Shown piece by piece: positions 1-45,475 of a DNA stretch of 45,475 nt. A program made the translations under genes and the position numbers. The notes beneath the pieces were generated by a model. The model was not told the origin of the DNA, did not search any database, and worked only from the letters and a program-made list of their open reading frames with translations. The stretch is from Comamonadaceae bacterium (GTDB lineage: Bacteria > Pseudomonadota > Gammaproteobacteria > Burkholderiales > Burkholderiaceae_C): positions 1-45,475 of the forward strand of contig CANFXC010000017.1 of assembly GCA_947450765.1 (NCBI GenBank), written 5' to 3'. Position 1 is the first letter of the stretch, and every line of letters begins with the position of its first letter.

Positions 1-414
1 GCCTTGTCGCTGGTAGCGGGCTACACGGTTTTGAACGACTTGAGCGCCCGCGAATTTCAGTTTGACATCGCGCAAGCGCAAACCACCTTCGCCAAAAGCA
101 TGGACGGCTTTGCGCCCATGGGACCGTGGATGGTGACGCGCGACGAGATTGCCGATCCCCAAAAACTGGAAGTTTTTTGCTGGTTGAACGGCACACAGAT
201 GCAGCACGGCCACACTTCCGACATGCTGTTTCCGGTGGCCACGCTGATTGCCTATGTATCGCGCTTCATGACGCTCGAACCCGGCGACATCATCGGCACC
301 GGAACACCGGCGGGCATTGGCGCCTTCCGGCAACCACCGGTGTATTTGCAGCCGGGCGACGAGCTGCGTCTGGAAGTCAGCCAAGTCGGTGTGATGACGC
401 ACCGGATTGCATAA
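1..414 (+). CDS. Fumarylacetoacetate hydrolase (FAH) family protein, C-terminal part
   Basis: The reading frame is open from the window edge, so the N-terminus is missing. About 137 residues remain, roughly the C-terminal half of a FAH-fold protein of about 280 residues. The stretch GYTVLNDLSAREFQ followed by AKSMDGFAPMGPW is the hallmark of the family, and GDIIGTGTPAGIG near the end is the usual glycine-rich active-site loop. Members hydrolyse or decarboxylate 2-oxo acids, such as acylpyruvates or products of aromatic meta-cleavage, using a divalent metal. The exact substrate cannot be told. It lies 89 bp upstream of a Bug-type binding protein on the same strand, so they may be co-transcribed. 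Confidence 0.85.
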   Translation, partial: ALSLVAGYTVLNDLSAREFQFDIAQAQTTFAKSMDGFAPMGPWMVTRDEIADPQKLEVFCWLNGTQMQHGHTSDMLFPVATLIAYVSRFMTLEPGDIIGTGTPAGIGAFRQPPVYLQPGDELRLEVSQVGVMTHRIA

Positions 415-503
415 AGCGACTTGCCCAGCAATATTTCAGAGTTTTCACATGTCAACCCCGCGACTACTATCTGACTTTTCGACAACACTATAAAAGAGAC
501 AAC

Positions 504-1496
504 ATGAAAAAATCCCTGTTCACACTCCTCGCGGTCGCTGCGGTCGCCGCGCTCAGCGCCGTCACTGGCGCAGCGCTTGCCCAAAATGTCTACCCATCAA
601 AACCCGTGCGTCTGGTGGTCGGCTTTGCAGCAGGCGGTCCCACCGACGTGATCGCCCGCGTGCTGGCCAGGGACATGTCGATCACCTTGGGGCAGAGCGT
701 CATCGTCGACAACAAGGCCGGCGCCAGTTCGATGATCGGTACCCGCGAAGTGCGCAACGCACCGGCAGACGGCTACACCTTGCTGTTTTCGTCGCTCGGC
801 ATGAACGTCAACCCGATCTTGCTCGGCGAGATGGCCGGCTACAACCCAAAGACAGATTTCGCCCCGATCTCCAACGCGGCCAACCTGCCGCTGGTGGCGG
901 TCAACGCCTATGACTCCCCCATCAAGAGCATGACGGAGCTTCTCAAACTGGCCCGTACCAAACCTGAAGCCGTGACATTTGCATCCTCTGGAACCGGCGG
1001 TTCCGGCCATCTGGCGTCAGAGCTGCTGGCAACACAGGCCAAAGCCAAAATGCTCCATGTGCCCTACAAAGGCAATGGCCCGGCGCTGCTTGAAGTCATG
1101 GCTGGCCGTGTCGACTACATGTTTTATCCGGTCATCGGCATTGCCGAAAATGTCGCCTCTAAACGCCTGCAAATTTTGGCCGTGGGCACAGCCAAACGTC
1201 TGCCGCAGTTCCCCAATGTGCCGACCATGTCTGAAGTCGGATTCCCTGGCTTTGAAGAAACTGCGCCATGGGTCGGCATGCTGGCACCCGCCAAAACACC
1301 ACCAGCCATCATCAATAAACTGCATGACGCCATGAGCAAGGCCTTGGCCAAGCCTGAGGTCAGAGCGCAGTTGGAGAAACTCGGCGCGGTCATCGTCGGC
1401 GACACGCCCACTGAATTCGCCGCCTTCCTGAAGCGCGACCACGAACGTTGGGCGGCGGTGATCAAAGCTGCCGACATCAAGCCAGAAGCCAACTGA
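504..1496 (+). CDS. Bug/TctC family periplasmic solute-binding protein
   Basis: A 330-residue exported binding protein of the tripartite tricarboxylate transporter (TctC/Bug) family. A signal peptide covers about residues 1-27 (MKKSLFTLLAVAAVAAL, then a cleavage region ending ALAQ). The mature protein opens with YPSKPVRLVVGFAAGGPTD, typical of Bug proteins, which bind carboxylates through main-chain contacts. The frame extends upstream into the FAH gene, but the ATG at 504 is chosen because the signal peptide starts there and AGAGAC precedes it. No TctA/TctB permease genes are nearby, which is normal for the expanded orphan Bug families of Burkholderiales. Neighbours suggest a hydroxy- or oxo-carboxylate ligand; this is inference. 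Confidence 0.9.
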   Translation: MKKSLFTLLAVAAVAALSAVTGAALAQNVYPSKPVRLVVGFAAGGPTDVIARVLARDMSITLGQSVIVDNKAGASSMIGTREVRNAPADGYTLLFSSLGMNVNPILLGEMAGYNPKTDFAPISNAANLPLVAVNAYDSPIKSMTELLKLARTKPEAVTFASSGTGGSGHLASELLATQAKAKMLHVPYKGNGPALLEVMAGRVDYMFYPVIGIAENVASKRLQILAVGTAKRLPQFPNVPTMSEVGFPGFEETAPWVGMLAPAKTPPAIINKLHDAMSKALAKPEVRAQLEKLGAVIVGDTPTEFAAFLKRDHERWAAVIKAADIKPEAN

Positions 1497-1517
1497 TTCA
1501 TAGCCGCCGGAGTCACT

Positions 1518-2690
1518 GTGTCCACTGCATCCAAAGCCTTTTCCATTGAAGACCTGCGCGGCGCGGCACGTCACAGACTGCCGCAAGCCATCTTCGATTT
1601 CTTCGACGGTGGTGCTGAAGATGAGTTGACTTTGGGCGACAACCAAGCCGCCTTCCGGCGCATTCGATTGCTGCCCAAAGTGCTGACCGACGTGTCGCAA
1701 GTTGAGACCGACGTGCAGCTGCTGGGCAAGGCTGCTGCCCTGCCCTTGGCCATTGCGCCCACTGGCGCGGTCGGCTTCGGCTGGCGCGGCGGTGACATCG
1801 CCATCGCCCGCGCTGCGGTCGCGGCCAATATTCCGTACACGCTGTCGAGCGCGGCCACAGCCTCCATCGAACAAGTCGCCAAGGCGGCACCGGGGCGGCT
1901 TTGGTTTCAAGCCTATATTTTGCGCAACAAACCATTTTTGGATGGTTTGATCGCACGCGCGCTGGCGGCTGACTATGAAGCGCTGATGATCACGGTCGAC
2001 TTGCCTGTGGGCGGTAAACGCGAACGCGATTTCCGCAATCACTTCTCGGTGCCATTTCGCTTCACCGCCAAGAATCTGCTGGACTTTTCGTGCCACCCAA
2101 GGTGGCTGTCGGACATCGTTCGCTATGGCATGCCGGTGATGGAAAACATGATCGGGCTCGACATGCACGCCAAGAACGCCACAGCCATTGCCTCATCAGT
2201 CGGACGCAGCTACGACCCCGCCTTCGATTGGAGCAGCCTGCAAAAAATCCGTGACCAATGGCCGCGCAAACTGATTGTCAAAGGCATCTTGCGCCCTGAT
2301 GATGCGAGTCGCTTGGCCAACATGGGTTGCGATGCGCTGGTGGTGTCTAACCACGGTGGTCGTCAGCTCGACGGCGCGGTGGCTACGCTGGACGCTCTGC
2401 CCGCCGTCGTGCAAGCCGTCAACGGCCGCATGCCCGTTTTGCTGGATGGCGGTGTACGACGCGGCTCTGATGTTTTCAAAGCCATCGCCCTCGGCGCCGC
2501 TGGCGTTTTGGTGGGCCGCTCCACTCTTTATGGCGCGGTAGCCGCCGGCGAAGAAGGCGCACACAGGGCCCTGGCGATTCTGCGTGACGAGTTCACACGG
2601 ACCATGCAACTGAGTGGCGCCTGCTCCGTCGCGGACATCCATTCTGGGTTACTCTTTGGAGCTTCACTGACAACCAGTCCAAACACCTGA
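1518..2690 (+). CDS. FMN-dependent alpha-hydroxy-acid dehydrogenase/oxidase
   Basis: A 390-residue member of the (S)-2-hydroxyacid dehydrogenase family (L-lactate dehydrogenase, glycolate oxidase, mandelate dehydrogenase). It oxidises a 2-hydroxyacid to the 2-oxo acid with FMN. Visible signatures are FFDGGAEDE near residue 28, QAYILRN at 131 for the flavin pocket, Lys255 in KLIVKG, and the active-site SNHGGRQLDG with the catalytic His at about 279 and substrate-binding Arg at 282. LLDGGVRRGSDVFKA follows as the phosphate-binding part. The start is GTG at 1518, preceded by GGAG. It follows the Bug protein by 21 bp and is probably in the same operon. Lactate and longer hydroxyacids are equally possible substrates. 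Confidence 0.9.
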   Translation: MSTASKAFSIEDLRGAARHRLPQAIFDFFDGGAEDELTLGDNQAAFRRIRLLPKVLTDVSQVETDVQLLGKAAALPLAIAPTGAVGFGWRGGDIAIARAAVAANIPYTLSSAATASIEQVAKAAPGRLWFQAYILRNKPFLDGLIARALAADYEALMITVDLPVGGKRERDFRNHFSVPFRFTAKNLLDFSCHPRWLSDIVRYGMPVMENMIGLDMHAKNATAIASSVGRSYDPAFDWSSLQKIRDQWPRKLIVKGILRPDDASRLANMGCDALVVSNHGGRQLDGAVATLDALPAVVQAVNGRMPVLLDGGVRRGSDVFKAIALGAAGVLVGRSTLYGAVAAGEEGAHRALAILRDEFTRTMQLSGACSVADIHSGLLFGASLTTSPNT

Positions 2691-2700
2691 GAGGATTTTC

Positions 2701-3678
2701 ATGCGCGCAGCTTGGTACAGCAAAAATGGCGAAGCCCGAGACGTTTTGATCGTCGGCGAGATGCCTGACCCGACACCCGGCCCCGGCGAAGTGCGCATTC
2801 GCATGGCAACGTCGGGGGTGAATCCGTCAGACGTTAAATCACGCCGCGCCAAGCCTTTGACCGACGAACGCATCGTCCCGCACAGCGATGGCGCCGGCGT
2901 CATTGACCAAGTCGGTGACGGCGTTCCCACCAGCCGAATCGGCGAACGCGTGTGGACCTGGAACGCGCAATGGCAACGTCCCATGGGCACTGCCAGTGAA
3001 TTCGTTGTCTTGCCATCAGCACAAGCGACACACCTGCCTGACGCCATTGATTTCGCCGCTGGCGCTTGCCTCGGCATCCCGGCTTTGACGGCCATTCAGG
3101 CGGTTCGCCTGAGTGGTGATGTGGCGGGTAAAAAAGTGCTGGTGATTGCCGCCTCGTCGGCGGTGGGTCACTATGTTTCGCAGTTGTTGTCATTGGCTGG
3201 CGCGCATGTGATCGGCACTGTCGGCTCCCCCGAAAAAGCCAAGCACGCACAAGCCGTAGGCGTGCGCGATGTGATTTTTTACAAGACTGAACCGGTCGCC
3301 GAGCGCCTGAAAACGCTGACAAACGGCAAAGGCGTCGACGTCATCATCGACATGGATTTCTCCACTACGTCGGCCCTGCTGACCGCCGGTGGACTCGCCC
3401 CGCATGGACGGGTGGTCTGCTACGGCTCCAACGTGGCGACAGACCTGCCGATCAACTTCCGGACCATGCTGTCGAACTCGTTGGAGTTGAAGTTTTTTCT
3501 GGTCTATGACTTGCAAGCCGCCGACCGCATTGCTGCGCTGAAGCAACTCGGTGACTTGCTCCAGCTCAATCGTCTGCAGCACGCCATCAGCAGGACTTTT
3601 GCCCTGAAAGACATTGCACGGGCGCATGAAGCCGTCGAAGCAGGACAAGACATTGGCAATATTGTTTTGACGCTTTAA
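2701..3678 (+). CDS. Zinc-independent MDR oxidoreductase, quinone-reductase-like
   Basis: A 325-residue medium-chain dehydrogenase/reductase. The N-terminal GroES-like domain (about 1-120) lacks the zinc ligands of alcohol dehydrogenases. The Rossmann part contains VLVIAASSAVGHYVSQLLSL around residue 145, in place of the more common GxGxxG. Family members reduce quinones or enoyl compounds with NADPH. The start ATG has GAGAGGA upstream with good spacing, and the gene follows the hydroxyacid dehydrogenase by 10 bp, so it belongs to the same transcription unit. The natural substrate is unknown. Confidence 0.85.
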   Translation: MRAAWYSKNGEARDVLIVGEMPDPTPGPGEVRIRMATSGVNPSDVKSRRAKPLTDERIVPHSDGAGVIDQVGDGVPTSRIGERVWTWNAQWQRPMGTASEFVVLPSAQATHLPDAIDFAAGACLGIPALTAIQAVRLSGDVAGKKVLVIAASSAVGHYVSQLLSLAGAHVIGTVGSPEKAKHAQAVGVRDVIFYKTEPVAERLKTLTNGKGVDVIIDMDFSTTSALLTAGGLAPHGRVVCYGSNVATDLPINFRTMLSNSLELKFFLVYDLQAADRIAALKQLGDLLQLNRLQHAISRTFALKDIARAHEAVEAGQDIGNIVLTL

Positions 3679-3736
3679 GGGCTCCCGCTCTCTGACTTTT
3701 TGCGGGGCAACCATCATCCATCCTTTCCGGTCACTC

Positions 3737-4831
3737 ATGCGCAGTCTGAGCGCAGACACTTTTTTCCTGACTCTGTTGGCTGTATGGGTCTTGCTCAGCA
3801 TCGCGGACCCGACCCGAATAGTGAGCTATCCGGCGCTGGTTGACTGGTCGACGATCGCCGCGCTAACGGGGTTGCTGGTTCTGACCAAAGGCCTAGAAGC
3901 CAGCGGTGCCATGCACTGGCTCGGCCGCCGCCTGATCAGCCTGATGGCGACCGAGCGCGCAGCGGCACTGTGGCTGGTGATGGCCGCTGCCCTGCTGTCC
4001 ACAGTGCTGACCAACGATGTGGCGCTCTTCGTCGTGGTGCCACTCACCTTGGGCGTTTGCCGCATCACCGGCATGCCGGCCACCCGCCTGATCGTGTTCG
4101 AAGCGCTGGCGGTCAACGCAGGCTCGGCGTTGACGCCCATCGGCAATCCGCAAAACATCTTTTTGTGGCAGCTGTCGCACGTCTCATTCGCCGACTTCGT
4201 GCTGCACATGCTGCCGCTTGTGGCGCTGCTGATGGCCGTGCTGCTGGCCGTGACTGCCTTCGCATTCGACAGCCGGTCGATACAAATCGGGGATGACAAA
4301 CAGCACCCCGCTGTGCGTCTTGATGTACCACTGTTGTGGGTTTCGTTGGCGCTTTACTTGCCATTTTTAGTGGCGACCGACATGCACCACGCGGGCTGGG
4401 CGGTGCTGGCCGTCTTGCTGATTTTTCTGGCCTTGCGTGCCCGCGTGTTGGCCGTCCTAGACTGGGGCCTGCTGCTGGTGTTTATCCTGATGTTCATCGA
4501 CTTGCGCCTGCTGGCCGGACTGGGCATCGTGCAGGACACCCTGAACGGACTCGGCCTGGCACAACCACTCAAGCTTTACCTTGCCAGCATCGCTGCGTCG
4601 CAGATGGTCAGCAACGTGCCAGCGGCGATCGCACTGGTCGAATACTCCAGCGACTGGCACGTCATCGCCTATGGCGTCAATGTCGGTGGCTTCGGATTCA
4701 TGGTCGGCTCGCTGGCGAACCTGATCGCCCTGCGCATGAGCGGCGACCGCAAGGCATGGCTGGTTTTTCATGCATATTCGATTCCATTCCTTGCCATCGG
4801 AGCGGCAGTGGGTTACAGCCTGTTGTTTTGA
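3737..4831 (+). CDS. YbiR-like anion permease of the ArsB/NhaD (ion transporter) superfamily
   Basis: A 364-residue, very hydrophobic integral inner-membrane protein with about ten predicted membrane segments. Characteristic re-entrant motifs are STVLTNDVALFVVVPL near residue 93, NAGSALTPIGNPQN at about 127, and ASQMVSNVPAAIALVEYSSDW in the C-terminal half. These pair as the inverted repeats of the citrate/arsenite/Na+-H+ superfamily. The length matches the short YbiR branch (about 370 residues) rather than ArsB (about 430). The ion is unknown. It starts 58 bp after the MDR gene and may be the last gene of this plus-strand group. Confidence 0.75.
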   Translation: MRSLSADTFFLTLLAVWVLLSIADPTRIVSYPALVDWSTIAALTGLLVLTKGLEASGAMHWLGRRLISLMATERAAALWLVMAAALLSTVLTNDVALFVVVPLTLGVCRITGMPATRLIVFEALAVNAGSALTPIGNPQNIFLWQLSHVSFADFVLHMLPLVALLMAVLLAVTAFAFDSRSIQIGDDKQHPAVRLDVPLLWVSLALYLPFLVATDMHHAGWAVLAVLLIFLALRARVLAVLDWGLLLVFILMFIDLRLLAGLGIVQDTLNGLGLAQPLKLYLASIAASQMVSNVPAAIALVEYSSDWHVIAYGVNVGGFGFMVGSLANLIALRMSGDRKAWLVFHAYSIPFLAIGAAVGYSLLF

Positions 4832-4842
4832 CCGGCTAGAAT
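4813..4842 (+). promoter_or_regulatory. Putative sigma-70 promoter for tRNA-Gly
   Basis: TTACAG at 4813-4818 and TAGAAT at 4837-4842 are separated by 18 bp. The -10 lies 10 bp before the mature tRNA 5' end, so the leader would be very short. The -35 sits inside the last codons of the permease gene. Position relative to the tRNA is the main support. Confidence 0.4.
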
Positions 4843-4852
4843 TGCGACCATC

Positions 4853-4926
4853 GCGGGTATAGCTCAATGGTAGAGTTCTTGCTTCCCAAGCAAGCCACGA
4901 GGGTTCGATTCCCTCTACCCGCTCCA
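4853..4926 (+). tRNA. tRNA-Gly (anticodon CCC)
   Basis: The cloverleaf can be drawn by eye. The acceptor stem GCGGGTA pairs with TACCCGC at 4916-4922, the anticodon stem CTTGC/GCAAG holds the loop TTCCCAA, giving anticodon CCC, and the T arm contains GGTTCGATTCC. The discriminator is T and the CCA end is encoded. The sequence closely resembles the glyU tRNA of enterobacteria. It reads GGG glycine codons and stands alone, followed at once by a terminator. Confidence 0.96.
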
Positions 4927-4929
4927 TCG

Positions 4930-4957
4930 AAAAAACCAGCGCAAAGCTGGTTTTTTG
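4930..4957 (+). terminator. Rho-independent terminator of tRNA-Gly
   Basis: The arms AAAAAACCAGC and GCTGGTTTTTT form an 11-bp stem around the loop GCAAA, with a run of six T. It lies 3 bp after the encoded CCA. The A-rich left arm means it could also stop transcription arriving from the minus-strand TRAP operon. Confidence 0.85.
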
Positions 4958-5001
4958 TTTTCAAGCCGCATGCCCGTGACTGCGGTCTACAGTCTCGGGG
5001 C

Positions 5002-6291
5002 TCATTTCACCAACGACGGCAGCCACAGCGAGAACATCGGGACATACGTCACCAGCAGCAAGCAGACGCCCAGTGCGCCGTAAAACGGCAGGATGGAGCG
5101 CATCACTTCACCGACGGATATCCCTCCAATGGCGCAGCCGACAAATTGAACCGAACCGACTGGCGGTGTGTTCAAACCGAGTGCGCAGTTGATCAGCATG
5201 ACGATGCCGAACTGGATCGGGTCCATGCCGAATTGCATCGCAATCGGCAAGAAGATCGGTGTGCAGATCAGGATGGTGGCGGCCATGTCCAAGAAGGTTC
5301 CGAGCACGAACAGCAAGACGTTGATCATCAGGAAAATGACCCACGGTTGACTGCTGACGGACTTCATCATCTCGCCGGTCATTTGCGGCACTTCGTACAG
5401 CGCCATGAAATAACCAAACGCGTTGGAAATGCCAATCAGCAGCAGCACCACACCGGTCGTCTTGCAGGCTTTGATGCAAGCTTTGAGGAAATTTTTCAAT
5501 GACAGTGAGCGGTAAACCAGCACCGTCACCAGCAGCGCCCACGCCACCGCTATCGAGGCGGACTCTGTCGCCGTGAAGGCGCCAGACAAAATGCCGACCA
5601 GAATAATCACGACCACCAGCAAGCCAGGCAGTGCGGCCCCAAAAGCCTTCATGACCTCACCCCAACCGGGGAAGGCACCGCGCGTTGGGTAGCCACGCTT
5701 GACCGCCACCCAATACGCCGCGCCCAGGTTGCAAAGCGTCAAGATGATCGCGGGCACCAAGCCGGCCAAGATCAAACTCAGCACACTGACAGACGCGATG
5801 CCGGACGTGGCCAGCGTGAAGATGATCATGTTGTGCGAGGTCGGCATGATCGCGCCCACCAGCGACGCATGGGTGGTGACGTTGACGGCGTAGTCGGCGT
5901 CGTAACCTTCCTTCTTCATCAACGGAATCATCACCGAGCCCATGGCTGACACGTCGGCCAAGGGCGAACCGGCCACGCCGCCAAACAAGGTGCAGCCGAT
6001 GACGTTGCTCATCCCCAAGCCACCACGCACATGGCCGACCAAACTATTGGCAAAGCGAACGATGCGTTCCGCAATGCCGCCGTAGAGCATCAACTCGCCC
6101 GCAAAAACAAAAAATGGAATGGCCAGGAAAGAGAACACTTGCATGCCACCGACCATTTTCTGAAACACCACTGCGATCGGCAGACCGGCCGCGATGATGG
6201 TGGCCACCGAGGACAGGCCGATCGCGAATGCGACTGGGACACCTAGCACCAGTAAGAGCGTGAAGCTCAGGGCGAGTACGGTCAGTTCCAT
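5002..6291 (-). CDS. dctM: TRAP transporter large permease (DctM family)
   Basis: A 429-residue large membrane subunit of a tripartite ATP-independent periplasmic transporter, with about twelve membrane segments. Family marks are LGVPVAFAIGLSSV at the N-terminus, GGVAGSPLADVSAMGSVMIP around residue 105, MPTSHNMIIF near 150, and the C-terminal LINCALGLNTPPVGSVQFVGCAIG. It couples sodium-driven import to the DctP binding protein and the DctQ subunit. Its ATG overlaps the end of dctQ by 10 bp, so translation is coupled. From the udh and lactonase genes upstream in the same operon, the cargo is likely a hexuronate. Confidence 0.95.
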   Translation of the reverse strand: MELTVLALSFTLLLVLGVPVAFAIGLSSVATIIAAGLPIAVVFQKMVGGMQVFSFLAIPFFVFAGELMLYGGIAERIVRFANSLVGHVRGGLGMSNVIGCTLFGGVAGSPLADVSAMGSVMIPLMKKEGYDADYAVNVTTHASLVGAIMPTSHNMIIFTLATSGIASVSVLSLILAGLVPAIILTLCNLGAAYWVAVKRGYPTRGAFPGWGEVMKAFGAALPGLLVVVIILVGILSGAFTATESASIAVAWALLVTVLVYRSLSLKNFLKACIKACKTTGVVLLLIGISNAFGYFMALYEVPQMTGEMMKSVSSQPWVIFLMINVLLFVLGTFLDMAATILICTPIFLPIAMQFGMDPIQFGIVMLINCALGLNTPPVGSVQFVGCAIGGISVGEVMRSILPFYGALGVCLLLVTYVPMFSLWLPSLVK

Positions 6292-6770
6292 GTCGGCTCC
6301 ACAACTTGACCACGCACCAGCGCGATCACATGTTCAATTGAAAAAATCACAATCAGCGCGCCGGCGATCATCACGGGCACGTAGTCAATGCCGTCGGGCA
6401 TGGGCAACATGGGTTTTTTCTCGTTCCATTTGGCGCTGGCCCAGAGCCATCCGCCCTGCACCATCAGCACGCCGAAGGTGCCAACCAACAGATGAATCAG
6501 GATTTCAATACGGTGCTGCCACTTGTCGGGCAACAGGCCGACCAAGGATTCGAGGCCGATATGACCTGCATCACGCACGCCCACAGCCAAGCCAAAGGCG
6601 GTCACAAACAAGACCAACAGCAGGGCCAATGCTTCGGCCCAGGTGGGCGTGTCGTTGAAGACATAGCGTCCGATGACTTGCCACTGAACGCACAGAATGA
6701 CCGCAATCAAACAAGTCACGGCGAGTATCAGGCAGAGCTTGGACAGTGCGATGCAAAATTTTGTATACAT
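6282..6770 (-). CDS. dctQ: TRAP transporter small permease (DctQ family)
   Basis: A 162-residue four-helix membrane protein that bridges the DctP binding protein and the DctM permease. The stretch RYVFNDTPTWAEALALLLVLF at about 35-55 (conserved tryptophan and glutamate) and AVGVRDAGHIGLE are the usual DctQ marks. The frame extends to a GTG at 6785, but the ATG at 6770 is preferred because GAAGGA stands 6-7 bp before it. It is separated from dctP by 73 bp containing a large hairpin. Confidence 0.92.
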   Translation of the reverse strand: MYTKFCIALSKLCLILAVTCLIAVILCVQWQVIGRYVFNDTPTWAEALALLLVLFVTAFGLAVGVRDAGHIGLESLVGLLPDKWQHRIEILIHLLVGTFGVLMVQGGWLWASAKWNEKKPMLPMPDGIDYVPVMIAGALIVIFSIEHVIALVRGQVVEPTWN

Positions 6771-6787
6771 TGAGGTTCCTTCCACGC

Positions 6788-6833
6788 ATCCACGCTGATG
6801 CCTGCCGCTAGAGGCAGGACATGCAGCGTGGGT
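6788..6833 (-). terminator. Two-tier hairpin between dctP and dctQ (attenuator or 3'-end stabiliser)
   Basis: An outer stem pairs CCACGCTG (6790-6797) with CAGCGTGG (6824-6831). An inner perfect stem pairs CCTGCC (6801-6806) with GGCAGG (6813-6818) around a 6-nt loop. There is no long T-run, so it fits partial termination or protection of the dctP message from 3' decay, which would give more binding protein than permease. Confidence 0.55.
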
Positions 6834-6843
6834 GCTGGAATTT

Positions 6844-7809
6844 TTATTTAGTGTCTTGAACGGTTTTAACCAAGCGCTTCATGTCTGGCGTGGTCATGAA
6901 CTTGTCGTACACCGGGCCCATGACGGCTTGGAATGAGGTCTTGTCAACCTCAACGATTTGCGCACCGGCAGCCTTGACGTTGGCCAGTGATTTGGCTTCT
7001 TGCTCGTCCCACTTTTGGCGTTCAAAGACAACCGACTCTTTGGCGGCGGCACGGATCATGTCCTGCTCGGCCTTGGGCAACTTGTCCCAAGTGACTTTGG
7101 ACATCACCAGAATTTCGGGCGCCATCGAGTGTTCGGTCTTGGAATAGAACTTGACGGCCTCGACGTGCTTGGCGGTGTCAAATGAAGGGATGTTGTTTTC
7201 GGCAGCATCAATCAAGCCAGTCTTGAGACCGGTGTAGACCTCGCCATAAGGCATTGGCGTTGCATTGGCACCCATGGCGCTGATCAAGGCAACCCACAGA
7301 TCAGACTGCTGGACCCGGATTTTCAAACCCTTGGTGTCAGCCACGGTCTTGATGGGTTTCTTGGCATAGATGGAGCGGGCGCCGCTGTCGTAAAAGGCCA
7401 GACCAATGAAGCCTGCCGACTCGCAGCTCTTGAGGATTTCGTCACCCACGGGGCCATCCAGTGACTTTCGCATGTGCGCCACAGAACGGAACAGGAAAGG
7501 CATGGTCGGCACCTGCGTCATCGGGCAGATGGCGTTCATCGGGCCGACGTTGACGCGAGTCAGGTCCAAGGCACCGATCTTCACCTGGTCAATGGTTTCT
7601 TTCTCAGTGCCCAAAGCAGACTTGTTAAAGACCTTGATTTTGTGTTTTCCGCCGCTCTTTTTTTCGAGCAATTCACTCATATGCCGAACCGCTGTAACGG
7701 TCGGGTAGTCGTCGGCGTTGTGCGTGTCGGCAGAGCGAAATTCAGTGGCATAGGCAGAGCAAGCCATGAGGACTACAGCAGCGACCGCCAGATTTTTTTG
7801 AATTTTCAT
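6844..7809 (-). CDS. dctP: TRAP transporter periplasmic binding protein (DctP family)
   Basis: A 321-residue exported solute-binding protein. A signal peptide covers about residues 1-21 ([21 protein letters not shown]). Typical DctP features are [25 protein letters not shown], the segment [47 protein letters not shown] with the conserved Arg that binds the carboxylate, and the C-terminal linker helix. GAAGGAG precedes the ATG. Its place after udh and the lactonase suggests D-glucuronate or D-galacturonate as ligand, as shown biochemically for some Burkholderiales TRAP proteins next to such genes; here it is inference. Confidence 0.93.
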
Positions 7810-7871
7810 GATGTCTCCTTCAGAGAGGTTTTATTAAGAGAGGTTTTAACTAAAGAGCGAGAAACAACAAA

Positions 7872-8789
7872 TCAACACGAGGGAAAACAGGAGAAAACAG
7901 GTTCAGGCAGACCGCGCGCGCCGACCTCTAGCGCAAACACAGCGCCATTCAGGCCGGCCTGCTCAGGCAGCACGCCGCCGGGCAAGATCGAGGTCACGAA
8001 AAGAAGGTCTAGATTTGGACCACCAAAAGCACACATAGCCGGCTTGGACACGGGGACGCTGACGGATTGAAGCAATTCGCCTTGCGGCGAATACTGGTGA
8101 ACCAGGCCCGCATCGTTGGCACAAATCCAGTAGCAGCCCGCAGCATCCACCGCAGCACCATCAGGGCGACCGGGCATGGAAAGCATGTCGACAAACAGGC
8201 GCCGGCGAGACAGCGCTCCGGTCTGGGCATCGCGGTCGAACACCCATATTTTTTGAACCGTGGGATGCGAGTCGGACAGGTAGTAAGTGCCACCATCGGG
8301 GCTGAAACCCATGCCGTTCGGCGTGACAAGCCCGGTGACTTTGGTCTTGCTCAAACCCGCTTCGTCAAAGCAATAGACCGAACCCACCGGCGCTGCCAGC
8401 GACATGTCCATGCACATGGTGCTGACCCAAAAGCGACCTTGGGCGTCGCAACGGCCATCGTTGAAGCGCATGTTCGGCATGGGGTGTTTGACAGCGGCCA
8501 GCAGCGTCGCATCTGCGTTAGCCCCCTGGCCCAGCTTGACCAGAAAAATCCCGGTTTCCATCGCCGCGACCAGCGTTCGCGGCACACCTGTGCGATCAGT
8601 CAATGCCATGCAACCTACCCGCTCTGGGGTGTGCCAGGTTTGCTGCGTCTGACTGGCCCAGTCAAATCGGTGAATACGGCAGCCTTCGATATCCACCCAA
8701 TACAAGGCTTGTTCTGCAACCGACCACACCGGGCACTCGCCCACGCGGTCGCGCGAGCGGGTCAAGATGCGGGTTGTCTGCGTGGCCAT
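7872..8789 (-). CDS. SMP-30/gluconolactonase family lactonase, probable aldarolactonase (UxuL-like)
   Basis: A 305-residue six-bladed beta-propeller of the SMP-30/LRE family. The metal-binding residues are visible in order: Glu in RVGECPVW near residue 18, Asn in FNDGRCDAQGRFW around 100, Asn in TPNGMGFSPDGG around 150, and Asp in RPDGAAVDAAGCYW near 200. The frame opens upstream to 9032 but would overlap udh, so the ATG at 8789 is chosen; its ribosome site is weak. It lies 20 bp after udh and would hydrolyse the galactaro- or glucarolactone that uronate dehydrogenase makes. Other sugar-lactone substrates remain possible. Confidence 0.85.
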   Translation of the reverse strand: MATQTTRILTRSRDRVGECPVWSVAEQALYWVDIEGCRIHRFDWASQTQQTWHTPERVGCMALTDRTGVPRTLVAAMETGIFLVKLGQGANADATLLAAVKHPMPNMRFNDGRCDAQGRFWVSTMCMDMSLAAPVGSVYCFDEAGLSKTKVTGLVTPNGMGFSPDGGTYYLSDSHPTVQKIWVFDRDAQTGALSRRRLFVDMLSMPGRPDGAAVDAAGCYWICANDAGLVHQYSPQGELLQSVSVPVSKPAMCAFGGPNLDLLFVTSILPGGVLPEQAGLNGAVFALEVGARGLPEPVFSCFPSC

Positions 8790-8809
8790 GGCGTCACTGA
8801 AAAGTGCCA

Positions 8810-9625
8810 CTAAAAGGGACCCGCTTTGACAAAACCACCGCCCTGAAACTGAACGGCGGGATCGTTCAAGTCGGGCGCGAGTGTGCGTGCAAAGACGGCG
8901 TCTCTGAACACGTCGGAGCTGTCTTGCGGAACGTAACCCACATGGCGGGCTTTGCTGTTGTCCCACCAAGTCACCGCGTTGTCCGACATGCCAAAAATAA
9001 TGGAGTGACCCAACACCGGCGTCGTCAGGCAAGCCGTGATCAAACGATGCAGATCGTCAAAACTGAGCCAGCTGGCCAGCATGCGGCGGTCTCGTGGCTC
9101 CGCGAAAGAAGAACCGATGCGCACGCAGGCGGTCTCGATGCCGTAGCGGTCAAAGTAAAAGCGGGACAGGTCTTCGCCAAAGGCTTTGCTGACGCCGTAG
9201 AAGCCATCGGGGCGCGCAGGCTGATCGGCGTTGATGGTTTCGCTTTGGCGATAAAAACCCGTCACATGGTTGGAGCTGGCAAACACCACCCGCTTGACAC
9301 CATGTTTTCGAGCGGCCTCATACAAGTGATAAACGCCCAGAATATTGGCCTGCATGATGGGCTCAAAAGGCCCTTCAACCGACACGCCACCCAAATGAAT
9401 GATGGCGTCAACGCCTGCCACCATGGTGTTGACAGCGTCGGCATCGGCCAAATCAGCCAGCACGATTTCCTCGTTTTGAGCGGCCTCGCCAAACGCCACG
9501 CGGTCCGACAGACGCAGTACATCGCAGTTGGCTTTGAGACGTTCGCGTAGCGCTTGACCCAAACCGCCTGCGGCACCGGTCAACAATAGCTTGGGGTGGC
9601 ACTTCGTTGTCATCATTGGAGTCAT
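8810..9625 (-). CDS. udh: Uronate dehydrogenase (EC 1.1.1.203)
   Basis: A 271-residue extended short-chain dehydrogenase that oxidises D-galacturonate or D-glucuronate to the aldarolactone with NAD+. It matches the Agrobacterium/Pseudomonas Udh family along its whole length: LLLTGAAGGLG (nucleotide site) near residue 13, HLGGVSVEGPF at 77, FASSN at 115, catalytic YGVSK with Tyr143 and Lys147, then WWDNS and the C-terminal FQGG. Several starts are possible (GTG 9646, ATG 9625, ATG 9616, ATG 9613); the ATG at 9625 gives near-family length, but the ribosome site is poor for all. First gene of the udh-lactonase-dctPQM operon. Confidence 0.92.
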   Translation of the reverse strand: MTPMMTTKCHPKLLLTGAAGGLGQALRERLKANCDVLRLSDRVAFGEAAQNEEIVLADLADADAVNTMVAGVDAIIHLGGVSVEGPFEPIMQANILGVYHLYEAARKHGVKRVVFASSNHVTGFYRQSETINADQPARPDGFYGVSKAFGEDLSRFYFDRYGIETACVRIGSSFAEPRDRRMLASWLSFDDLHRLITACLTTPVLGHSIIFGMSDNAVTWWDNSKARHVGYVPQDSSDVFRDAVFARTLAPDLNDPAVQFQGGGFVKAGPF

Positions 9626-9694
9626 TTCAAGTTTTTTCAGGCTCACGGCGCTAGATCGCCGGTGGATTCAAAGCCCAAGACATTCATTTCACGT

Positions 9695-9732
9695 CAGTCA
9701 TGCGTTGTCTGACAAGTAGAAAATTATCCGAC
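9695..9732 (-). promoter_or_regulatory. Operator-like site upstream of udh (GntR family, probable)
   Basis: The perfect 11-bp palindrome TTGTCTGACAA occupies 9705-9715 and is preceded by CAGTCATGCG. A similar half, TTATCCGAC, follows in the same orientation 19 bp further on (9724-9732). The site lies about 80 bp before the udh start. The first 21 bases match 17 of 21 positions of a sequence in the garL-gntR intergenic region (16518-16538), which suggests a common regulator. Confidence 0.6.
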
Positions 9733-9820
9733 CGTCAATTCAACAAGTCAAGCGTATTCAGGAGGCCCAAGGGAATACCCTATGCTTGCGTGACACCCTG
9801 CAGCGCGGCCCCTCAAAACC

Positions 9821-9847
9821 AAAAAAAAGACCCTCACGGGCCTTTTG
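9821..9847 (-). terminator. Rho-independent terminator of scoAB
   Basis: Read on the minus strand, AAAGGCCC and GGGTCTTT pair around the loop GTGA (one G-T pair), followed by a run of T. It starts 23 bp after the scoB stop codon. Confidence 0.85.
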
Positions 9848-9869
9848 AATGAAGGACCGGCGCGTCAAC

Positions 9870-10508
9870 TCAAATCAGCGTCGCGCCCGTCTTCGACTGC
9901 AGCAATTCCAACGTCACGCCGGGTGCCATCTCGATGACTTTCAAGCCCTGCGGCGTCACGTCCATGACGGCCAAATCGGTGATGATGCGGTTGACCACGC
10001 CGAGGCCTGTCAGCGGCAGCGTGCACTGGGTCAGAATCTTCAAGTCTTCGGTGCCATCTTTCTTTTTGGCGACATGCTCCATCAGCACGATCACGCGTTT
10101 GACGCCGGCCACCAAATCCATAGCGCCGCCCATGCCTTTGACCATCTTGCCGGGGATCATCCAGTTCGCCAGGTCGCCCTGCTCGCTGACCTGCATCGCG
10201 CCGAGGATAGACAGGTTGATTTTTCCGCCACGAATCATGGCGAAGCTGTCTTGCGTGCCAAAGATCGACGAGCCCGGAATGGTGGTAACGGTCTGCTTAC
10301 CGGCGTTGATCAGGTCGGCGTCAACCTTGTCGTCAGTCGGAAAAGCGCCGATGCCGAGCATGCCGTTTTCAGACTGCAACCAGACTTCGATATCTTTGGG
10401 CACAAAGTTGGCTACCAGCGTCGGGATGCCGATGCCGAGGTTGACGTAAAAACCGTCTTCGAGTTCTTGGGCAGCACGGGCTGCCATTTGATCTTGGTTC
10501 CACGCCAT
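9870..10508 (-). CDS. scoB: 3-oxoacid CoA-transferase subunit B
   Basis: A 212-residue beta subunit of succinyl-CoA:3-oxoacid CoA-transferase, which activates acetoacetate (or a related 3-oxo acid) with CoA from succinyl-CoA. The catalytic glutamate is Glu47 in QSENGMLG, preceded by [24 protein letters not shown] and [11 protein letters not shown] follow as in the family. It begins 1 bp after the scoA stop codon, so the pair is translationally coupled and forms the heterotetramer. Confidence 0.95.
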
Positions 10509-10509
10509 G

Positions 10510-11229
10510 TCAAGCTCCTGTTGGGTTGTTGGCCGGTGCGCTCACCGTGCGTTTTTCAATGCGCTTTTCAGGGTTCGCATTGAGCACGATGCGATGCACG
10601 TAAATACCGGGCAAGTGAATGTCGTCAGGGGCCAGCTCGCCCAACGCCACGATTTCCTCGACCTCAACAATGCACAACTTGCCGGCCATGGCCACAGCCG
10701 GGTTGAAATTGCGCGCCGTCAAGCGAAAACGCAGGTTGCCCGAGGTGTCTGCCGTGTGCGCTTTGACAAATGAGATGTCGGGAATCAAGGAGCGCTCCAT
10801 GATGTAGTTTTCGCCGTCAAACTCGCGCAGCTCTTTGCCTTCAGCGACCAAAGTACCGACGCCGGTTTTGGTGAAAAACGCCGGAATGCCGGCACCACCT
10901 GCTCGCAACTTTTCAGCCAGCGTGCCTTGCGGTGTGAACTCCAGCTCCAGCTCACCGGCGAGGTACTGGCGCTCGAACTCTTTGTTTTCGCCGACGTAGC
11001 TCGAAATCATTTTTTTGATCTGCCGCGTGTCGAGCAATTTGCCCAGCCCGAAGCCATCAACGCCAGCATTGTTAGAAATCACTGTGAGGTTTTTGACTTG
11101 GCTTTGTTTCAGCGCTTCGATCAGCGCTTCGGGAATACCGCAGAGGCCAAAGCCACCGACCGCCAACAGTTGGCCGTCTTTGACGACGTCACGGATAGCG
11201 GCTTCGGCCGAGGGAAATATTTTGTTCAA
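10510..11229 (-). CDS. scoA: 3-oxoacid CoA-transferase subunit A
   Basis: A 239-residue alpha subunit of the same CoA-transferase. It shows the family signature [16 protein letters not shown] at about 25-40, [12 protein letters not shown] at 52, and the CoA-binding segment [16 protein letters not shown] near 105. The only sensible start is a TTG at 11229, preceded by GGAG at proper spacing; this weak codon may hold down expression. The gene diverges from a PAS-LuxR regulator, with a strong palindrome 61-82 bp before the start. Confidence 0.95.
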
Positions 11230-11289
11230 AAGTGTCTCCAGTTGACGCTGCTAAGCCGTTCATCAGCTTCGCAGCAGAGCCATTACGAT

Positions 11290-11311
11290 ACTACGTAACC
11301 CATTACGTAGT
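11290..11311. promoter_or_regulatory. Inverted repeat in the scoA / regulator intergenic region
   Basis: Perfect 9-bp arms ACTACGTAA and TTACGTAGT are separated by 4 bp (CCCA). It lies 61 bp before the scoA TTG and 20 bp before the regulator ATG. The TACGTA core in each half fits the dimeric sites of LuxR/FixJ-type helix-turn-helix proteins, so the divergent regulator is the likely ligand, activating scoAB and perhaps limiting itself. Confidence 0.7.
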
Positions 11312-11331
11312 TTTCCCTAAAGGTTTGCCCC

Positions 11332-11886
11332 ATGGAAGTGGATTACCAATTGGCATTTGACTTGGCACCGGTCGGCTTGGTGTTGTCGCGAAACCGTGCC
11401 ATCGTCGACTGCAATCAGCACGTGTGCGAGATGTTTGGTGCTGCGCGCGAGCAACTGATGGGCCAGTCGTTCAAAGTGCTTTACCCGAGCGCCGCCGAGT
11501 ACGAGCGCACCGGCGCGCGGCTGATTCCGATCTTGAATGCCAACGGTGTGTATGCCGACGACCGCATCATGAAGCGCGTCGGCGGCCGCTTCAAAGACGA
11601 CACCTTTTGGTGCCACGTGACCGGCCGGACCCTGAACCGCGACGCGCCGCACGAAGCGGGCATCTGGACGTTTGAAGATCTCAGTTCACGCCGCCCGGTC
11701 ACAGCAGAACTCACTGCCCGGGAACGCGAGGTGGCCGCTCACCTGATGGACGGCCTGACGTCCAAAGAAATTGGCCGTGCCTTGGGCATCAGCCACCGCA
11801 CAGTAGAGATTTATCGGGCGCGCTTGATGCGCAAATACAAGGCATCCACCACGGCTGACCTGGTGCATAAATTGTTGGTGGGCTGA
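11332..11886 (+). CDS. PAS domain-LuxR helix-turn-helix transcriptional regulator
   Basis: A 184-residue one-component regulator. Residues 1-110 form a PAS domain (MEVDYQLAFDLAPVGLVLSRNRAIVDCN... up to GIWTFEDLS), which could sense a small molecule or redox state. Residues 125-184 form a LuxR/GerE helix-turn-helix: LTAREREVAAHLMDGLTSKEIGRALGISHRTVEIYRARLM. There is no receiver domain or phospho-acceptor. The divergent scoAB operon and the palindrome between them make it the probable local regulator of 3-oxoacid activation. The ligand is unknown. Confidence 0.85.
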   Translation: MEVDYQLAFDLAPVGLVLSRNRAIVDCNQHVCEMFGAAREQLMGQSFKVLYPSAAEYERTGARLIPILNANGVYADDRIMKRVGGRFKDDTFWCHVTGRTLNRDAPHEAGIWTFEDLSSRRPVTAELTAREREVAAHLMDGLTSKEIGRALGISHRTVEIYRARLMRKYKASTTADLVHKLLVG

Positions 11887-11923
11887 GTCAAGCAAAACAC
11901 GTTTGGCGAACTATAGTCAATCC

Positions 11924-12340
11924 ATGCGTTACACAAAATTGCGTTTTCGGTTTCTGACACGCCGCGGCTTGGTCTACCCCTTAGGACTATCGCTGGCAAT
12001 TTTGCTGCTGGGCGGCATCGGCTTTTGGTTCCTTGAGCCTAAAGTCAAAACGCTCAGCGACGGACTTTGGCTGGCATTCACAACGGCAGCCACCGTGGGC
12101 TACGGCGATATCGTGCCCAGTACCCACGGCTCAAGGGCTTTTGCTGTGCTGGTGGTGCTACTGGGTCTGGCGGTGTTGTCACTGGTCACAGCGTCGGTCG
12201 CAGCCGTCTTTGTGGGCGACGAAGAAAGGGATATCGAGCGAGAACTGATGAAGGAAATTCGAGCTCTGCGCGCTGAAGTCGCAGCCCTGCACCACCACCA
12301 ACAAACGGTTTGGGCGAACCGCCACAACGCCGAGGACTGA
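11924..12340 (+). CDS. Two-helix potassium channel (Ion_trans_2)
   Basis: A 138-residue inner-membrane protein with the K+ selectivity filter TVGYGD at residues 57-62. The first membrane segment spans about 18-36, the pore helix 47-56 and the second segment 68-90. The tail (VGDEERDIERELMKEIRALRAEVAAL) looks like a short coiled coil that may hold the tetramer together. There is no RCK or cyclic-nucleotide domain, so gating is unexplained. A TTG at 11903 would add seven residues; the ATG is preferred. It follows the PAS regulator by 37 bp. Confidence 0.85.
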   Translation: MRYTKLRFRFLTRRGLVYPLGLSLAILLLGGIGFWFLEPKVKTLSDGLWLAFTTAATVGYGDIVPSTHGSRAFAVLVVLLGLAVLSLVTASVAAVFVGDEERDIERELMKEIRALRAEVAALHHHQQTVWANRHNAED

Positions 12341-12344
12341 GGCA

Positions 12345-12734
12345 TCAGCCAGGCTTCGGTCCGTCGACAACTTCAGCCGCTGTCCGAAACGCCTCCACCG
12401 ACGCCGGCACGCCGCAATACACCGCTGCGTGCAGCAAGACTTCTTGAAGTTCGGCAGGTGTCACGCCGTTGTTGAGGGCGCCGCGCACATGGCCTTTCAG
12501 TTCGTGTTGCTTGCCCAAAGCCGTCAGCATGGCGACAGTGATCAGGCTGCGGGTTTTGAGGTCCAGCCCAGGCCGCTGCCAGACATCACCCCAGGCTTTG
12601 GCCGTGATGTGCTCTTGAATCGGCTGCGTGAAATCAGTTGCGCCGCCCAGCGCCTTGGCTACAAAATCTTCACCCATGACCTTTTTGCGTGTGATCAAGC
12701 CTTTGTCAAAGTTGCTGCTGTTGCTTGTGGTCAT
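12345..12734 (-). CDS. pcaC: Carboxymuconolactone decarboxylase family protein (PcaC-like)
   Basis: A 129-residue all-helical protein of the CMD/AhpD-like fold. The sequence WQRPGLDLKTRSLITVAMLTAL, then ELKGHVRGALNNGVTPAELQEVLLHAAVYCGVPA, is typical of 4-carboxymuconolactone decarboxylase, which makes 3-oxoadipate enol-lactone in the protocatechuate branch. It lacks the CxxC of AhpD peroxidase-type members. No other pca gene is present, so the pathway role is inferred only from similarity. The ATG at 12734 has AGGAG upstream; the longer frame to 12842 is rejected. Confidence 0.8.
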   Translation of the reverse strand: MTTSNSSNFDKGLITRKKVMGEDFVAKALGGATDFTQPIQEHITAKAWGDVWQRPGLDLKTRSLITVAMLTALGKQHELKGHVRGALNNGVTPAELQEVLLHAAVYCGVPASVEAFRTAAEVVDGPKPG

Positions 12735-12844
12735 GCTGAGTGCTCCTGTGTGAAAACGCTCAGCATAACGGCACATCCGTTTGACTCCGGGCTGTAGTTT
12801 GGCGATGAAAGTCTTCCGGTGAACCCATCCGTTTAACATCACGC

Positions 12845-13249
12845 ATGAAATTTTTAATTCGCTCTTTTTTCAGAACCCTGCGCGTGGTGCTCGGCCCGGT
12901 CATCTTGCTCAAAGAACGCTTGAGTCGGCCCGCCGGACTGGTGCGCGCACAGGCGGCGCAAGACATCGTCAACAAGCAGTGCGAAAGCCTGGTGTTTTAC
13001 CACTACAAGACCTGCCCTTTTTGCATGAAAGTACGGCGAGAAATGCGCCGCTTGTCGCTGCCGATTCAACACCTTGACGCGCAACCAGAAGGTCGCAATC
13101 GGGAGGCGCTCAAGCAAGGCGGTGGACTCGCCAAAGTACCCTGCTTGAAGGTCACCGACGCTGGCGGTAGCAGCCATTGGCTTTACGATTCCGACAAAAT
13201 TATGGTTTATTTGCGCGACCGTTTTTCAGACAAGTCAGTCGCCGTCTGA
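12845..13249 (+). CDS. Glutaredoxin with N-terminal hydrophobic anchor
   Basis: A 134-residue protein. Residues 1-25 (MKFLIRSFFRTLRVVLGPVI and on) are basic and hydrophobic, like a membrane anchor or amphipathic helix. The thioredoxin-fold domain begins near 48 with LVFYHYKTCPFCMKVRREM; the dithiol site is Cys57-Pro-Phe-Cys60. KVPCLKV carries the cis-proline and LYDSDKIMVYL the glutathione-binding part. It probably reduces mixed disulfides at the cytoplasmic face of the membrane. It diverges from the pcaC-like gene and its 3' end overlaps the convergent thioesterase by 15 bp. Confidence 0.88.
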   Translation: MKFLIRSFFRTLRVVLGPVILLKERLSRPAGLVRAQAAQDIVNKQCESLVFYHYKTCPFCMKVRREMRRLSLPIQHLDAQPEGRNREALKQGGGLAKVPCLKVTDAGGSSHWLYDSDKIMVYLRDRFSDKSVAV

Positions 13250-13663
13250 AACTATTTTTCGAATGTGCTCAGGCAGCGTTTTGGCTTTTTGCGCTGGAAA
13301 GTCGACCCAAATAGTGGTGGCGCCACCGGCCGCGTAAATCACGCCTGGCTGGTCCACTCGCTCCATCGTGGCCCAGGTTTCAAAGGTCGTGCGCGCAACA
13401 TCGCTCACGTACATTTTGACCAGCACGTCGCCAGGGTATTCAAGCTGCTTGTAGAAATTGCAAAAGGCGTTGACGATGACTGAGCCGTCGCCTTTGGGAT
13501 CGGGCATAGCGCCAATGCTGCGCGTCCAGTCAACGCGGATCGTCTCCAGATAACGAAAGTACGAGCAGTTGTTGACATGGCCCATCGCGTCCATGTCGCC
13601 CCAGCGAATCGGGATCAGCATTTGATAAACGAATTTTTTCTTTTCGGGAATCTCGATCTTCAT
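13235..13663 (-). CDS. Acyl-CoA thioesterase (4HBT hot-dog family)
   Basis: A 142-residue hot-dog thioesterase of the 4-hydroxybenzoyl-CoA/YbgC type. The signature IRWGDMDAMGHVNNCSYFRY around residues 18-37 contains the catalytic Asp and the following His-Val-Asn-Asn helix start. It hydrolyses acyl-CoA esters; chain preference is unknown. The frame extends upstream to 13795, but the ATG at 13663 has AAGG before it and gives the usual length. It diverges from the ETF-ubiquinone oxidoreductase gene. Confidence 0.88.
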   Translation of the reverse strand: MKIEIPEKKKFVYQMLIPIRWGDMDAMGHVNNCSYFRYLETIRVDWTRSIGAMPDPKGDGSVIVNAFCNFYKQLEYPGDVLVKMYVSDVARTTFETWATMERVDQPGVIYAAGGATTIWVDFPAQKAKTLPEHIRKIVSDGD

Positions 13664-13849
13664 GCGTGTGCCTTGATTAAAAACGAGGGTGCCGAGCGTG
13701 AACAACACGCAGGGAGCGGAATTCTGCGAGCGACGGCCAATGACTGGCCTAGGCGGCATAATAAAACTTAATCTCCGCTGCCGGTGACCCCTCACCCCCG
13801 CAACGAATCCGACACCGCCAAAGCTAAATTATCACGGAGCCCCCACCGC

Positions 13850-15535
13850 ATGAACAACGAAGATATCTTGGCCCAATTCGGCCCCCGCGAAGCCATGGAC
13901 TATGACGTGGTGGTGGTCGGCGGTGGTCCCGGCGGCTTGGCCACGGCGATCCGCCTGAAGCAACTGGCGGCAGAAAAAGGCACCGAGATTTCCGTCGTGG
14001 TGCTTGAAAAAGGCTCAGAGCCAGGCGCGCACATTCTCTCGGGCGCGGTGATGGACCCGATCGCCTTGAATGAATTGATCCCCGACTGGAAGGCGCTGGG
14101 TGCGCCCCTGAACCAGCCCGTCACGTCAGATGAAGTGCTGTTTTTAAGCGAACAAGGTTCCACCAAAACACCGGTGTTTTTAGTCCCCGACTGCATGCAC
14201 AACGAAGGCAACTACATCGTCAGCCTGGGCAATGTGGTGCGCTGGTTGGCGCAGCAAGCTGAAAACCTCGGCGTTGAAATTTTCCCGGGCTTTGCCGCCG
14301 CTGAAGTGCTTTACAACGAAGACGGCTCAGTCAAAGGCGTGGCCACCGGCAATCTGGGCGTGGGTAAAACCGGCGAGCCCGGCGAGAACTTCCAGCTCGG
14401 CATGGAACTGCACGGCAAGTACACGGTGTTTGCCGAAGGTGCGCGCGGTCACTTGGGTCGCCAGTTGATCAACCGCTTCAAGCTGGACGCCGGTAAAGAC
14501 CCGCAAGCCTACGCGCTCGGCATCAAAGAGCTGTGGGAAATTGACCCGGCCAAACACAAAGCCGGACTGGTGATGCACACCGCCGGCTGGCCGATGAAGT
14601 CGGACACCTATGGCGGCGGCTTCATGTATCACCTCGAAGACAACAAGGTCACGCTCGGGCTGGTCACCGGGCTTGACTACAGCAACCCCTACCTGAGCCC
14701 GTTTGAAGAAATGCAGCGCTGGAAAACACATCCCGCGATTCGCCAGTACCTCGAAGGCGGCAAGCGCATCAGCTACGGTGCGCGCGCCATCACGGCCGGT
14801 GGTGCCTTGAGTTTGCCGAAGACGGTGTTCCCGGGCGGTGCCTTGGTCGGCTGCGAAGCCGGTTACCTCAACGCTGCGCGCATCAAGGGCAGCCACGCCG
14901 CCATCAAAACCGGCATGCTGGCAGCAGAAGCGGCTTACGCCGCAGTGACGAACGGTCGCCAGCATGACGAACTCAGTGCCTACCCGGCGGCCTACGCCAA
15001 GAGCTGGCTGGCCAAAGAACTGAACCAGTCACGCAACTTCAAGGCATGGTTCAAAAAAGGCTTGTACATGGGCTCGTTCATGACCGGCATCGAGCAGTGG
15101 TTGCTGCCGCGTCTGGGCATCCAGAGCCCGCCGTGGACGATTCACCGCACCCAACCCGACCACCTCATGCTGAAGCCGGCGGCAGAGTGCCAGCCGATCG
15201 TCTACCCGAAGCCGGACAACAAGATCACCTTCGACCGCCTGAGTTCGGTGTTTGTCTCGAACACCAACCACGAAGAGCAGCAACCCGCACACCTGACGCT
15301 GAAAGATGCCAGCGTGCCGGTCAGCGTCAACTTGGCCACTTACGCCGGCCCAGAAAGCCGTTACTGCCCCGCCGGTGTTTATGAGTACGTGAAGAACCCG
15401 GACGACACCGACCGGCTGCAAATCAACGCGCAAAACTGCGTGCACTGCAAAACCTGCGACATTAAAGACCCAACGCAAAACATCGTCTGGGTCACGCCTG
15501 AAGGTGGCGGCGGACCCAACTACAGCGGCATGTGA
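13850..15535 (+). CDS. Electron transfer flavoprotein-ubiquinone oxidoreductase
   Basis: A 561-residue membrane-associated flavoprotein that takes electrons from reduced ETF and gives them to ubiquinone. Near residue 18 is the FAD site DVVVVGGGPGGLATAIRL, then GSEPGAHILSGAVMD. The C-terminus carries the 4Fe-4S cluster with Cys506, Cys530, Cys533 and Cys536 (CPAGVYEYV, then NCVHCKTCDIKDPTQN). The ATG at 13850 is chosen over 13784 because GGAG precedes it. Functional partners are etfB-etfA and the acyl-CoA dehydrogenase at the other end of the window. Confidence 0.96.
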   Translation: MNNEDILAQFGPREAMDYDVVVVGGGPGGLATAIRLKQLAAEKGTEISVVVLEKGSEPGAHILSGAVMDPIALNELIPDWKALGAPLNQPVTSDEVLFLSEQGSTKTPVFLVPDCMHNEGNYIVSLGNVVRWLAQQAENLGVEIFPGFAAAEVLYNEDGSVKGVATGNLGVGKTGEPGENFQLGMELHGKYTVFAEGARGHLGRQLINRFKLDAGKDPQAYALGIKELWEIDPAKHKAGLVMHTAGWPMKSDTYGGGFMYHLEDNKVTLGLVTGLDYSNPYLSPFEEMQRWKTHPAIRQYLEGGKRISYGARAITAGGALSLPKTVFPGGALVGCEAGYLNAARIKGSHAAIKTGMLAAEAAYAAVTNGRQHDELSAYPAAYAKSWLAKELNQSRNFKAWFKKGLYMGSFMTGIEQWLLPRLGIQSPPWTIHRTQPDHLMLKPAAECQPIVYPKPDNKITFDRLSSVFVSNTNHEEQQPAHLTLKDASVPVSVNLATYAGPESRYCPAGVYEYVKNPDDTDRLQINAQNCVHCKTCDIKDPTQNIVWVTPEGGGGPNYSGM

Positions 15536-15574
15536 GCGGCCGTCAAAGTCGCAGCGACTGAACGCTCACGCCGC

Positions 15575-16357
15575 TCAGTCACGATAGCGATCGCACAAAG
15601 CTTGTGTGGCGCTGCGAAAAGCCCCGATATCGCTGCCGACGCCAACGAAGGTTGCGCCCATGGCCAAATAGTTGCGGGCTTGTGCCTCGACGGGCGCGAG
15701 AATGCCAACCGGTTTGCCGGCGGCCTTGACGTCGGCAAACACTTGGGCGATCACGGCTTGAACGTCGGGGTGGCCCGGATTGCCCAGATGCCCCAGTGCT
15801 GCGGACAAGTCAGACGGGCCGACGAAGATGGAGTCAACACCGTCTAGCGCTGCAATTTCTTTGACCGCTGCCACACCCGCCAAACTCTCAATTTGCACCA
15901 TCACGCAGATGTGTTCGTTGATGTTTTTCAAATAGTCTGGAATAGAACCGTAGCGGTTGCTGCGCTGTGTCACGGCCACACCGCGAATACCTTGCGGCGG
16001 ATAACGCGTGGCAGCGACCGCAGTGCGCGCTTCTTCAGCGCTTTCAACGAAGGGCACGAGAAAATTGTAAAAGCCGGCATCCAGCAGTCTTTTGATCTCG
16101 ACAGCACTGTTGCACGACGGCCGCACGATAGGGGCGGTTGGGCTGTCTTTGAGCGCCATGAGCTGAGGGATAAAAGTGTTGACGTCGTTTGGCGAATGCT
16201 CACCGTCCAGCAAAATCCAATCAAAACCAGCCAAACCCAGCACTTCGGCCGTGATGGGACTGGCCAGAGATGACCAGCAGCCGATGAGTTTTTTACCCGC
16301 CAACAAATCGCGCTTGAAACTGTTGGGGAACGATTGATACGGAACTGCTTGTGTCAT
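15575..16357 (-). CDS. garL: 5-keto-4-deoxy-D-glucarate aldolase
   Basis: A 260-residue class II HpcH/HpaI-type aldolase. It matches E. coli GarL along its length: [46 protein letters not shown]-like segment, QIESLAGV (metal Glu) and [15 protein letters not shown] (metal Asp). GarL cleaves 5-keto-4-deoxyglucarate or 2-keto-3-deoxyglucarate to pyruvate and tartronate semialdehyde. It is divergent from a GntR regulator and shares with udh an operator-like sequence, placing it downstream in the same hexuronate/aldarate route. The dehydratase and the semialdehyde reductase are not in this window. Confidence 0.93.
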
Positions 16358-16517
16358 GGCGTGGTTTGGTCTTTTAAAAAAATGAAGTATCGTTGTACGG
16401 CACTGAAGTGTCGCTTTTCTTACAGGATTTAGCGTCAGTTCTTCGTTCCAAGGGCTGAATCAGGCGATCAACTGGACTTTTTATGAGACTTTGATAAAGT
16501 GATGAACGCACAGACAT

Positions 16518-16538
16518 CAGTCATACGTTGTCCGATAT
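16518..16538 (+). promoter_or_regulatory. Operator-like site between garL and gntR
   Basis: CAGTCATACG is followed by TTGTCCGATAT at 16528-16538, an imperfect palindrome. It matches 17 of 21 positions of the site before udh (9695-9715). It lies 43 bp before the regulator ATG, within the 223-bp divergent region. No other clear element was recognised in that region. Confidence 0.55.
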
Positions 16539-16580
16539 AAGTCAACTCAACGCCCGTCATTTAATCTTAATCGCCCATTG

Positions 16581-17369
16581 ATGCAGCCCCCACAAACCCT
16601 CACGCCGACAGACAACGGCATGGCCGCATTCGCCCTTCAGGACAGAGGTGCGCCGCGCAGACCCAAAGGCTTGGTGACTGAAGTTGTCGACAGTTTGGCC
16701 GGCAGCATACGAGAAGGCCAACTGCAGCCAGGCACCAAACTGCCGACCGAAGCCGAAATCATGAGCCATTTCGGCGTTAGCCGGACGGTCGTGCGTGAAG
16801 CCATCTCAAAACTGCAAGCGTCCGCACTGGTTGAAACACGGCACGGCATCGGCACCTTTGTGCTGGCCCCTCAGGACCCCGGCAATTTCAAGATCGCGGC
16901 GGAAGACTTCACCACGATCGCTGATGTGATTTCAGTGTTGGAACTGCGCATCAGCCTAGAGACCGAGACTGCTGGCCTGGCTGCCCTGCGCCGCACGCCT
17001 GACAACTTGCTGGCCATGAAGACCGCACTGGACGCCTTTAAAGTATCGATTCAAGAAGACTCAGATGCCGTGCCGCCTGACTTCCAGTTCCACATGGAAG
17101 TGGCTCATTCGACCGGCAACCGCCACTTTGCCGACTTGATGACCTACCTCGGCACCATGATCATTCCACGCACACGGGTCAACACCACGTTGAACGCACC
17201 CGAGGGCCGGCTGAAGTATTTACAACGCGTCCACAGTGAGCACGAGAACATCTATCAGGCGATTCAACAACAAGATGTCGAGGCAGCCCGGGCGGCTATG
17301 CGCACGCATTTGTCAAACAGCCGCGAGCGCTTGCAAAAAGGCAATAACCTGCACACGATGCAGCCCTAG
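16581..17369 (+). CDS. FadR-subfamily GntR transcriptional regulator
   Basis: A 262-residue regulator. After a poorly conserved leader, residues 33-100 form the GntR winged helix (VTEVVDSLAGSIREGQLQPG, KLPTEAEIMSHFGVSRTVVREAISKL). The FCD effector domain follows, with the metal-binding pattern DFQFHMEVAHSTGN and SEHENIYQAI...MRTHLSN. It is divergent from garL, and the repeated operator points to control of garL and the udh operon by an aldarate or uronate intermediate; this is inference. A TTG three bases upstream (16578) could also serve as start. Confidence 0.85.
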   Translation: MQPPQTLTPTDNGMAAFALQDRGAPRRPKGLVTEVVDSLAGSIREGQLQPGTKLPTEAEIMSHFGVSRTVVREAISKLQASALVETRHGIGTFVLAPQDPGNFKIAAEDFTTIADVISVLELRISLETETAGLAALRRTPDNLLAMKTALDAFKVSIQEDSDAVPPDFQFHMEVAHSTGNRHFADLMTYLGTMIIPRTRVNTTLNAPEGRLKYLQRVHSEHENIYQAIQQQDVEAARAAMRTHLSNSRERLQKGNNLHTMQP

Positions 17370-17389
17370 GCACATCTCAAGCCGGATCA

Positions 17390-17405
17390 ATTGACGACTG
17401 TCAAT
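17390..17405. repeat. Inverted repeat ATTGAC-GACT-GTCAAT
   Basis: Perfect 6-bp arms around a 4-bp centre, 21 bp after the GntR stop codon and 160 bp before the HxlR-like start. No T-run follows, so it is either a weak RNA hairpin or a protein site of the 196-bp gap. Confidence 0.4.
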
Positions 17406-17565
17406 CAGGAAATCCACCAGATAGGTCTGGATTCATTAGCCCTTAAGCTACAAAACCAATAGCAAGGTATCTTCACGCCAGCCAATCTGCGTTATATTCA
17501 TGGCTCAAGCGTGCGCTCATCGAAGCTACGGAAAATTCAAGAAAAAACGAAAGAGGAATAGCTGA

Positions 17566-17895
17566 ATGAGTGCGAAGGAAAACGCAGCGGTGACTCAACT
17601 GCTTGAGTTGCTGGAAGCGCGCTATGCGCTGCGTGTGTTGTGGGCCCTCAAAGACGGTCATCCGCAGACATTTCGGCTTTTACAAGACAGCGTCGGGCAG
17701 ATCACCCCGAACACGCTCAATACACGGATCAAAGAACTTCGCTCGGCCGGCCTGTTGCACCATGACGGCGATGGCTATGTGGTCACGACCCTGGGTGCTG
17801 ACCTCCTGAAACGCCTGACCGAGCTGCCAGCCTTTGCTGCCAAGTGGACGGCCAGCCAAGCCAAAACAAGCCCCGTCAAAAAACCCGCTAAGTGA
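17566..17895 (+). CDS. HxlR-like winged-helix transcriptional regulator
   Basis: A 109-residue single-domain protein. LLELLEARYALRVLWALKDGHPQTFRLLQDSVGQITPNTLNTRIKELRSAGLLHHDGDGYVVTTLG is a winged helix with the helix-turn-helix at about 35-70 and wing at 75-85, as in HxlR proteins. The HxlR N-terminal cysteine is absent, so it is not of the thiol-sensing type. The C-terminal tail is lysine- and proline-rich. AGAGGA precedes the ATG. It is 98 bp upstream of grpE, but the sigma-32 type promoter between them suggests separate transcription. The target is unknown. Confidence 0.7.
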   Translation: MSAKENAAVTQLLELLEARYALRVLWALKDGHPQTFRLLQDSVGQITPNTLNTRIKELRSAGLLHHDGDGYVVTTLGADLLKRLTELPAFAAKWTASQAKTSPVKKPAK

Positions 17896-17933
17896 GTCCA
17901 CATCCAGCGAGGGGCTTTTAATCAATCCCTTGT

Positions 17934-17961
17934 CTTGAAAAGGGCCTTAGCACCCCCAATT
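17934..17961 (+). promoter_or_regulatory. Sigma-32 (heat-shock) type promoter of grpE-dnaK-dnaJ
   Basis: CTTGAAA at 17934-17940 is followed after 13 bp by CCCCAAT (17954-17960), close to the RpoH consensus CTTGAAA-N(11-16)-CCCCATNT. It lies 33 bp before the grpE ATG. No CIRCE element is visible. Confidence 0.8.
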
Positions 17962-17993
17962 GCCTTTCTGATCGCATTTCTCATCAAGTTCCA

Positions 17994-18581
17994 ATGCAAC
18001 AAAAAAACTCACCCGAACAAAATCAAAACCTGACCGGCGCCCCTAGTCCTGAAGAACTCGAAGCGGCGCAAGCCGCCAATGAAGTCGATGCGATGGAGGC
18101 GCTGCCTACCTTACAGTTACAGGCAGAACTACTGGCCTTGCAAGCGAAAAATACAGAATTGGCCGACAACTACTTGCGCGCCAAAGCTGAAGCCGAAAAC
18201 GCCCGTCGCCGGGCTGACGAAGAAATCTCGAAAGCGCGTAAGTTTGCGCTTGAGAGTTTTGCGGAAAGCCTGCTGCCGGTCGCAGACAGCCTAGAAGCGG
18301 GTCTGCAGCTGAAAGAAGCCAATGCCGAGCAAATCCGCGAAGGCACAGAGGCCACGCTGAAGCAGCTCAAGAGCGCACTGGAGCGCAACCGCGTGATGGC
18401 GATTGACCCGGCTGCCGGCACCAAGTTCGATCCGCACCAGCACCAAGCCATCAGCATGGTGCCGCTGCCGGCGGAGTCCACGCAAGAGGCCAACACCGTT
18501 GTCATGGTTCTGCAAAAGGGCTATCTCATCGCTGACCGTGTGCTGCGCCCGGCTCTGGTCACCGTGGCCGCTCCCAAATAA
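17994..18581 (+). CDS. grpE: Nucleotide exchange factor GrpE
   Basis: A 195-residue homodimeric cochaperone that releases ADP from DnaK. An acidic, disordered N-terminus is followed by a long coiled coil at about residues 38-95 ([36 protein letters not shown]) and then the beta-wing domain ([42 protein letters not shown]), which is the family signature. It follows a heat-shock type promoter and leads the grpE-dnaK-dnaJ group. Confidence 0.96.
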
Positions 18582-18747
18582 AACGGACACGGCAAATAAG
18601 CTTTCAACCTAGGTCTTGAAGTTTCAGCACTTAACCTTAAGTCAGCTTCACAGCATCATTCAAACAGTTACATCGCCAGATGAGCAGACCTCAACAACCA
18701 GGTCTTCTGACGGCAGCATCGATTAAAAATAACAGGAGTTAAGCATC

Positions 18748-20688
18748 ATGGGAAGAATCATCGGCATTGACCTCGGAACCACCAACAGCTGCGTTTCCGT
18801 CATGGAGGGCAACACGCCCCGCGTCATTGAAAACTCTGAAGGCGCACGCACGACGCCGTCCATCGTGGCCTACCAAGAAGGTGGCGACGTGCTGGTCGGC
18901 GCTTCAGCCAAACGCCAAGCAGTCACCAACCCGCGCAACACTTTGTACGCGGTCAAGCGTCTGATCGGCCGCAAGTTCGCTGAAAAAGAAGTGCAAAAAG
19001 ACATCGACCTGATGCCTTACAAAATTGTGGCTGCTGACAACGGTGACGCTTGGGTGCAAGTGCACGACAAGCAACTCTCGGCTCAACAGGTCAGCGCAGA
19101 CATCTTGCGCAAGATGAAGAAAACCGCTGAAGACTATCTGGGTGAAGCCGTCACAGAAGCCGTCATCACTGTACCGGCCTACTTCAACGATGCACAGCGT
19201 CAAGCCACCAAAGACGCTGGCCGCATTGCCGGTCTGGACGTCAAACGCATCATCAACGAGCCGACGGCAGCTGCTTTGGCCTTTGGTCTGGACAAGCAAG
19301 AAAAAGGCGATCGCAAGATCGCTGTGTATGACTTGGGCGGCGGTACCTTCGACATCTCCATCATCGAAATTGCTGACGTCGACGGCGAAAAACAATTCGA
19401 AGTGCTGTCGACCAACGGCGACACCTTTTTGGGCGGCGAAGACTTCGACCAGCGCATCATCGACTTCATCATCGACGAGTTCAAGAAAGAATCCGGCGTC
19501 AACTTAAAAAGCGACGTGCTGGCACTGCAGCGCCTGAAAGAAGCCGCTGAAAAAGCCAAGATCGAGCTGTCCAGCAGCGCCCAGACCGACATCAACCTGC
19601 CTTACATCACGGCTGATGCATCGGGCCCGAAACACCTGAACATCAAGATGACACGCGCCAAGCTGGAAAGCTTGGTTGACGAGTTGATCGAGCGCACGAT
19701 TGCACCTTGCCGCATGGCCGTCAAAGACGCTGGCATTGACGTCAGCGCTATCCATGACGTGATTTTGGTCGGCGGCATGACCCGCATGCCCAAGGTCCAA
19801 GAGAAGGTCAAAGAATTCTTCGGCCGTGAGCCACGCAAAGACGTCAACCCTGACGAAGCCGTCGCCGTTGGCGCCGCCATTCAGGGCCAAGTGCTGTCGG
19901 GTGACCGCACCGACGTCTTGCTGCTGGACGTGACACCGCTGTCCCTGGGTATCGAAACCATGGGCGGCGTCATGACCAAAATGATCAAGAAGAACACGAC
20001 CATCCCGACCAAGTTCGCACAGACCTTTTCGACGGCTGAAGACAACCAGCCCGCAGTGACCATCAAAGTGTTTCAGGGTGAACGCGAGATCGCTTCCGGC
20101 AACAAAGGCCTTGGCGAATTCAACCTTGAAGGTATTCCACCAGCAGCCCGTGGCACGCCACAAATTGAAGTGTCGTTTGACATCGACGCCAACGGCATCT
20201 TGCACGTCGGCGCCAAAGACAAAGGCACCGGCAAGGAAAACAAGATCACCATCAAGGCCAACTCCGGTTTGACCGAAGCTGAGATTCAGCAGATGGTGAA
20301 AGACGCTGAACTCAATGCAGCCTCCGACAAAGAAAAAGTCGAGTTCGTTCAAGCCAAGAACAATGCAGAGGCAATGGTCCACAGCGTGCGTAAGTCCTTG
20401 GTCGAGTACGGCGACAAGCTGGACGCTGGCGAGAAAGAAAAAATCGAAACCGCCATCAGCGACATGGAAGAGGCCCTCAAAGGCGAAGACAAAGCCGCCA
20501 TTGATGCCAAGAACGCTGCCTTGATGGAAGCCAGCCAGAAGTTGGGCGAAAAAATGTACGCCGACATGCAAGCCAGCCAAGCGGAACAAACCGCAGCAGC
20601 GGGTCCAAGTGGTGCGGCTGGCAACGACGCCAAAGCAGCCGACGATAATGTCGTTGACGCCGAAGTCAAAGAAGTCAAAAAGGGTTAA
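18748..20688 (+). CDS. dnaK: Molecular chaperone DnaK (Hsp70)
   Basis: A 646-residue Hsp70. The three family signatures are present: [12 protein letters not shown] at the N-terminus, [14 protein letters not shown] near 195 and [14 protein letters not shown] near 335. The interdomain linker [19 protein letters not shown] comes before the substrate-binding domain, and the C-terminal tail ends in an acidic and lysine-rich stretch. AGGAG precedes the ATG. The 166-bp gap after grpE holds no convincing second heat-shock promoter. It works with DnaJ and GrpE in protein folding and in limiting the heat-shock response. Confidence 0.98.
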
Positions 20689-20718
20689 ACCTTTCTTCGG
20701 GCCTCGGCCCGTTGCCTC

Positions 20719-20754
20719 AAAGCGGAATCAAGGGCTGAGCCCGGATTCCGCTTT
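20719..20754 (+). terminator. Large hairpin between dnaK and dnaJ
   Basis: The 11-bp perfect arms AAAGCGGAATC (20719-20729) and GATTCCGCTTT (20744-20754) enclose a second short stem GGG/CCC. The right arm ends in TTT then CC, so termination would be partial. Lying 31 bp after dnaK, it would make DnaK more abundant than DnaJ. Confidence 0.7.
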
Positions 20755-20801
20755 CCTGCTTCCGGATACCCCCGAATTATTTTCACTGAACACGCAGTTT
20801 C

Positions 20802-21938
20802 ATGGCCAAAAAAGATTATTACGACACGCTGGGTGTAGCAAAAAACGCCAGCGAAGAGGACATCAAAAAAGCGTATCGCAAACTGGCGATGAAGCATCAC
20901 CCTGACCGCAATCAAGGTGATGGCTCCAAGGCATCTGAAGAAAAATTCAAAGAAGCCAAAGAAGCCTATGAGATGCTGTCGGACGCCAACAAGCGTGCTG
21001 CTTACGACCAGTATGGCCATGCAGGCGTTGACCCCAATCGGGGCGGCGGCGGCGGTGGACCGGAAGGTTTTGGCGGCTTTGCCGAGGCCTTCGGCGATAT
21101 TTTTGGCGATGTGATGGGCGGCCGCAACCAGCAGCGCGCTGGACGGCAAGCCTTTCGCGGTGGCGATCTCAGCTACGCGATGGAGGTCACTCTGGAGGAA
21201 GCCGCCAGTGGCAAAGATGCGCAAATTCGCATTCCCAGCTGGGACGACTGCCGCACCTGCCAAGGCAGCGGCGCCAAACCAGGCACCAAGGTCGCGACTT
21301 GCACCACCTGCCACGGCCACGGTGTGGTGCAAATGCGCCAAGGCTTTTTCAGCGTTCAGCAAAACTGCCCGCAGTGCAAAGGCACCGGCAAACTCATTCC
21401 CGAACCCTGCGTGGCTTGCCACGGTGTTGGCAAGACCAAAACCAACAAGACCCTCGAAGTCAAAATTCCAGGCGGCATTGACGACGGCATGCGCATTCGC
21501 TCCACCGGCAATGGCGAGCCGGGTACCAATGGCGGTCCACCCGGCGACCTCTACATTGAAATTCGTATCAAGAAGCACGACATTTTTGAGCGCGAAGGCG
21601 ACGACCTGCATTGCGTTGTGCCCATCAGTTTTCCGCGTGCAGCGCTCGGCGGTGAGATCGAAGTGCCGACGCTTTCAGGCAAAGCGGCCATCGACATTCC
21701 GGAAGGCACACAAGCCGGCAAGCAATTCCGGCTGCGTGGCAAGGGCATCAAAGGCGTGCGGTCTAGCTACCCGGGAGACCTCTACTGCCACATCGCCGTC
21801 GAAACACCCGTGAAGTTGAGCGAGCACCAACGCAAGCTGCTAAAGGAATTGGAAGAGTCGCTGAAAAAAGGCGGGGCCAAGCACTCCCCCACGGAAGAAG
21901 GCTGGACCGACAAGCTGAAGAACTTCTTCAACGCCTGA
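20802..21938 (+). CDS. dnaJ: Chaperone DnaJ (Hsp40)
   Basis: A 378-residue type I J-protein that stimulates the DnaK ATPase and presents substrates. The J domain has MKHHPDRN with the essential His-Pro-Asp near residue 33. A Gly/Phe-rich region (about 75-110) follows. The zinc domain holds four CxxCxGxG repeats: [24 protein letters not shown] and CVACHGVG. C-terminal substrate domains complete the usual length. It is co-directional with dnaK, separated by the hairpin described above. Confidence 0.98.
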
Positions 21939-22079
21939 TCGGTCGCCTAGATCCTTAGACCTCCCTACGGGAAGCGCGCGAAAGACCTTGGGCGGTGACT
22001 GCAACCGTCAATGGCCCCTGCGCGCGTCGGTGGTCTGCCCTATAGTTTGCAATCTTTCAAACTAACGCACCCGATCCCC

Positions 22080-23198
22080 ATGAAAACAAAAGCAGCTGTC
22101 GCCTGGAAGTCAGGCCAACCCCTGACCATTGAAACCGTTGACCTGCAAGGCCCGAAATTTGGCGAGGTGCTGATCGAGATCAAGGCCACCGGCATTTGCC
22201 ATACCGACTATTACACACTCTCAGGCGCAGACCCGGAAGGCATTTTCCCGGCGATTTTGGGCCATGAAGGCGCTGGTATTGTGGTTGACGTTGGCCCAGG
22301 CGTGACCTCGCTGCAAAAAGGCGACCACGTCATTCCGCTCTACACCCCGGAGTGCCGCCAGTGCAAATACTGCCTGTCGCGCAAGACCAATTTGTGCCAG
22401 CTGATTCGCGGCACGCAGGGCAAGGGTTTGATGCCCGACGCCACCAGCCGCTTCAGCCTGAATGGTGAGCCGATCTTCCATTACATGGGCACCTCGACCT
22501 TCAGCAACTACACCGTCGCCCCTGAAATCTCGCTGGCCAAAATCCGCAAGGACGCGCCGTTTGACAAGGTCTGCTACATCGGCTGCGGCGTCACCACCGG
22601 CATTGGTGCCGTGCTGTTCACGGCCAAGGTCGAAGCCGGCGCCAACGTGGTGGTCTTTGGTCTGGGCGGCATTGGCCTGAACGTGATTCAAGGTGCCAAG
22701 ATGGTCGGCGCCGACAAGATCATCGGCGTTGATTTGAACCCCGAGCGTGAAGCCATGGCCCGCAAATTCGGCATGACGCACTTCTTGAACCCCAAAGCGA
22801 TTGAAGCGGCCGGCGGCAACCTGGTCGACGCGATTGTGCAACTGACCGACGGCGGCGCTGACTACAGCTTCGAGTGCATCGGCAACACCAAGGTGATGCG
22901 TCAGGCGCTCGAATGCACGCACAAAGGTTGGGGCCGCAGCATCATCATCGGCGTGGCCGAAGCCGGTGCCGAAATCAGCACTCGTCCGTTCCAGTTGGTG
23001 ACCGGCCGCAAATGGGAAGGCTCAGCCTTTGGCGGCGCACGCGGTCGCACCGACGTGCCAAAGATCGTCGACTGGTACATGGAAGGCAAGATCAACATCG
23101 ACGACTTGATCACCCACACCATGCCGCTGGAAGACATCAACAAAGGCTTTGAGTTGATGAAAAGCGGCGAGTCGATTCGCGGCGTTGTGCTGTTTTAG
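22080..23198 (+). CDS. frmA: S-(hydroxymethyl)glutathione dehydrogenase / class III alcohol dehydrogenase
   Basis: A 372-residue zinc alcohol dehydrogenase that oxidises the glutathione adduct of formaldehyde with NAD+, and also acts in S-nitrosoglutathione reduction. Catalytic zinc ligands lie in GICHTDYYTL and GHEGAGIV; the structural zinc cysteines are in CRQCKYCLSRKTNLC. VFGLGGIGLNVIQGAKMVGA is the nucleotide site, and GRKWEGSAFGGARGRTDVP is typical of class III. The ATG at 22080 is chosen from family alignment; the longer frame to 22011 is rejected. No S-formylglutathione hydrolase gene follows, unlike many proteobacteria. Confidence 0.96.
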   Translation: MKTKAAVAWKSGQPLTIETVDLQGPKFGEVLIEIKATGICHTDYYTLSGADPEGIFPAILGHEGAGIVVDVGPGVTSLQKGDHVIPLYTPECRQCKYCLSRKTNLCQLIRGTQGKGLMPDATSRFSLNGEPIFHYMGTSTFSNYTVAPEISLAKIRKDAPFDKVCYIGCGVTTGIGAVLFTAKVEAGANVVVFGLGGIGLNVIQGAKMVGADKIIGVDLNPEREAMARKFGMTHFLNPKAIEAAGGNLVDAIVQLTDGGADYSFECIGNTKVMRQALECTHKGWGRSIIIGVAEAGAEISTRPFQLVTGRKWEGSAFGGARGRTDVPKIVDWYMEGKINIDDLITHTMPLEDINKGFELMKSGESIRGVVLF

Positions 23199-23215
23199 GT
23201 CAGGCAGCCCGGCTG

Positions 23216-23980
23216 TCAGAGCTGAAACAAGCTGCCTTTGCCAACCATCCGCCGTGTGTCTATACCGGCAAGCTTCAAAGCTTTCCAGACCACGGTGGCA
23301 ATGGTGTCGTAAACAGGAACACCAAACTCAGCCTCCAGCTCGGGCACCAGCGGTGCGCCACGCAAATTCGTACAAAAAATGGCAACCGCTTCGGGTCGCT
23401 TGTCAGCCGGGCCGGACATCACGGCACGCACCATCTCTCGGATTTGCTCGTCACTGACTTCTGAGAACGAAAAATTGTCTTGCAGTCCTAAGTGGCGCTC
23501 GGCCACGCAGTCAATGCCTTCTTGCGCATAGTTACCGACAATCGCGGCTTGAACGTCGGCCCGGTAAGGGGTCACCAAACCAAGGCGGCGAACCGACGTG
23601 GCCTGCAAAATTTCATTCAAGGCCAGCACTGACGTGCACGCCAGAGCGCCGGTCGTGCGTTCAATGGCGGCGCACAGCTGACGGTCTGACTCAAAACCCA
23701 ACCAGCCTGAAGATGTGCCGTTCCAGCTGATCACTTGGCAGCGGGCATGCGAGAGCAATTCGGCAGCCGCCAATATTTCCCGGTTGTCAAACTGAGCCAA
23801 AGCCCCCGCTGACAAAGCGATTTCAGTCACCCGAAAGCGACCAAAATGCGCACTGACTTCGGGTAGGTCAGAAAGCATGGCCGCAGTGACGGGCTCCAAA
23901 ACGGTATTGGACGAAGGGGTCAGCATCCCCAAAAGAATACGCGTGAGAGGTGCTGTAGCCGGTGTGTCGTTGAAGTTCAT
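23216..23980 (-). CDS. Arylmalonate decarboxylase / maleate cis-trans isomerase-like protein
   Basis: A 254-residue member of the Asp/Glu racemase superfamily. GMLTPSSNTVLEPV at 18-31 is the N-terminal signature of the maleate isomerase/arylmalonate decarboxylase group. The first half-site reads SWNGTSSGW (Gly88-Thr-Ser90), as in arylmalonate decarboxylase, where maleate isomerase has a catalytic cysteine. The second half-site keeps a cysteine, Cys203 in FCTNLRG. With a single cysteine, decarboxylation or one-base isomerisation is more likely than two-base racemisation. The ATG at 23980 is favoured over 24007 by family length. It diverges from a GntR gene, so it belongs with the first heterocycle island; its substrate is unknown. 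Confidence 0.75.
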   Translation of the reverse strand: MNFNDTPATAPLTRILLGMLTPSSNTVLEPVTAAMLSDLPEVSAHFGRFRVTEIALSAGALAQFDNREILAAAELLSHARCQVISWNGTSSGWLGFESDRQLCAAIERTTGALACTSVLALNEILQATSVRRLGLVTPYRADVQAAIVGNYAQEGIDCVAERHLGLQDNFSFSEVSDEQIREMVRAVMSGPADKRPEAVAIFCTNLRGAPLVPELEAEFGVPVYDTIATVVWKALKLAGIDTRRMVGKGSLFQL

Positions 23981-24047
23981 AAGTGAGTCCATCAAAGCCA
24001 GAAGCATGCCAGCTTGCTTTTAAACAAGGCCCGATCCAGGCATCAAT

Positions 24048-24078
24048 GGATACGATCAGCTACGATTCTTGTATCCAG
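24048..24078. promoter_or_regulatory. Operator pair upstream of the GntR gene (TGGATAC / GTATCCA)
   Basis: TGGATAC at 24048-24054 and GTATCCA at 24072-24078 form an inverted pair with a 17-bp spacer. The second copy sits in TTGTATCCAG. They lie in the divergent region between the decarboxylase-like gene and the GntR gene, 58-88 bp before the latter. The same element recurs at four other sites in this island, suggesting autoregulation. Confidence 0.6.
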
Positions 24079-24135
24079 AAAATTTCAGTCTCAGCTGTTC
24101 GAGCGTGCACGACTCTTGCTCTAGCCTACCCATCC

Positions 24136-24867
24136 ATGACAAAACCTAAAGCCAACGCCGCCAAACCTGTGCCTCCAGCCGGCCGCCGCGCTGCAACGCA
24201 AGCCGATATTCACCAGCGTATTTACGATGCAATTGTTGAGCACCGGCTGCTCCCGGGTACCAAGCTGTCAGAAGAACGGGTGGCCGAACTTTTTGCCGTG
24301 AGCCGGACACAGGTGCGTGGCGCATTGCAGCGCTTGGCTGTCGAACAGCTGATCACGCAAGTCCCCAACCGAGGCGCGTTTGTCACCACCCCTACTGCAG
24401 AAGAAGCCCAAGATGTGCTGTCTGTCAGGCGTACTTTAGAGCCCGCAGGCGTAGCGCGACTGATAGAGCGCATTGCCGCAGGCAAGGCGCCAAGCGCCGT
24501 CAAAGATTTGCGGGCACTGGTCAAGCGTGAGCATCAAGCACATGCGCAGGGAGACCGGCGTCAGACGGTGCGCTTGTCAGGCGACTTTCATGTGCTGCTG
24601 GCCGAATTATCCGGAAGCAGCATCTTGGCGCGGCTCATGAGAGAGCTCACGCCACTGACTTGTCTGGCCATCCTGACTTTCGAGGCACCGACCTCCACCG
24701 CCTGCCCGAATGACGAGCACGAACTGTTGATCGACGCGATCGAAGCTGGCGATGCGTTGGGTGCAGAGCGGCTCATGATCGACCATCTGAAACACATCGA
24801 AAACGCCCTGAAGCTCGATGCGCATCAAGTGCAGGAAGTTGACCTTGCCGACGTGCTTTTTGGCTGA
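24136..24867 (+). CDS. GntR family (FCD) transcriptional regulator of the heterocycle island
   Basis: A 243-residue regulator. Residues 20-90 are the GntR winged helix (ADIHQRIYDAIVEHRLLPGTK, LSEERVAELFAVSRTQVRGAL, PNRGAFVTTP). The FCD domain follows with SGDFHVLLAEL and NDEHELLIDAIEAGDALGAERLMIDHLKHIE, which supply the acidic and histidine metal or ligand residues. The frame extends to 23983, but the ATG at 24136 gives usual length. The repeated TTGTATCCAA element at its own and neighbouring promoters is its probable operator. The inducer is unknown, probably a ring-opened amide or carboxylate. Confidence 0.85.
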   Translation: MTKPKANAAKPVPPAGRRAATQADIHQRIYDAIVEHRLLPGTKLSEERVAELFAVSRTQVRGALQRLAVEQLITQVPNRGAFVTTPTAEEAQDVLSVRRTLEPAGVARLIERIAAGKAPSAVKDLRALVKREHQAHAQGDRRQTVRLSGDFHVLLAELSGSSILARLMRELTPLTCLAILTFEAPTSTACPNDEHELLIDAIEAGDALGAERLMIDHLKHIENALKLDAHQVQEVDLADVLFG

Positions 24868-24886
24868 GCCGCTCGGCAGACCCAAC

Positions 24887-26314
24887 TCAATCCTCCATCA
24901 TGATGGGTGAAAACGCCGACGCACCCAGCACCTGCTCGGCATGCCACGCCAGCCGCATGACCAGCGCATCTGCGTAGCGCGGCCCAGCAATTTGGAGCCC
25001 GACCGGCAAACCCTGACGCCCCTGACCGCAAGGCAATGAAATGGCAGGCACACCGCCGTAGTTAAAAATCGGGGTGAAGGCCGCATGACCGCGCGGTCCA
25101 GCAGGCAAACCACCAATGGTGTCCGGACCCAGACTGCCCAAAGGCCAAGCTTCAACGGGACTCACAGGGCAAAGCAAAGCATCGTATTGCGCGAATAAAC
25201 GCGTGAAACTGGCGTGAAACTCCTCCCGCAGCTTGAGCAGCTCAGTCACCCGGGTCCCCGAAACGGCGAAGCCGAGTTCGATCTGAGCGCCGATATCAGG
25301 GTCCAGCAGCTCCGGCGTCTTTCGCCAAACATCACCAAAACGCTGCGCTAATCCGGCCTGCTGCAATGCAATGAGCGGATATTCGCGGGCCTCTGCAGGC
25401 CAGACCGGATCGGCCCTCTCAATGTGCCAACCCGCTTGACGCAGGGCCGCAACAGCGGCCTCCAAGGTGTCCAGTACATCAACGTCCACCGGCAAATCAC
25501 AACCCAAATGCGGCGACCATGCCAAGCGCAGCGGCCCCAGCGGCGCCTTCAGCGTCGGCATGACATCTGGCACCGCAAAGGCCGGAGATGACAGCGTGTC
25601 CGCCGGTTCCCAAGCGGTCAAGGCGTCCAGCATGAAAGCCACATCTTCTACATTTCGGCCTATTTGCCCCACCACAGACAGCAAATGATTGGGGTCGTCA
25701 AAACCCCACGGGTTGGGCACGCGACCCAGGGTCGGCTTCATACCGACCAGCCCGGTGTGCGCACAAGGACGACGCACCGAACCACCCGCATCAGTCGCCA
25801 ACGCCAGTGGCCCCAGCCCGGCGCTAACGCCAGCGACAGCACCGCCCGATGACCCGCCCGGTGTGCGCTGCAAGTCCCACGGATTGTGGGTTTCGCCATG
25901 CAGCGGTGTGGCCGTAATGCCCTTGCAGGCAAACTCAGAACTGTTAGTCACCCCCAACGGCACAGCCCCCAGCGCACGCAGCCGGGCAACACACCAGGAG
26001 TCTCGCGGTGCCACAAAGTCAGCAAACACCAAGGAGCCAAAGGTTGCCGGGCGGCCGCCCAGCCATAGGTTGTCCTTGACCGTGAAGGGCACACCCGCCA
26101 AGGGCAAATGCTCGCCAGCCGCGAGACGTGCATCAACCTCCCGCGCAACCGCCATGGGCAGCTCCGGGTCAAAATCAGCAAATGCATTGAGCCTCGGCTC
26201 CAGCCGTTGCACACGTTCACAGAAAAATGCGGCCACCTGGCTCGCGCTGAGTTTTCGGGCAGACACTTCCTGCGCAACGCGCAGGGCAGACCAGCGGTGT
26301 AAATCGTTCATCAT
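24887..26314 (-). CDS. Amidase signature family hydrolase
   Basis: A 475-residue amidase with the Ser-cisSer-Lys triad: Lys80 in GVPFTVKDN, Ser155/Ser156 in TPGGSSGGAVAG and the nucleophile Ser179 in ATDAGGSVRRP. HTGLVGMKPTLGRVP follows. It hydrolyses a carboxylic amide or carbamoyl group; GatA can be excluded because gatC and gatB are absent and the C-terminus is short. AAGGA precedes the ATG at 26314. It is convergent with the GntR gene and divergent from the ATZ/TRZ amidohydrolase. It might replace the N-carbamoyl hydrolase otherwise missing from this island; this is inference. Confidence 0.87.
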   Translation of the reverse strand: MMNDLHRWSALRVAQEVSARKLSASQVAAFFCERVQRLEPRLNAFADFDPELPMAVAREVDARLAAGEHLPLAGVPFTVKDNLWLGGRPATFGSLVFADFVAPRDSWCVARLRALGAVPLGVTNSSEFACKGITATPLHGETHNPWDLQRTPGGSSGGAVAGVSAGLGPLALATDAGGSVRRPCAHTGLVGMKPTLGRVPNPWGFDDPNHLLSVVGQIGRNVEDVAFMLDALTAWEPADTLSSPAFAVPDVMPTLKAPLGPLRLAWSPHLGCDLPVDVDVLDTLEAAVAALRQAGWHIERADPVWPAEAREYPLIALQQAGLAQRFGDVWRKTPELLDPDIGAQIELGFAVSGTRVTELLKLREEFHASFTRLFAQYDALLCPVSPVEAWPLGSLGPDTIGGLPAGPRGHAAFTPIFNYGGVPAISLPCGQGRQGLPVGLQIAGPRYADALVMRLAWHAEQVLGASAFSPIMMED

Positions 26315-26366
26315 TGAGGATCCTTGGTTCGACGGCTTACGCAATGGATGCACCATACAGACAACT

Positions 26367-26376
26367 TTGTATCCAA
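26367..26376. promoter_or_regulatory. TTGTATCCAA element, amidase side
   Basis: Exact copy of the element, 53 bp before the amidase start codon, in the 242-bp divergent region. It is part of a pair with the inverted copy at 26516. Confidence 0.6.
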
Positions 26377-26515
26377 TTTAGTGCTTCGCTGCACCACCTT
26401 GAGTCGTTAACAGCAGACATACGGCCCAGGTCATCTCGCCCGGCTCTTTTTGCGTCTATTGAGAACATCTATTGCAAGACTGAGTCCAGCTTGCCAATGC
26501 AGACGCGCTTCAAGA

Positions 26516-26525
26516 TTGGATACAA
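26516..26525. promoter_or_regulatory. TTGGATACAA element (inverted copy), amidohydrolase side
   Basis: Exact reverse complement of the copy at 26367, 149 bp from it and 31 bp before the amidohydrolase ATG, where binding would block or guide the polymerase. Confidence 0.6.
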
Positions 26526-26556
26526 GACTGGCATGTTGATTGCGTGACCCCACGCC

Positions 26557-27915
26557 ATGACACAGACCGACAGCCTCTACGACTTCGACCTCTTGTTGCT
26601 CGACGCCATCGCCCTGACCGCTGACGCCCTGCAACCCGAAATAAGAGATTGCGCCATTGGCATCAAAGATGGCCGGATCACTTGGCGGGACACCAAGCCC
26701 CCTGAAAAGTACACGGCTGCGCGCACGCTTCGGCTACCGGGCCACTTCATCACCCCGGGCTTCGTCAACACCCATACCCACAGCGTGCTGAGCATGGTGC
26801 GGGGGGTGGCGGCAGACTTGGGTTTTGCGCCGTCTTACACACCCGGAATTCCCAAGGGCACGCAGGTCACCCCACCACAAGCCCGAGCACTTGCACGGCT
26901 GGGCGCGCTGGAAGCCCTCCTCTTTGGGTCGACGGTTTTAGGAGACCATTTTGTTCACGCGGATGTCACAACCCAAGCCATGGCGGAGCTTGGTTTACGG
27001 CTGTGTCCAAGTTGGCGAATTCACGATGTTGATTTTTCAAAGGTGGCGCAAGGTCAGTGGCAACACGCCACGGCCATCGGGCAATCAACGCTTGAAGCGG
27101 CACTGCAACTGCATGAACGCTGGGCTGCGCATCCGCGCGTGCAAGTCAACCTTGCGGCGCATGCGGTGGACACCTGCTCCAACGATTTTTTAAAAGAAAT
27201 TGCGGAAATTTCGCGAGTCAAAGACCTGGTCGTCAGTACCCACTTAGGGCAAAGCCGCACAGAAGTTGACCGGGTCCTTGAGCGAACCGGCCGCACGTCT
27301 ACCGAAGTCTTGGAAGATGCAGGCCTGCTCAACCAACGGCTGATGGGCGGCCACTGCATCTACCTGACGAGCAGCGACATCGCCAAGATGGCCAACGCTG
27401 GGGCCCACGCCGTGCACATCCCCAAATGCAATGCAAGCTCAGGCCGGCTCGCACCGACCCACCTGCTCAAGGCTGCCGGTGTGAACATCGCCCTGGCCAC
27501 CGACACACAACATGGCGACATGGTGGAGTTAATGCGCTGGGCACTGATGACCGCACGCGTGCAAGAAGGTGGCGTGAACGACAACTGGCAACCGAGGCAT
27601 GTTTTTCACATGGCCACGCTGGGCGGTGCCCGTGCGCTGGGCATGCACAACAACATCGGCAGCATCGAAGTTGGCAAGGCTGCTGACCTGGTGGTGTTTG
27701 ACGGCAACAGGCCGCATCTGCGGCCCCACGTGAACCCATTGGGGAACCTGGTTCACACAGGTCAGGGCCGCGATGTGCGGATGGTGATGGTCGATGGATA
27801 CATATTGGTCGAACACGGCCTCCCGACCCAAGTGGACATGGACAGCGTTTGCGCCGAAGCCGAAACAGTTGCACGCGAGCTTTGGGGTCATGAAGGCCGC
27901 CATTACTGGCGCTGA
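26557..27915 (+). CDS. ATZ/TRZ-type amidohydrolase (putative heterocycle deaminase)
   Basis: A 452-residue metal-dependent amidohydrolase of the chlorohydrolase/cytosine deaminase group. Metal residues are visible: His73 and His75 in NTHTHS, His229 in VSTHLGQS and Asp316 in LATDTQHGD, plus His266 in GGHCIYL. In most family members the third motif reads HxxE, and that glutamate protonates the ring; here the place is Gln232. The enzyme may therefore use another acid, as some triazine hydrolases do, or act on an unusual substrate. It is the first plus-strand gene after the divergent operator region and is followed by the ABC transporter. Confidence 0.85.
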   Translation: MTQTDSLYDFDLLLLDAIALTADALQPEIRDCAIGIKDGRITWRDTKPPEKYTAARTLRLPGHFITPGFVNTHTHSVLSMVRGVAADLGFAPSYTPGIPKGTQVTPPQARALARLGALEALLFGSTVLGDHFVHADVTTQAMAELGLRLCPSWRIHDVDFSKVAQGQWQHATAIGQSTLEAALQLHERWAAHPRVQVNLAAHAVDTCSNDFLKEIAEISRVKDLVVSTHLGQSRTEVDRVLERTGRTSTEVLEDAGLLNQRLMGGHCIYLTSSDIAKMANAGAHAVHIPKCNASSGRLAPTHLLKAAGVNIALATDTQHGDMVELMRWALMTARVQEGGVNDNWQPRHVFHMATLGGARALGMHNNIGSIEVGKAADLVVFDGNRPHLRPHVNPLGNLVHTGQGRDVRMVMVDGYILVEHGLPTQVDMDSVCAEAETVARELWGHEGRHYWR

Positions 27916-27969
27916 AAAGCCGGCACGGTCATGCCCCGGAGTCGGGCGCAGTGCACCAATGCGGTTTTT

Positions 27970-27979
27970 TTGTATCCAA
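27970..27979. promoter_or_regulatory. TTGTATCCAA element before the ABC operon
   Basis: Exact copy, 55 bp after the amidohydrolase stop codon and 203 bp before the binding-protein ATG. Paired with the inverted copy at 28093. Confidence 0.55.
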
Positions 27980-28092
27980 TCTGGAATTTAAAGCCCTCGC
28001 CAAGTGCCCATCTGAAAAGTATTCAAAGAATAAAAATCCATCCATCCTCAATGAAAAATTCTGTTTTTTGAGGCTTGCATCAAAAATCTACT

Positions 28093-28102
28093 TTGGATAC
28101 AG
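28093..28102. promoter_or_regulatory. TTGGATACAG element (inverted copy) before the ABC operon
   Basis: Nine of ten bases match the inverted element. It lies 123 bp from the copy at 27970 and 80 bp before the binding-protein ATG. The 266-bp gap is A/T-richer than its surroundings and likely holds the ABC promoter. Confidence 0.55.
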
Positions 28103-28181
28103 CATCTGGCACACAGCTTGCTCCACAAAAGACAGGCGGCTCGTTTTTGGCCGTCCGTTCAACAAGTCCGAGGAAACCAAA

Positions 28182-29183
28182 ATGTTTAGATCCGTTGCGA
28201 AACTCGTGTTGGCGCTGGCCGCTGTCGTGCCTTTAGCCAGCCACGCACAAGAGGCTCCGTCCATCAAACTCGGCTATGCCAAATGTGCGCATTGCACGCC
28301 GATGGCGCTGACACCGCAGCACGCCGCCAACATCAAGCTTGAAGCTATTAACTTCAACACTGGCAACGACGTGTTGACAGCCTTGGTGTCCAAAAGCATT
28401 GACGTTGCACAGGTGACCTACCTGCACTACGCCACGGCACTGGACAGAGGTTTTGACGTGGTGGCCATCTCAGGACAAATCAATGGCGGGTCGCAAATCC
28501 TGGTCAGCAACGAGCTGTCCATCAAGGAAAACGACTGGGCCGGCTTGAAAAAAGTCATTGCCGAGTTCAAGGCTGCAGGCAAGCCCTTCCGCGTGGCCGC
28601 TTCGCGCGGTAATGCACAAGACATTCAAATGCGCGGCGCGTTCGCCAAACAAGGCATCGACGTCAACAAGGACGTTCAGTTCATCAACATCCCCAACCCA
28701 GCAGACCATGTGCAAGCACTGCGGCGCAATGAAATTGAATTGATTTCTGCGGTCGACCCTTTTGCCACACAAATCCGCCAGCTGAATGCAGCCAAGTTCT
28801 TCGCCTTCCCGTATGACCAGGCAGCCGGAAAACTCACCAACCTGATCGTCACTCGCTCCGATGTGATCGCCAGCAAACCCAAAGCAGTTGAAGAAACCGT
28901 GCGTTCCATCGTCAAAGTCAACGCCTTGTTGATCGCCGACAAAACTCTGTTCGTTGACACGATTCAAAAGATCACCGGTCTTGACAAAGCCATCGCTGCG
29001 GGCGCCGTGACCAACCTCTATCCTGACACCAATATGTACCGCGCTTCTGCCGTGTCAATGGGCGCCATGATGCGCGACCTGAAGTACATACAGACAGACG
29101 TTTCAGCAGCCATTGACAAAAACATGGACTACCGCTTTCTCGAAGCCGTCACCGGCAAACCCAAGTCTGCCCTCGGCTACTGA
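28182..29183 (+). CDS. ABC transporter substrate-binding protein (taurine/nitrate/thiamine-precursor NMT1 type)
   Basis: A 333-residue exported protein. A signal peptide covers about residues 1-22 (MFRSVAKLVLALAAVVPLASHA). The mature part starts IKLGYAKCAHCTPM and contains DVLTALVSKSIDVAQVTYLHYATAL, typical of the SsuA/TauA/NMT1 group that binds small heteroatom-rich molecules. The Cys35-x-x-Cys38 pair close to the ligand cleft is unusual. GAGGAAACC precedes the ATG. It heads an ABC operon (permease after 8 bp, ATPase after 3 bp) that continues to hydantoinase and racemase-like genes, so the ligand is probably a cyclic amide or ureide. Confidence 0.88.
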   Translation: MFRSVAKLVLALAAVVPLASHAQEAPSIKLGYAKCAHCTPMALTPQHAANIKLEAINFNTGNDVLTALVSKSIDVAQVTYLHYATALDRGFDVVAISGQINGGSQILVSNELSIKENDWAGLKKVIAEFKAAGKPFRVAASRGNAQDIQMRGAFAKQGIDVNKDVQFINIPNPADHVQALRRNEIELISAVDPFATQIRQLNAAKFFAFPYDQAAGKLTNLIVTRSDVIASKPKAVEETVRSIVKVNALLIADKTLFVDTIQKITGLDKAIAAGAVTNLYPDTNMYRASAVSMGAMMRDLKYIQTDVSAAIDKNMDYRFLEAVTGKPKSALGY

Positions 29184-29191
29184 GAACGGTC

Positions 29192-30016
29192 ATGACCACA
29201 CCTTCTATATTGACGAGGCTGTACCGGCGCGTAGAACGCGCCATTGTTCCAACGCTGGCACTCGTCGGATGGGAGGTGTTTTCACGCTCTGGCGTACTTC
29301 CACCCGCCCTGCTGCCGGCGCCCTCGCAAGTGTTGCTCGCTTGGGCTGACTGGGTTGTCGGCACTGACGGCAACACGCAAACCTACAGCGGCCACTGGAT
29401 ATTTGACACGGCCGCCAGTGCCGCCCGGGTACTGACCGGCTTCGCACTCGCTACTGTTTTGGGCGTCGCTATGGGTATGGCGATTGGATGGTCTCGCAAA
29501 GTTGAAAAGCTGATTGAGCCGTTGCTGCAAATCCTCAGACCCATTCCACCCGTATCTTGGATTCCACTGGCCATCATCTGGTTTGGCATTGCCAACAAAC
29601 CAGCCATCTTTTTGGTCTTTCTCGGCTCCTTCTTCCCTATTCTGCTCAGCACGATTCATGGCGTCAAAACCTGTGATCGCAACCTCCTGCGCGCAGGTGC
29701 CATGGCCGGCGGTTCACCCCGAAATTTATTGATTCACATCGTCTTTCCGGCGGCCTTGCCGAGTATTTTTTCGGGCCTGCGCATTGCGATTGGCTCTGCC
29801 TGGATGCTGTCAGTCACCGCCGAGATGGTGGCCGTTAAAAGTGGCCTCGGCTACGTCCTTTGGGACTCCTACTATTTCTTACGCTACGACATCGTCATTG
29901 CCGCCATGGTGAGCATTGGTCTGCTGGGCTTTCTCAGTGACACCGCCATCAAGCTCTTGGCTGCGCGCGTGCTGCGCTGGCAGCGTGGAACCACCCTGCA
30001 AGCGAACGAAGGCTGA
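29192..30016 (+). CDS. ABC transporter permease (SsuC/TauC type)
   Basis: A 274-residue inner-membrane protein with about six membrane segments. PLLQILRPIPPVSWIPLAIIWFG at about 110 and the EAA loop RAGAMAGGSPRNLLIHIVFPAALPSIFSGLRIAIGSAW near 165-200, which contacts the ATPase, are typical of the taurine/nitrate family. It forms a homodimer with the ATPase encoded 3 bp downstream. Confidence 0.93.
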   Translation: MTTPSILTRLYRRVERAIVPTLALVGWEVFSRSGVLPPALLPAPSQVLLAWADWVVGTDGNTQTYSGHWIFDTAASAARVLTGFALATVLGVAMGMAIGWSRKVEKLIEPLLQILRPIPPVSWIPLAIIWFGIANKPAIFLVFLGSFFPILLSTIHGVKTCDRNLLRAGAMAGGSPRNLLIHIVFPAALPSIFSGLRIAIGSAWMLSVTAEMVAVKSGLGYVLWDSYYFLRYDIVIAAMVSIGLLGFLSDTAIKLLAARVLRWQRGTTLQANEG

Positions 30017-30019
30017 CCT

Positions 30020-30793
30020 ATGACACTCATCACCATTGACCGTGTTTCACGACACTTCACCGACGCCCAGAAAAACAGCACTGTCAAAGCGCTGGACAAC
30101 ATCTCGCTGGATGTCCAGCGCAATGAATTTTTGTGCCTGTTAGGCCCCAGTGGTTGCGGCAAGTCCACGCTGCTCAACATGATTGCCGGCTTTGACATGC
30201 CCTCCAGCGGCACGGTCTCCGTTGGCGGTCAAGTGATCACCGGACCCGGCTCTGACCGCGGTTTCGTGTTTCAACAACCGACCTTGATGCCGTGGCTCAC
30301 TGTCTGGGAAAACGTCGCCTTTCACCTGACCATGCGCGGCATGGACAAGGCCAAGCGCCGCGAAAAAGCGCAACACTTCATCGACATGGTTCGCTTGACC
30401 GGTTTTGAGAACCATTTCCCAAGCGAGCTGTCGGGTGGTATGAACCAGCGCGTGGGCATTGCACGTGCGTTGCTGATGAACCCCAAGGTCATCTTGATGG
30501 ACGAACCCTTTGGCGCGCTGGACGAACAAACCAAAATGGACATGCACAGCGAGTTGATCCGCATCTGGCGCGAAAGCCAGGCAACCATTGTGTTTGTAAC
30601 CCACAGCATTGAGGAATCCCTGTCGTTGGGAACGCATGTGGCCGTGATGTCGGCCAGACCCGGCCGCATCCGCGAGTTGATCAAGGTCGACCTGCCACGC
30701 CCACGCGACCCGACCAGCGCGCCATTCAATGACTACAAGCGACACATCCTCTCGCTGCTACGACCTGAGCCTGTTCATACGCCTGCTGCATAA
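30020..30793 (+). CDS. ABC transporter ATP-binding protein (SsuB/TauB type)
   Basis: A 257-residue ATPase. Walker A GPSGCGKST is near residue 41, the Q-loop is in FVFQQPTLMPW, the signature LSGGMNQRVGIARAL is near 138 and Walker B VILMDEPFGALDEQT near 158, followed by the switch His in VFVTHSIEES. It drives uptake together with the preceding permease and binding protein. A 61-bp gap separates it from the hydantoinase. Confidence 0.95.
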   Translation: MTLITIDRVSRHFTDAQKNSTVKALDNISLDVQRNEFLCLLGPSGCGKSTLLNMIAGFDMPSSGTVSVGGQVITGPGSDRGFVFQQPTLMPWLTVWENVAFHLTMRGMDKAKRREKAQHFIDMVRLTGFENHFPSELSGGMNQRVGIARALLMNPKVILMDEPFGALDEQTKMDMHSELIRIWRESQATIVFVTHSIEESLSLGTHVAVMSARPGRIRELIKVDLPRPRDPTSAPFNDYKRHILSLLRPEPVHTPAA

Positions 30794-30854
30794 CTGGCCA
30801 CTGACTGGCAACAAGAACTCAAGCCTGCAAAAACCATCTCTGTCTGCAAAAAAT

Positions 30855-32270
30855 ATGACTGACTTCGATCTCATCGTGCGCAATGCGCATGTCATCACCG
30901 CCTCTGACATTTTTGACTGCGACATCGGCATTCAGGGTGGGAAAATAGTCCAGCTGGGCCAAGCGCTAGGCACGGCTGCGCGTGAAATAGATGCAGCAGG
31001 CCGCACGGTGACGCCAGGCGGCGTGGACGCTCATTGCCATCTTGACCAGCCCATGACACCGCCCACCAAAACAGCCGATGACTTTGACACCGGCACACGG
31101 TCGGCCGCCTGCGGTGGCACGACCACCATCATCCCCTTTGCGGCGCAACAAAAAGGACAATCACTGCGGGCCGCTGTTGAAGACTACCGAGCTCGCGCCA
31201 AGGGCAAGGCTCATGTGGACTACGCGTTTCATTTGATCGTCAGCGACCCGACGCCCAAGGTGCTGCAAGAAGAGTTGCCGGAGCTGATTCGGGAGGGCTT
31301 CACGTCGTTCAAAATATACATGACCTACGACGACATGAAGCTCGACGACGGACAGATTCTCGACGTGCTGGATGTCGCCCGCCAACACGGTGCCATGGCC
31401 ATGATTCACGCCGAAAACTCCGACTGCATCGAGTGGCTGACAAAACGGCTGGAAGCGTCCGGCCGCACGGCACCCCGCTTTCATGCGCATGCACGGCCCA
31501 TGCTCGTGGAACGCGAAGCAACGCACCGTGCCATCGCGCTGGCAGAGCTGGTCGATGTGCCTATTTTGATTGTTCATGTGTCGGGCCGCGAAGCGGTAGA
31601 GCAAATTCGCTGGGCACGCGCACATGGCCTGAACGTGTTTGCAGAGACCTGCCCGCAGTACCTGTTTTTGACAGCCGAAGACTTGGGCATTGACGACAGC
31701 TACAAAGGCGCGCGTTGCATTTGCAGCCCGCCACCCCGCGACAAGGCCAACCAACAGGTCATTTGGGACGGCTTGAACGATGGTCTTTTCACCGTCTTTT
31801 CTTCCGACCATGCGCCCTTCAAGTACGACGGCATTGAAGGCAAAAAACCGAACGGGCAAGAGGTCGAATTTCGCCATATTCCCAACGGTATTCCTGGTCT
31901 TGAAACGCGCATGGCGCTGCTCTGGTCCGAAGGCGTGCTGGCCGGCAGAATGACCGCTAATCGCTTTGTAGAACTGACATCCACCGGGCCCGCCAAAGCC
32001 TATGGCCTGCACCCGCGCAAAGGCACAGTGGCGGTCGGTGCAGATGCTGACCTGGTGATTTGGGATGAACGCGATTTTGTACTGACAAACGAGATGCTGC
32101 ATCACGAGGTTGACTACACGCCCTATGAAGGCATGCGCCTCAAAGCTTGGCCGGGCCTCACACTCAGCCGTGGTGAAGTGGTGTGGGACGGTCGCGACTT
32201 TCATCCCCAGCCGGGCCGTGGCGAACTGCTGGCGCGTGGCGCACCGACCTTGTTGCCGACCCGGCGTTAA
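30855..32270 (+). CDS. Hydantoinase / dihydropyrimidinase
   Basis: A 471-residue cyclic amidohydrolase that opens hydantoin or dihydropyrimidine rings to N-carbamoyl amino acids. Zinc and catalytic parts are in order: GGVDAHCHLDQP near 58, the carboxylated Lys in SFKIYMTYDD near 150, IHAENSD, HVSGREAVEQI, and SSDHAPF with the catalytic Asp. The frame extends to 30729 inside the ATPase gene, but the ATG at 30855 agrees with the family start. It is followed after 12 bp by the racemase-like gene. The enzyme is closer to dihydropyrimidinases than to allantoinase. Confidence 0.92.
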   Translation: MTDFDLIVRNAHVITASDIFDCDIGIQGGKIVQLGQALGTAAREIDAAGRTVTPGGVDAHCHLDQPMTPPTKTADDFDTGTRSAACGGTTTIIPFAAQQKGQSLRAAVEDYRARAKGKAHVDYAFHLIVSDPTPKVLQEELPELIREGFTSFKIYMTYDDMKLDDGQILDVLDVARQHGAMAMIHAENSDCIEWLTKRLEASGRTAPRFHAHARPMLVEREATHRAIALAELVDVPILIVHVSGREAVEQIRWARAHGLNVFAETCPQYLFLTAEDLGIDDSYKGARCICSPPPRDKANQQVIWDGLNDGLFTVFSSDHAPFKYDGIEGKKPNGQEVEFRHIPNGIPGLETRMALLWSEGVLAGRMTANRFVELTSTGPAKAYGLHPRKGTVAVGADADLVIWDERDFVLTNEMLHHEVDYTPYEGMRLKAWPGLTLSRGEVVWDGRDFHPQPGRGELLARGAPTLLPTRR

Positions 32271-32282
32271 AGGAGTTCAGTC

Positions 32283-33050
32283 ATGCGTTTATTGATCATC
32301 AACCCCAATATTTCGGACAGCGTCACCGCGCTGATTGAAGCCGAAGCACGGCGCAGTGCAGCGCCGGAAACGCAAATCACCATGCTGACGGCAGCCTTTG
32401 GCGTGGCCTATATCGAGACTCGTTTTGAAGCGCTGATTGGCGCTTACGCCACGGCGCAATTGGCGGCAGAACACCATGCTGGGCATGACGCCGTCATCAT
32501 TGCCGCCTTTGGCGATCCGGGGCTTGCAGGCCTTCGGGAAGCGTTACCGATGCCGGTGCTGGGCATGACAGAGTCCGCGCTGGCAACGGCTTGTTTGCTG
32601 GGTCATCGGTTTTCAATCATCGCTATTTCTCAGCGCATTCAGGCCTGGTACAGGGAGGTGGTTGAGGCCAATGGGCTGGTCGGCCGATTGGCCAGCATCA
32701 GGGCGCTTGACCTTCCACTGGCCAGCATTGGCAGTGTGCAAGACGACCACCTGGAAGCCTTGCGAAGCTTGTGCGAGAAAGCCGTTCGCGAAGACGGTGC
32801 CGAAGTGATTATTCTGGCCGGTGCCCCGCTGGCCGGACTGGCACGCGCACTGCACGGACAGCTGCCCGTACCAGTGGTCGACGGTGTTTCAAGTGCGGTG
32901 CAGCACGCCCAAACATTGGTGGCACTGCAACCTGGCAAGGCCACGCTGGGGAGCTTTTCAAGCCCGCCCGTGAAACCCAACCGCGGCCTGCCAGACGCCA
33001 TAGCCCGCCTGCTGGCGGGCTCAAGCGGAACGAAGCCGGAGGCGCTGTAA
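32283..33050 (+). CDS. Asp/Glu/hydantoin racemase-like protein lacking both catalytic cysteines
   Basis: A 255-residue protein of the hydantoin racemase (HyuE) family: MRLLIINPNISDSVTALIE at the N-terminus, DAVIIAAFGDPGL, PVLGMTESAL and PVVDGVSSAVQHAQTL. In the known racemases a cysteine stands at the third position of IACFGDPG and a second in LGCxGM. Here these are Ala75 and the segment LAGAPLAG (Gly180). Simple two-base racemisation is therefore unlikely. AAAGGAG precedes the ATG. Placed after the hydantoinase, it may be a ligase-free isomerase, a lyase or a binding protein. A perfect 8-bp hairpin lies within its 3' end (33002-33021). Confidence 0.85.
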   Translation: MRLLIINPNISDSVTALIEAEARRSAAPETQITMLTAAFGVAYIETRFEALIGAYATAQLAAEHHAGHDAVIIAAFGDPGLAGLREALPMPVLGMTESALATACLLGHRFSIIAISQRIQAWYREVVEANGLVGRLASIRALDLPLASIGSVQDDHLEALRSLCEKAVREDGAEVIILAGAPLAGLARALHGQLPVPVVDGVSSAVQHAQTLVALQPGKATLGSFSSPPVKPNRGLPDAIARLLAGSSGTKPEAL

Positions 33051-33052
33051 CG

Positions 33053-33078
33053 CGGGCGGATGACGCGACACCCGCCCG
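33053..33078. terminator. Hairpin between convergent racemase-like and binding-protein genes
   Basis: CGGGCGG (33053-33059) pairs with CCGCCCG (33072-33078) in the 42-bp gap between two convergent genes. There is no T-run on either side, so it may be a weak bidirectional terminator. Confidence 0.4.
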
Positions 33079-33092
33079 GCCATGAAGCAAGT

Positions 33093-34145
33093 TCAGACCT
33101 TGACTTCGCGGTTGAAGCGGTCGATGTACTCAGCGCGACGCGGGTTGAGCTTGGCCCAGTCAACACCGTTCATGGCTTCGATCGCCTGGGTGTCGGCCGC
33201 GTAAACGGACAAGCCCTTGCTGAACTTCGCCTTCGCGCTGGTGGGTGCCACGATGTACGGCACTTCGGCCATCTGGGTTTGCACCTCAGGGCTGATAGCC
33301 GCATTGATGTAAGCCGCCGCCAAGTCCACATTTTTTGAGTTTTTGACGATGTGCATCGAGCTCTTGATGTGGATCCAGCCAGTGTCTGGCTTGACCAACG
33401 CCACAGGCACGCCCTTGGACTGCAAGTCGCCCACATTGTTGTTGTAGTGGACAGAGATATCAATCTGGCCTTGCTGGAACAGCGTGGCCAGCGAGCCAGG
33501 GTTGGAGGCCACGGCGCTGACGTTGGGCAGCAGACGCTTGATGAACTGGAAGGCTGGTTCCATGTTTTCTTCACTGCCGCCATTCAGACGGGCGATCTCG
33601 ACCATCCAGGCAGACATCAGTGTCGAGCCCATGCCGGCCAGACCCACGCGGCCCTTGAACTCAGGCTTGAGCAGGTCGTTCCAGTTGCGCGGCGGGTTCT
33701 TGATCTTCTCGGTGTTGTAAGCGATGCCGATGATCTGGCCTGACACAAAAACACCTAAGCCACGCGGGTCGACAAACTTGCGGGGGATGTCCTTGAGGTT
33801 GGGCATTTTGTAAACGGGGATCTTCTCAAAGATGTCGTGCTGTAGAGCATTCAGGTAGGGGCCTTCGTCCAAGATGATCACGTCAAAAGGCGGGTTGGCC
33901 TTAGACGCCACGACCTTGGAGACGGTGTCAACGGCCAAACTGGATACAAGATTGGTGCTCGCACCGGTGGCCTTGGCGAAGGCCGGCATCAAGATCTGGC
34001 GGTGGGCTGACTCCCAGGCACCAGGGTAGGTGGTAGCCGAGATGCTCTTGGCCTGCGCCATTGACAGAGTTGGCAGGCTCAGCGATGCAGCTGTGGCGGC
34101 GCCAGCGTGTAGGAAGCCGCGACGATTCAGGTGGGAGAAGGACAT
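33093..34145 (-). CDS. Polyamine/iron-type ABC substrate-binding protein with Tat-like signal
   Basis: A 350-residue exported protein of the PotD/FbpA group. Its N-terminus carries NRRGFLHAGAATAASLSLP, a twin-arginine type signal, with cleavage expected after about residue 31. The mature part (TYPGAWESAHRQILMPAFAKATG, DVIILDEGPYLNAL, GIAYNTEKIKNPPRNWNDLLKPEFKGRV) has the usual family pattern. The ATG at 34145 is chosen since the signal begins there. It is transcribed away from its ATPase and permeases, starting in the 204-bp region shared with them. The ligand is unknown but should fit the deaminase and cyclic-amide hydrolases that follow the permeases. Confidence 0.88.
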   Translation of the reverse strand: MSFSHLNRRGFLHAGAATAASLSLPTLSMAQAKSISATTYPGAWESAHRQILMPAFAKATGASTNLVSSLAVDTVSKVVASKANPPFDVIILDEGPYLNALQHDIFEKIPVYKMPNLKDIPRKFVDPRGLGVFVSGQIIGIAYNTEKIKNPPRNWNDLLKPEFKGRVGLAGMGSTLMSAWMVEIARLNGGSEENMEPAFQFIKRLLPNVSAVASNPGSLATLFQQGQIDISVHYNNNVGDLQSKGVPVALVKPDTGWIHIKSSMHIVKNSKNVDLAAAYINAAISPEVQTQMAEVPYIVAPTSAKAKFSKGLSVYAADTQAIEAMNGVDWAKLNPRRAEYIDRFNREVKV

Positions 34146-34277
34146 AGCGATGCTTTCTGTGATGAAGACAGCTGTATTGAGCAAGGCTCATGCCATCACC
34201 GCAGGTAGTTCGCAGCCGTTAGATGCGTCTTGTTGGGGCTTGTGGGTTGATCTTGGTGCACAAATCGAAATAAATTG

Positions 34278-34305
34278 TGTCCAAAGTTGTGCCAGATTGT
34301 GGACA
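34278..34305. promoter_or_regulatory. Inverted repeat TGTCCA / TGGACA in the divergent ABC promoter region
   Basis: TGTCCA (34278-34283) and TGGACA (34300-34305) face each other across 16 bp. The first copy sits in TTGTGTCCAA, which differs by one base from the TTGTATCCAA element of the neighbouring island. It is 45-72 bp before the ATPase start and about 130 bp before the binding-protein start. Confidence 0.45.
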
Positions 34306-34349
34306 TTCAGACCTATGGACTGGGCACGATTCTTGATAGCTTCAACTGT

Positions 34350-35444
34350 ATGAATTTATCAAACCATGCTGGGGTGGCGTTGCGCTTCGAGGGTATCAGG
34401 CATGTCTATGCCGACTCAGTGGCTGTCGCCGATGTTGACCTCGCGGTTGCGCCTGGGGAACTGGTCGCCTTGCTGGGCCCCAGTGGGTGTGGCAAGACGA
34501 CTCTGTTGCGCATCGTCGCGGGTCTGCTGCGGCAGTCGGCGGGTCGGGTGTTCATTGATGGCCAACAAGTAGACGCGCTGTCCACGGGGGCAAGGCGTGT
34601 TGGCATCGTTTTCCAGAACTACGCCCTGTTTCCGCACATGGATGTGCGCGCCAATGTGGGCTACGGCCTTCGGGCCCAAGGTGCACCTGCCGCGCAAATA
34701 CAGGAGACGGTCGATCGCATGCTGGACTTGGTGCAAATGCGTGCCTTTGGTCACCGCATGCCGCGCGAGCTTTCGGGTGGTCAGCAGCAGCGGGTGGCGC
34801 TGGCGCGCACTTTGGCCGTCCGTCCACAGGTGCTTTTGTTGGACGAACCCTTCGCGGCGCTGGACAAAAACCTGCGTCTGGACATGCAGATAGAAATCCG
34901 CCGCATCCAGCGGGAGCTGGGGATCACCACGCTTTTAGTCACGCACGACCAGGAAGAAGCGATGTCCATGGCCGACCGCATTGCAGTGATGAATGCCGGC
35001 CGCGTCGATCAATTCGACCGACCCGAGACGGTCTATGACTGGCCGGCCTCGCGTTTTGTGGCGAGCTTCATCGGCACCGCCAATCTGCTGCCCGGTCGCC
35101 TGCAGCGCATCGGCGAAGGATTCGAGTTGCAGTGCGCCGCAGGGGGACGACTTTCACTGGCCGCTGCTGCGCCTTGTTCGCGTGACGGCGCGGCAGTTCT
35201 CTCGGTGCGACCCGAGCACCTGGCCTTCACCAGCCTTGACGCAGGTGGGCCGCAAGCGACCGTGTTGATGGTGGTGCCCCTAGGGCCGCAGCGCGTCTAT
35301 GAGTTGTTGCTTGATGGCGGCACCAGCGTCAAAGTGACGATGCCCCGCCACAGTGCCGATGCGCCGCTGATCCCGGGTCAGCGTATCGGCCTGCGTCTGC
35401 GTGAGGGCGCACCTGCGGCGGTCTTTGTGCCGGAGGCTGCATGA
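34350..35444 (+). CDS. ABC transporter ATP-binding protein (PotA/FbpC type)
   Basis: A 364-residue ATPase with a C-terminal TOBE-like domain. Walker A GPSGCGKTT near residue 43, Q-loop in VFQNYALFPHM, signature LSGGQQQRVALARTL near 140 and Walker B VLLLDEPFAALDKNLR near 160 are present, with the switch His in LVTHDQEEAMSMADRI. The tail from about 245 (GTANLLPGRLQ, LSVRPEHLAF) is the TOBE regulatory part. The ATG at 34350 gives the usual N-terminus. The next permease overlaps its stop by 4 bp. Confidence 0.94.
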   Translation: MNLSNHAGVALRFEGIRHVYADSVAVADVDLAVAPGELVALLGPSGCGKTTLLRIVAGLLRQSAGRVFIDGQQVDALSTGARRVGIVFQNYALFPHMDVRANVGYGLRAQGAPAAQIQETVDRMLDLVQMRAFGHRMPRELSGGQQQRVALARTLAVRPQVLLLDEPFAALDKNLRLDMQIEIRRIQRELGITTLLVTHDQEEAMSMADRIAVMNAGRVDQFDRPETVYDWPASRFVASFIGTANLLPGRLQRIGEGFELQCAAGGRLSLAAAAPCSRDGAAVLSVRPEHLAFTSLDAGGPQATVLMVVPLGPQRVYELLLDGGTSVKVTMPRHSADAPLIPGQRIGLRLREGAPAAVFVPEAA

Positions 35445-36295
35445 GCCAGGCCGCCAGTCCAACCCGCAGCGGTCTGTGGCTGGCACTGCCACTGGGCCTG
35501 TTCTTTGCCGCCTTCGTGGTGGCCCCTTTGATGCTGTTGCTGTTTGTCAGTCTGTACTCTGATGCCAGCATGACTCAGCATGGGTTTGAGCAGTACATTC
35601 GATTCTTGGGCGACGACTTCAACCGCGGCGTTCTGATCAACACGCTTGGTCTGGGACTTAAGGTCACTGCGCTGACTTTGGTGCTCGGGTTTCCTTTGGC
35701 CTATGCCTACACCCTGACGCCACGCCGGTGGCAGGGTCTGTTAATGCTGTTGATCATTCTGCCGCTGTTGACCAGCGCGGTGGTCCGCACCTTCGCCTGG
35801 GTGGTGATTTTGGGCCGCGAAGGTATCGTTAATGTCGGGCTGCAGTCGCTCGGTTGGGTGGATGGGCCGCTGCGCCTGCTCTACACCCCCGGGGCGGTGG
35901 TGGTGGCTGTCGCCCAGATCGAACTTCCCTTGATGGTGCTGCCGGTGATCACGGCCTTGATGAACAGCGACCCGAACTTGCGGCAGGCCTCATTGGCCTT
36001 GGGGGCTGGCCATTGGCGCACGCTGATGCTGGTCACCCTGCCGCTGGCGGTGCCAGGCCTGTTGACTGGAGCGTTGCTGGTGTTTGCCTCCAGCGTGAGC
36101 GCCTTCGTGACCCAGACCCTGGTCGGTGGTGGTCAGAATATTTTGATGCCTTTCTACATGTATCAGCAGGCCATCCAGGCCAACAACTATCCGTTTGCCG
36201 CAGCCATTGCCATAACGCTGCTGGTGACCGTGATGGTGGTCGTCACCCTCATGAATTTACTGGGCCGGCGCGCCAAGGGGTTTGTCCATGCATGA
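35441..36295 (+). CDS. ABC transporter permease 1 (PotB type)
   Basis: A 284-residue inner-membrane protein with about six membrane segments. It resembles the first permease of polyamine transporters: LPLLTSAVVRTFAWVVILGREG near 105, then the EAA loop RQASLALGAGHWRTLMLVTLPLAVPGLLTGALLVF around 180-215. It starts within an ATGA overlap with the ATPase and overlaps the next permease by 8 bp, so the three are translationally coupled. Confidence 0.92.
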   Translation: MSQAASPTRSGLWLALPLGLFFAAFVVAPLMLLLFVSLYSDASMTQHGFEQYIRFLGDDFNRGVLINTLGLGLKVTALTLVLGFPLAYAYTLTPRRWQGLLMLLIILPLLTSAVVRTFAWVVILGREGIVNVGLQSLGWVDGPLRLLYTPGAVVVAVAQIELPLMVLPVITALMNSDPNLRQASLALGAGHWRTLMLVTLPLAVPGLLTGALLVFASSVSAFVTQTLVGGGQNILMPFYMYQQAIQANNYPFAAAIAITLLVTVMVVVTLMNLLGRRAKGFVHA

Positions 36296-37142
36296 CGCTC
36301 AGCCAAGCAGTAAGAGCATGCCCGCACGTGAGCCTGCCTTAGCCGTCTGGGAAAGACGCAGCTTCACACTGGCGATAGGCCTGCTTGCCGGCCTGACCGC
36401 GCTGCTGTTGCTGGCGCCCACGCTGGTGGTGTTGATCACATCTTTCACCAGCGGTTTCTCGCTCAAGTTCTTGCCGCCTGGGTATTCGACGCGCTGGTAC
36501 CTGGCGCTGTGGAACGACTCACCGGAACTCATCAAAGCGCTGGTCTTGTCCCTTGAGGTGGCAGCCTTGGCCAGCGGCGTCTCGATCGTGCTGGCGGTGG
36601 CTGCCGCCGTGGCACTAGCGCGCCGCCGCGAGGCCTGGGCGCGTGTCATTGAGGCGGTGTTTCTGTCCCCTCTGATGCTGCCGACCTTGGCACTGGGCCT
36701 GGCGCTGCTGATGCTGTTCAACTTAGCTGGCACCGGTCTGAGTTTTACGACACTGGTGATCGGGCACGTGGCGATCACAGCACCCTATGTGCTGCGCACC
36801 ACCGCCGCCAGCTTGGCGCAGATGGACCCTGCACTGCTTGAAAGCGCGCGTAGTCTGGGTGCCAAGCCCGTCTTCATCTTTCGCAGCATCACCTTGCCCT
36901 TGATTTTTCGCGGCGTTGCGGTGGGCGCTTTTATCGGCTTCATGTACTCGTTTGACAACGTGGCGGTCAGCCTGTTCCTGTCCGACGCCCGCTCTGAGAT
37001 GCTGCCAATCCGGATGTGGCACATCATCGAAAACGACTTGGATGTGCGGGCCGCAGCGCTGTCGGGTGTATTGATTGCTTTCACCTTGGTTCTGATGCTG
37101 GTGATGGAACGCATCGCCGGGCTTTCAAAGCATTTGAGATGA
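36288..37142 (+). CDS. ABC transporter permease 2 (PotC type)
   Basis: A 284-residue inner-membrane protein that pairs with permease 1. FLSPLMLPTLALGLALLML is near 130 and the EAA loop ESARSLGAKPVFIFRSITLPLIFRGVAVG near 190-220. AAGGGG precedes the ATG at 36288; a TTG two codons earlier is less likely. It ends 20 bp before the 3' end of the opposing deaminase gene. Confidence 0.92.
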   Translation: MHDAQPSSKSMPAREPALAVWERRSFTLAIGLLAGLTALLLLAPTLVVLITSFTSGFSLKFLPPGYSTRWYLALWNDSPELIKALVLSLEVAALASGVSIVLAVAAAVALARRREAWARVIEAVFLSPLMLPTLALGLALLMLFNLAGTGLSFTTLVIGHVAITAPYVLRTTAASLAQMDPALLESARSLGAKPVFIFRSITLPLIFRGVAVGAFIGFMYSFDNVAVSLFLSDARSEMLPIRMWHIIENDLDVRAAALSGVLIAFTLVLMLVMERIAGLSKHLR

Positions 37143-37162
37143 CCTGGGGTAGCGCCACGTCC

Positions 37163-37627
37163 TCAGCGTGCGACCCGGTCGCGCCCCCACTGCCGGCGCA
37201 GGGTCTCGTAGGCGTTCTCCAGTACGCCGTCGCTCACCTGCAAATCGTGCCCGGTCATCTCACAGTGAGACTCTATCGAGTAGCGACCCAGGTCAGTGCG
37301 TTGCAGCTTGGCATGGCGCAATGCCAACACCAGTCGGCTGATGCCGGCCAGCTGCAAGGCGCCCGCGCACATCGGGCAAGGCTCCATCGTGCAGTACAGC
37401 GTCGCGCCGTGAGTGGCCTCGGGGCCATGCGCCGCAGCGGCTCGCCGGATCGCGTCTGGCTCGGCATGCAGCAGCGGATCTCCAGTGCTGACCTGACGGT
37501 TCTGGCCGGTAGCCAAGAGCGCCCCATTTCTCACAATCACGGCACCGGTCGGCCAGTCGCCGCGTTCATAAGCCTCGCGGGCTTGCGTCAACGCCATCTC
37601 CATCCAGTGTTCGTCTTGAGTTTTCAT
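37163..37627 (-). CDS. Cytidine/guanine deaminase-fold zinc deaminase
   Basis: A 154-residue deaminase of the CDA superfamily. The zinc site is His54-Ala-Glu56 and the pair Cys84/Cys87 in MEPCPMCAGAL. The layout is closest to guanine deaminase GuaD and the TadA group; it is not the housekeeping TadA by context. It would deaminate a free base or amino-substituted ring. It is the only minus-strand gene between the plus-strand ABC and amidohydrolase genes; its start lies 17 bp from the divergent amidohydrolase start and its end 20 bp from the permease end. The ribosome site is poor. Confidence 0.87.
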   Translation of the reverse strand: MKTQDEHWMEMALTQAREAYERGDWPTGAVIVRNGALLATGQNRQVSTGDPLLHAEPDAIRRAAAAHGPEATHGATLYCTMEPCPMCAGALQLAGISRLVLALRHAKLQRTDLGRYSIESHCEMTGHDLQVSDGVLENAYETLRRQWGRDRVAR

Positions 37628-37644
37628 ATAAGGGGTCAAGCACA

Positions 37645-39147
37645 ATGAGTGCCATCCTGCTTCGAGGCGCTAGCGCCCTGCTGGGGGAACAGCTTCAGTT
37701 CGACCCCGCCCCTCTGGACGTCTTGGTTGAGGACGGGCGCATCGCCGCCATCGCACCGGCAGGCAGCCTGAATGCGGACAGGATCATCGACTTGCCGCGC
37801 CATCTTCTGGTGCCTGGCCTGATCAATGGGCACCAACATTCGCACGAGCATTTCCAGCGGGGACGGACCGAAAACCTGCCCCTGGAGTTGTGGATGCACT
37901 TGGTGCGCACCCGTATTCCGGTACCCCTGACGGCGCGTCAGGTTTACCTGCGCACCTTGATAGGTGGCATTGAAGCGCTGCGCACCGGCTGCACCACGCT
38001 GGTCGACGACATGGCCCTGGGCAGCGCCGTGAACCCAGAGCACATCGACGCCGTGTTGCAAGCTTATGAAGACATCGGTGTCCGGGCCCTGCTGGGCTTT
38101 GCCATGATGGACAAGCCCATCATCGACAACTTTCCTTTCGTTGCGGAGCTGGTTCCGGCCGACCTGGTGGCCGAAATGCGCAATGCACCGCGACCCTCAG
38201 CTGATGAGCAGCTGAACCTGGTAAGACGTTTGGCCGCCCAACGCCACCCGCAGCATCAGCGCGTCGGCGTGCTGGCCTCGGTATCGGCGCCCCAGCGCGC
38301 CACCCGCGAATTCCTTTTGAAGGTGCGGGGCTTGGCTGACGAGCTGGCGCTGCCCGTCATCACCCATGTGCAGGAAACCCGCTTGCAAGTGGTGACAGGC
38401 GGCTTGTTTTACGGCAAGCCCATGGTCGAGTATTTGGCTGAGATCGGTTTCCTCAAGCCTGGGACCAGTCTGATTCATGCAGTCTGGCTCAACCCGCGCG
38501 AGATCGCTGCGCTTGCGGCAAGCGGTGCCACTGCGCAGCACAACCCCTGGAGCAATTTACTGCTGGGCTCCGGCGTTCAGCCGGTACGCGAACTGCTGGA
38601 TGCCGGCGTGAACGTGAGCCTGGGCTCGGACGGTTCGTGTTCCACCGTCACCACCAACATGCTGCAAGTGATGGGGACCGCTGCCGGCGTCTCCAAGCTG
38701 CGCGGCGACCAGCCTTCACGCTGGCTGTCGGCAAAGGAAACCCTGCATGCCGGTACGGTAGCCGGGGCGAAAGCGCTGGGTTACGGCAACGACCTCGGCA
38801 GCTTGCGCGTCGGTGCGCGGGCCGACCTGGTGGCCTATCGTCTGGACAGCGTCACCTTCACCCCGTTGACGGATCCGATTCGTCAGCTGGTTTACGCCGA
38901 ACGCGGCGCTGGCATTGGCCTGGTCATGGTCGATGGCGAAACGGTGCTCCAAGATGGCCGCCTGACTCGCATTAACGAGGCCGCCATCCTGGCAGAAATC
39001 GAGTCCGAATACCGAGAACTGGCACAGCGCTACACCGAGGCAGAAGCCTCGGTCGCACCGATCCTCGACGCCGTCGAACGCATCTACCGTCGCAGCCTCG
39101 CCACGCCGGTGCCTGCCGATACCTATCCGGCCAGGCTGCCGGGATGA
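37645..39147 (+). CDS. Amidohydrolase of the ATZ/TRZ-guanine deaminase group
   Basis: A 500-residue metal-dependent hydrolase. The first metal motif is NGHQHSHEHF (His63, His65), followed by His241 and the acid Glu244 in THVQETR, His278 in LIHAVWLN and Asp329 in LGSDGS, so the active site is complete, unlike the homologue at 26557. AAGGGG precedes the ATG. Family members deaminate or dechlorinate heterocycles (guanine, 8-oxoguanine, triazines, cytosine). Together with the small deaminase and the PuuE-like enzyme, it suggests stepwise breakdown of an amino-substituted ring. Confidence 0.86.
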   Translation: MSAILLRGASALLGEQLQFDPAPLDVLVEDGRIAAIAPAGSLNADRIIDLPRHLLVPGLINGHQHSHEHFQRGRTENLPLELWMHLVRTRIPVPLTARQVYLRTLIGGIEALRTGCTTLVDDMALGSAVNPEHIDAVLQAYEDIGVRALLGFAMMDKPIIDNFPFVAELVPADLVAEMRNAPRPSADEQLNLVRRLAAQRHPQHQRVGVLASVSAPQRATREFLLKVRGLADELALPVITHVQETRLQVVTGGLFYGKPMVEYLAEIGFLKPGTSLIHAVWLNPREIAALAASGATAQHNPWSNLLLGSGVQPVRELLDAGVNVSLGSDGSCSTVTTNMLQVMGTAAGVSKLRGDQPSRWLSAKETLHAGTVAGAKALGYGNDLGSLRVGARADLVAYRLDSVTFTPLTDPIRQLVYAERGAGIGLVMVDGETVLQDGRLTRINEAAILAEIESEYRELAQRYTEAEASVAPILDAVERIYRRSLATPVPADTYPARLPG

Positions 39148-39232
39148 GCCCTGATTTTTCTTTCAGGCCACCATCGACGGTGCAAGCGCCATCGATCAGG
39201 TCCCTTTGGGAGCGCGCAAAGCGACAAGTTTC

Positions 39233-40147
39233 ATGACCATCCAAGACAAACGCACACGTGACTTCAACGGCTACTGCGGCCGTTACCCGCAATTTCGTTG
39301 GCCGGGCGATGCTGGCCTCGCGCTCTCGTTCGTACTCAATGTGGAGGAAGGGGCCGAGCTGTCGCTCAGCGCCGGCGACGAGCGCAATGAGTCCCGGCAT
39401 GAGGTCAATCACGAGGTGGTGGGCGCCCCTGACCTGTGCATGGAAAGCCAGTTTGAATACGGCGCGCGCGTCGGCTACAAGCGCATCACCCGTCTGCTGA
39501 TGGATGCGGGCCTGCCTCTCACACTCAATGCCTGCGCCCGCGCGCTGGAAGCCACCCCCTGGATCGCCCAAGACGCGGTCGAACAGGGCTTTGAAATTTG
39601 CTGTCATGGCTGGCGTTGGGAGACCCATGCCGGCATGGACGAAGCCAGCGAACGCGCCCTGATTGAGCGCTGCGTGGCCACCATCGTGCGCTTGACCGGC
39701 AAGCCGCCCGTGGGCTGGCACACCAAATCTTCGGCGTCTGTCAACACGCGCCGCTTGCTGGTAGAGCGGGGAGACTTTCTCTACGACAGCGATGCTTACA
39801 ACGACGACCTGCCGTACTGGACTCAGGTGAGCGGCCGCCCGCACCTGGTGCTACCTTACGCGTTTGACACCAACGATATGCGATTCTTTGACAACTTTGC
39901 GTATGTGCGGGCGAGCGACTTTGCTGAGTACGCCATCGACGCCTTCGACACCCTGTTACTTGAATCACGCGATGCACCCCGGATGATGTCGATCGGACTG
40001 CACACCCGCATCATTGGCCGACCCGGTCGCATCTCAGGCCTGCAGGCAGTGGTCGACCATATTCGCAGCCACACCGGCGTCTGGGTGGCCACCCGCGAGC
40101 AAATCGCACGACATTTCATACAGGCCGTGCCTGCGCCCATGCCATGA
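39233..40147 (+). CDS. PuuE-like cyclic-amide hydrolase (polysaccharide-deacetylase fold)
   Basis: A 304-residue protein that matches the metal-independent allantoinase PuuE over its length: RWPGDAGLALSFVLNVEEGAE at the start, MESQFEYGARVGYKRI, EICCHGWRWETH, RRLLVERGDFLYDSDAYNDDLPYW, YAFDTNDMRF and SIGLHTRIIGRPGRI. PuuE opens allantoin to allantoate; relatives act on other cyclic ureides. Identity as true allantoinase is not proven because no uricase, allantoicase or ureidoglycolate genes are nearby. The ATG at 39233 agrees with the family start. Its end overlaps the next gene by 4 bp. Confidence 0.9.
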   Translation: MTIQDKRTRDFNGYCGRYPQFRWPGDAGLALSFVLNVEEGAELSLSAGDERNESRHEVNHEVVGAPDLCMESQFEYGARVGYKRITRLLMDAGLPLTLNACARALEATPWIAQDAVEQGFEICCHGWRWETHAGMDEASERALIERCVATIVRLTGKPPVGWHTKSSASVNTRRLLVERGDFLYDSDAYNDDLPYWTQVSGRPHLVLPYAFDTNDMRFFDNFAYVRASDFAEYAIDAFDTLLLESRDAPRMMSIGLHTRIIGRPGRISGLQAVVDHIRSHTGVWVATREQIARHFIQAVPAPMP

Positions 40148-40884
40148 AAATTCTCCTGATCAATCCCAACCTGACTCAGCCGATGACCGATCGCGTGCTG
40201 GAAGCAGCCATGGCTGCGGCTCGACCGGGCACCGTGCTGGAAGCCGTCACCGGAACCTTCGGGCCGCAAGTGATCGGCTCGCGAGCCGAGGCGGCGCTGG
40301 CCGCCCACAGCGTCCTCGACCTGGTGGCCCAGCACGCAGCGGGCTGCGACGCTGTGGTGCTGGCGGTCTCGCTCGACAGTTCGGCCTGGGCCTGCCGTGA
40401 GCTCTTGAGCATTCCCGTGGTCGGCATGACGGAAGCGGCCTTGTACACGGCGGCCTTGTTGGCGCCGCGCTTTGGTCTGCTGACCTATGGCCAACGGCTG
40501 CTTCCGCTGTACCGCGAACTGGTAGAGGCCGCAGGTCTGGTAGGTCGCTTGGCGGCAATGGGCGCTGTGGATGTCACCCCAGAGGAAACCTTTGATGACC
40601 CCGAACATGTGTTGGCCGCCGTAGAGGCCGAGGCGCTGCGGCTGGTCTCGCAAGGTGCTGAAGCGGTGGTGCTGGCGGGTGCGGCGATGTCGGCCATGGC
40701 TCACCGCTTACAGCCCCGTGTGCCGGTGCCTTTGCTGGATGGCGTGGCTTGCGCTGTCGGTCTGGCGGAGACGCTTGCCCACCAGAAATGGACCCGCCCG
40801 CGCACAGGGAGCGTCAGTGGCACAGGCGGTCGCGTGGTGCATGGCGTGAGCCCTGCACTTCAGAACTTGTTCGCACAGCGCTGA
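40144..40884 (+). CDS. Second Asp/Glu/hydantoin racemase-like protein lacking both catalytic cysteines
   Basis: A 246-residue homologue of the protein at 32283 with the same N-terminal KILLINPNLTQPMTDRVLE and PVVGMTEAALYTA. Where hydantoin racemases have cysteine, it has Val75 in VLAVSLDS and Gly179 in LAGAAMSA. A cysteine at position 84 (AWAC) lies nearby but out of register. It overlaps the PuuE-like gene by 4 bp (ATGA), so the two products are probably made in equal amounts and act in sequence. It ends 6 bp before the convergent nitronate-monooxygenase-like gene. Confidence 0.84.
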   Translation: MKILLINPNLTQPMTDRVLEAAMAAARPGTVLEAVTGTFGPQVIGSRAEAALAAHSVLDLVAQHAAGCDAVVLAVSLDSSAWACRELLSIPVVGMTEAALYTAALLAPRFGLLTYGQRLLPLYRELVEAAGLVGRLAAMGAVDVTPEETFDDPEHVLAAVEAEALRLVSQGAEAVVLAGAAMSAMAHRLQPRVPVPLLDGVACAVGLAETLAHQKWTRPRTGSVSGTGGRVVHGVSPALQNLFAQR

Positions 40885-40890
40885 CGCCGG

Positions 40891-41844
40891 TTACCCCAAC
40901 AAACGTCTTCGCGCCGCTTCATATTCCCGCTGCAACTGGGCCACAAAGTCAGCCGTGCTTTGCACTTGGCTGATGGCGCCGATGCCTTGGCCGCAGCCCC
41001 AGATGTCTTTCCAGGCTTTGGTCCGGTTGCCGCCGAAGTCCATCTTGCTGGGGTCGCTTTCGGGCAGGTGCTCGGGGTCCATGCCAGCAGCGCGGATGGA
41101 CGCAGCCAAGTAGTTGCCGTGAACGCCCGTGAACAGGTTGCTGTAGACGATGTCGTCTGAATTGCTGTCGACAATGGCTTGCTTGTAATCGTCAGCGGCA
41201 CGGGCCTCTTCGGTGGCGATGAAGGCTGAGCCGATGTAGGCAAAGTCAGCCCCCATGGCTTGCGCTGCCAGAACCGCTGCGCCGGTGGAGATGGCGCCAG
41301 AGAGTGCCACCGGGCCATCAAACCATTGGCGGATTTCTTGCATCAAGGCGAACGGGCTTTTAACGCCCGCATGACCGCCAGCGCCAGCGGCCACGGCAAC
41401 CAAGCCGTCAGCGCCCTTTTCAATCGCCTTGTGGGCAAACTTGTTGTTGATGACGTCGTGCAGCACCACCGCACCGTAGCTGTGTGCCGCCGCATAGACG
41501 TCTTCGCGTGCGCCTAACGAGGTGATGTAGATCGGTACCTTGTACTTCACGCACAACGCCATGTCGCTCTCTAAGCGCTCGTTCGACTTGTGGACGATCT
41601 GGTTCATAGCGAAAGGAGCCGCTGGCCGGTCAGGATGCGCACGGTCATGCGCAGCCAGCGTTTCAGTGATCTCTGCAAGCCATTCGTCCAACTGCGAAGC
41701 GGGCCTGGCGTTCAGTGCCGGCATGGCACCGACGACACCGGCAATACATTGCGCGATCACCAGCTTCGGGTTGCTGATGATGAACAAGGGCGAGGCGATG
41801 ATCGGCAGCGGCAGACGACTCAAGGCGCCGGGAAGTCTTGACAT
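40891..41844 (-). CDS. Nitronate monooxygenase-like flavin oxidoreductase
   Basis: A 317-residue FMN-dependent TIM-barrel protein of the 2-nitropropane dioxygenase family. PIIASPLFIISNPKLVIA is the usual N-terminus, and GLVAVAAGAGGHAG near residue 155 contains the catalytic His and phosphate-binding glycines. ISTGAAVLAAQAMGADFAYIGSAF completes the flavin site. It oxidises alkyl nitronates such as propionate-3-nitronate, or acts as an NAD(P)H:flavin oxidoreductase or enoyl reductase; the true substrate is uncertain. It lies 9 bp after the acyl-CoA dehydrogenase gene, so they likely share a transcript. Confidence 0.87.
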   Translation of the reverse strand: MSRLPGALSRLPLPIIASPLFIISNPKLVIAQCIAGVVGAMPALNARPASQLDEWLAEITETLAAHDRAHPDRPAAPFAMNQIVHKSNERLESDMALCVKYKVPIYITSLGAREDVYAAAHSYGAVVLHDVINNKFAHKAIEKGADGLVAVAAGAGGHAGVKSPFALMQEIRQWFDGPVALSGAISTGAAVLAAQAMGADFAYIGSAFIATEEARAADDYKQAIVDSNSDDIVYSNLFTGVHGNYLAASIRAAGMDPEHLPESDPSKMDFGGNRTKAWKDIWGCGQGIGAISQVQSTADFVAQLQREYEAARRRLLG

Positions 41845-41853
41845 GGTCTTGGC

Positions 41854-43656
41854 TTAAAAAGCGTCGAGCGCCAGCGCCGTGACGCTGTCAGCGCCTTCGA
41901 CAATGCTGTCGCGCAGACCCGGCGATTGGGTCAGCAAATGGTCGGCGTAGAAACGCGTCGTGGTGATTTTGGCGCGCATGAAATCAGCGCTGAATATTCC
42001 CATGTCGCCCGTGGCCAAGGCCTGCTCTGCCGCCAACAAGGCACGAGCCATTTGCCAGCCAGCCATGACATTGCCTGCCAGCATGAGGTAAGGCACGCTG
42101 CCGGCAAAGACCGCGTTGGGCGTTGTCTTGGTGTGGCTGGCCACAAAGTCAATGACGTCCAGCAAGGCCAGCCGTGCGGCCTGCAGACGCTTCGCCACGG
42201 CCAGTGCGTCAGCACCACCCTGCTCCAGCAGCGCGGCTTCAGTGAGCTCGATTTGCGCAACGATGGCCTTGGCCGTTTGACCGCCATCACGAGCGGTTTT
42301 GCGGCCGACCAAATCATTCGCTTGGATGGCAGTAGTGCCTTCGTAGATGGTCAGAATTCGTGCGTCGCGGAAATACTGAGCCGCACCGGTTTCTTCGATA
42401 TAACCCATGCCGCCGTGCACCTGCACACCGAGCGAGGTGACGTCCTGGCTCATCTCGGTGCTGAAGCCTTTGACCAGCGGCACCAAAAACTCATAAAACG
42501 CCAAGTTCTGCTTACGCACCTCGGCGTCAGGGTGGTGATGCGACGCGTCGTAAGCCGCTGCGGCCACCGTGGCCATGGCGCGGCAACCTTCGATGTAAGC
42601 GCGCATGGTCATCAGCATGCGCTTGACATCGGGGTGGTGAATGATCGGTCCGCTGCAGGGCAAAGAACCATCGACCGGCCGGCTCTGAACGCGGTCTTTG
42701 GCAAACTGCACGGCCTTTTGGTAAGCGCGTTCAGCGATGGCAATGCCCTGCACGCCGACCGCAAAACGGGCTGAGTTCATCATGATGAACATGTACTCCA
42801 GGCCGCGGTTTTCTTGGCCCACCAGATAACCCACAGCGCCGCCGTGGTCGCCGTACTGAAGCACTGCCGTCGGGCTGGCCTTGATGCCGAGCTTGTGTTC
42901 GATGCTGACGCAATGCACGTCGTTGCGCTCACCCAAAGAGCCGTCGGGTTTGGCCATGAATTTAGGCACCACAAACAGGCTGATGCCCTTGACCCCTTCG
43001 GGTGCGCCAGTGACGCGGGCCAGCACCAAATGAACGATGTTCTCGGCCATGTCGTGCTCACCATAGGTGATGTAAATCTTGGTGCCAAACACCTTGTACG
43101 TGCCGTCTGGTTGCGGTTCTGCTCGGCTGCGCACGGCGGCCAGGTCAGAGCCTGCTTGCGGCTCGGTCAGGTTCATGGTGCCGGTCCATTGACCGCTGAC
43201 CATTTTTTCAAGGAAAGTCGCGTTGAGCTCGTTGGAGCCAGCGGTCAGCAGCGCTTCAATTGCGCCGTCCGTCAGCATCGGGCACAAGGCAAAACTCATG
43301 TTGGCCGAATTGAGCATTTCACTGCAAGCGGAGCCGATGATTTTGGGCAAACCTTGGCCACCAAAATCAAGCGGATGCTGCAAGCCTTGCCAACCGCCTT
43401 CAACGTACTGCTTAAAGGCCTCCTTGAAACCGGGCGTGGTGGTGACACCGCCTTGCTGCCAAGTTGACGGGTGCTTGTCGCCCTCCCAGTTCAGCGGTGA
43501 CAGCACGCCCTCGCTGAATTTGGCTGACTCTTCCAATACCGCCTGCGCCGTCTCAAAGCCGGCATCGGCAAAAGCCGGTAGCTTGGCCAACTCGTCGATG
43601 GCAGCCAAATGCTGGATGTTGAACAACATGTCTTTGACGGGGGCGGTGTAGCTCAT
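41854..43656 (-). CDS. Long acyl-CoA dehydrogenase (DmdC-like, with N- and C-terminal extra domains)
   Basis: A 600-residue FAD enzyme, longer than classical 380-residue acyl-CoA dehydrogenases. MSYTAPVKDMLFNIQHL is the extra N-terminal domain of the 3-methylmercaptopropionyl-CoA dehydrogenase group. WTGTMNLTEPQAGSDLAAVR is the middle FAD-binding part, and YEGTTAIQANDLVGRK near 440 holds the probable catalytic Glu. A C-terminal helical extension follows. It desaturates an acyl-CoA and passes electrons to ETF, whose genes lie just upstream. The acyl chain is not known. Confidence 0.9.
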   Translation of the reverse strand: MSYTAPVKDMLFNIQHLAAIDELAKLPAFADAGFETAQAVLEESAKFSEGVLSPLNWEGDKHPSTWQQGGVTTTPGFKEAFKQYVEGGWQGLQHPLDFGGQGLPKIIGSACSEMLNSANMSFALCPMLTDGAIEALLTAGSNELNATFLEKMVSGQWTGTMNLTEPQAGSDLAAVRSRAEPQPDGTYKVFGTKIYITYGEHDMAENIVHLVLARVTGAPEGVKGISLFVVPKFMAKPDGSLGERNDVHCVSIEHKLGIKASPTAVLQYGDHGGAVGYLVGQENRGLEYMFIMMNSARFAVGVQGIAIAERAYQKAVQFAKDRVQSRPVDGSLPCSGPIIHHPDVKRMLMTMRAYIEGCRAMATVAAAAYDASHHHPDAEVRKQNLAFYEFLVPLVKGFSTEMSQDVTSLGVQVHGGMGYIEETGAAQYFRDARILTIYEGTTAIQANDLVGRKTARDGGQTAKAIVAQIELTEAALLEQGGADALAVAKRLQAARLALLDVIDFVASHTKTTPNAVFAGSVPYLMLAGNVMAGWQMARALLAAEQALATGDMGIFSADFMRAKITTTRFYADHLLTQSPGLRDSIVEGADSVTALALDAF

Positions 43657-43692
43657 GGCGAGTCTCCAGAAGAATCAAGTACAAATTGAATG

Positions 43693-43722
43693 AAAAAAAA
43701 GCACCCTCACGGATGCTTTTTT
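43693..43722 (-). terminator. Rho-independent terminator of etfBA
   Basis: On the minus strand, AAAAAGCATCC and GGGTGCTTTTTTT form a stem around the loop GTGA, then a run of eight T. It begins about 14 bp after the etfA stop, separating etfBA from the acyl-CoA dehydrogenase gene. The scoAB terminator uses the same GTGA loop. Confidence 0.88.
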
Positions 43723-43735
43723 CACCGGCACACTT

Positions 43736-44668
43736 TTAAAGTGCTGCCGTCAGTTCCGGCACGGCGAGGAACAAATCAGCTTCAAGTCCGTAATCAGCCA
43801 CGCTGAAGATCGGTGCCTCGGCGTCCTTGTTGATCGCCACGATGACCTTGCTGTCCTTCATGCCGGCCAAGTGCTGAATCGCACCTGAAATACCAGCCGC
43901 GATGTACAGCTGCGGCGCGACGATCTTGCCGGTTTGACCGACTTGCCAGTCGTTAGGCGCGTAGCCTGCGTCGACCGCAGCGCGCGAAGCACCCAGCGCA
44001 GCACCGAGCTTGTCAGCCAACGGCGTCATGACTTCGTCAAACTTTTCAGCGCTGCCGAGTGCCCGACCACCGCTGACGATGATCTTGGCGGCTGTCAGTT
44101 CAGGGCGGTCGCTCTTGGCGATTTCGCTGCCCATAAAAGTCGACTTGCCGCTGTCCGCCACACCGGCCGCCACGTCCACAGCAGCAGAACCGCCGGTGGC
44201 AGCAGCCGGATCGAAACCAGTGGTACGCACGGTGATGACCTTCACGGCATCCAGACTTTGCACGGTCGCGATGGCGTTGCCGGCATAGATCGGACGCTCA
44301 AACGTGTCAGGGCTATCGACCTTGGTGATGTCGGAAATTTGGCCAACGTCCAGCGATGCAGCCACGCGCGGTGCCATGTTTTTGCCCGACGCAGTGGCCG
44401 GAAACAAGATGTGCGAATAAGCCGACGCCATACCGACCACTTGCGCGGCCATGTTTTCAGCCAAGCCGTGTTCAAAGTGCGCGCCATCGACGTGGATCAC
44501 TTTGCTCACGCCAGCGATCTGGCTGGCAGCTTGCGCAGCGGCAGCGGCGTTGAAGCCGGCAACCAGCACATGCACATCGCCACCGCACTGAGCGGCTGCG
44601 GTCACGGTGTTGAGGGTGGCGGGCTTGATGCTCGCGTTGTCGTGTTCAGCAATAACCAGAGAAGTCAT
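43736..44668 (-). CDS. etfA: Electron transfer flavoprotein subunit alpha
   Basis: A 310-residue FAD-binding subunit of ETF, which carries electrons from acyl-CoA dehydrogenases to the ubiquinone oxidoreductase. The C-terminal FAD domain shows IIVSGGRALGSAEKF near 195, the VDAGYAPNDWQVGQTGKIVAPQLYIAAGISGAIQHLAGM segment and IVAINKDAEAPIFSVADYG. Its ATG overlaps the etfB stop by one base (TAATG), so synthesis is coupled. Confidence 0.97.
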   Translation of the reverse strand: MTSLVIAEHDNASIKPATLNTVTAAAQCGGDVHVLVAGFNAAAAAQAASQIAGVSKVIHVDGAHFEHGLAENMAAQVVGMASAYSHILFPATASGKNMAPRVAASLDVGQISDITKVDSPDTFERPIYAGNAIATVQSLDAVKVITVRTTGFDPAAATGGSAAVDVAAGVADSGKSTFMGSEIAKSDRPELTAAKIIVSGGRALGSAEKFDEVMTPLADKLGAALGASRAAVDAGYAPNDWQVGQTGKIVAPQLYIAAGISGAIQHLAGMKDSKVIVAINKDAEAPIFSVADYGLEADLFLAVPELTAAL

Positions 44669-45417
44669 TAGATTACCTTCGCTTCGTTTTTAAGTTTGTC
44701 GACGAGTGCAGCCACATCGGCTACTTTGACACCAGCGCTGCGTTTAGGCGGCTCGCTGACTTTGAGGGTTTTGATGCGCGGCGTGACGTCGACACCCAGC
44801 TCTTCTGGCTTGAACGTGTCCATCTGCTTTTTCTTCGCCTTCATGATGTTCGGCAGCGTCACGTAGCGCGGCTCGTTCAGGCGCAAATCGGTGGTGATGA
44901 TGGCTGGCAGCGTGAGCGACAGGGTTTCAGAACCGCCATCAACTTCCCGGCTGACGGTGACTTTGCCATCAGCGACGTCGACTTTGGAAGCGAAAGTGGC
45001 CTGCGGCCAGCCCAGCAAAGCAGCTAACATCTGGCCGGTCTGGTTGCAATCGTCGTCAATCGCTTGCTTGCCCAGAATCACCAGCTGAGGCTGTTCTTTG
45101 TCGACCAGGGCCTTGAGCAGCTTGGCAACGGCCAGCGGCTGCAACTCTTCGGTGGTGTCGACCAAAATAGCGCGGTCTGCACCAATGGCCATGGCTGTGC
45201 GCAGGGTTTCCTGACATTGGGTGACACCGCAGCTGACGGCGATGACTTCGGTCACGGCGCCTTTTTCTTTCAGGCGGGTGGCTTCTTCAACCGCGATTTC
45301 GTCGAACGGGTTCATGCTCATCTTGACATTGGCGATGTCTACACCTGTGCCGTCTGACTTGACGCGCACCTTGACGTTGTAATCCACCACGCGTTTGACG
45401 GGTACCAAAACCTTCAT
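44668..45417 (-). CDS. etfB: Electron transfer flavoprotein subunit beta
   Basis: A 249-residue AMP-binding subunit of [23 protein letters not shown] at the N-terminus, [18 protein letters not shown], and [25 protein letters not shown] (the AMP site) are family marks, as is the C-terminal recognition loop region [20 protein letters not shown] that contacts partner dehydrogenases. GGAG precedes the ATG. Confidence 0.97.
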
Positions 45418-45441
45418 CGGAAATCTCCAGACATATTGAGT

Positions 45442-45455
45442 TGACGTTAACGTAA
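45442..45455. promoter_or_regulatory. Palindrome upstream of etfBA (ACGTTAACGT)
   Basis: ACGTTAACGT at 45444-45453 is a perfect 10-bp palindrome within TTGACGTTAACGTAA, 27-36 bp before the etfB ATG. It resembles the sites reported for LiuR-type MerR regulators of branched-chain amino acid and fatty acid catabolism in proteobacteria (recalled, not checked). The window ends 20 bp further on. Confidence 0.45.
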
Positions 45456-45475
45456 GCCAGTTATTCTATGCCGCC

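Follow-up and report, generated by a model that had tools for sequence, protein, structure and literature searches.

The window (the whole 45,475-nucleotide stretch analysed here) contains a first island of heterocycle enzymes with no named pathway, and the question it raises is whether a short element repeated in three of its gaps places these genes under the GntR-family regulator encoded among them, as a sequence-only reading had suggested. The genes, predicted promoters and element copies are collected in Table 1. The island genes probably serve nitrogen scavenging. The Amdase-like protein has PDB sequence matches to arylmalonate decarboxylase and maleate isomerase, and the best PDB sequence matches of the amidohydrolase are an uncharacterized protein and amidohydrolases, its scores falling under every NCBIfam cut-off shown. 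Judged by eye, the true starts of the Amdase-like ORF and the amidase probably lie near 23980 and 26313, respectively, and we note that the listed ORF start of the D-hydantoinase overlaps the ABC ATPase.

The regulator belongs to the FadR/FCD group, with 56.3 bits to PF00392 (cut-off 27) and 75.2 bits to PF07729 (cut-off 24.3). Assignment to HutC (TIGR02018) was rejected, with 34.9 bits against a cut-off of 220 over residues 24-100 only and a C-terminal domain that is FCD, as was assignment to the phosphonate regulator phnR_burk (TIGR03338; 88.2 bits, cut-off 271.5). No model for HpxS is present among the NCBIfam matches of this protein.

Table 1. Genes and predicted regulatory elements of the first island and the adjoining second-island gap.
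Feature	Position	Strand	Remarks
Arylmalonate-decarboxylase/maleate-isomerase-like (Amdase-like) protein	23216..24007	-	PF17645 1.1e-21
Sigma54-like site, Amdase-like gene	23996..24011	-	TGGCATGCTTCTGGCT; read by eye; TGGC replaces TTGC at -12
Predicted operator, Amdase/GntR gap	24046..24055	-	TCGTATCCAT; 2 mismatches
Predicted operator, Amdase/GntR gap	24069..24078	+	TTGTATCCAG; 1 mismatch
GntR-family regulator with FCD domain, presumed binder	24136..24867	+	PF00392 2.5e-15; PF07729 7.8e-21
Amidase-signature amidase	24887..26356	-	PF01425 1.7e-91
GCACC box	26350..26354	+	12 bp before operator 26367
Predicted operator, amidase/amidohydrolase gap	26367..26376	+	Exact; distal copy for amidohydrolase promoter
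Sigma54-like site, amidase	26473..26489	-	CTGGACTCAGTCTTGCA; TGG-N10-GC kind
Predicted operator	26516..26525	-	Exact; proximal, 3 bp ahead of sigma54-like promoter
Sigma54-like -24/-12 site, amidohydrolase gene	26529..26544	+	TGGCATGTTGATTGCG; 10/12 consensus, GG-N10-GC
TRZ/ATZ-type amidohydrolase (deaminase-like)	26557..27915	+	PF01979 5.3e-48
GCACC box, NtrC half-site-like	27953..27957	+	12 bp before distal operator 27970
Predicted operator	27970..27979	+	Exact; distal copy ahead of ABC operon
Predicted operator	28093..28102	-	CTGTATCCAA; 1 mismatch; proximal, 4 bp ahead of sigma54 promoter
Predicted sigma54 promoter, ABC operon	28107..28122	+	TGGCACACAGCTTGCT; 11/12; one of 11 strict genome matches
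NMT1/SsuA-type substrate-binding protein (SBP), first in ABC operon	28182..29183	+	PF13379 1.3e-21
ABC permease	29192..30016	+	PF00528
ABC ATPase	30020..30793	+	PF00005
D-hydantoinase/dihydropyrimidinase	30729..32270	+	NF009941 777.6 bits (cut-off 647); TIGR02033 536.1 (393.25)
Asp/Glu/hydantoin racemase, allantoin-racemase-like	32283..33050	+	PF01177 1.5e-44; PDB 5lfd 3.9e-37
Predicted sigma54 promoter, second-island binding-protein gene	34180..34195	-	TGGCATGAGCCTTGCT; one of 11 strict genome matches
Operator variant, second-island gap	34275..34284	+	TTGTGTCCAA; 79 bp before sigma54 site 34180

The repeated word in the window and the genome

Copies of the element number six over the three gaps; three match exactly, two differ at one position and one at two. 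All six of the copies proposed by the sequence-only reading exist, and the pairs 26367/26516 and 27970/28093 with their spacings of 149 and 123 bp were correctly placed; the first pair, given as 24048/24072 and about 24 bp apart, is displaced by 2-3 bp and has a spacing of 23 bp. The core GTATCCA/TGGATAC, credited to five copies, is preserved in all six. The two members of each pair are oppositely oriented, as had been stated, although not in a uniform sense, because 26367/26516 and 27970/28093 are convergent and 24046/24069 point apart. The counterpart of copy 24046 is TCGTATCCAA, with an identical 23 bp spacing, in L032, L034 and L036, and copy 26367 is kept in the amidase gaps of L031-L036, L057, L060 and L062.

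The genome-wide count that had been proposed as a check agrees with a specific element. The 3,039,609-base assembly yields four exact matches to the 10-mer, three of them inside 1.6 kb of the window, and one to its reversed form. Equal frequency in unrelated places applies in large part to the one-mismatch class: with up to one mismatch there are 65 copies versus 45 reversed, so that scattered one-mismatch copies are mostly background. Among 30 loci (L001-L030) of these 65 matches, only 26516 and 28093 have a sigma54 match of at least 10 beside them. In the window alone there is mild enrichment at up to two mismatches (33 matches against 23.3 expected, with 5 of 100 shuffles reaching 33).

Conservation of the word and of the regulator

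Of 33 orthologous loci, 31 contain the word, the conservation in relatives that the GntR-regulon reading called for, with 68 exact copies versus none reversed, and 97 versus three at up to one mismatch; these loci are related by descent and the counts across them are not independent. Flanking sequences diverge among the loci and the core is constant (in a set of 101 core copies, from which three of 104 copies at up to one mismatch were excluded as lacking the GT..TCCA core). Split on tblastn-verified ortholog matches, 66 of the 68 exact copies lie outside ortholog genes; this supersedes a cruder ORF-based split in which 42 of 71 appeared coding, in our view probably because long ORFs cross the gaps. 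With a crude ORF-based gene mask, no other intergenic 10-mer is as common as this word in a set of 20 dereplicated sequences. No copy at up to one mismatch is present in L059, whose GntR has 65% identity and an unchanged VSRTQVR helix, and none was found in the available sequence of L042, which lacks one side. One-mismatch copies are present in eight of 14 distant loci.

The word also tracks the regulator. Orthologs of the SBP occur in five of 250 family genomes, all five within the six genomes bearing a GntR of at least 73% identity. In 16 chosen genomes, five of them carriers, 14 of 19 exact copies adjoin the GntR gene or the SBP operon; the 11 non-carriers have five single exact copies, and the reversed word has four copies across the 16. 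The ABC operon and GntR of G177 are on separate contigs, and the operon still has the operator pair and sigma54 site. The recognition helix VSRTQVR is identical in the window GntR and all 33 orthologs L031-L063 (34 of 34) and absent from the distant GntR proteins aligned. The distant control genome G345 retains the operon and sigma54 site despite a GntR that is 47% identical with a different recognition helix, and its gap word is ATTGCGCACAAT, whose only two occurrences in 4.6 Mb lie in the corresponding gap. This constitutes a natural comparison for GntR-DNA specificity, and together the genome count, conservation, GntR tracking, G177 and the change of operator and helix in G345 argue for a GntR regulon of the kind first suggested.

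Sigma54-type promoters beside the predicted operators

The earlier reading of the repeat overlooked the sigma54-type promoters abutting it. These were scored from sequence only as TGGCAC-N5-TTGC with GG-N10-GC. In 26 convergent pairs (25 listed, plus one L047 pair with second site TTGAATCCAA), a match of at least 10/12 follows the proximal copy in 26 of 26 and the distal copy in none; eight other close pairs (four -/-, three -/+, one +/+) are outside this count. The proximal copy is usually 2-4 bp from the sigma54-type site, most commonly 3 bp, which places it at approximately -39 to -30 with GG set at -25/-24. The strict form occurs 11 times in the genome versus twice reversed, and two of the 11 are in the window; an operator copy lies within 220 bp upstream of both of these, and of none of the nine elsewhere.

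The second of these strict sites lies in the second-island gap, where many relatives have TTGTGTCCAA or TTGTATCCAA (e.g. L038-L040, L043, L054; L037, L041, L045, L048, L050-L053), and the predicted regulon probably includes the second island via the copy at 34275. A TGG-N10-GC site (mostly CTGGAA...CTTGCA) is present in eight of nine amidase gaps scanned, L057 having none by the loose pattern; operator 26367 lies on the downstream side of the sigma54-like site assigned to the amidase itself, and so cannot act on that promoter by the same kind of occlusion. In the matching Amdase gaps, a sigma54-like site of at least 10/12 is present in L031, L032, L034, L035 and L036 on the same strand as that at 23996..24011, part of which was missed in the window by a gap scan beginning at 24000. 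Five copies, all from Amdase/GntR gaps, are flanked at 11-12 bp by a sigma54-like site on their other side, and the operator-promoter register and orientation are therefore not universal.

GCACC lies 11-15 bp upstream of 22 of 25 distal operators examined, hand-picked from the same loci as the pair count (shuffle mean 1.3, maximum 5), and the second half of the enhancer dyad, scored as GCACCA-N3-TGGTGC, is mostly degenerate; a TGCACC-N5-GGTGCA dyad is readable in the G345 gap. The genome's NtrC-like protein, used as a tblastn query on the window and 47 loci, matched L032 only, and a global activator is accordingly assumed, for which NtrC is the candidate. The assembly contains rpoN pieces, split across two contigs, and an NtrC-like piece, all scoring below family cut-offs.

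Proposed mechanism, alternatives and related systems

The computed evidence consists of the word, how far it is conserved, how it follows GntR across genomes and where it stands relative to the sigma54-type sites; from this we infer GntR binding, repression, the role of NtrC, and the identity of inducer and substrate. The repeated word (TTGTATCCAA / TTGGATACAA) is very probably the site of the adjacent GntR repressor, and we consider it likely that this FCD-type protein occludes the sigma54 promoters, giving an AND gate whose inputs are nitrogen limitation and inducer. A GntR dimer on the gene-proximal copy, directly upstream of the -24 box, would occlude sigma54-RNA polymerase, and repressor at the second copy, 23-170 bp upstream in opposite orientation and near NtrC-half-site-like GCACC/GGTGC boxes, may also disturb the enhancer or the way it reaches the promoter. 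Both nitrogen starvation, with phosphorylated NtrC driving sigma54, and the GntR inducer would be required for transcription, such that cells would produce the transporter, amidase, amidohydrolase, hydantoinase, racemase and Amdase-like protein solely under nitrogen shortage in the presence of a cyclic ureide- or imide-like substrate. Unnamed heterocycle enzymes would thus become a defined regulon for which operators, promoters and a regulator are predicted, pointing to nitrogen scavenging, and the putative GntR-gated sigma54 AND gate has an operator orientation open to experiment.

The element had been described as half-palindromic, but the 10-mer is strictly asymmetric, with 71 exact copies of TTGTATCCAA in 34 sequences versus none of the symmetric forms TTGTATACAA or TTGGATCCAA. 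For a symmetric dimer to use such a core would be uncommon, which counts against the GntR-operator reading. The FadR-subfamily consensus of TKGT/ACMA boxes with GT and AC 2-3 nt apart, as given in the part of the divergon study available (PMC4494728), does not fit it, the halves being TTGT and TTGG. The ACAA half faces the sigma54 site in 40 copies and the other side in five, all in Amdase/GntR gaps.

Of the alternatives, the one that survives best, although we regard it as doubtful, is that a GntR tetramer on the operator pair represses by looping out the DNA that links enhancer and promoter, which would make spacing and helical phase important. Two oppositely oriented sites do recur ahead of most operons, and 10.5 bp phasing is apparent over 11 amidase-type gaps (p 0.009; the L033 pair entered with its left site at 151 bp spacing). 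The spacings nevertheless vary from 23 to 170 bp, SBP-type gaps are unphased (11 gaps, p 0.10; 0.02-0.14 at other periods tried), and divergent gaps could have one site per operon, as in one GntR divergon group described in section 16 of PMC4494728. Phasing of the amidase-type gaps loses significance on dereplication (eight gaps, p 0.094), leaving unproven the looping that the spacings had been said to allow. A little less likely still is that this FCD-type repressor evolved a directional, non-palindromic operator with the ACAA half mostly toward -24, the two sites fencing off the DNA between NtrC enhancer and sigma54 promoter; repression would then strike enhancer-promoter contact as well as polymerase binding, and the layout would be kept while regulator and operator sequences co-change.

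Another regulator, or the sigma54/enhancer machinery itself, might use the element, with GntR merely nearby. The near-fixed distance of the proximal copy from the sigma54 site and a core of which a single half matches the FadR-type consensus are consistent with this, yet it is improbable because the word follows this GntR rather than sigma54: G345 combines the same operon and sigma54 site with another GntR and another word, and the nine strict sites elsewhere lack a copy within 220 bp upstream. The copy is also too near -24 for an enhancer-binding protein. Marginally less probable is a GntR activator recruiting sigma54 polymerase from about -35: a place just upstream of -24 would also suit a stabilising factor, but transcription by this polymerase requires an AAA+ ATPase, according to the available part of PMC5491218, and in the comparable case of HutC the protein is a repressor (PMC12977541, in part). 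Chance likeness in AT-richer gaps, or shared ancestry of the gaps, could account for the mild two-mismatch enrichment in the window and is otherwise negligible, being rejected by the rarity of the exact word, the contrast between carrier and non-carrier genomes, a core that is fixed while flanks diverge, and the lack of exact reversed copies in the 33 loci.

Titles and abstract starts reveal no paper on this regulon, in a search largely outside subscription journals from which we claim no absence from print, and none of the papers containing the 10-mer concerns a GntR regulator by title. The adjacency of a GntR gene and an allantoin-racemase-like gene resembles an HpxS-type locus. In Serratia locus L074, whose GntR we guess to be HpxS and is only 31% identical to that of the window, the site is the symmetric TTGTATACAA, one base off the window word. 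HpxS is named in the available part of PMC4494728, and the FadR-subfamily divergons described there share with the window the FadR type of regulator, paired sites within divergent gaps and TKGT/ACMA-like boxes, but here one half is TTGG rather than TTGT, a symmetric core occurs in none of the orthologous loci, and that part does not describe sites set against sigma54 promoters. The HutC system of Pseudomonas operates in a similar way, and a GntR-repressed sigma54 operon is thus already known in kind: the accessible text of PMC12977541 reports that HutC represses hutU, with a protected region overlapping the sigma54 site, that NtrC activates the operon and that a pathway intermediate releases HutC. 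Common to both would be a GntR-family repressor at the sigma54 site of a catabolic operon, predicted here from sequence, with NtrC as a candidate activator in the window system. HutC differs in its subfamily, its TGTA-N2-TACA site and its genes, the window system having a FadR/FCD-type protein and an asymmetric word, usually in two separate oriented copies.

Conservation and tracking of the word

The sequence-only reading had proposed six copies of a 10-mer in three regulatory gaps, and all six are present, three exact, two with one mismatch and one with two mismatches (see table). In the window alone, enrichment at up to two mismatches is modest (33 matches versus 23.3 expected; 5 of 100 shuffles get there). 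The whole assembly (3,039,609 bases in 151 contigs, 86.7% complete) has four exact copies, three of them within a single 1.6-kb stretch of the window. At up to one mismatch there are 65 copies genome-wide versus 45 of the reversed word, our control for chance frequency, so the one-mismatch copies scattered through the genome are mostly noise.

A search with the GntR protein, an FCD-type regulator, gave 47 related loci, 33 at 64–86% identity (L031–L063) and 14 more distant. The proposal of a GntR regulon is borne out in that the word tracks this one regulator, its predicted binder, and is conserved in the orthologous loci: 31 of the 33 have a copy at up to one mismatch and 30 an exact copy, with none at up to one mismatch in L042 (flank cut) and L059. 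Totals over these loci are 68 exact copies versus none of the reversed word, and 97 versus 3 at up to one mismatch. All but two of the 68 lie outside verified ortholog matches, the two being at match edges, and in 20 dereplicated sequences the word ranks first in frequency among intergenic 10-mers under a crude gene mask. The 14 distant loci contain no exact copies, and eight have a one-mismatch copy. The sites precede the pair encoding GntR and the arylmalonate-decarboxylase-like protein (Amdase), the amidase, the amidohydrolase and the operon of the substrate-binding protein (SBP); many relatives have a further site between the ATPase and binding protein of a second ABC transporter. The core is strictly asymmetric: across the window and the 33 loci, TTGTATCCAA is counted 71 times and neither TTGTATACAA nor TTGGATCCAA occurs at all.

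GntR matches of at least 73% identity occur in six of 250 family genomes, the window's own included, the other matches listed being at 52% or less. SBP orthologues (E <= 1e-100; five genomes) and convergent pairs with 90–120 bp between sites (two genomes) are all within these six. Among 16 chosen genomes, five carriers have 19 exact copies, 14 adjoining GntR or the SBP operon, and 11 non-carriers have five single exact copies; the reversed word has four copies across all 16. In one genome (G177) the SBP operon and GntR are on different contigs, and the operon keeps its pair and sigma54 site. The recognition-helix sequence VSRTQVR is present in all 34 proteins (window plus 33 orthologues) and in none of the distant homologues aligned.

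Position against sigma54-type promoters

Sigma54 -24/-12 elements were scored within 20 bp of the word, reading TTGGATACAA towards the gene, with at least 10 of 12 positions and GG-N10-GC. Such an element follows the proximal copy in 26 of 26 convergent pairs and the distal copy in none of 26, at a gap of 2–4 bp in 23 and 14–17 bp in three. Over all 101 core copies it lies on this side in 40 and on the other in five (about 0.2 expected per side). The other-side cases are all in Amdase/GntR gaps, 11–12 bp away; in those of L031, L032, L034 and L036 the word's opposite end faces a sigma54-like site at this distance, not 2–4 bp. Genome-wide, the strict pattern TGGCAYRNNNNTTGCW has 11 matches versus two for its reverse; an operator copy lies no more than 220 bp upstream of the two in the window (28107, 34180) and of none of the other nine.

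A GCACC box stands 11–15 bp upstream of the distal copy in 22 of 25 cases looked at (shuffles average 1.3, with a maximum of 5), and resembles half of the NtrC consensus quoted in PMC12977541, GCACCA-N3-TGGTGC. In L092, comparable boxes stand upstream of the sigma54 site belonging to a binding-protein gene that is apparently nitrate-type, judged by eye. In the assembly rpoN is split between two contigs, both pieces scoring below the family cut-off, and there is an NtrC-like piece, likewise below its own.

We suggest that GntR binds the word and occludes polymerase, that NtrC would activate the promoters, and that a pathway-derived inducer may release GntR. Looping between paired sites is possible, but convergent-pair spacings cover 23–170 bp and phasing does not reach significance after dereplication. 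The logic of GntR repression at a sigma54 site is already known, since Pseudomonas HutC is described in PMC12977541 as a GntR-family repressor with a footprint overlapping a sigma54 site in an operon said to be activated by NtrC; double sites in divergent GntR gaps are likewise described in PMC4494728. Unlike these, the regulator here is FCD-type, the word is strictly asymmetric and oriented, and its distance to the -24 box is near-fixed.

Coordinates of features in the window and related loci
Feature	Location	Remarks
Copies of the word (starts)	window 24046, 24069, 26367, 26516, 27970, 28093	three gaps
Proximal sigma54 element	window 26529-26544	
Proximal sigma54 element	window 28107-28122	
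Second island	window 33093-40884	ABC transporter, TRZ/ATZ amidohydrolase, PuuE-like allantoinase, second hydantoin/allantoin racemase
One-mismatch copy TTGTATCCAG	window 33940-33949 (-)	in the second-island binding-protein gene (coding sequence); lacks an adjacent sigma54 site
Gene for another FCD-type GntR regulator	window 16578-17369	~7 kb upstream
Symmetric TTGTATACAA	L074 9924-9933	Serratia rubidaea GntR/racemase locus; ~120 bp upstream of GntR match
Strict sigma54 site	L085 (G000:C16:30371)	elsewhere in the window's genome; before amidase-like 492-aa ORF (by eye); GCACC box just upstream
ATTGCGCACAAT operator-like copies	L098 15193 and 15406	G345

A different regulator in G345 and a possible substrate

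In an order-wide sample of 399 genomes (SBP E <= 1e-90, GntR 1e-70), SBP passes in one besides the window's own, G345 (59% identity), and GntR in none except the window's own. The G345 operon encodes SBP, permease, ATPase, Amdase, hydantoinase and amidohydrolase; transcribed divergently from it is the gene of a 47%-identical GntR whose helix is STRGRIRQ. The gap between them has no TTGTATCCAA at up to one mismatch and contains the 12-mer ATTGCGCACAAT twice in the same orientation, 213 bp apart, these being its only copies in that genome; the proximal TTGCGCACAA ends 13 bp ahead of the sigma54-type promoter TGGCACAGCTATTGCT. In this one case operator and regulator helix have changed together, with promoter and layout kept.

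The first island encodes the Amdase-like protein, an amidase, a TRZ/ATZ-type amidohydrolase, an NMT1-type ABC transporter, a D-hydantoinase exceeding two curated cut-offs, and an allantoin-racemase-like protein. The PuuE-like allantoinase of the second island matches PDB 3cl6 (1.6e-80) and scores 314.2 bits to TIGR03212, below the cut-off of 424.6. A cyclic ureide or cyclic imide would fit as the nitrogen source. In Variovorax-type loci the second-island transporter and amidohydrolase genes adjoin the same GntR.
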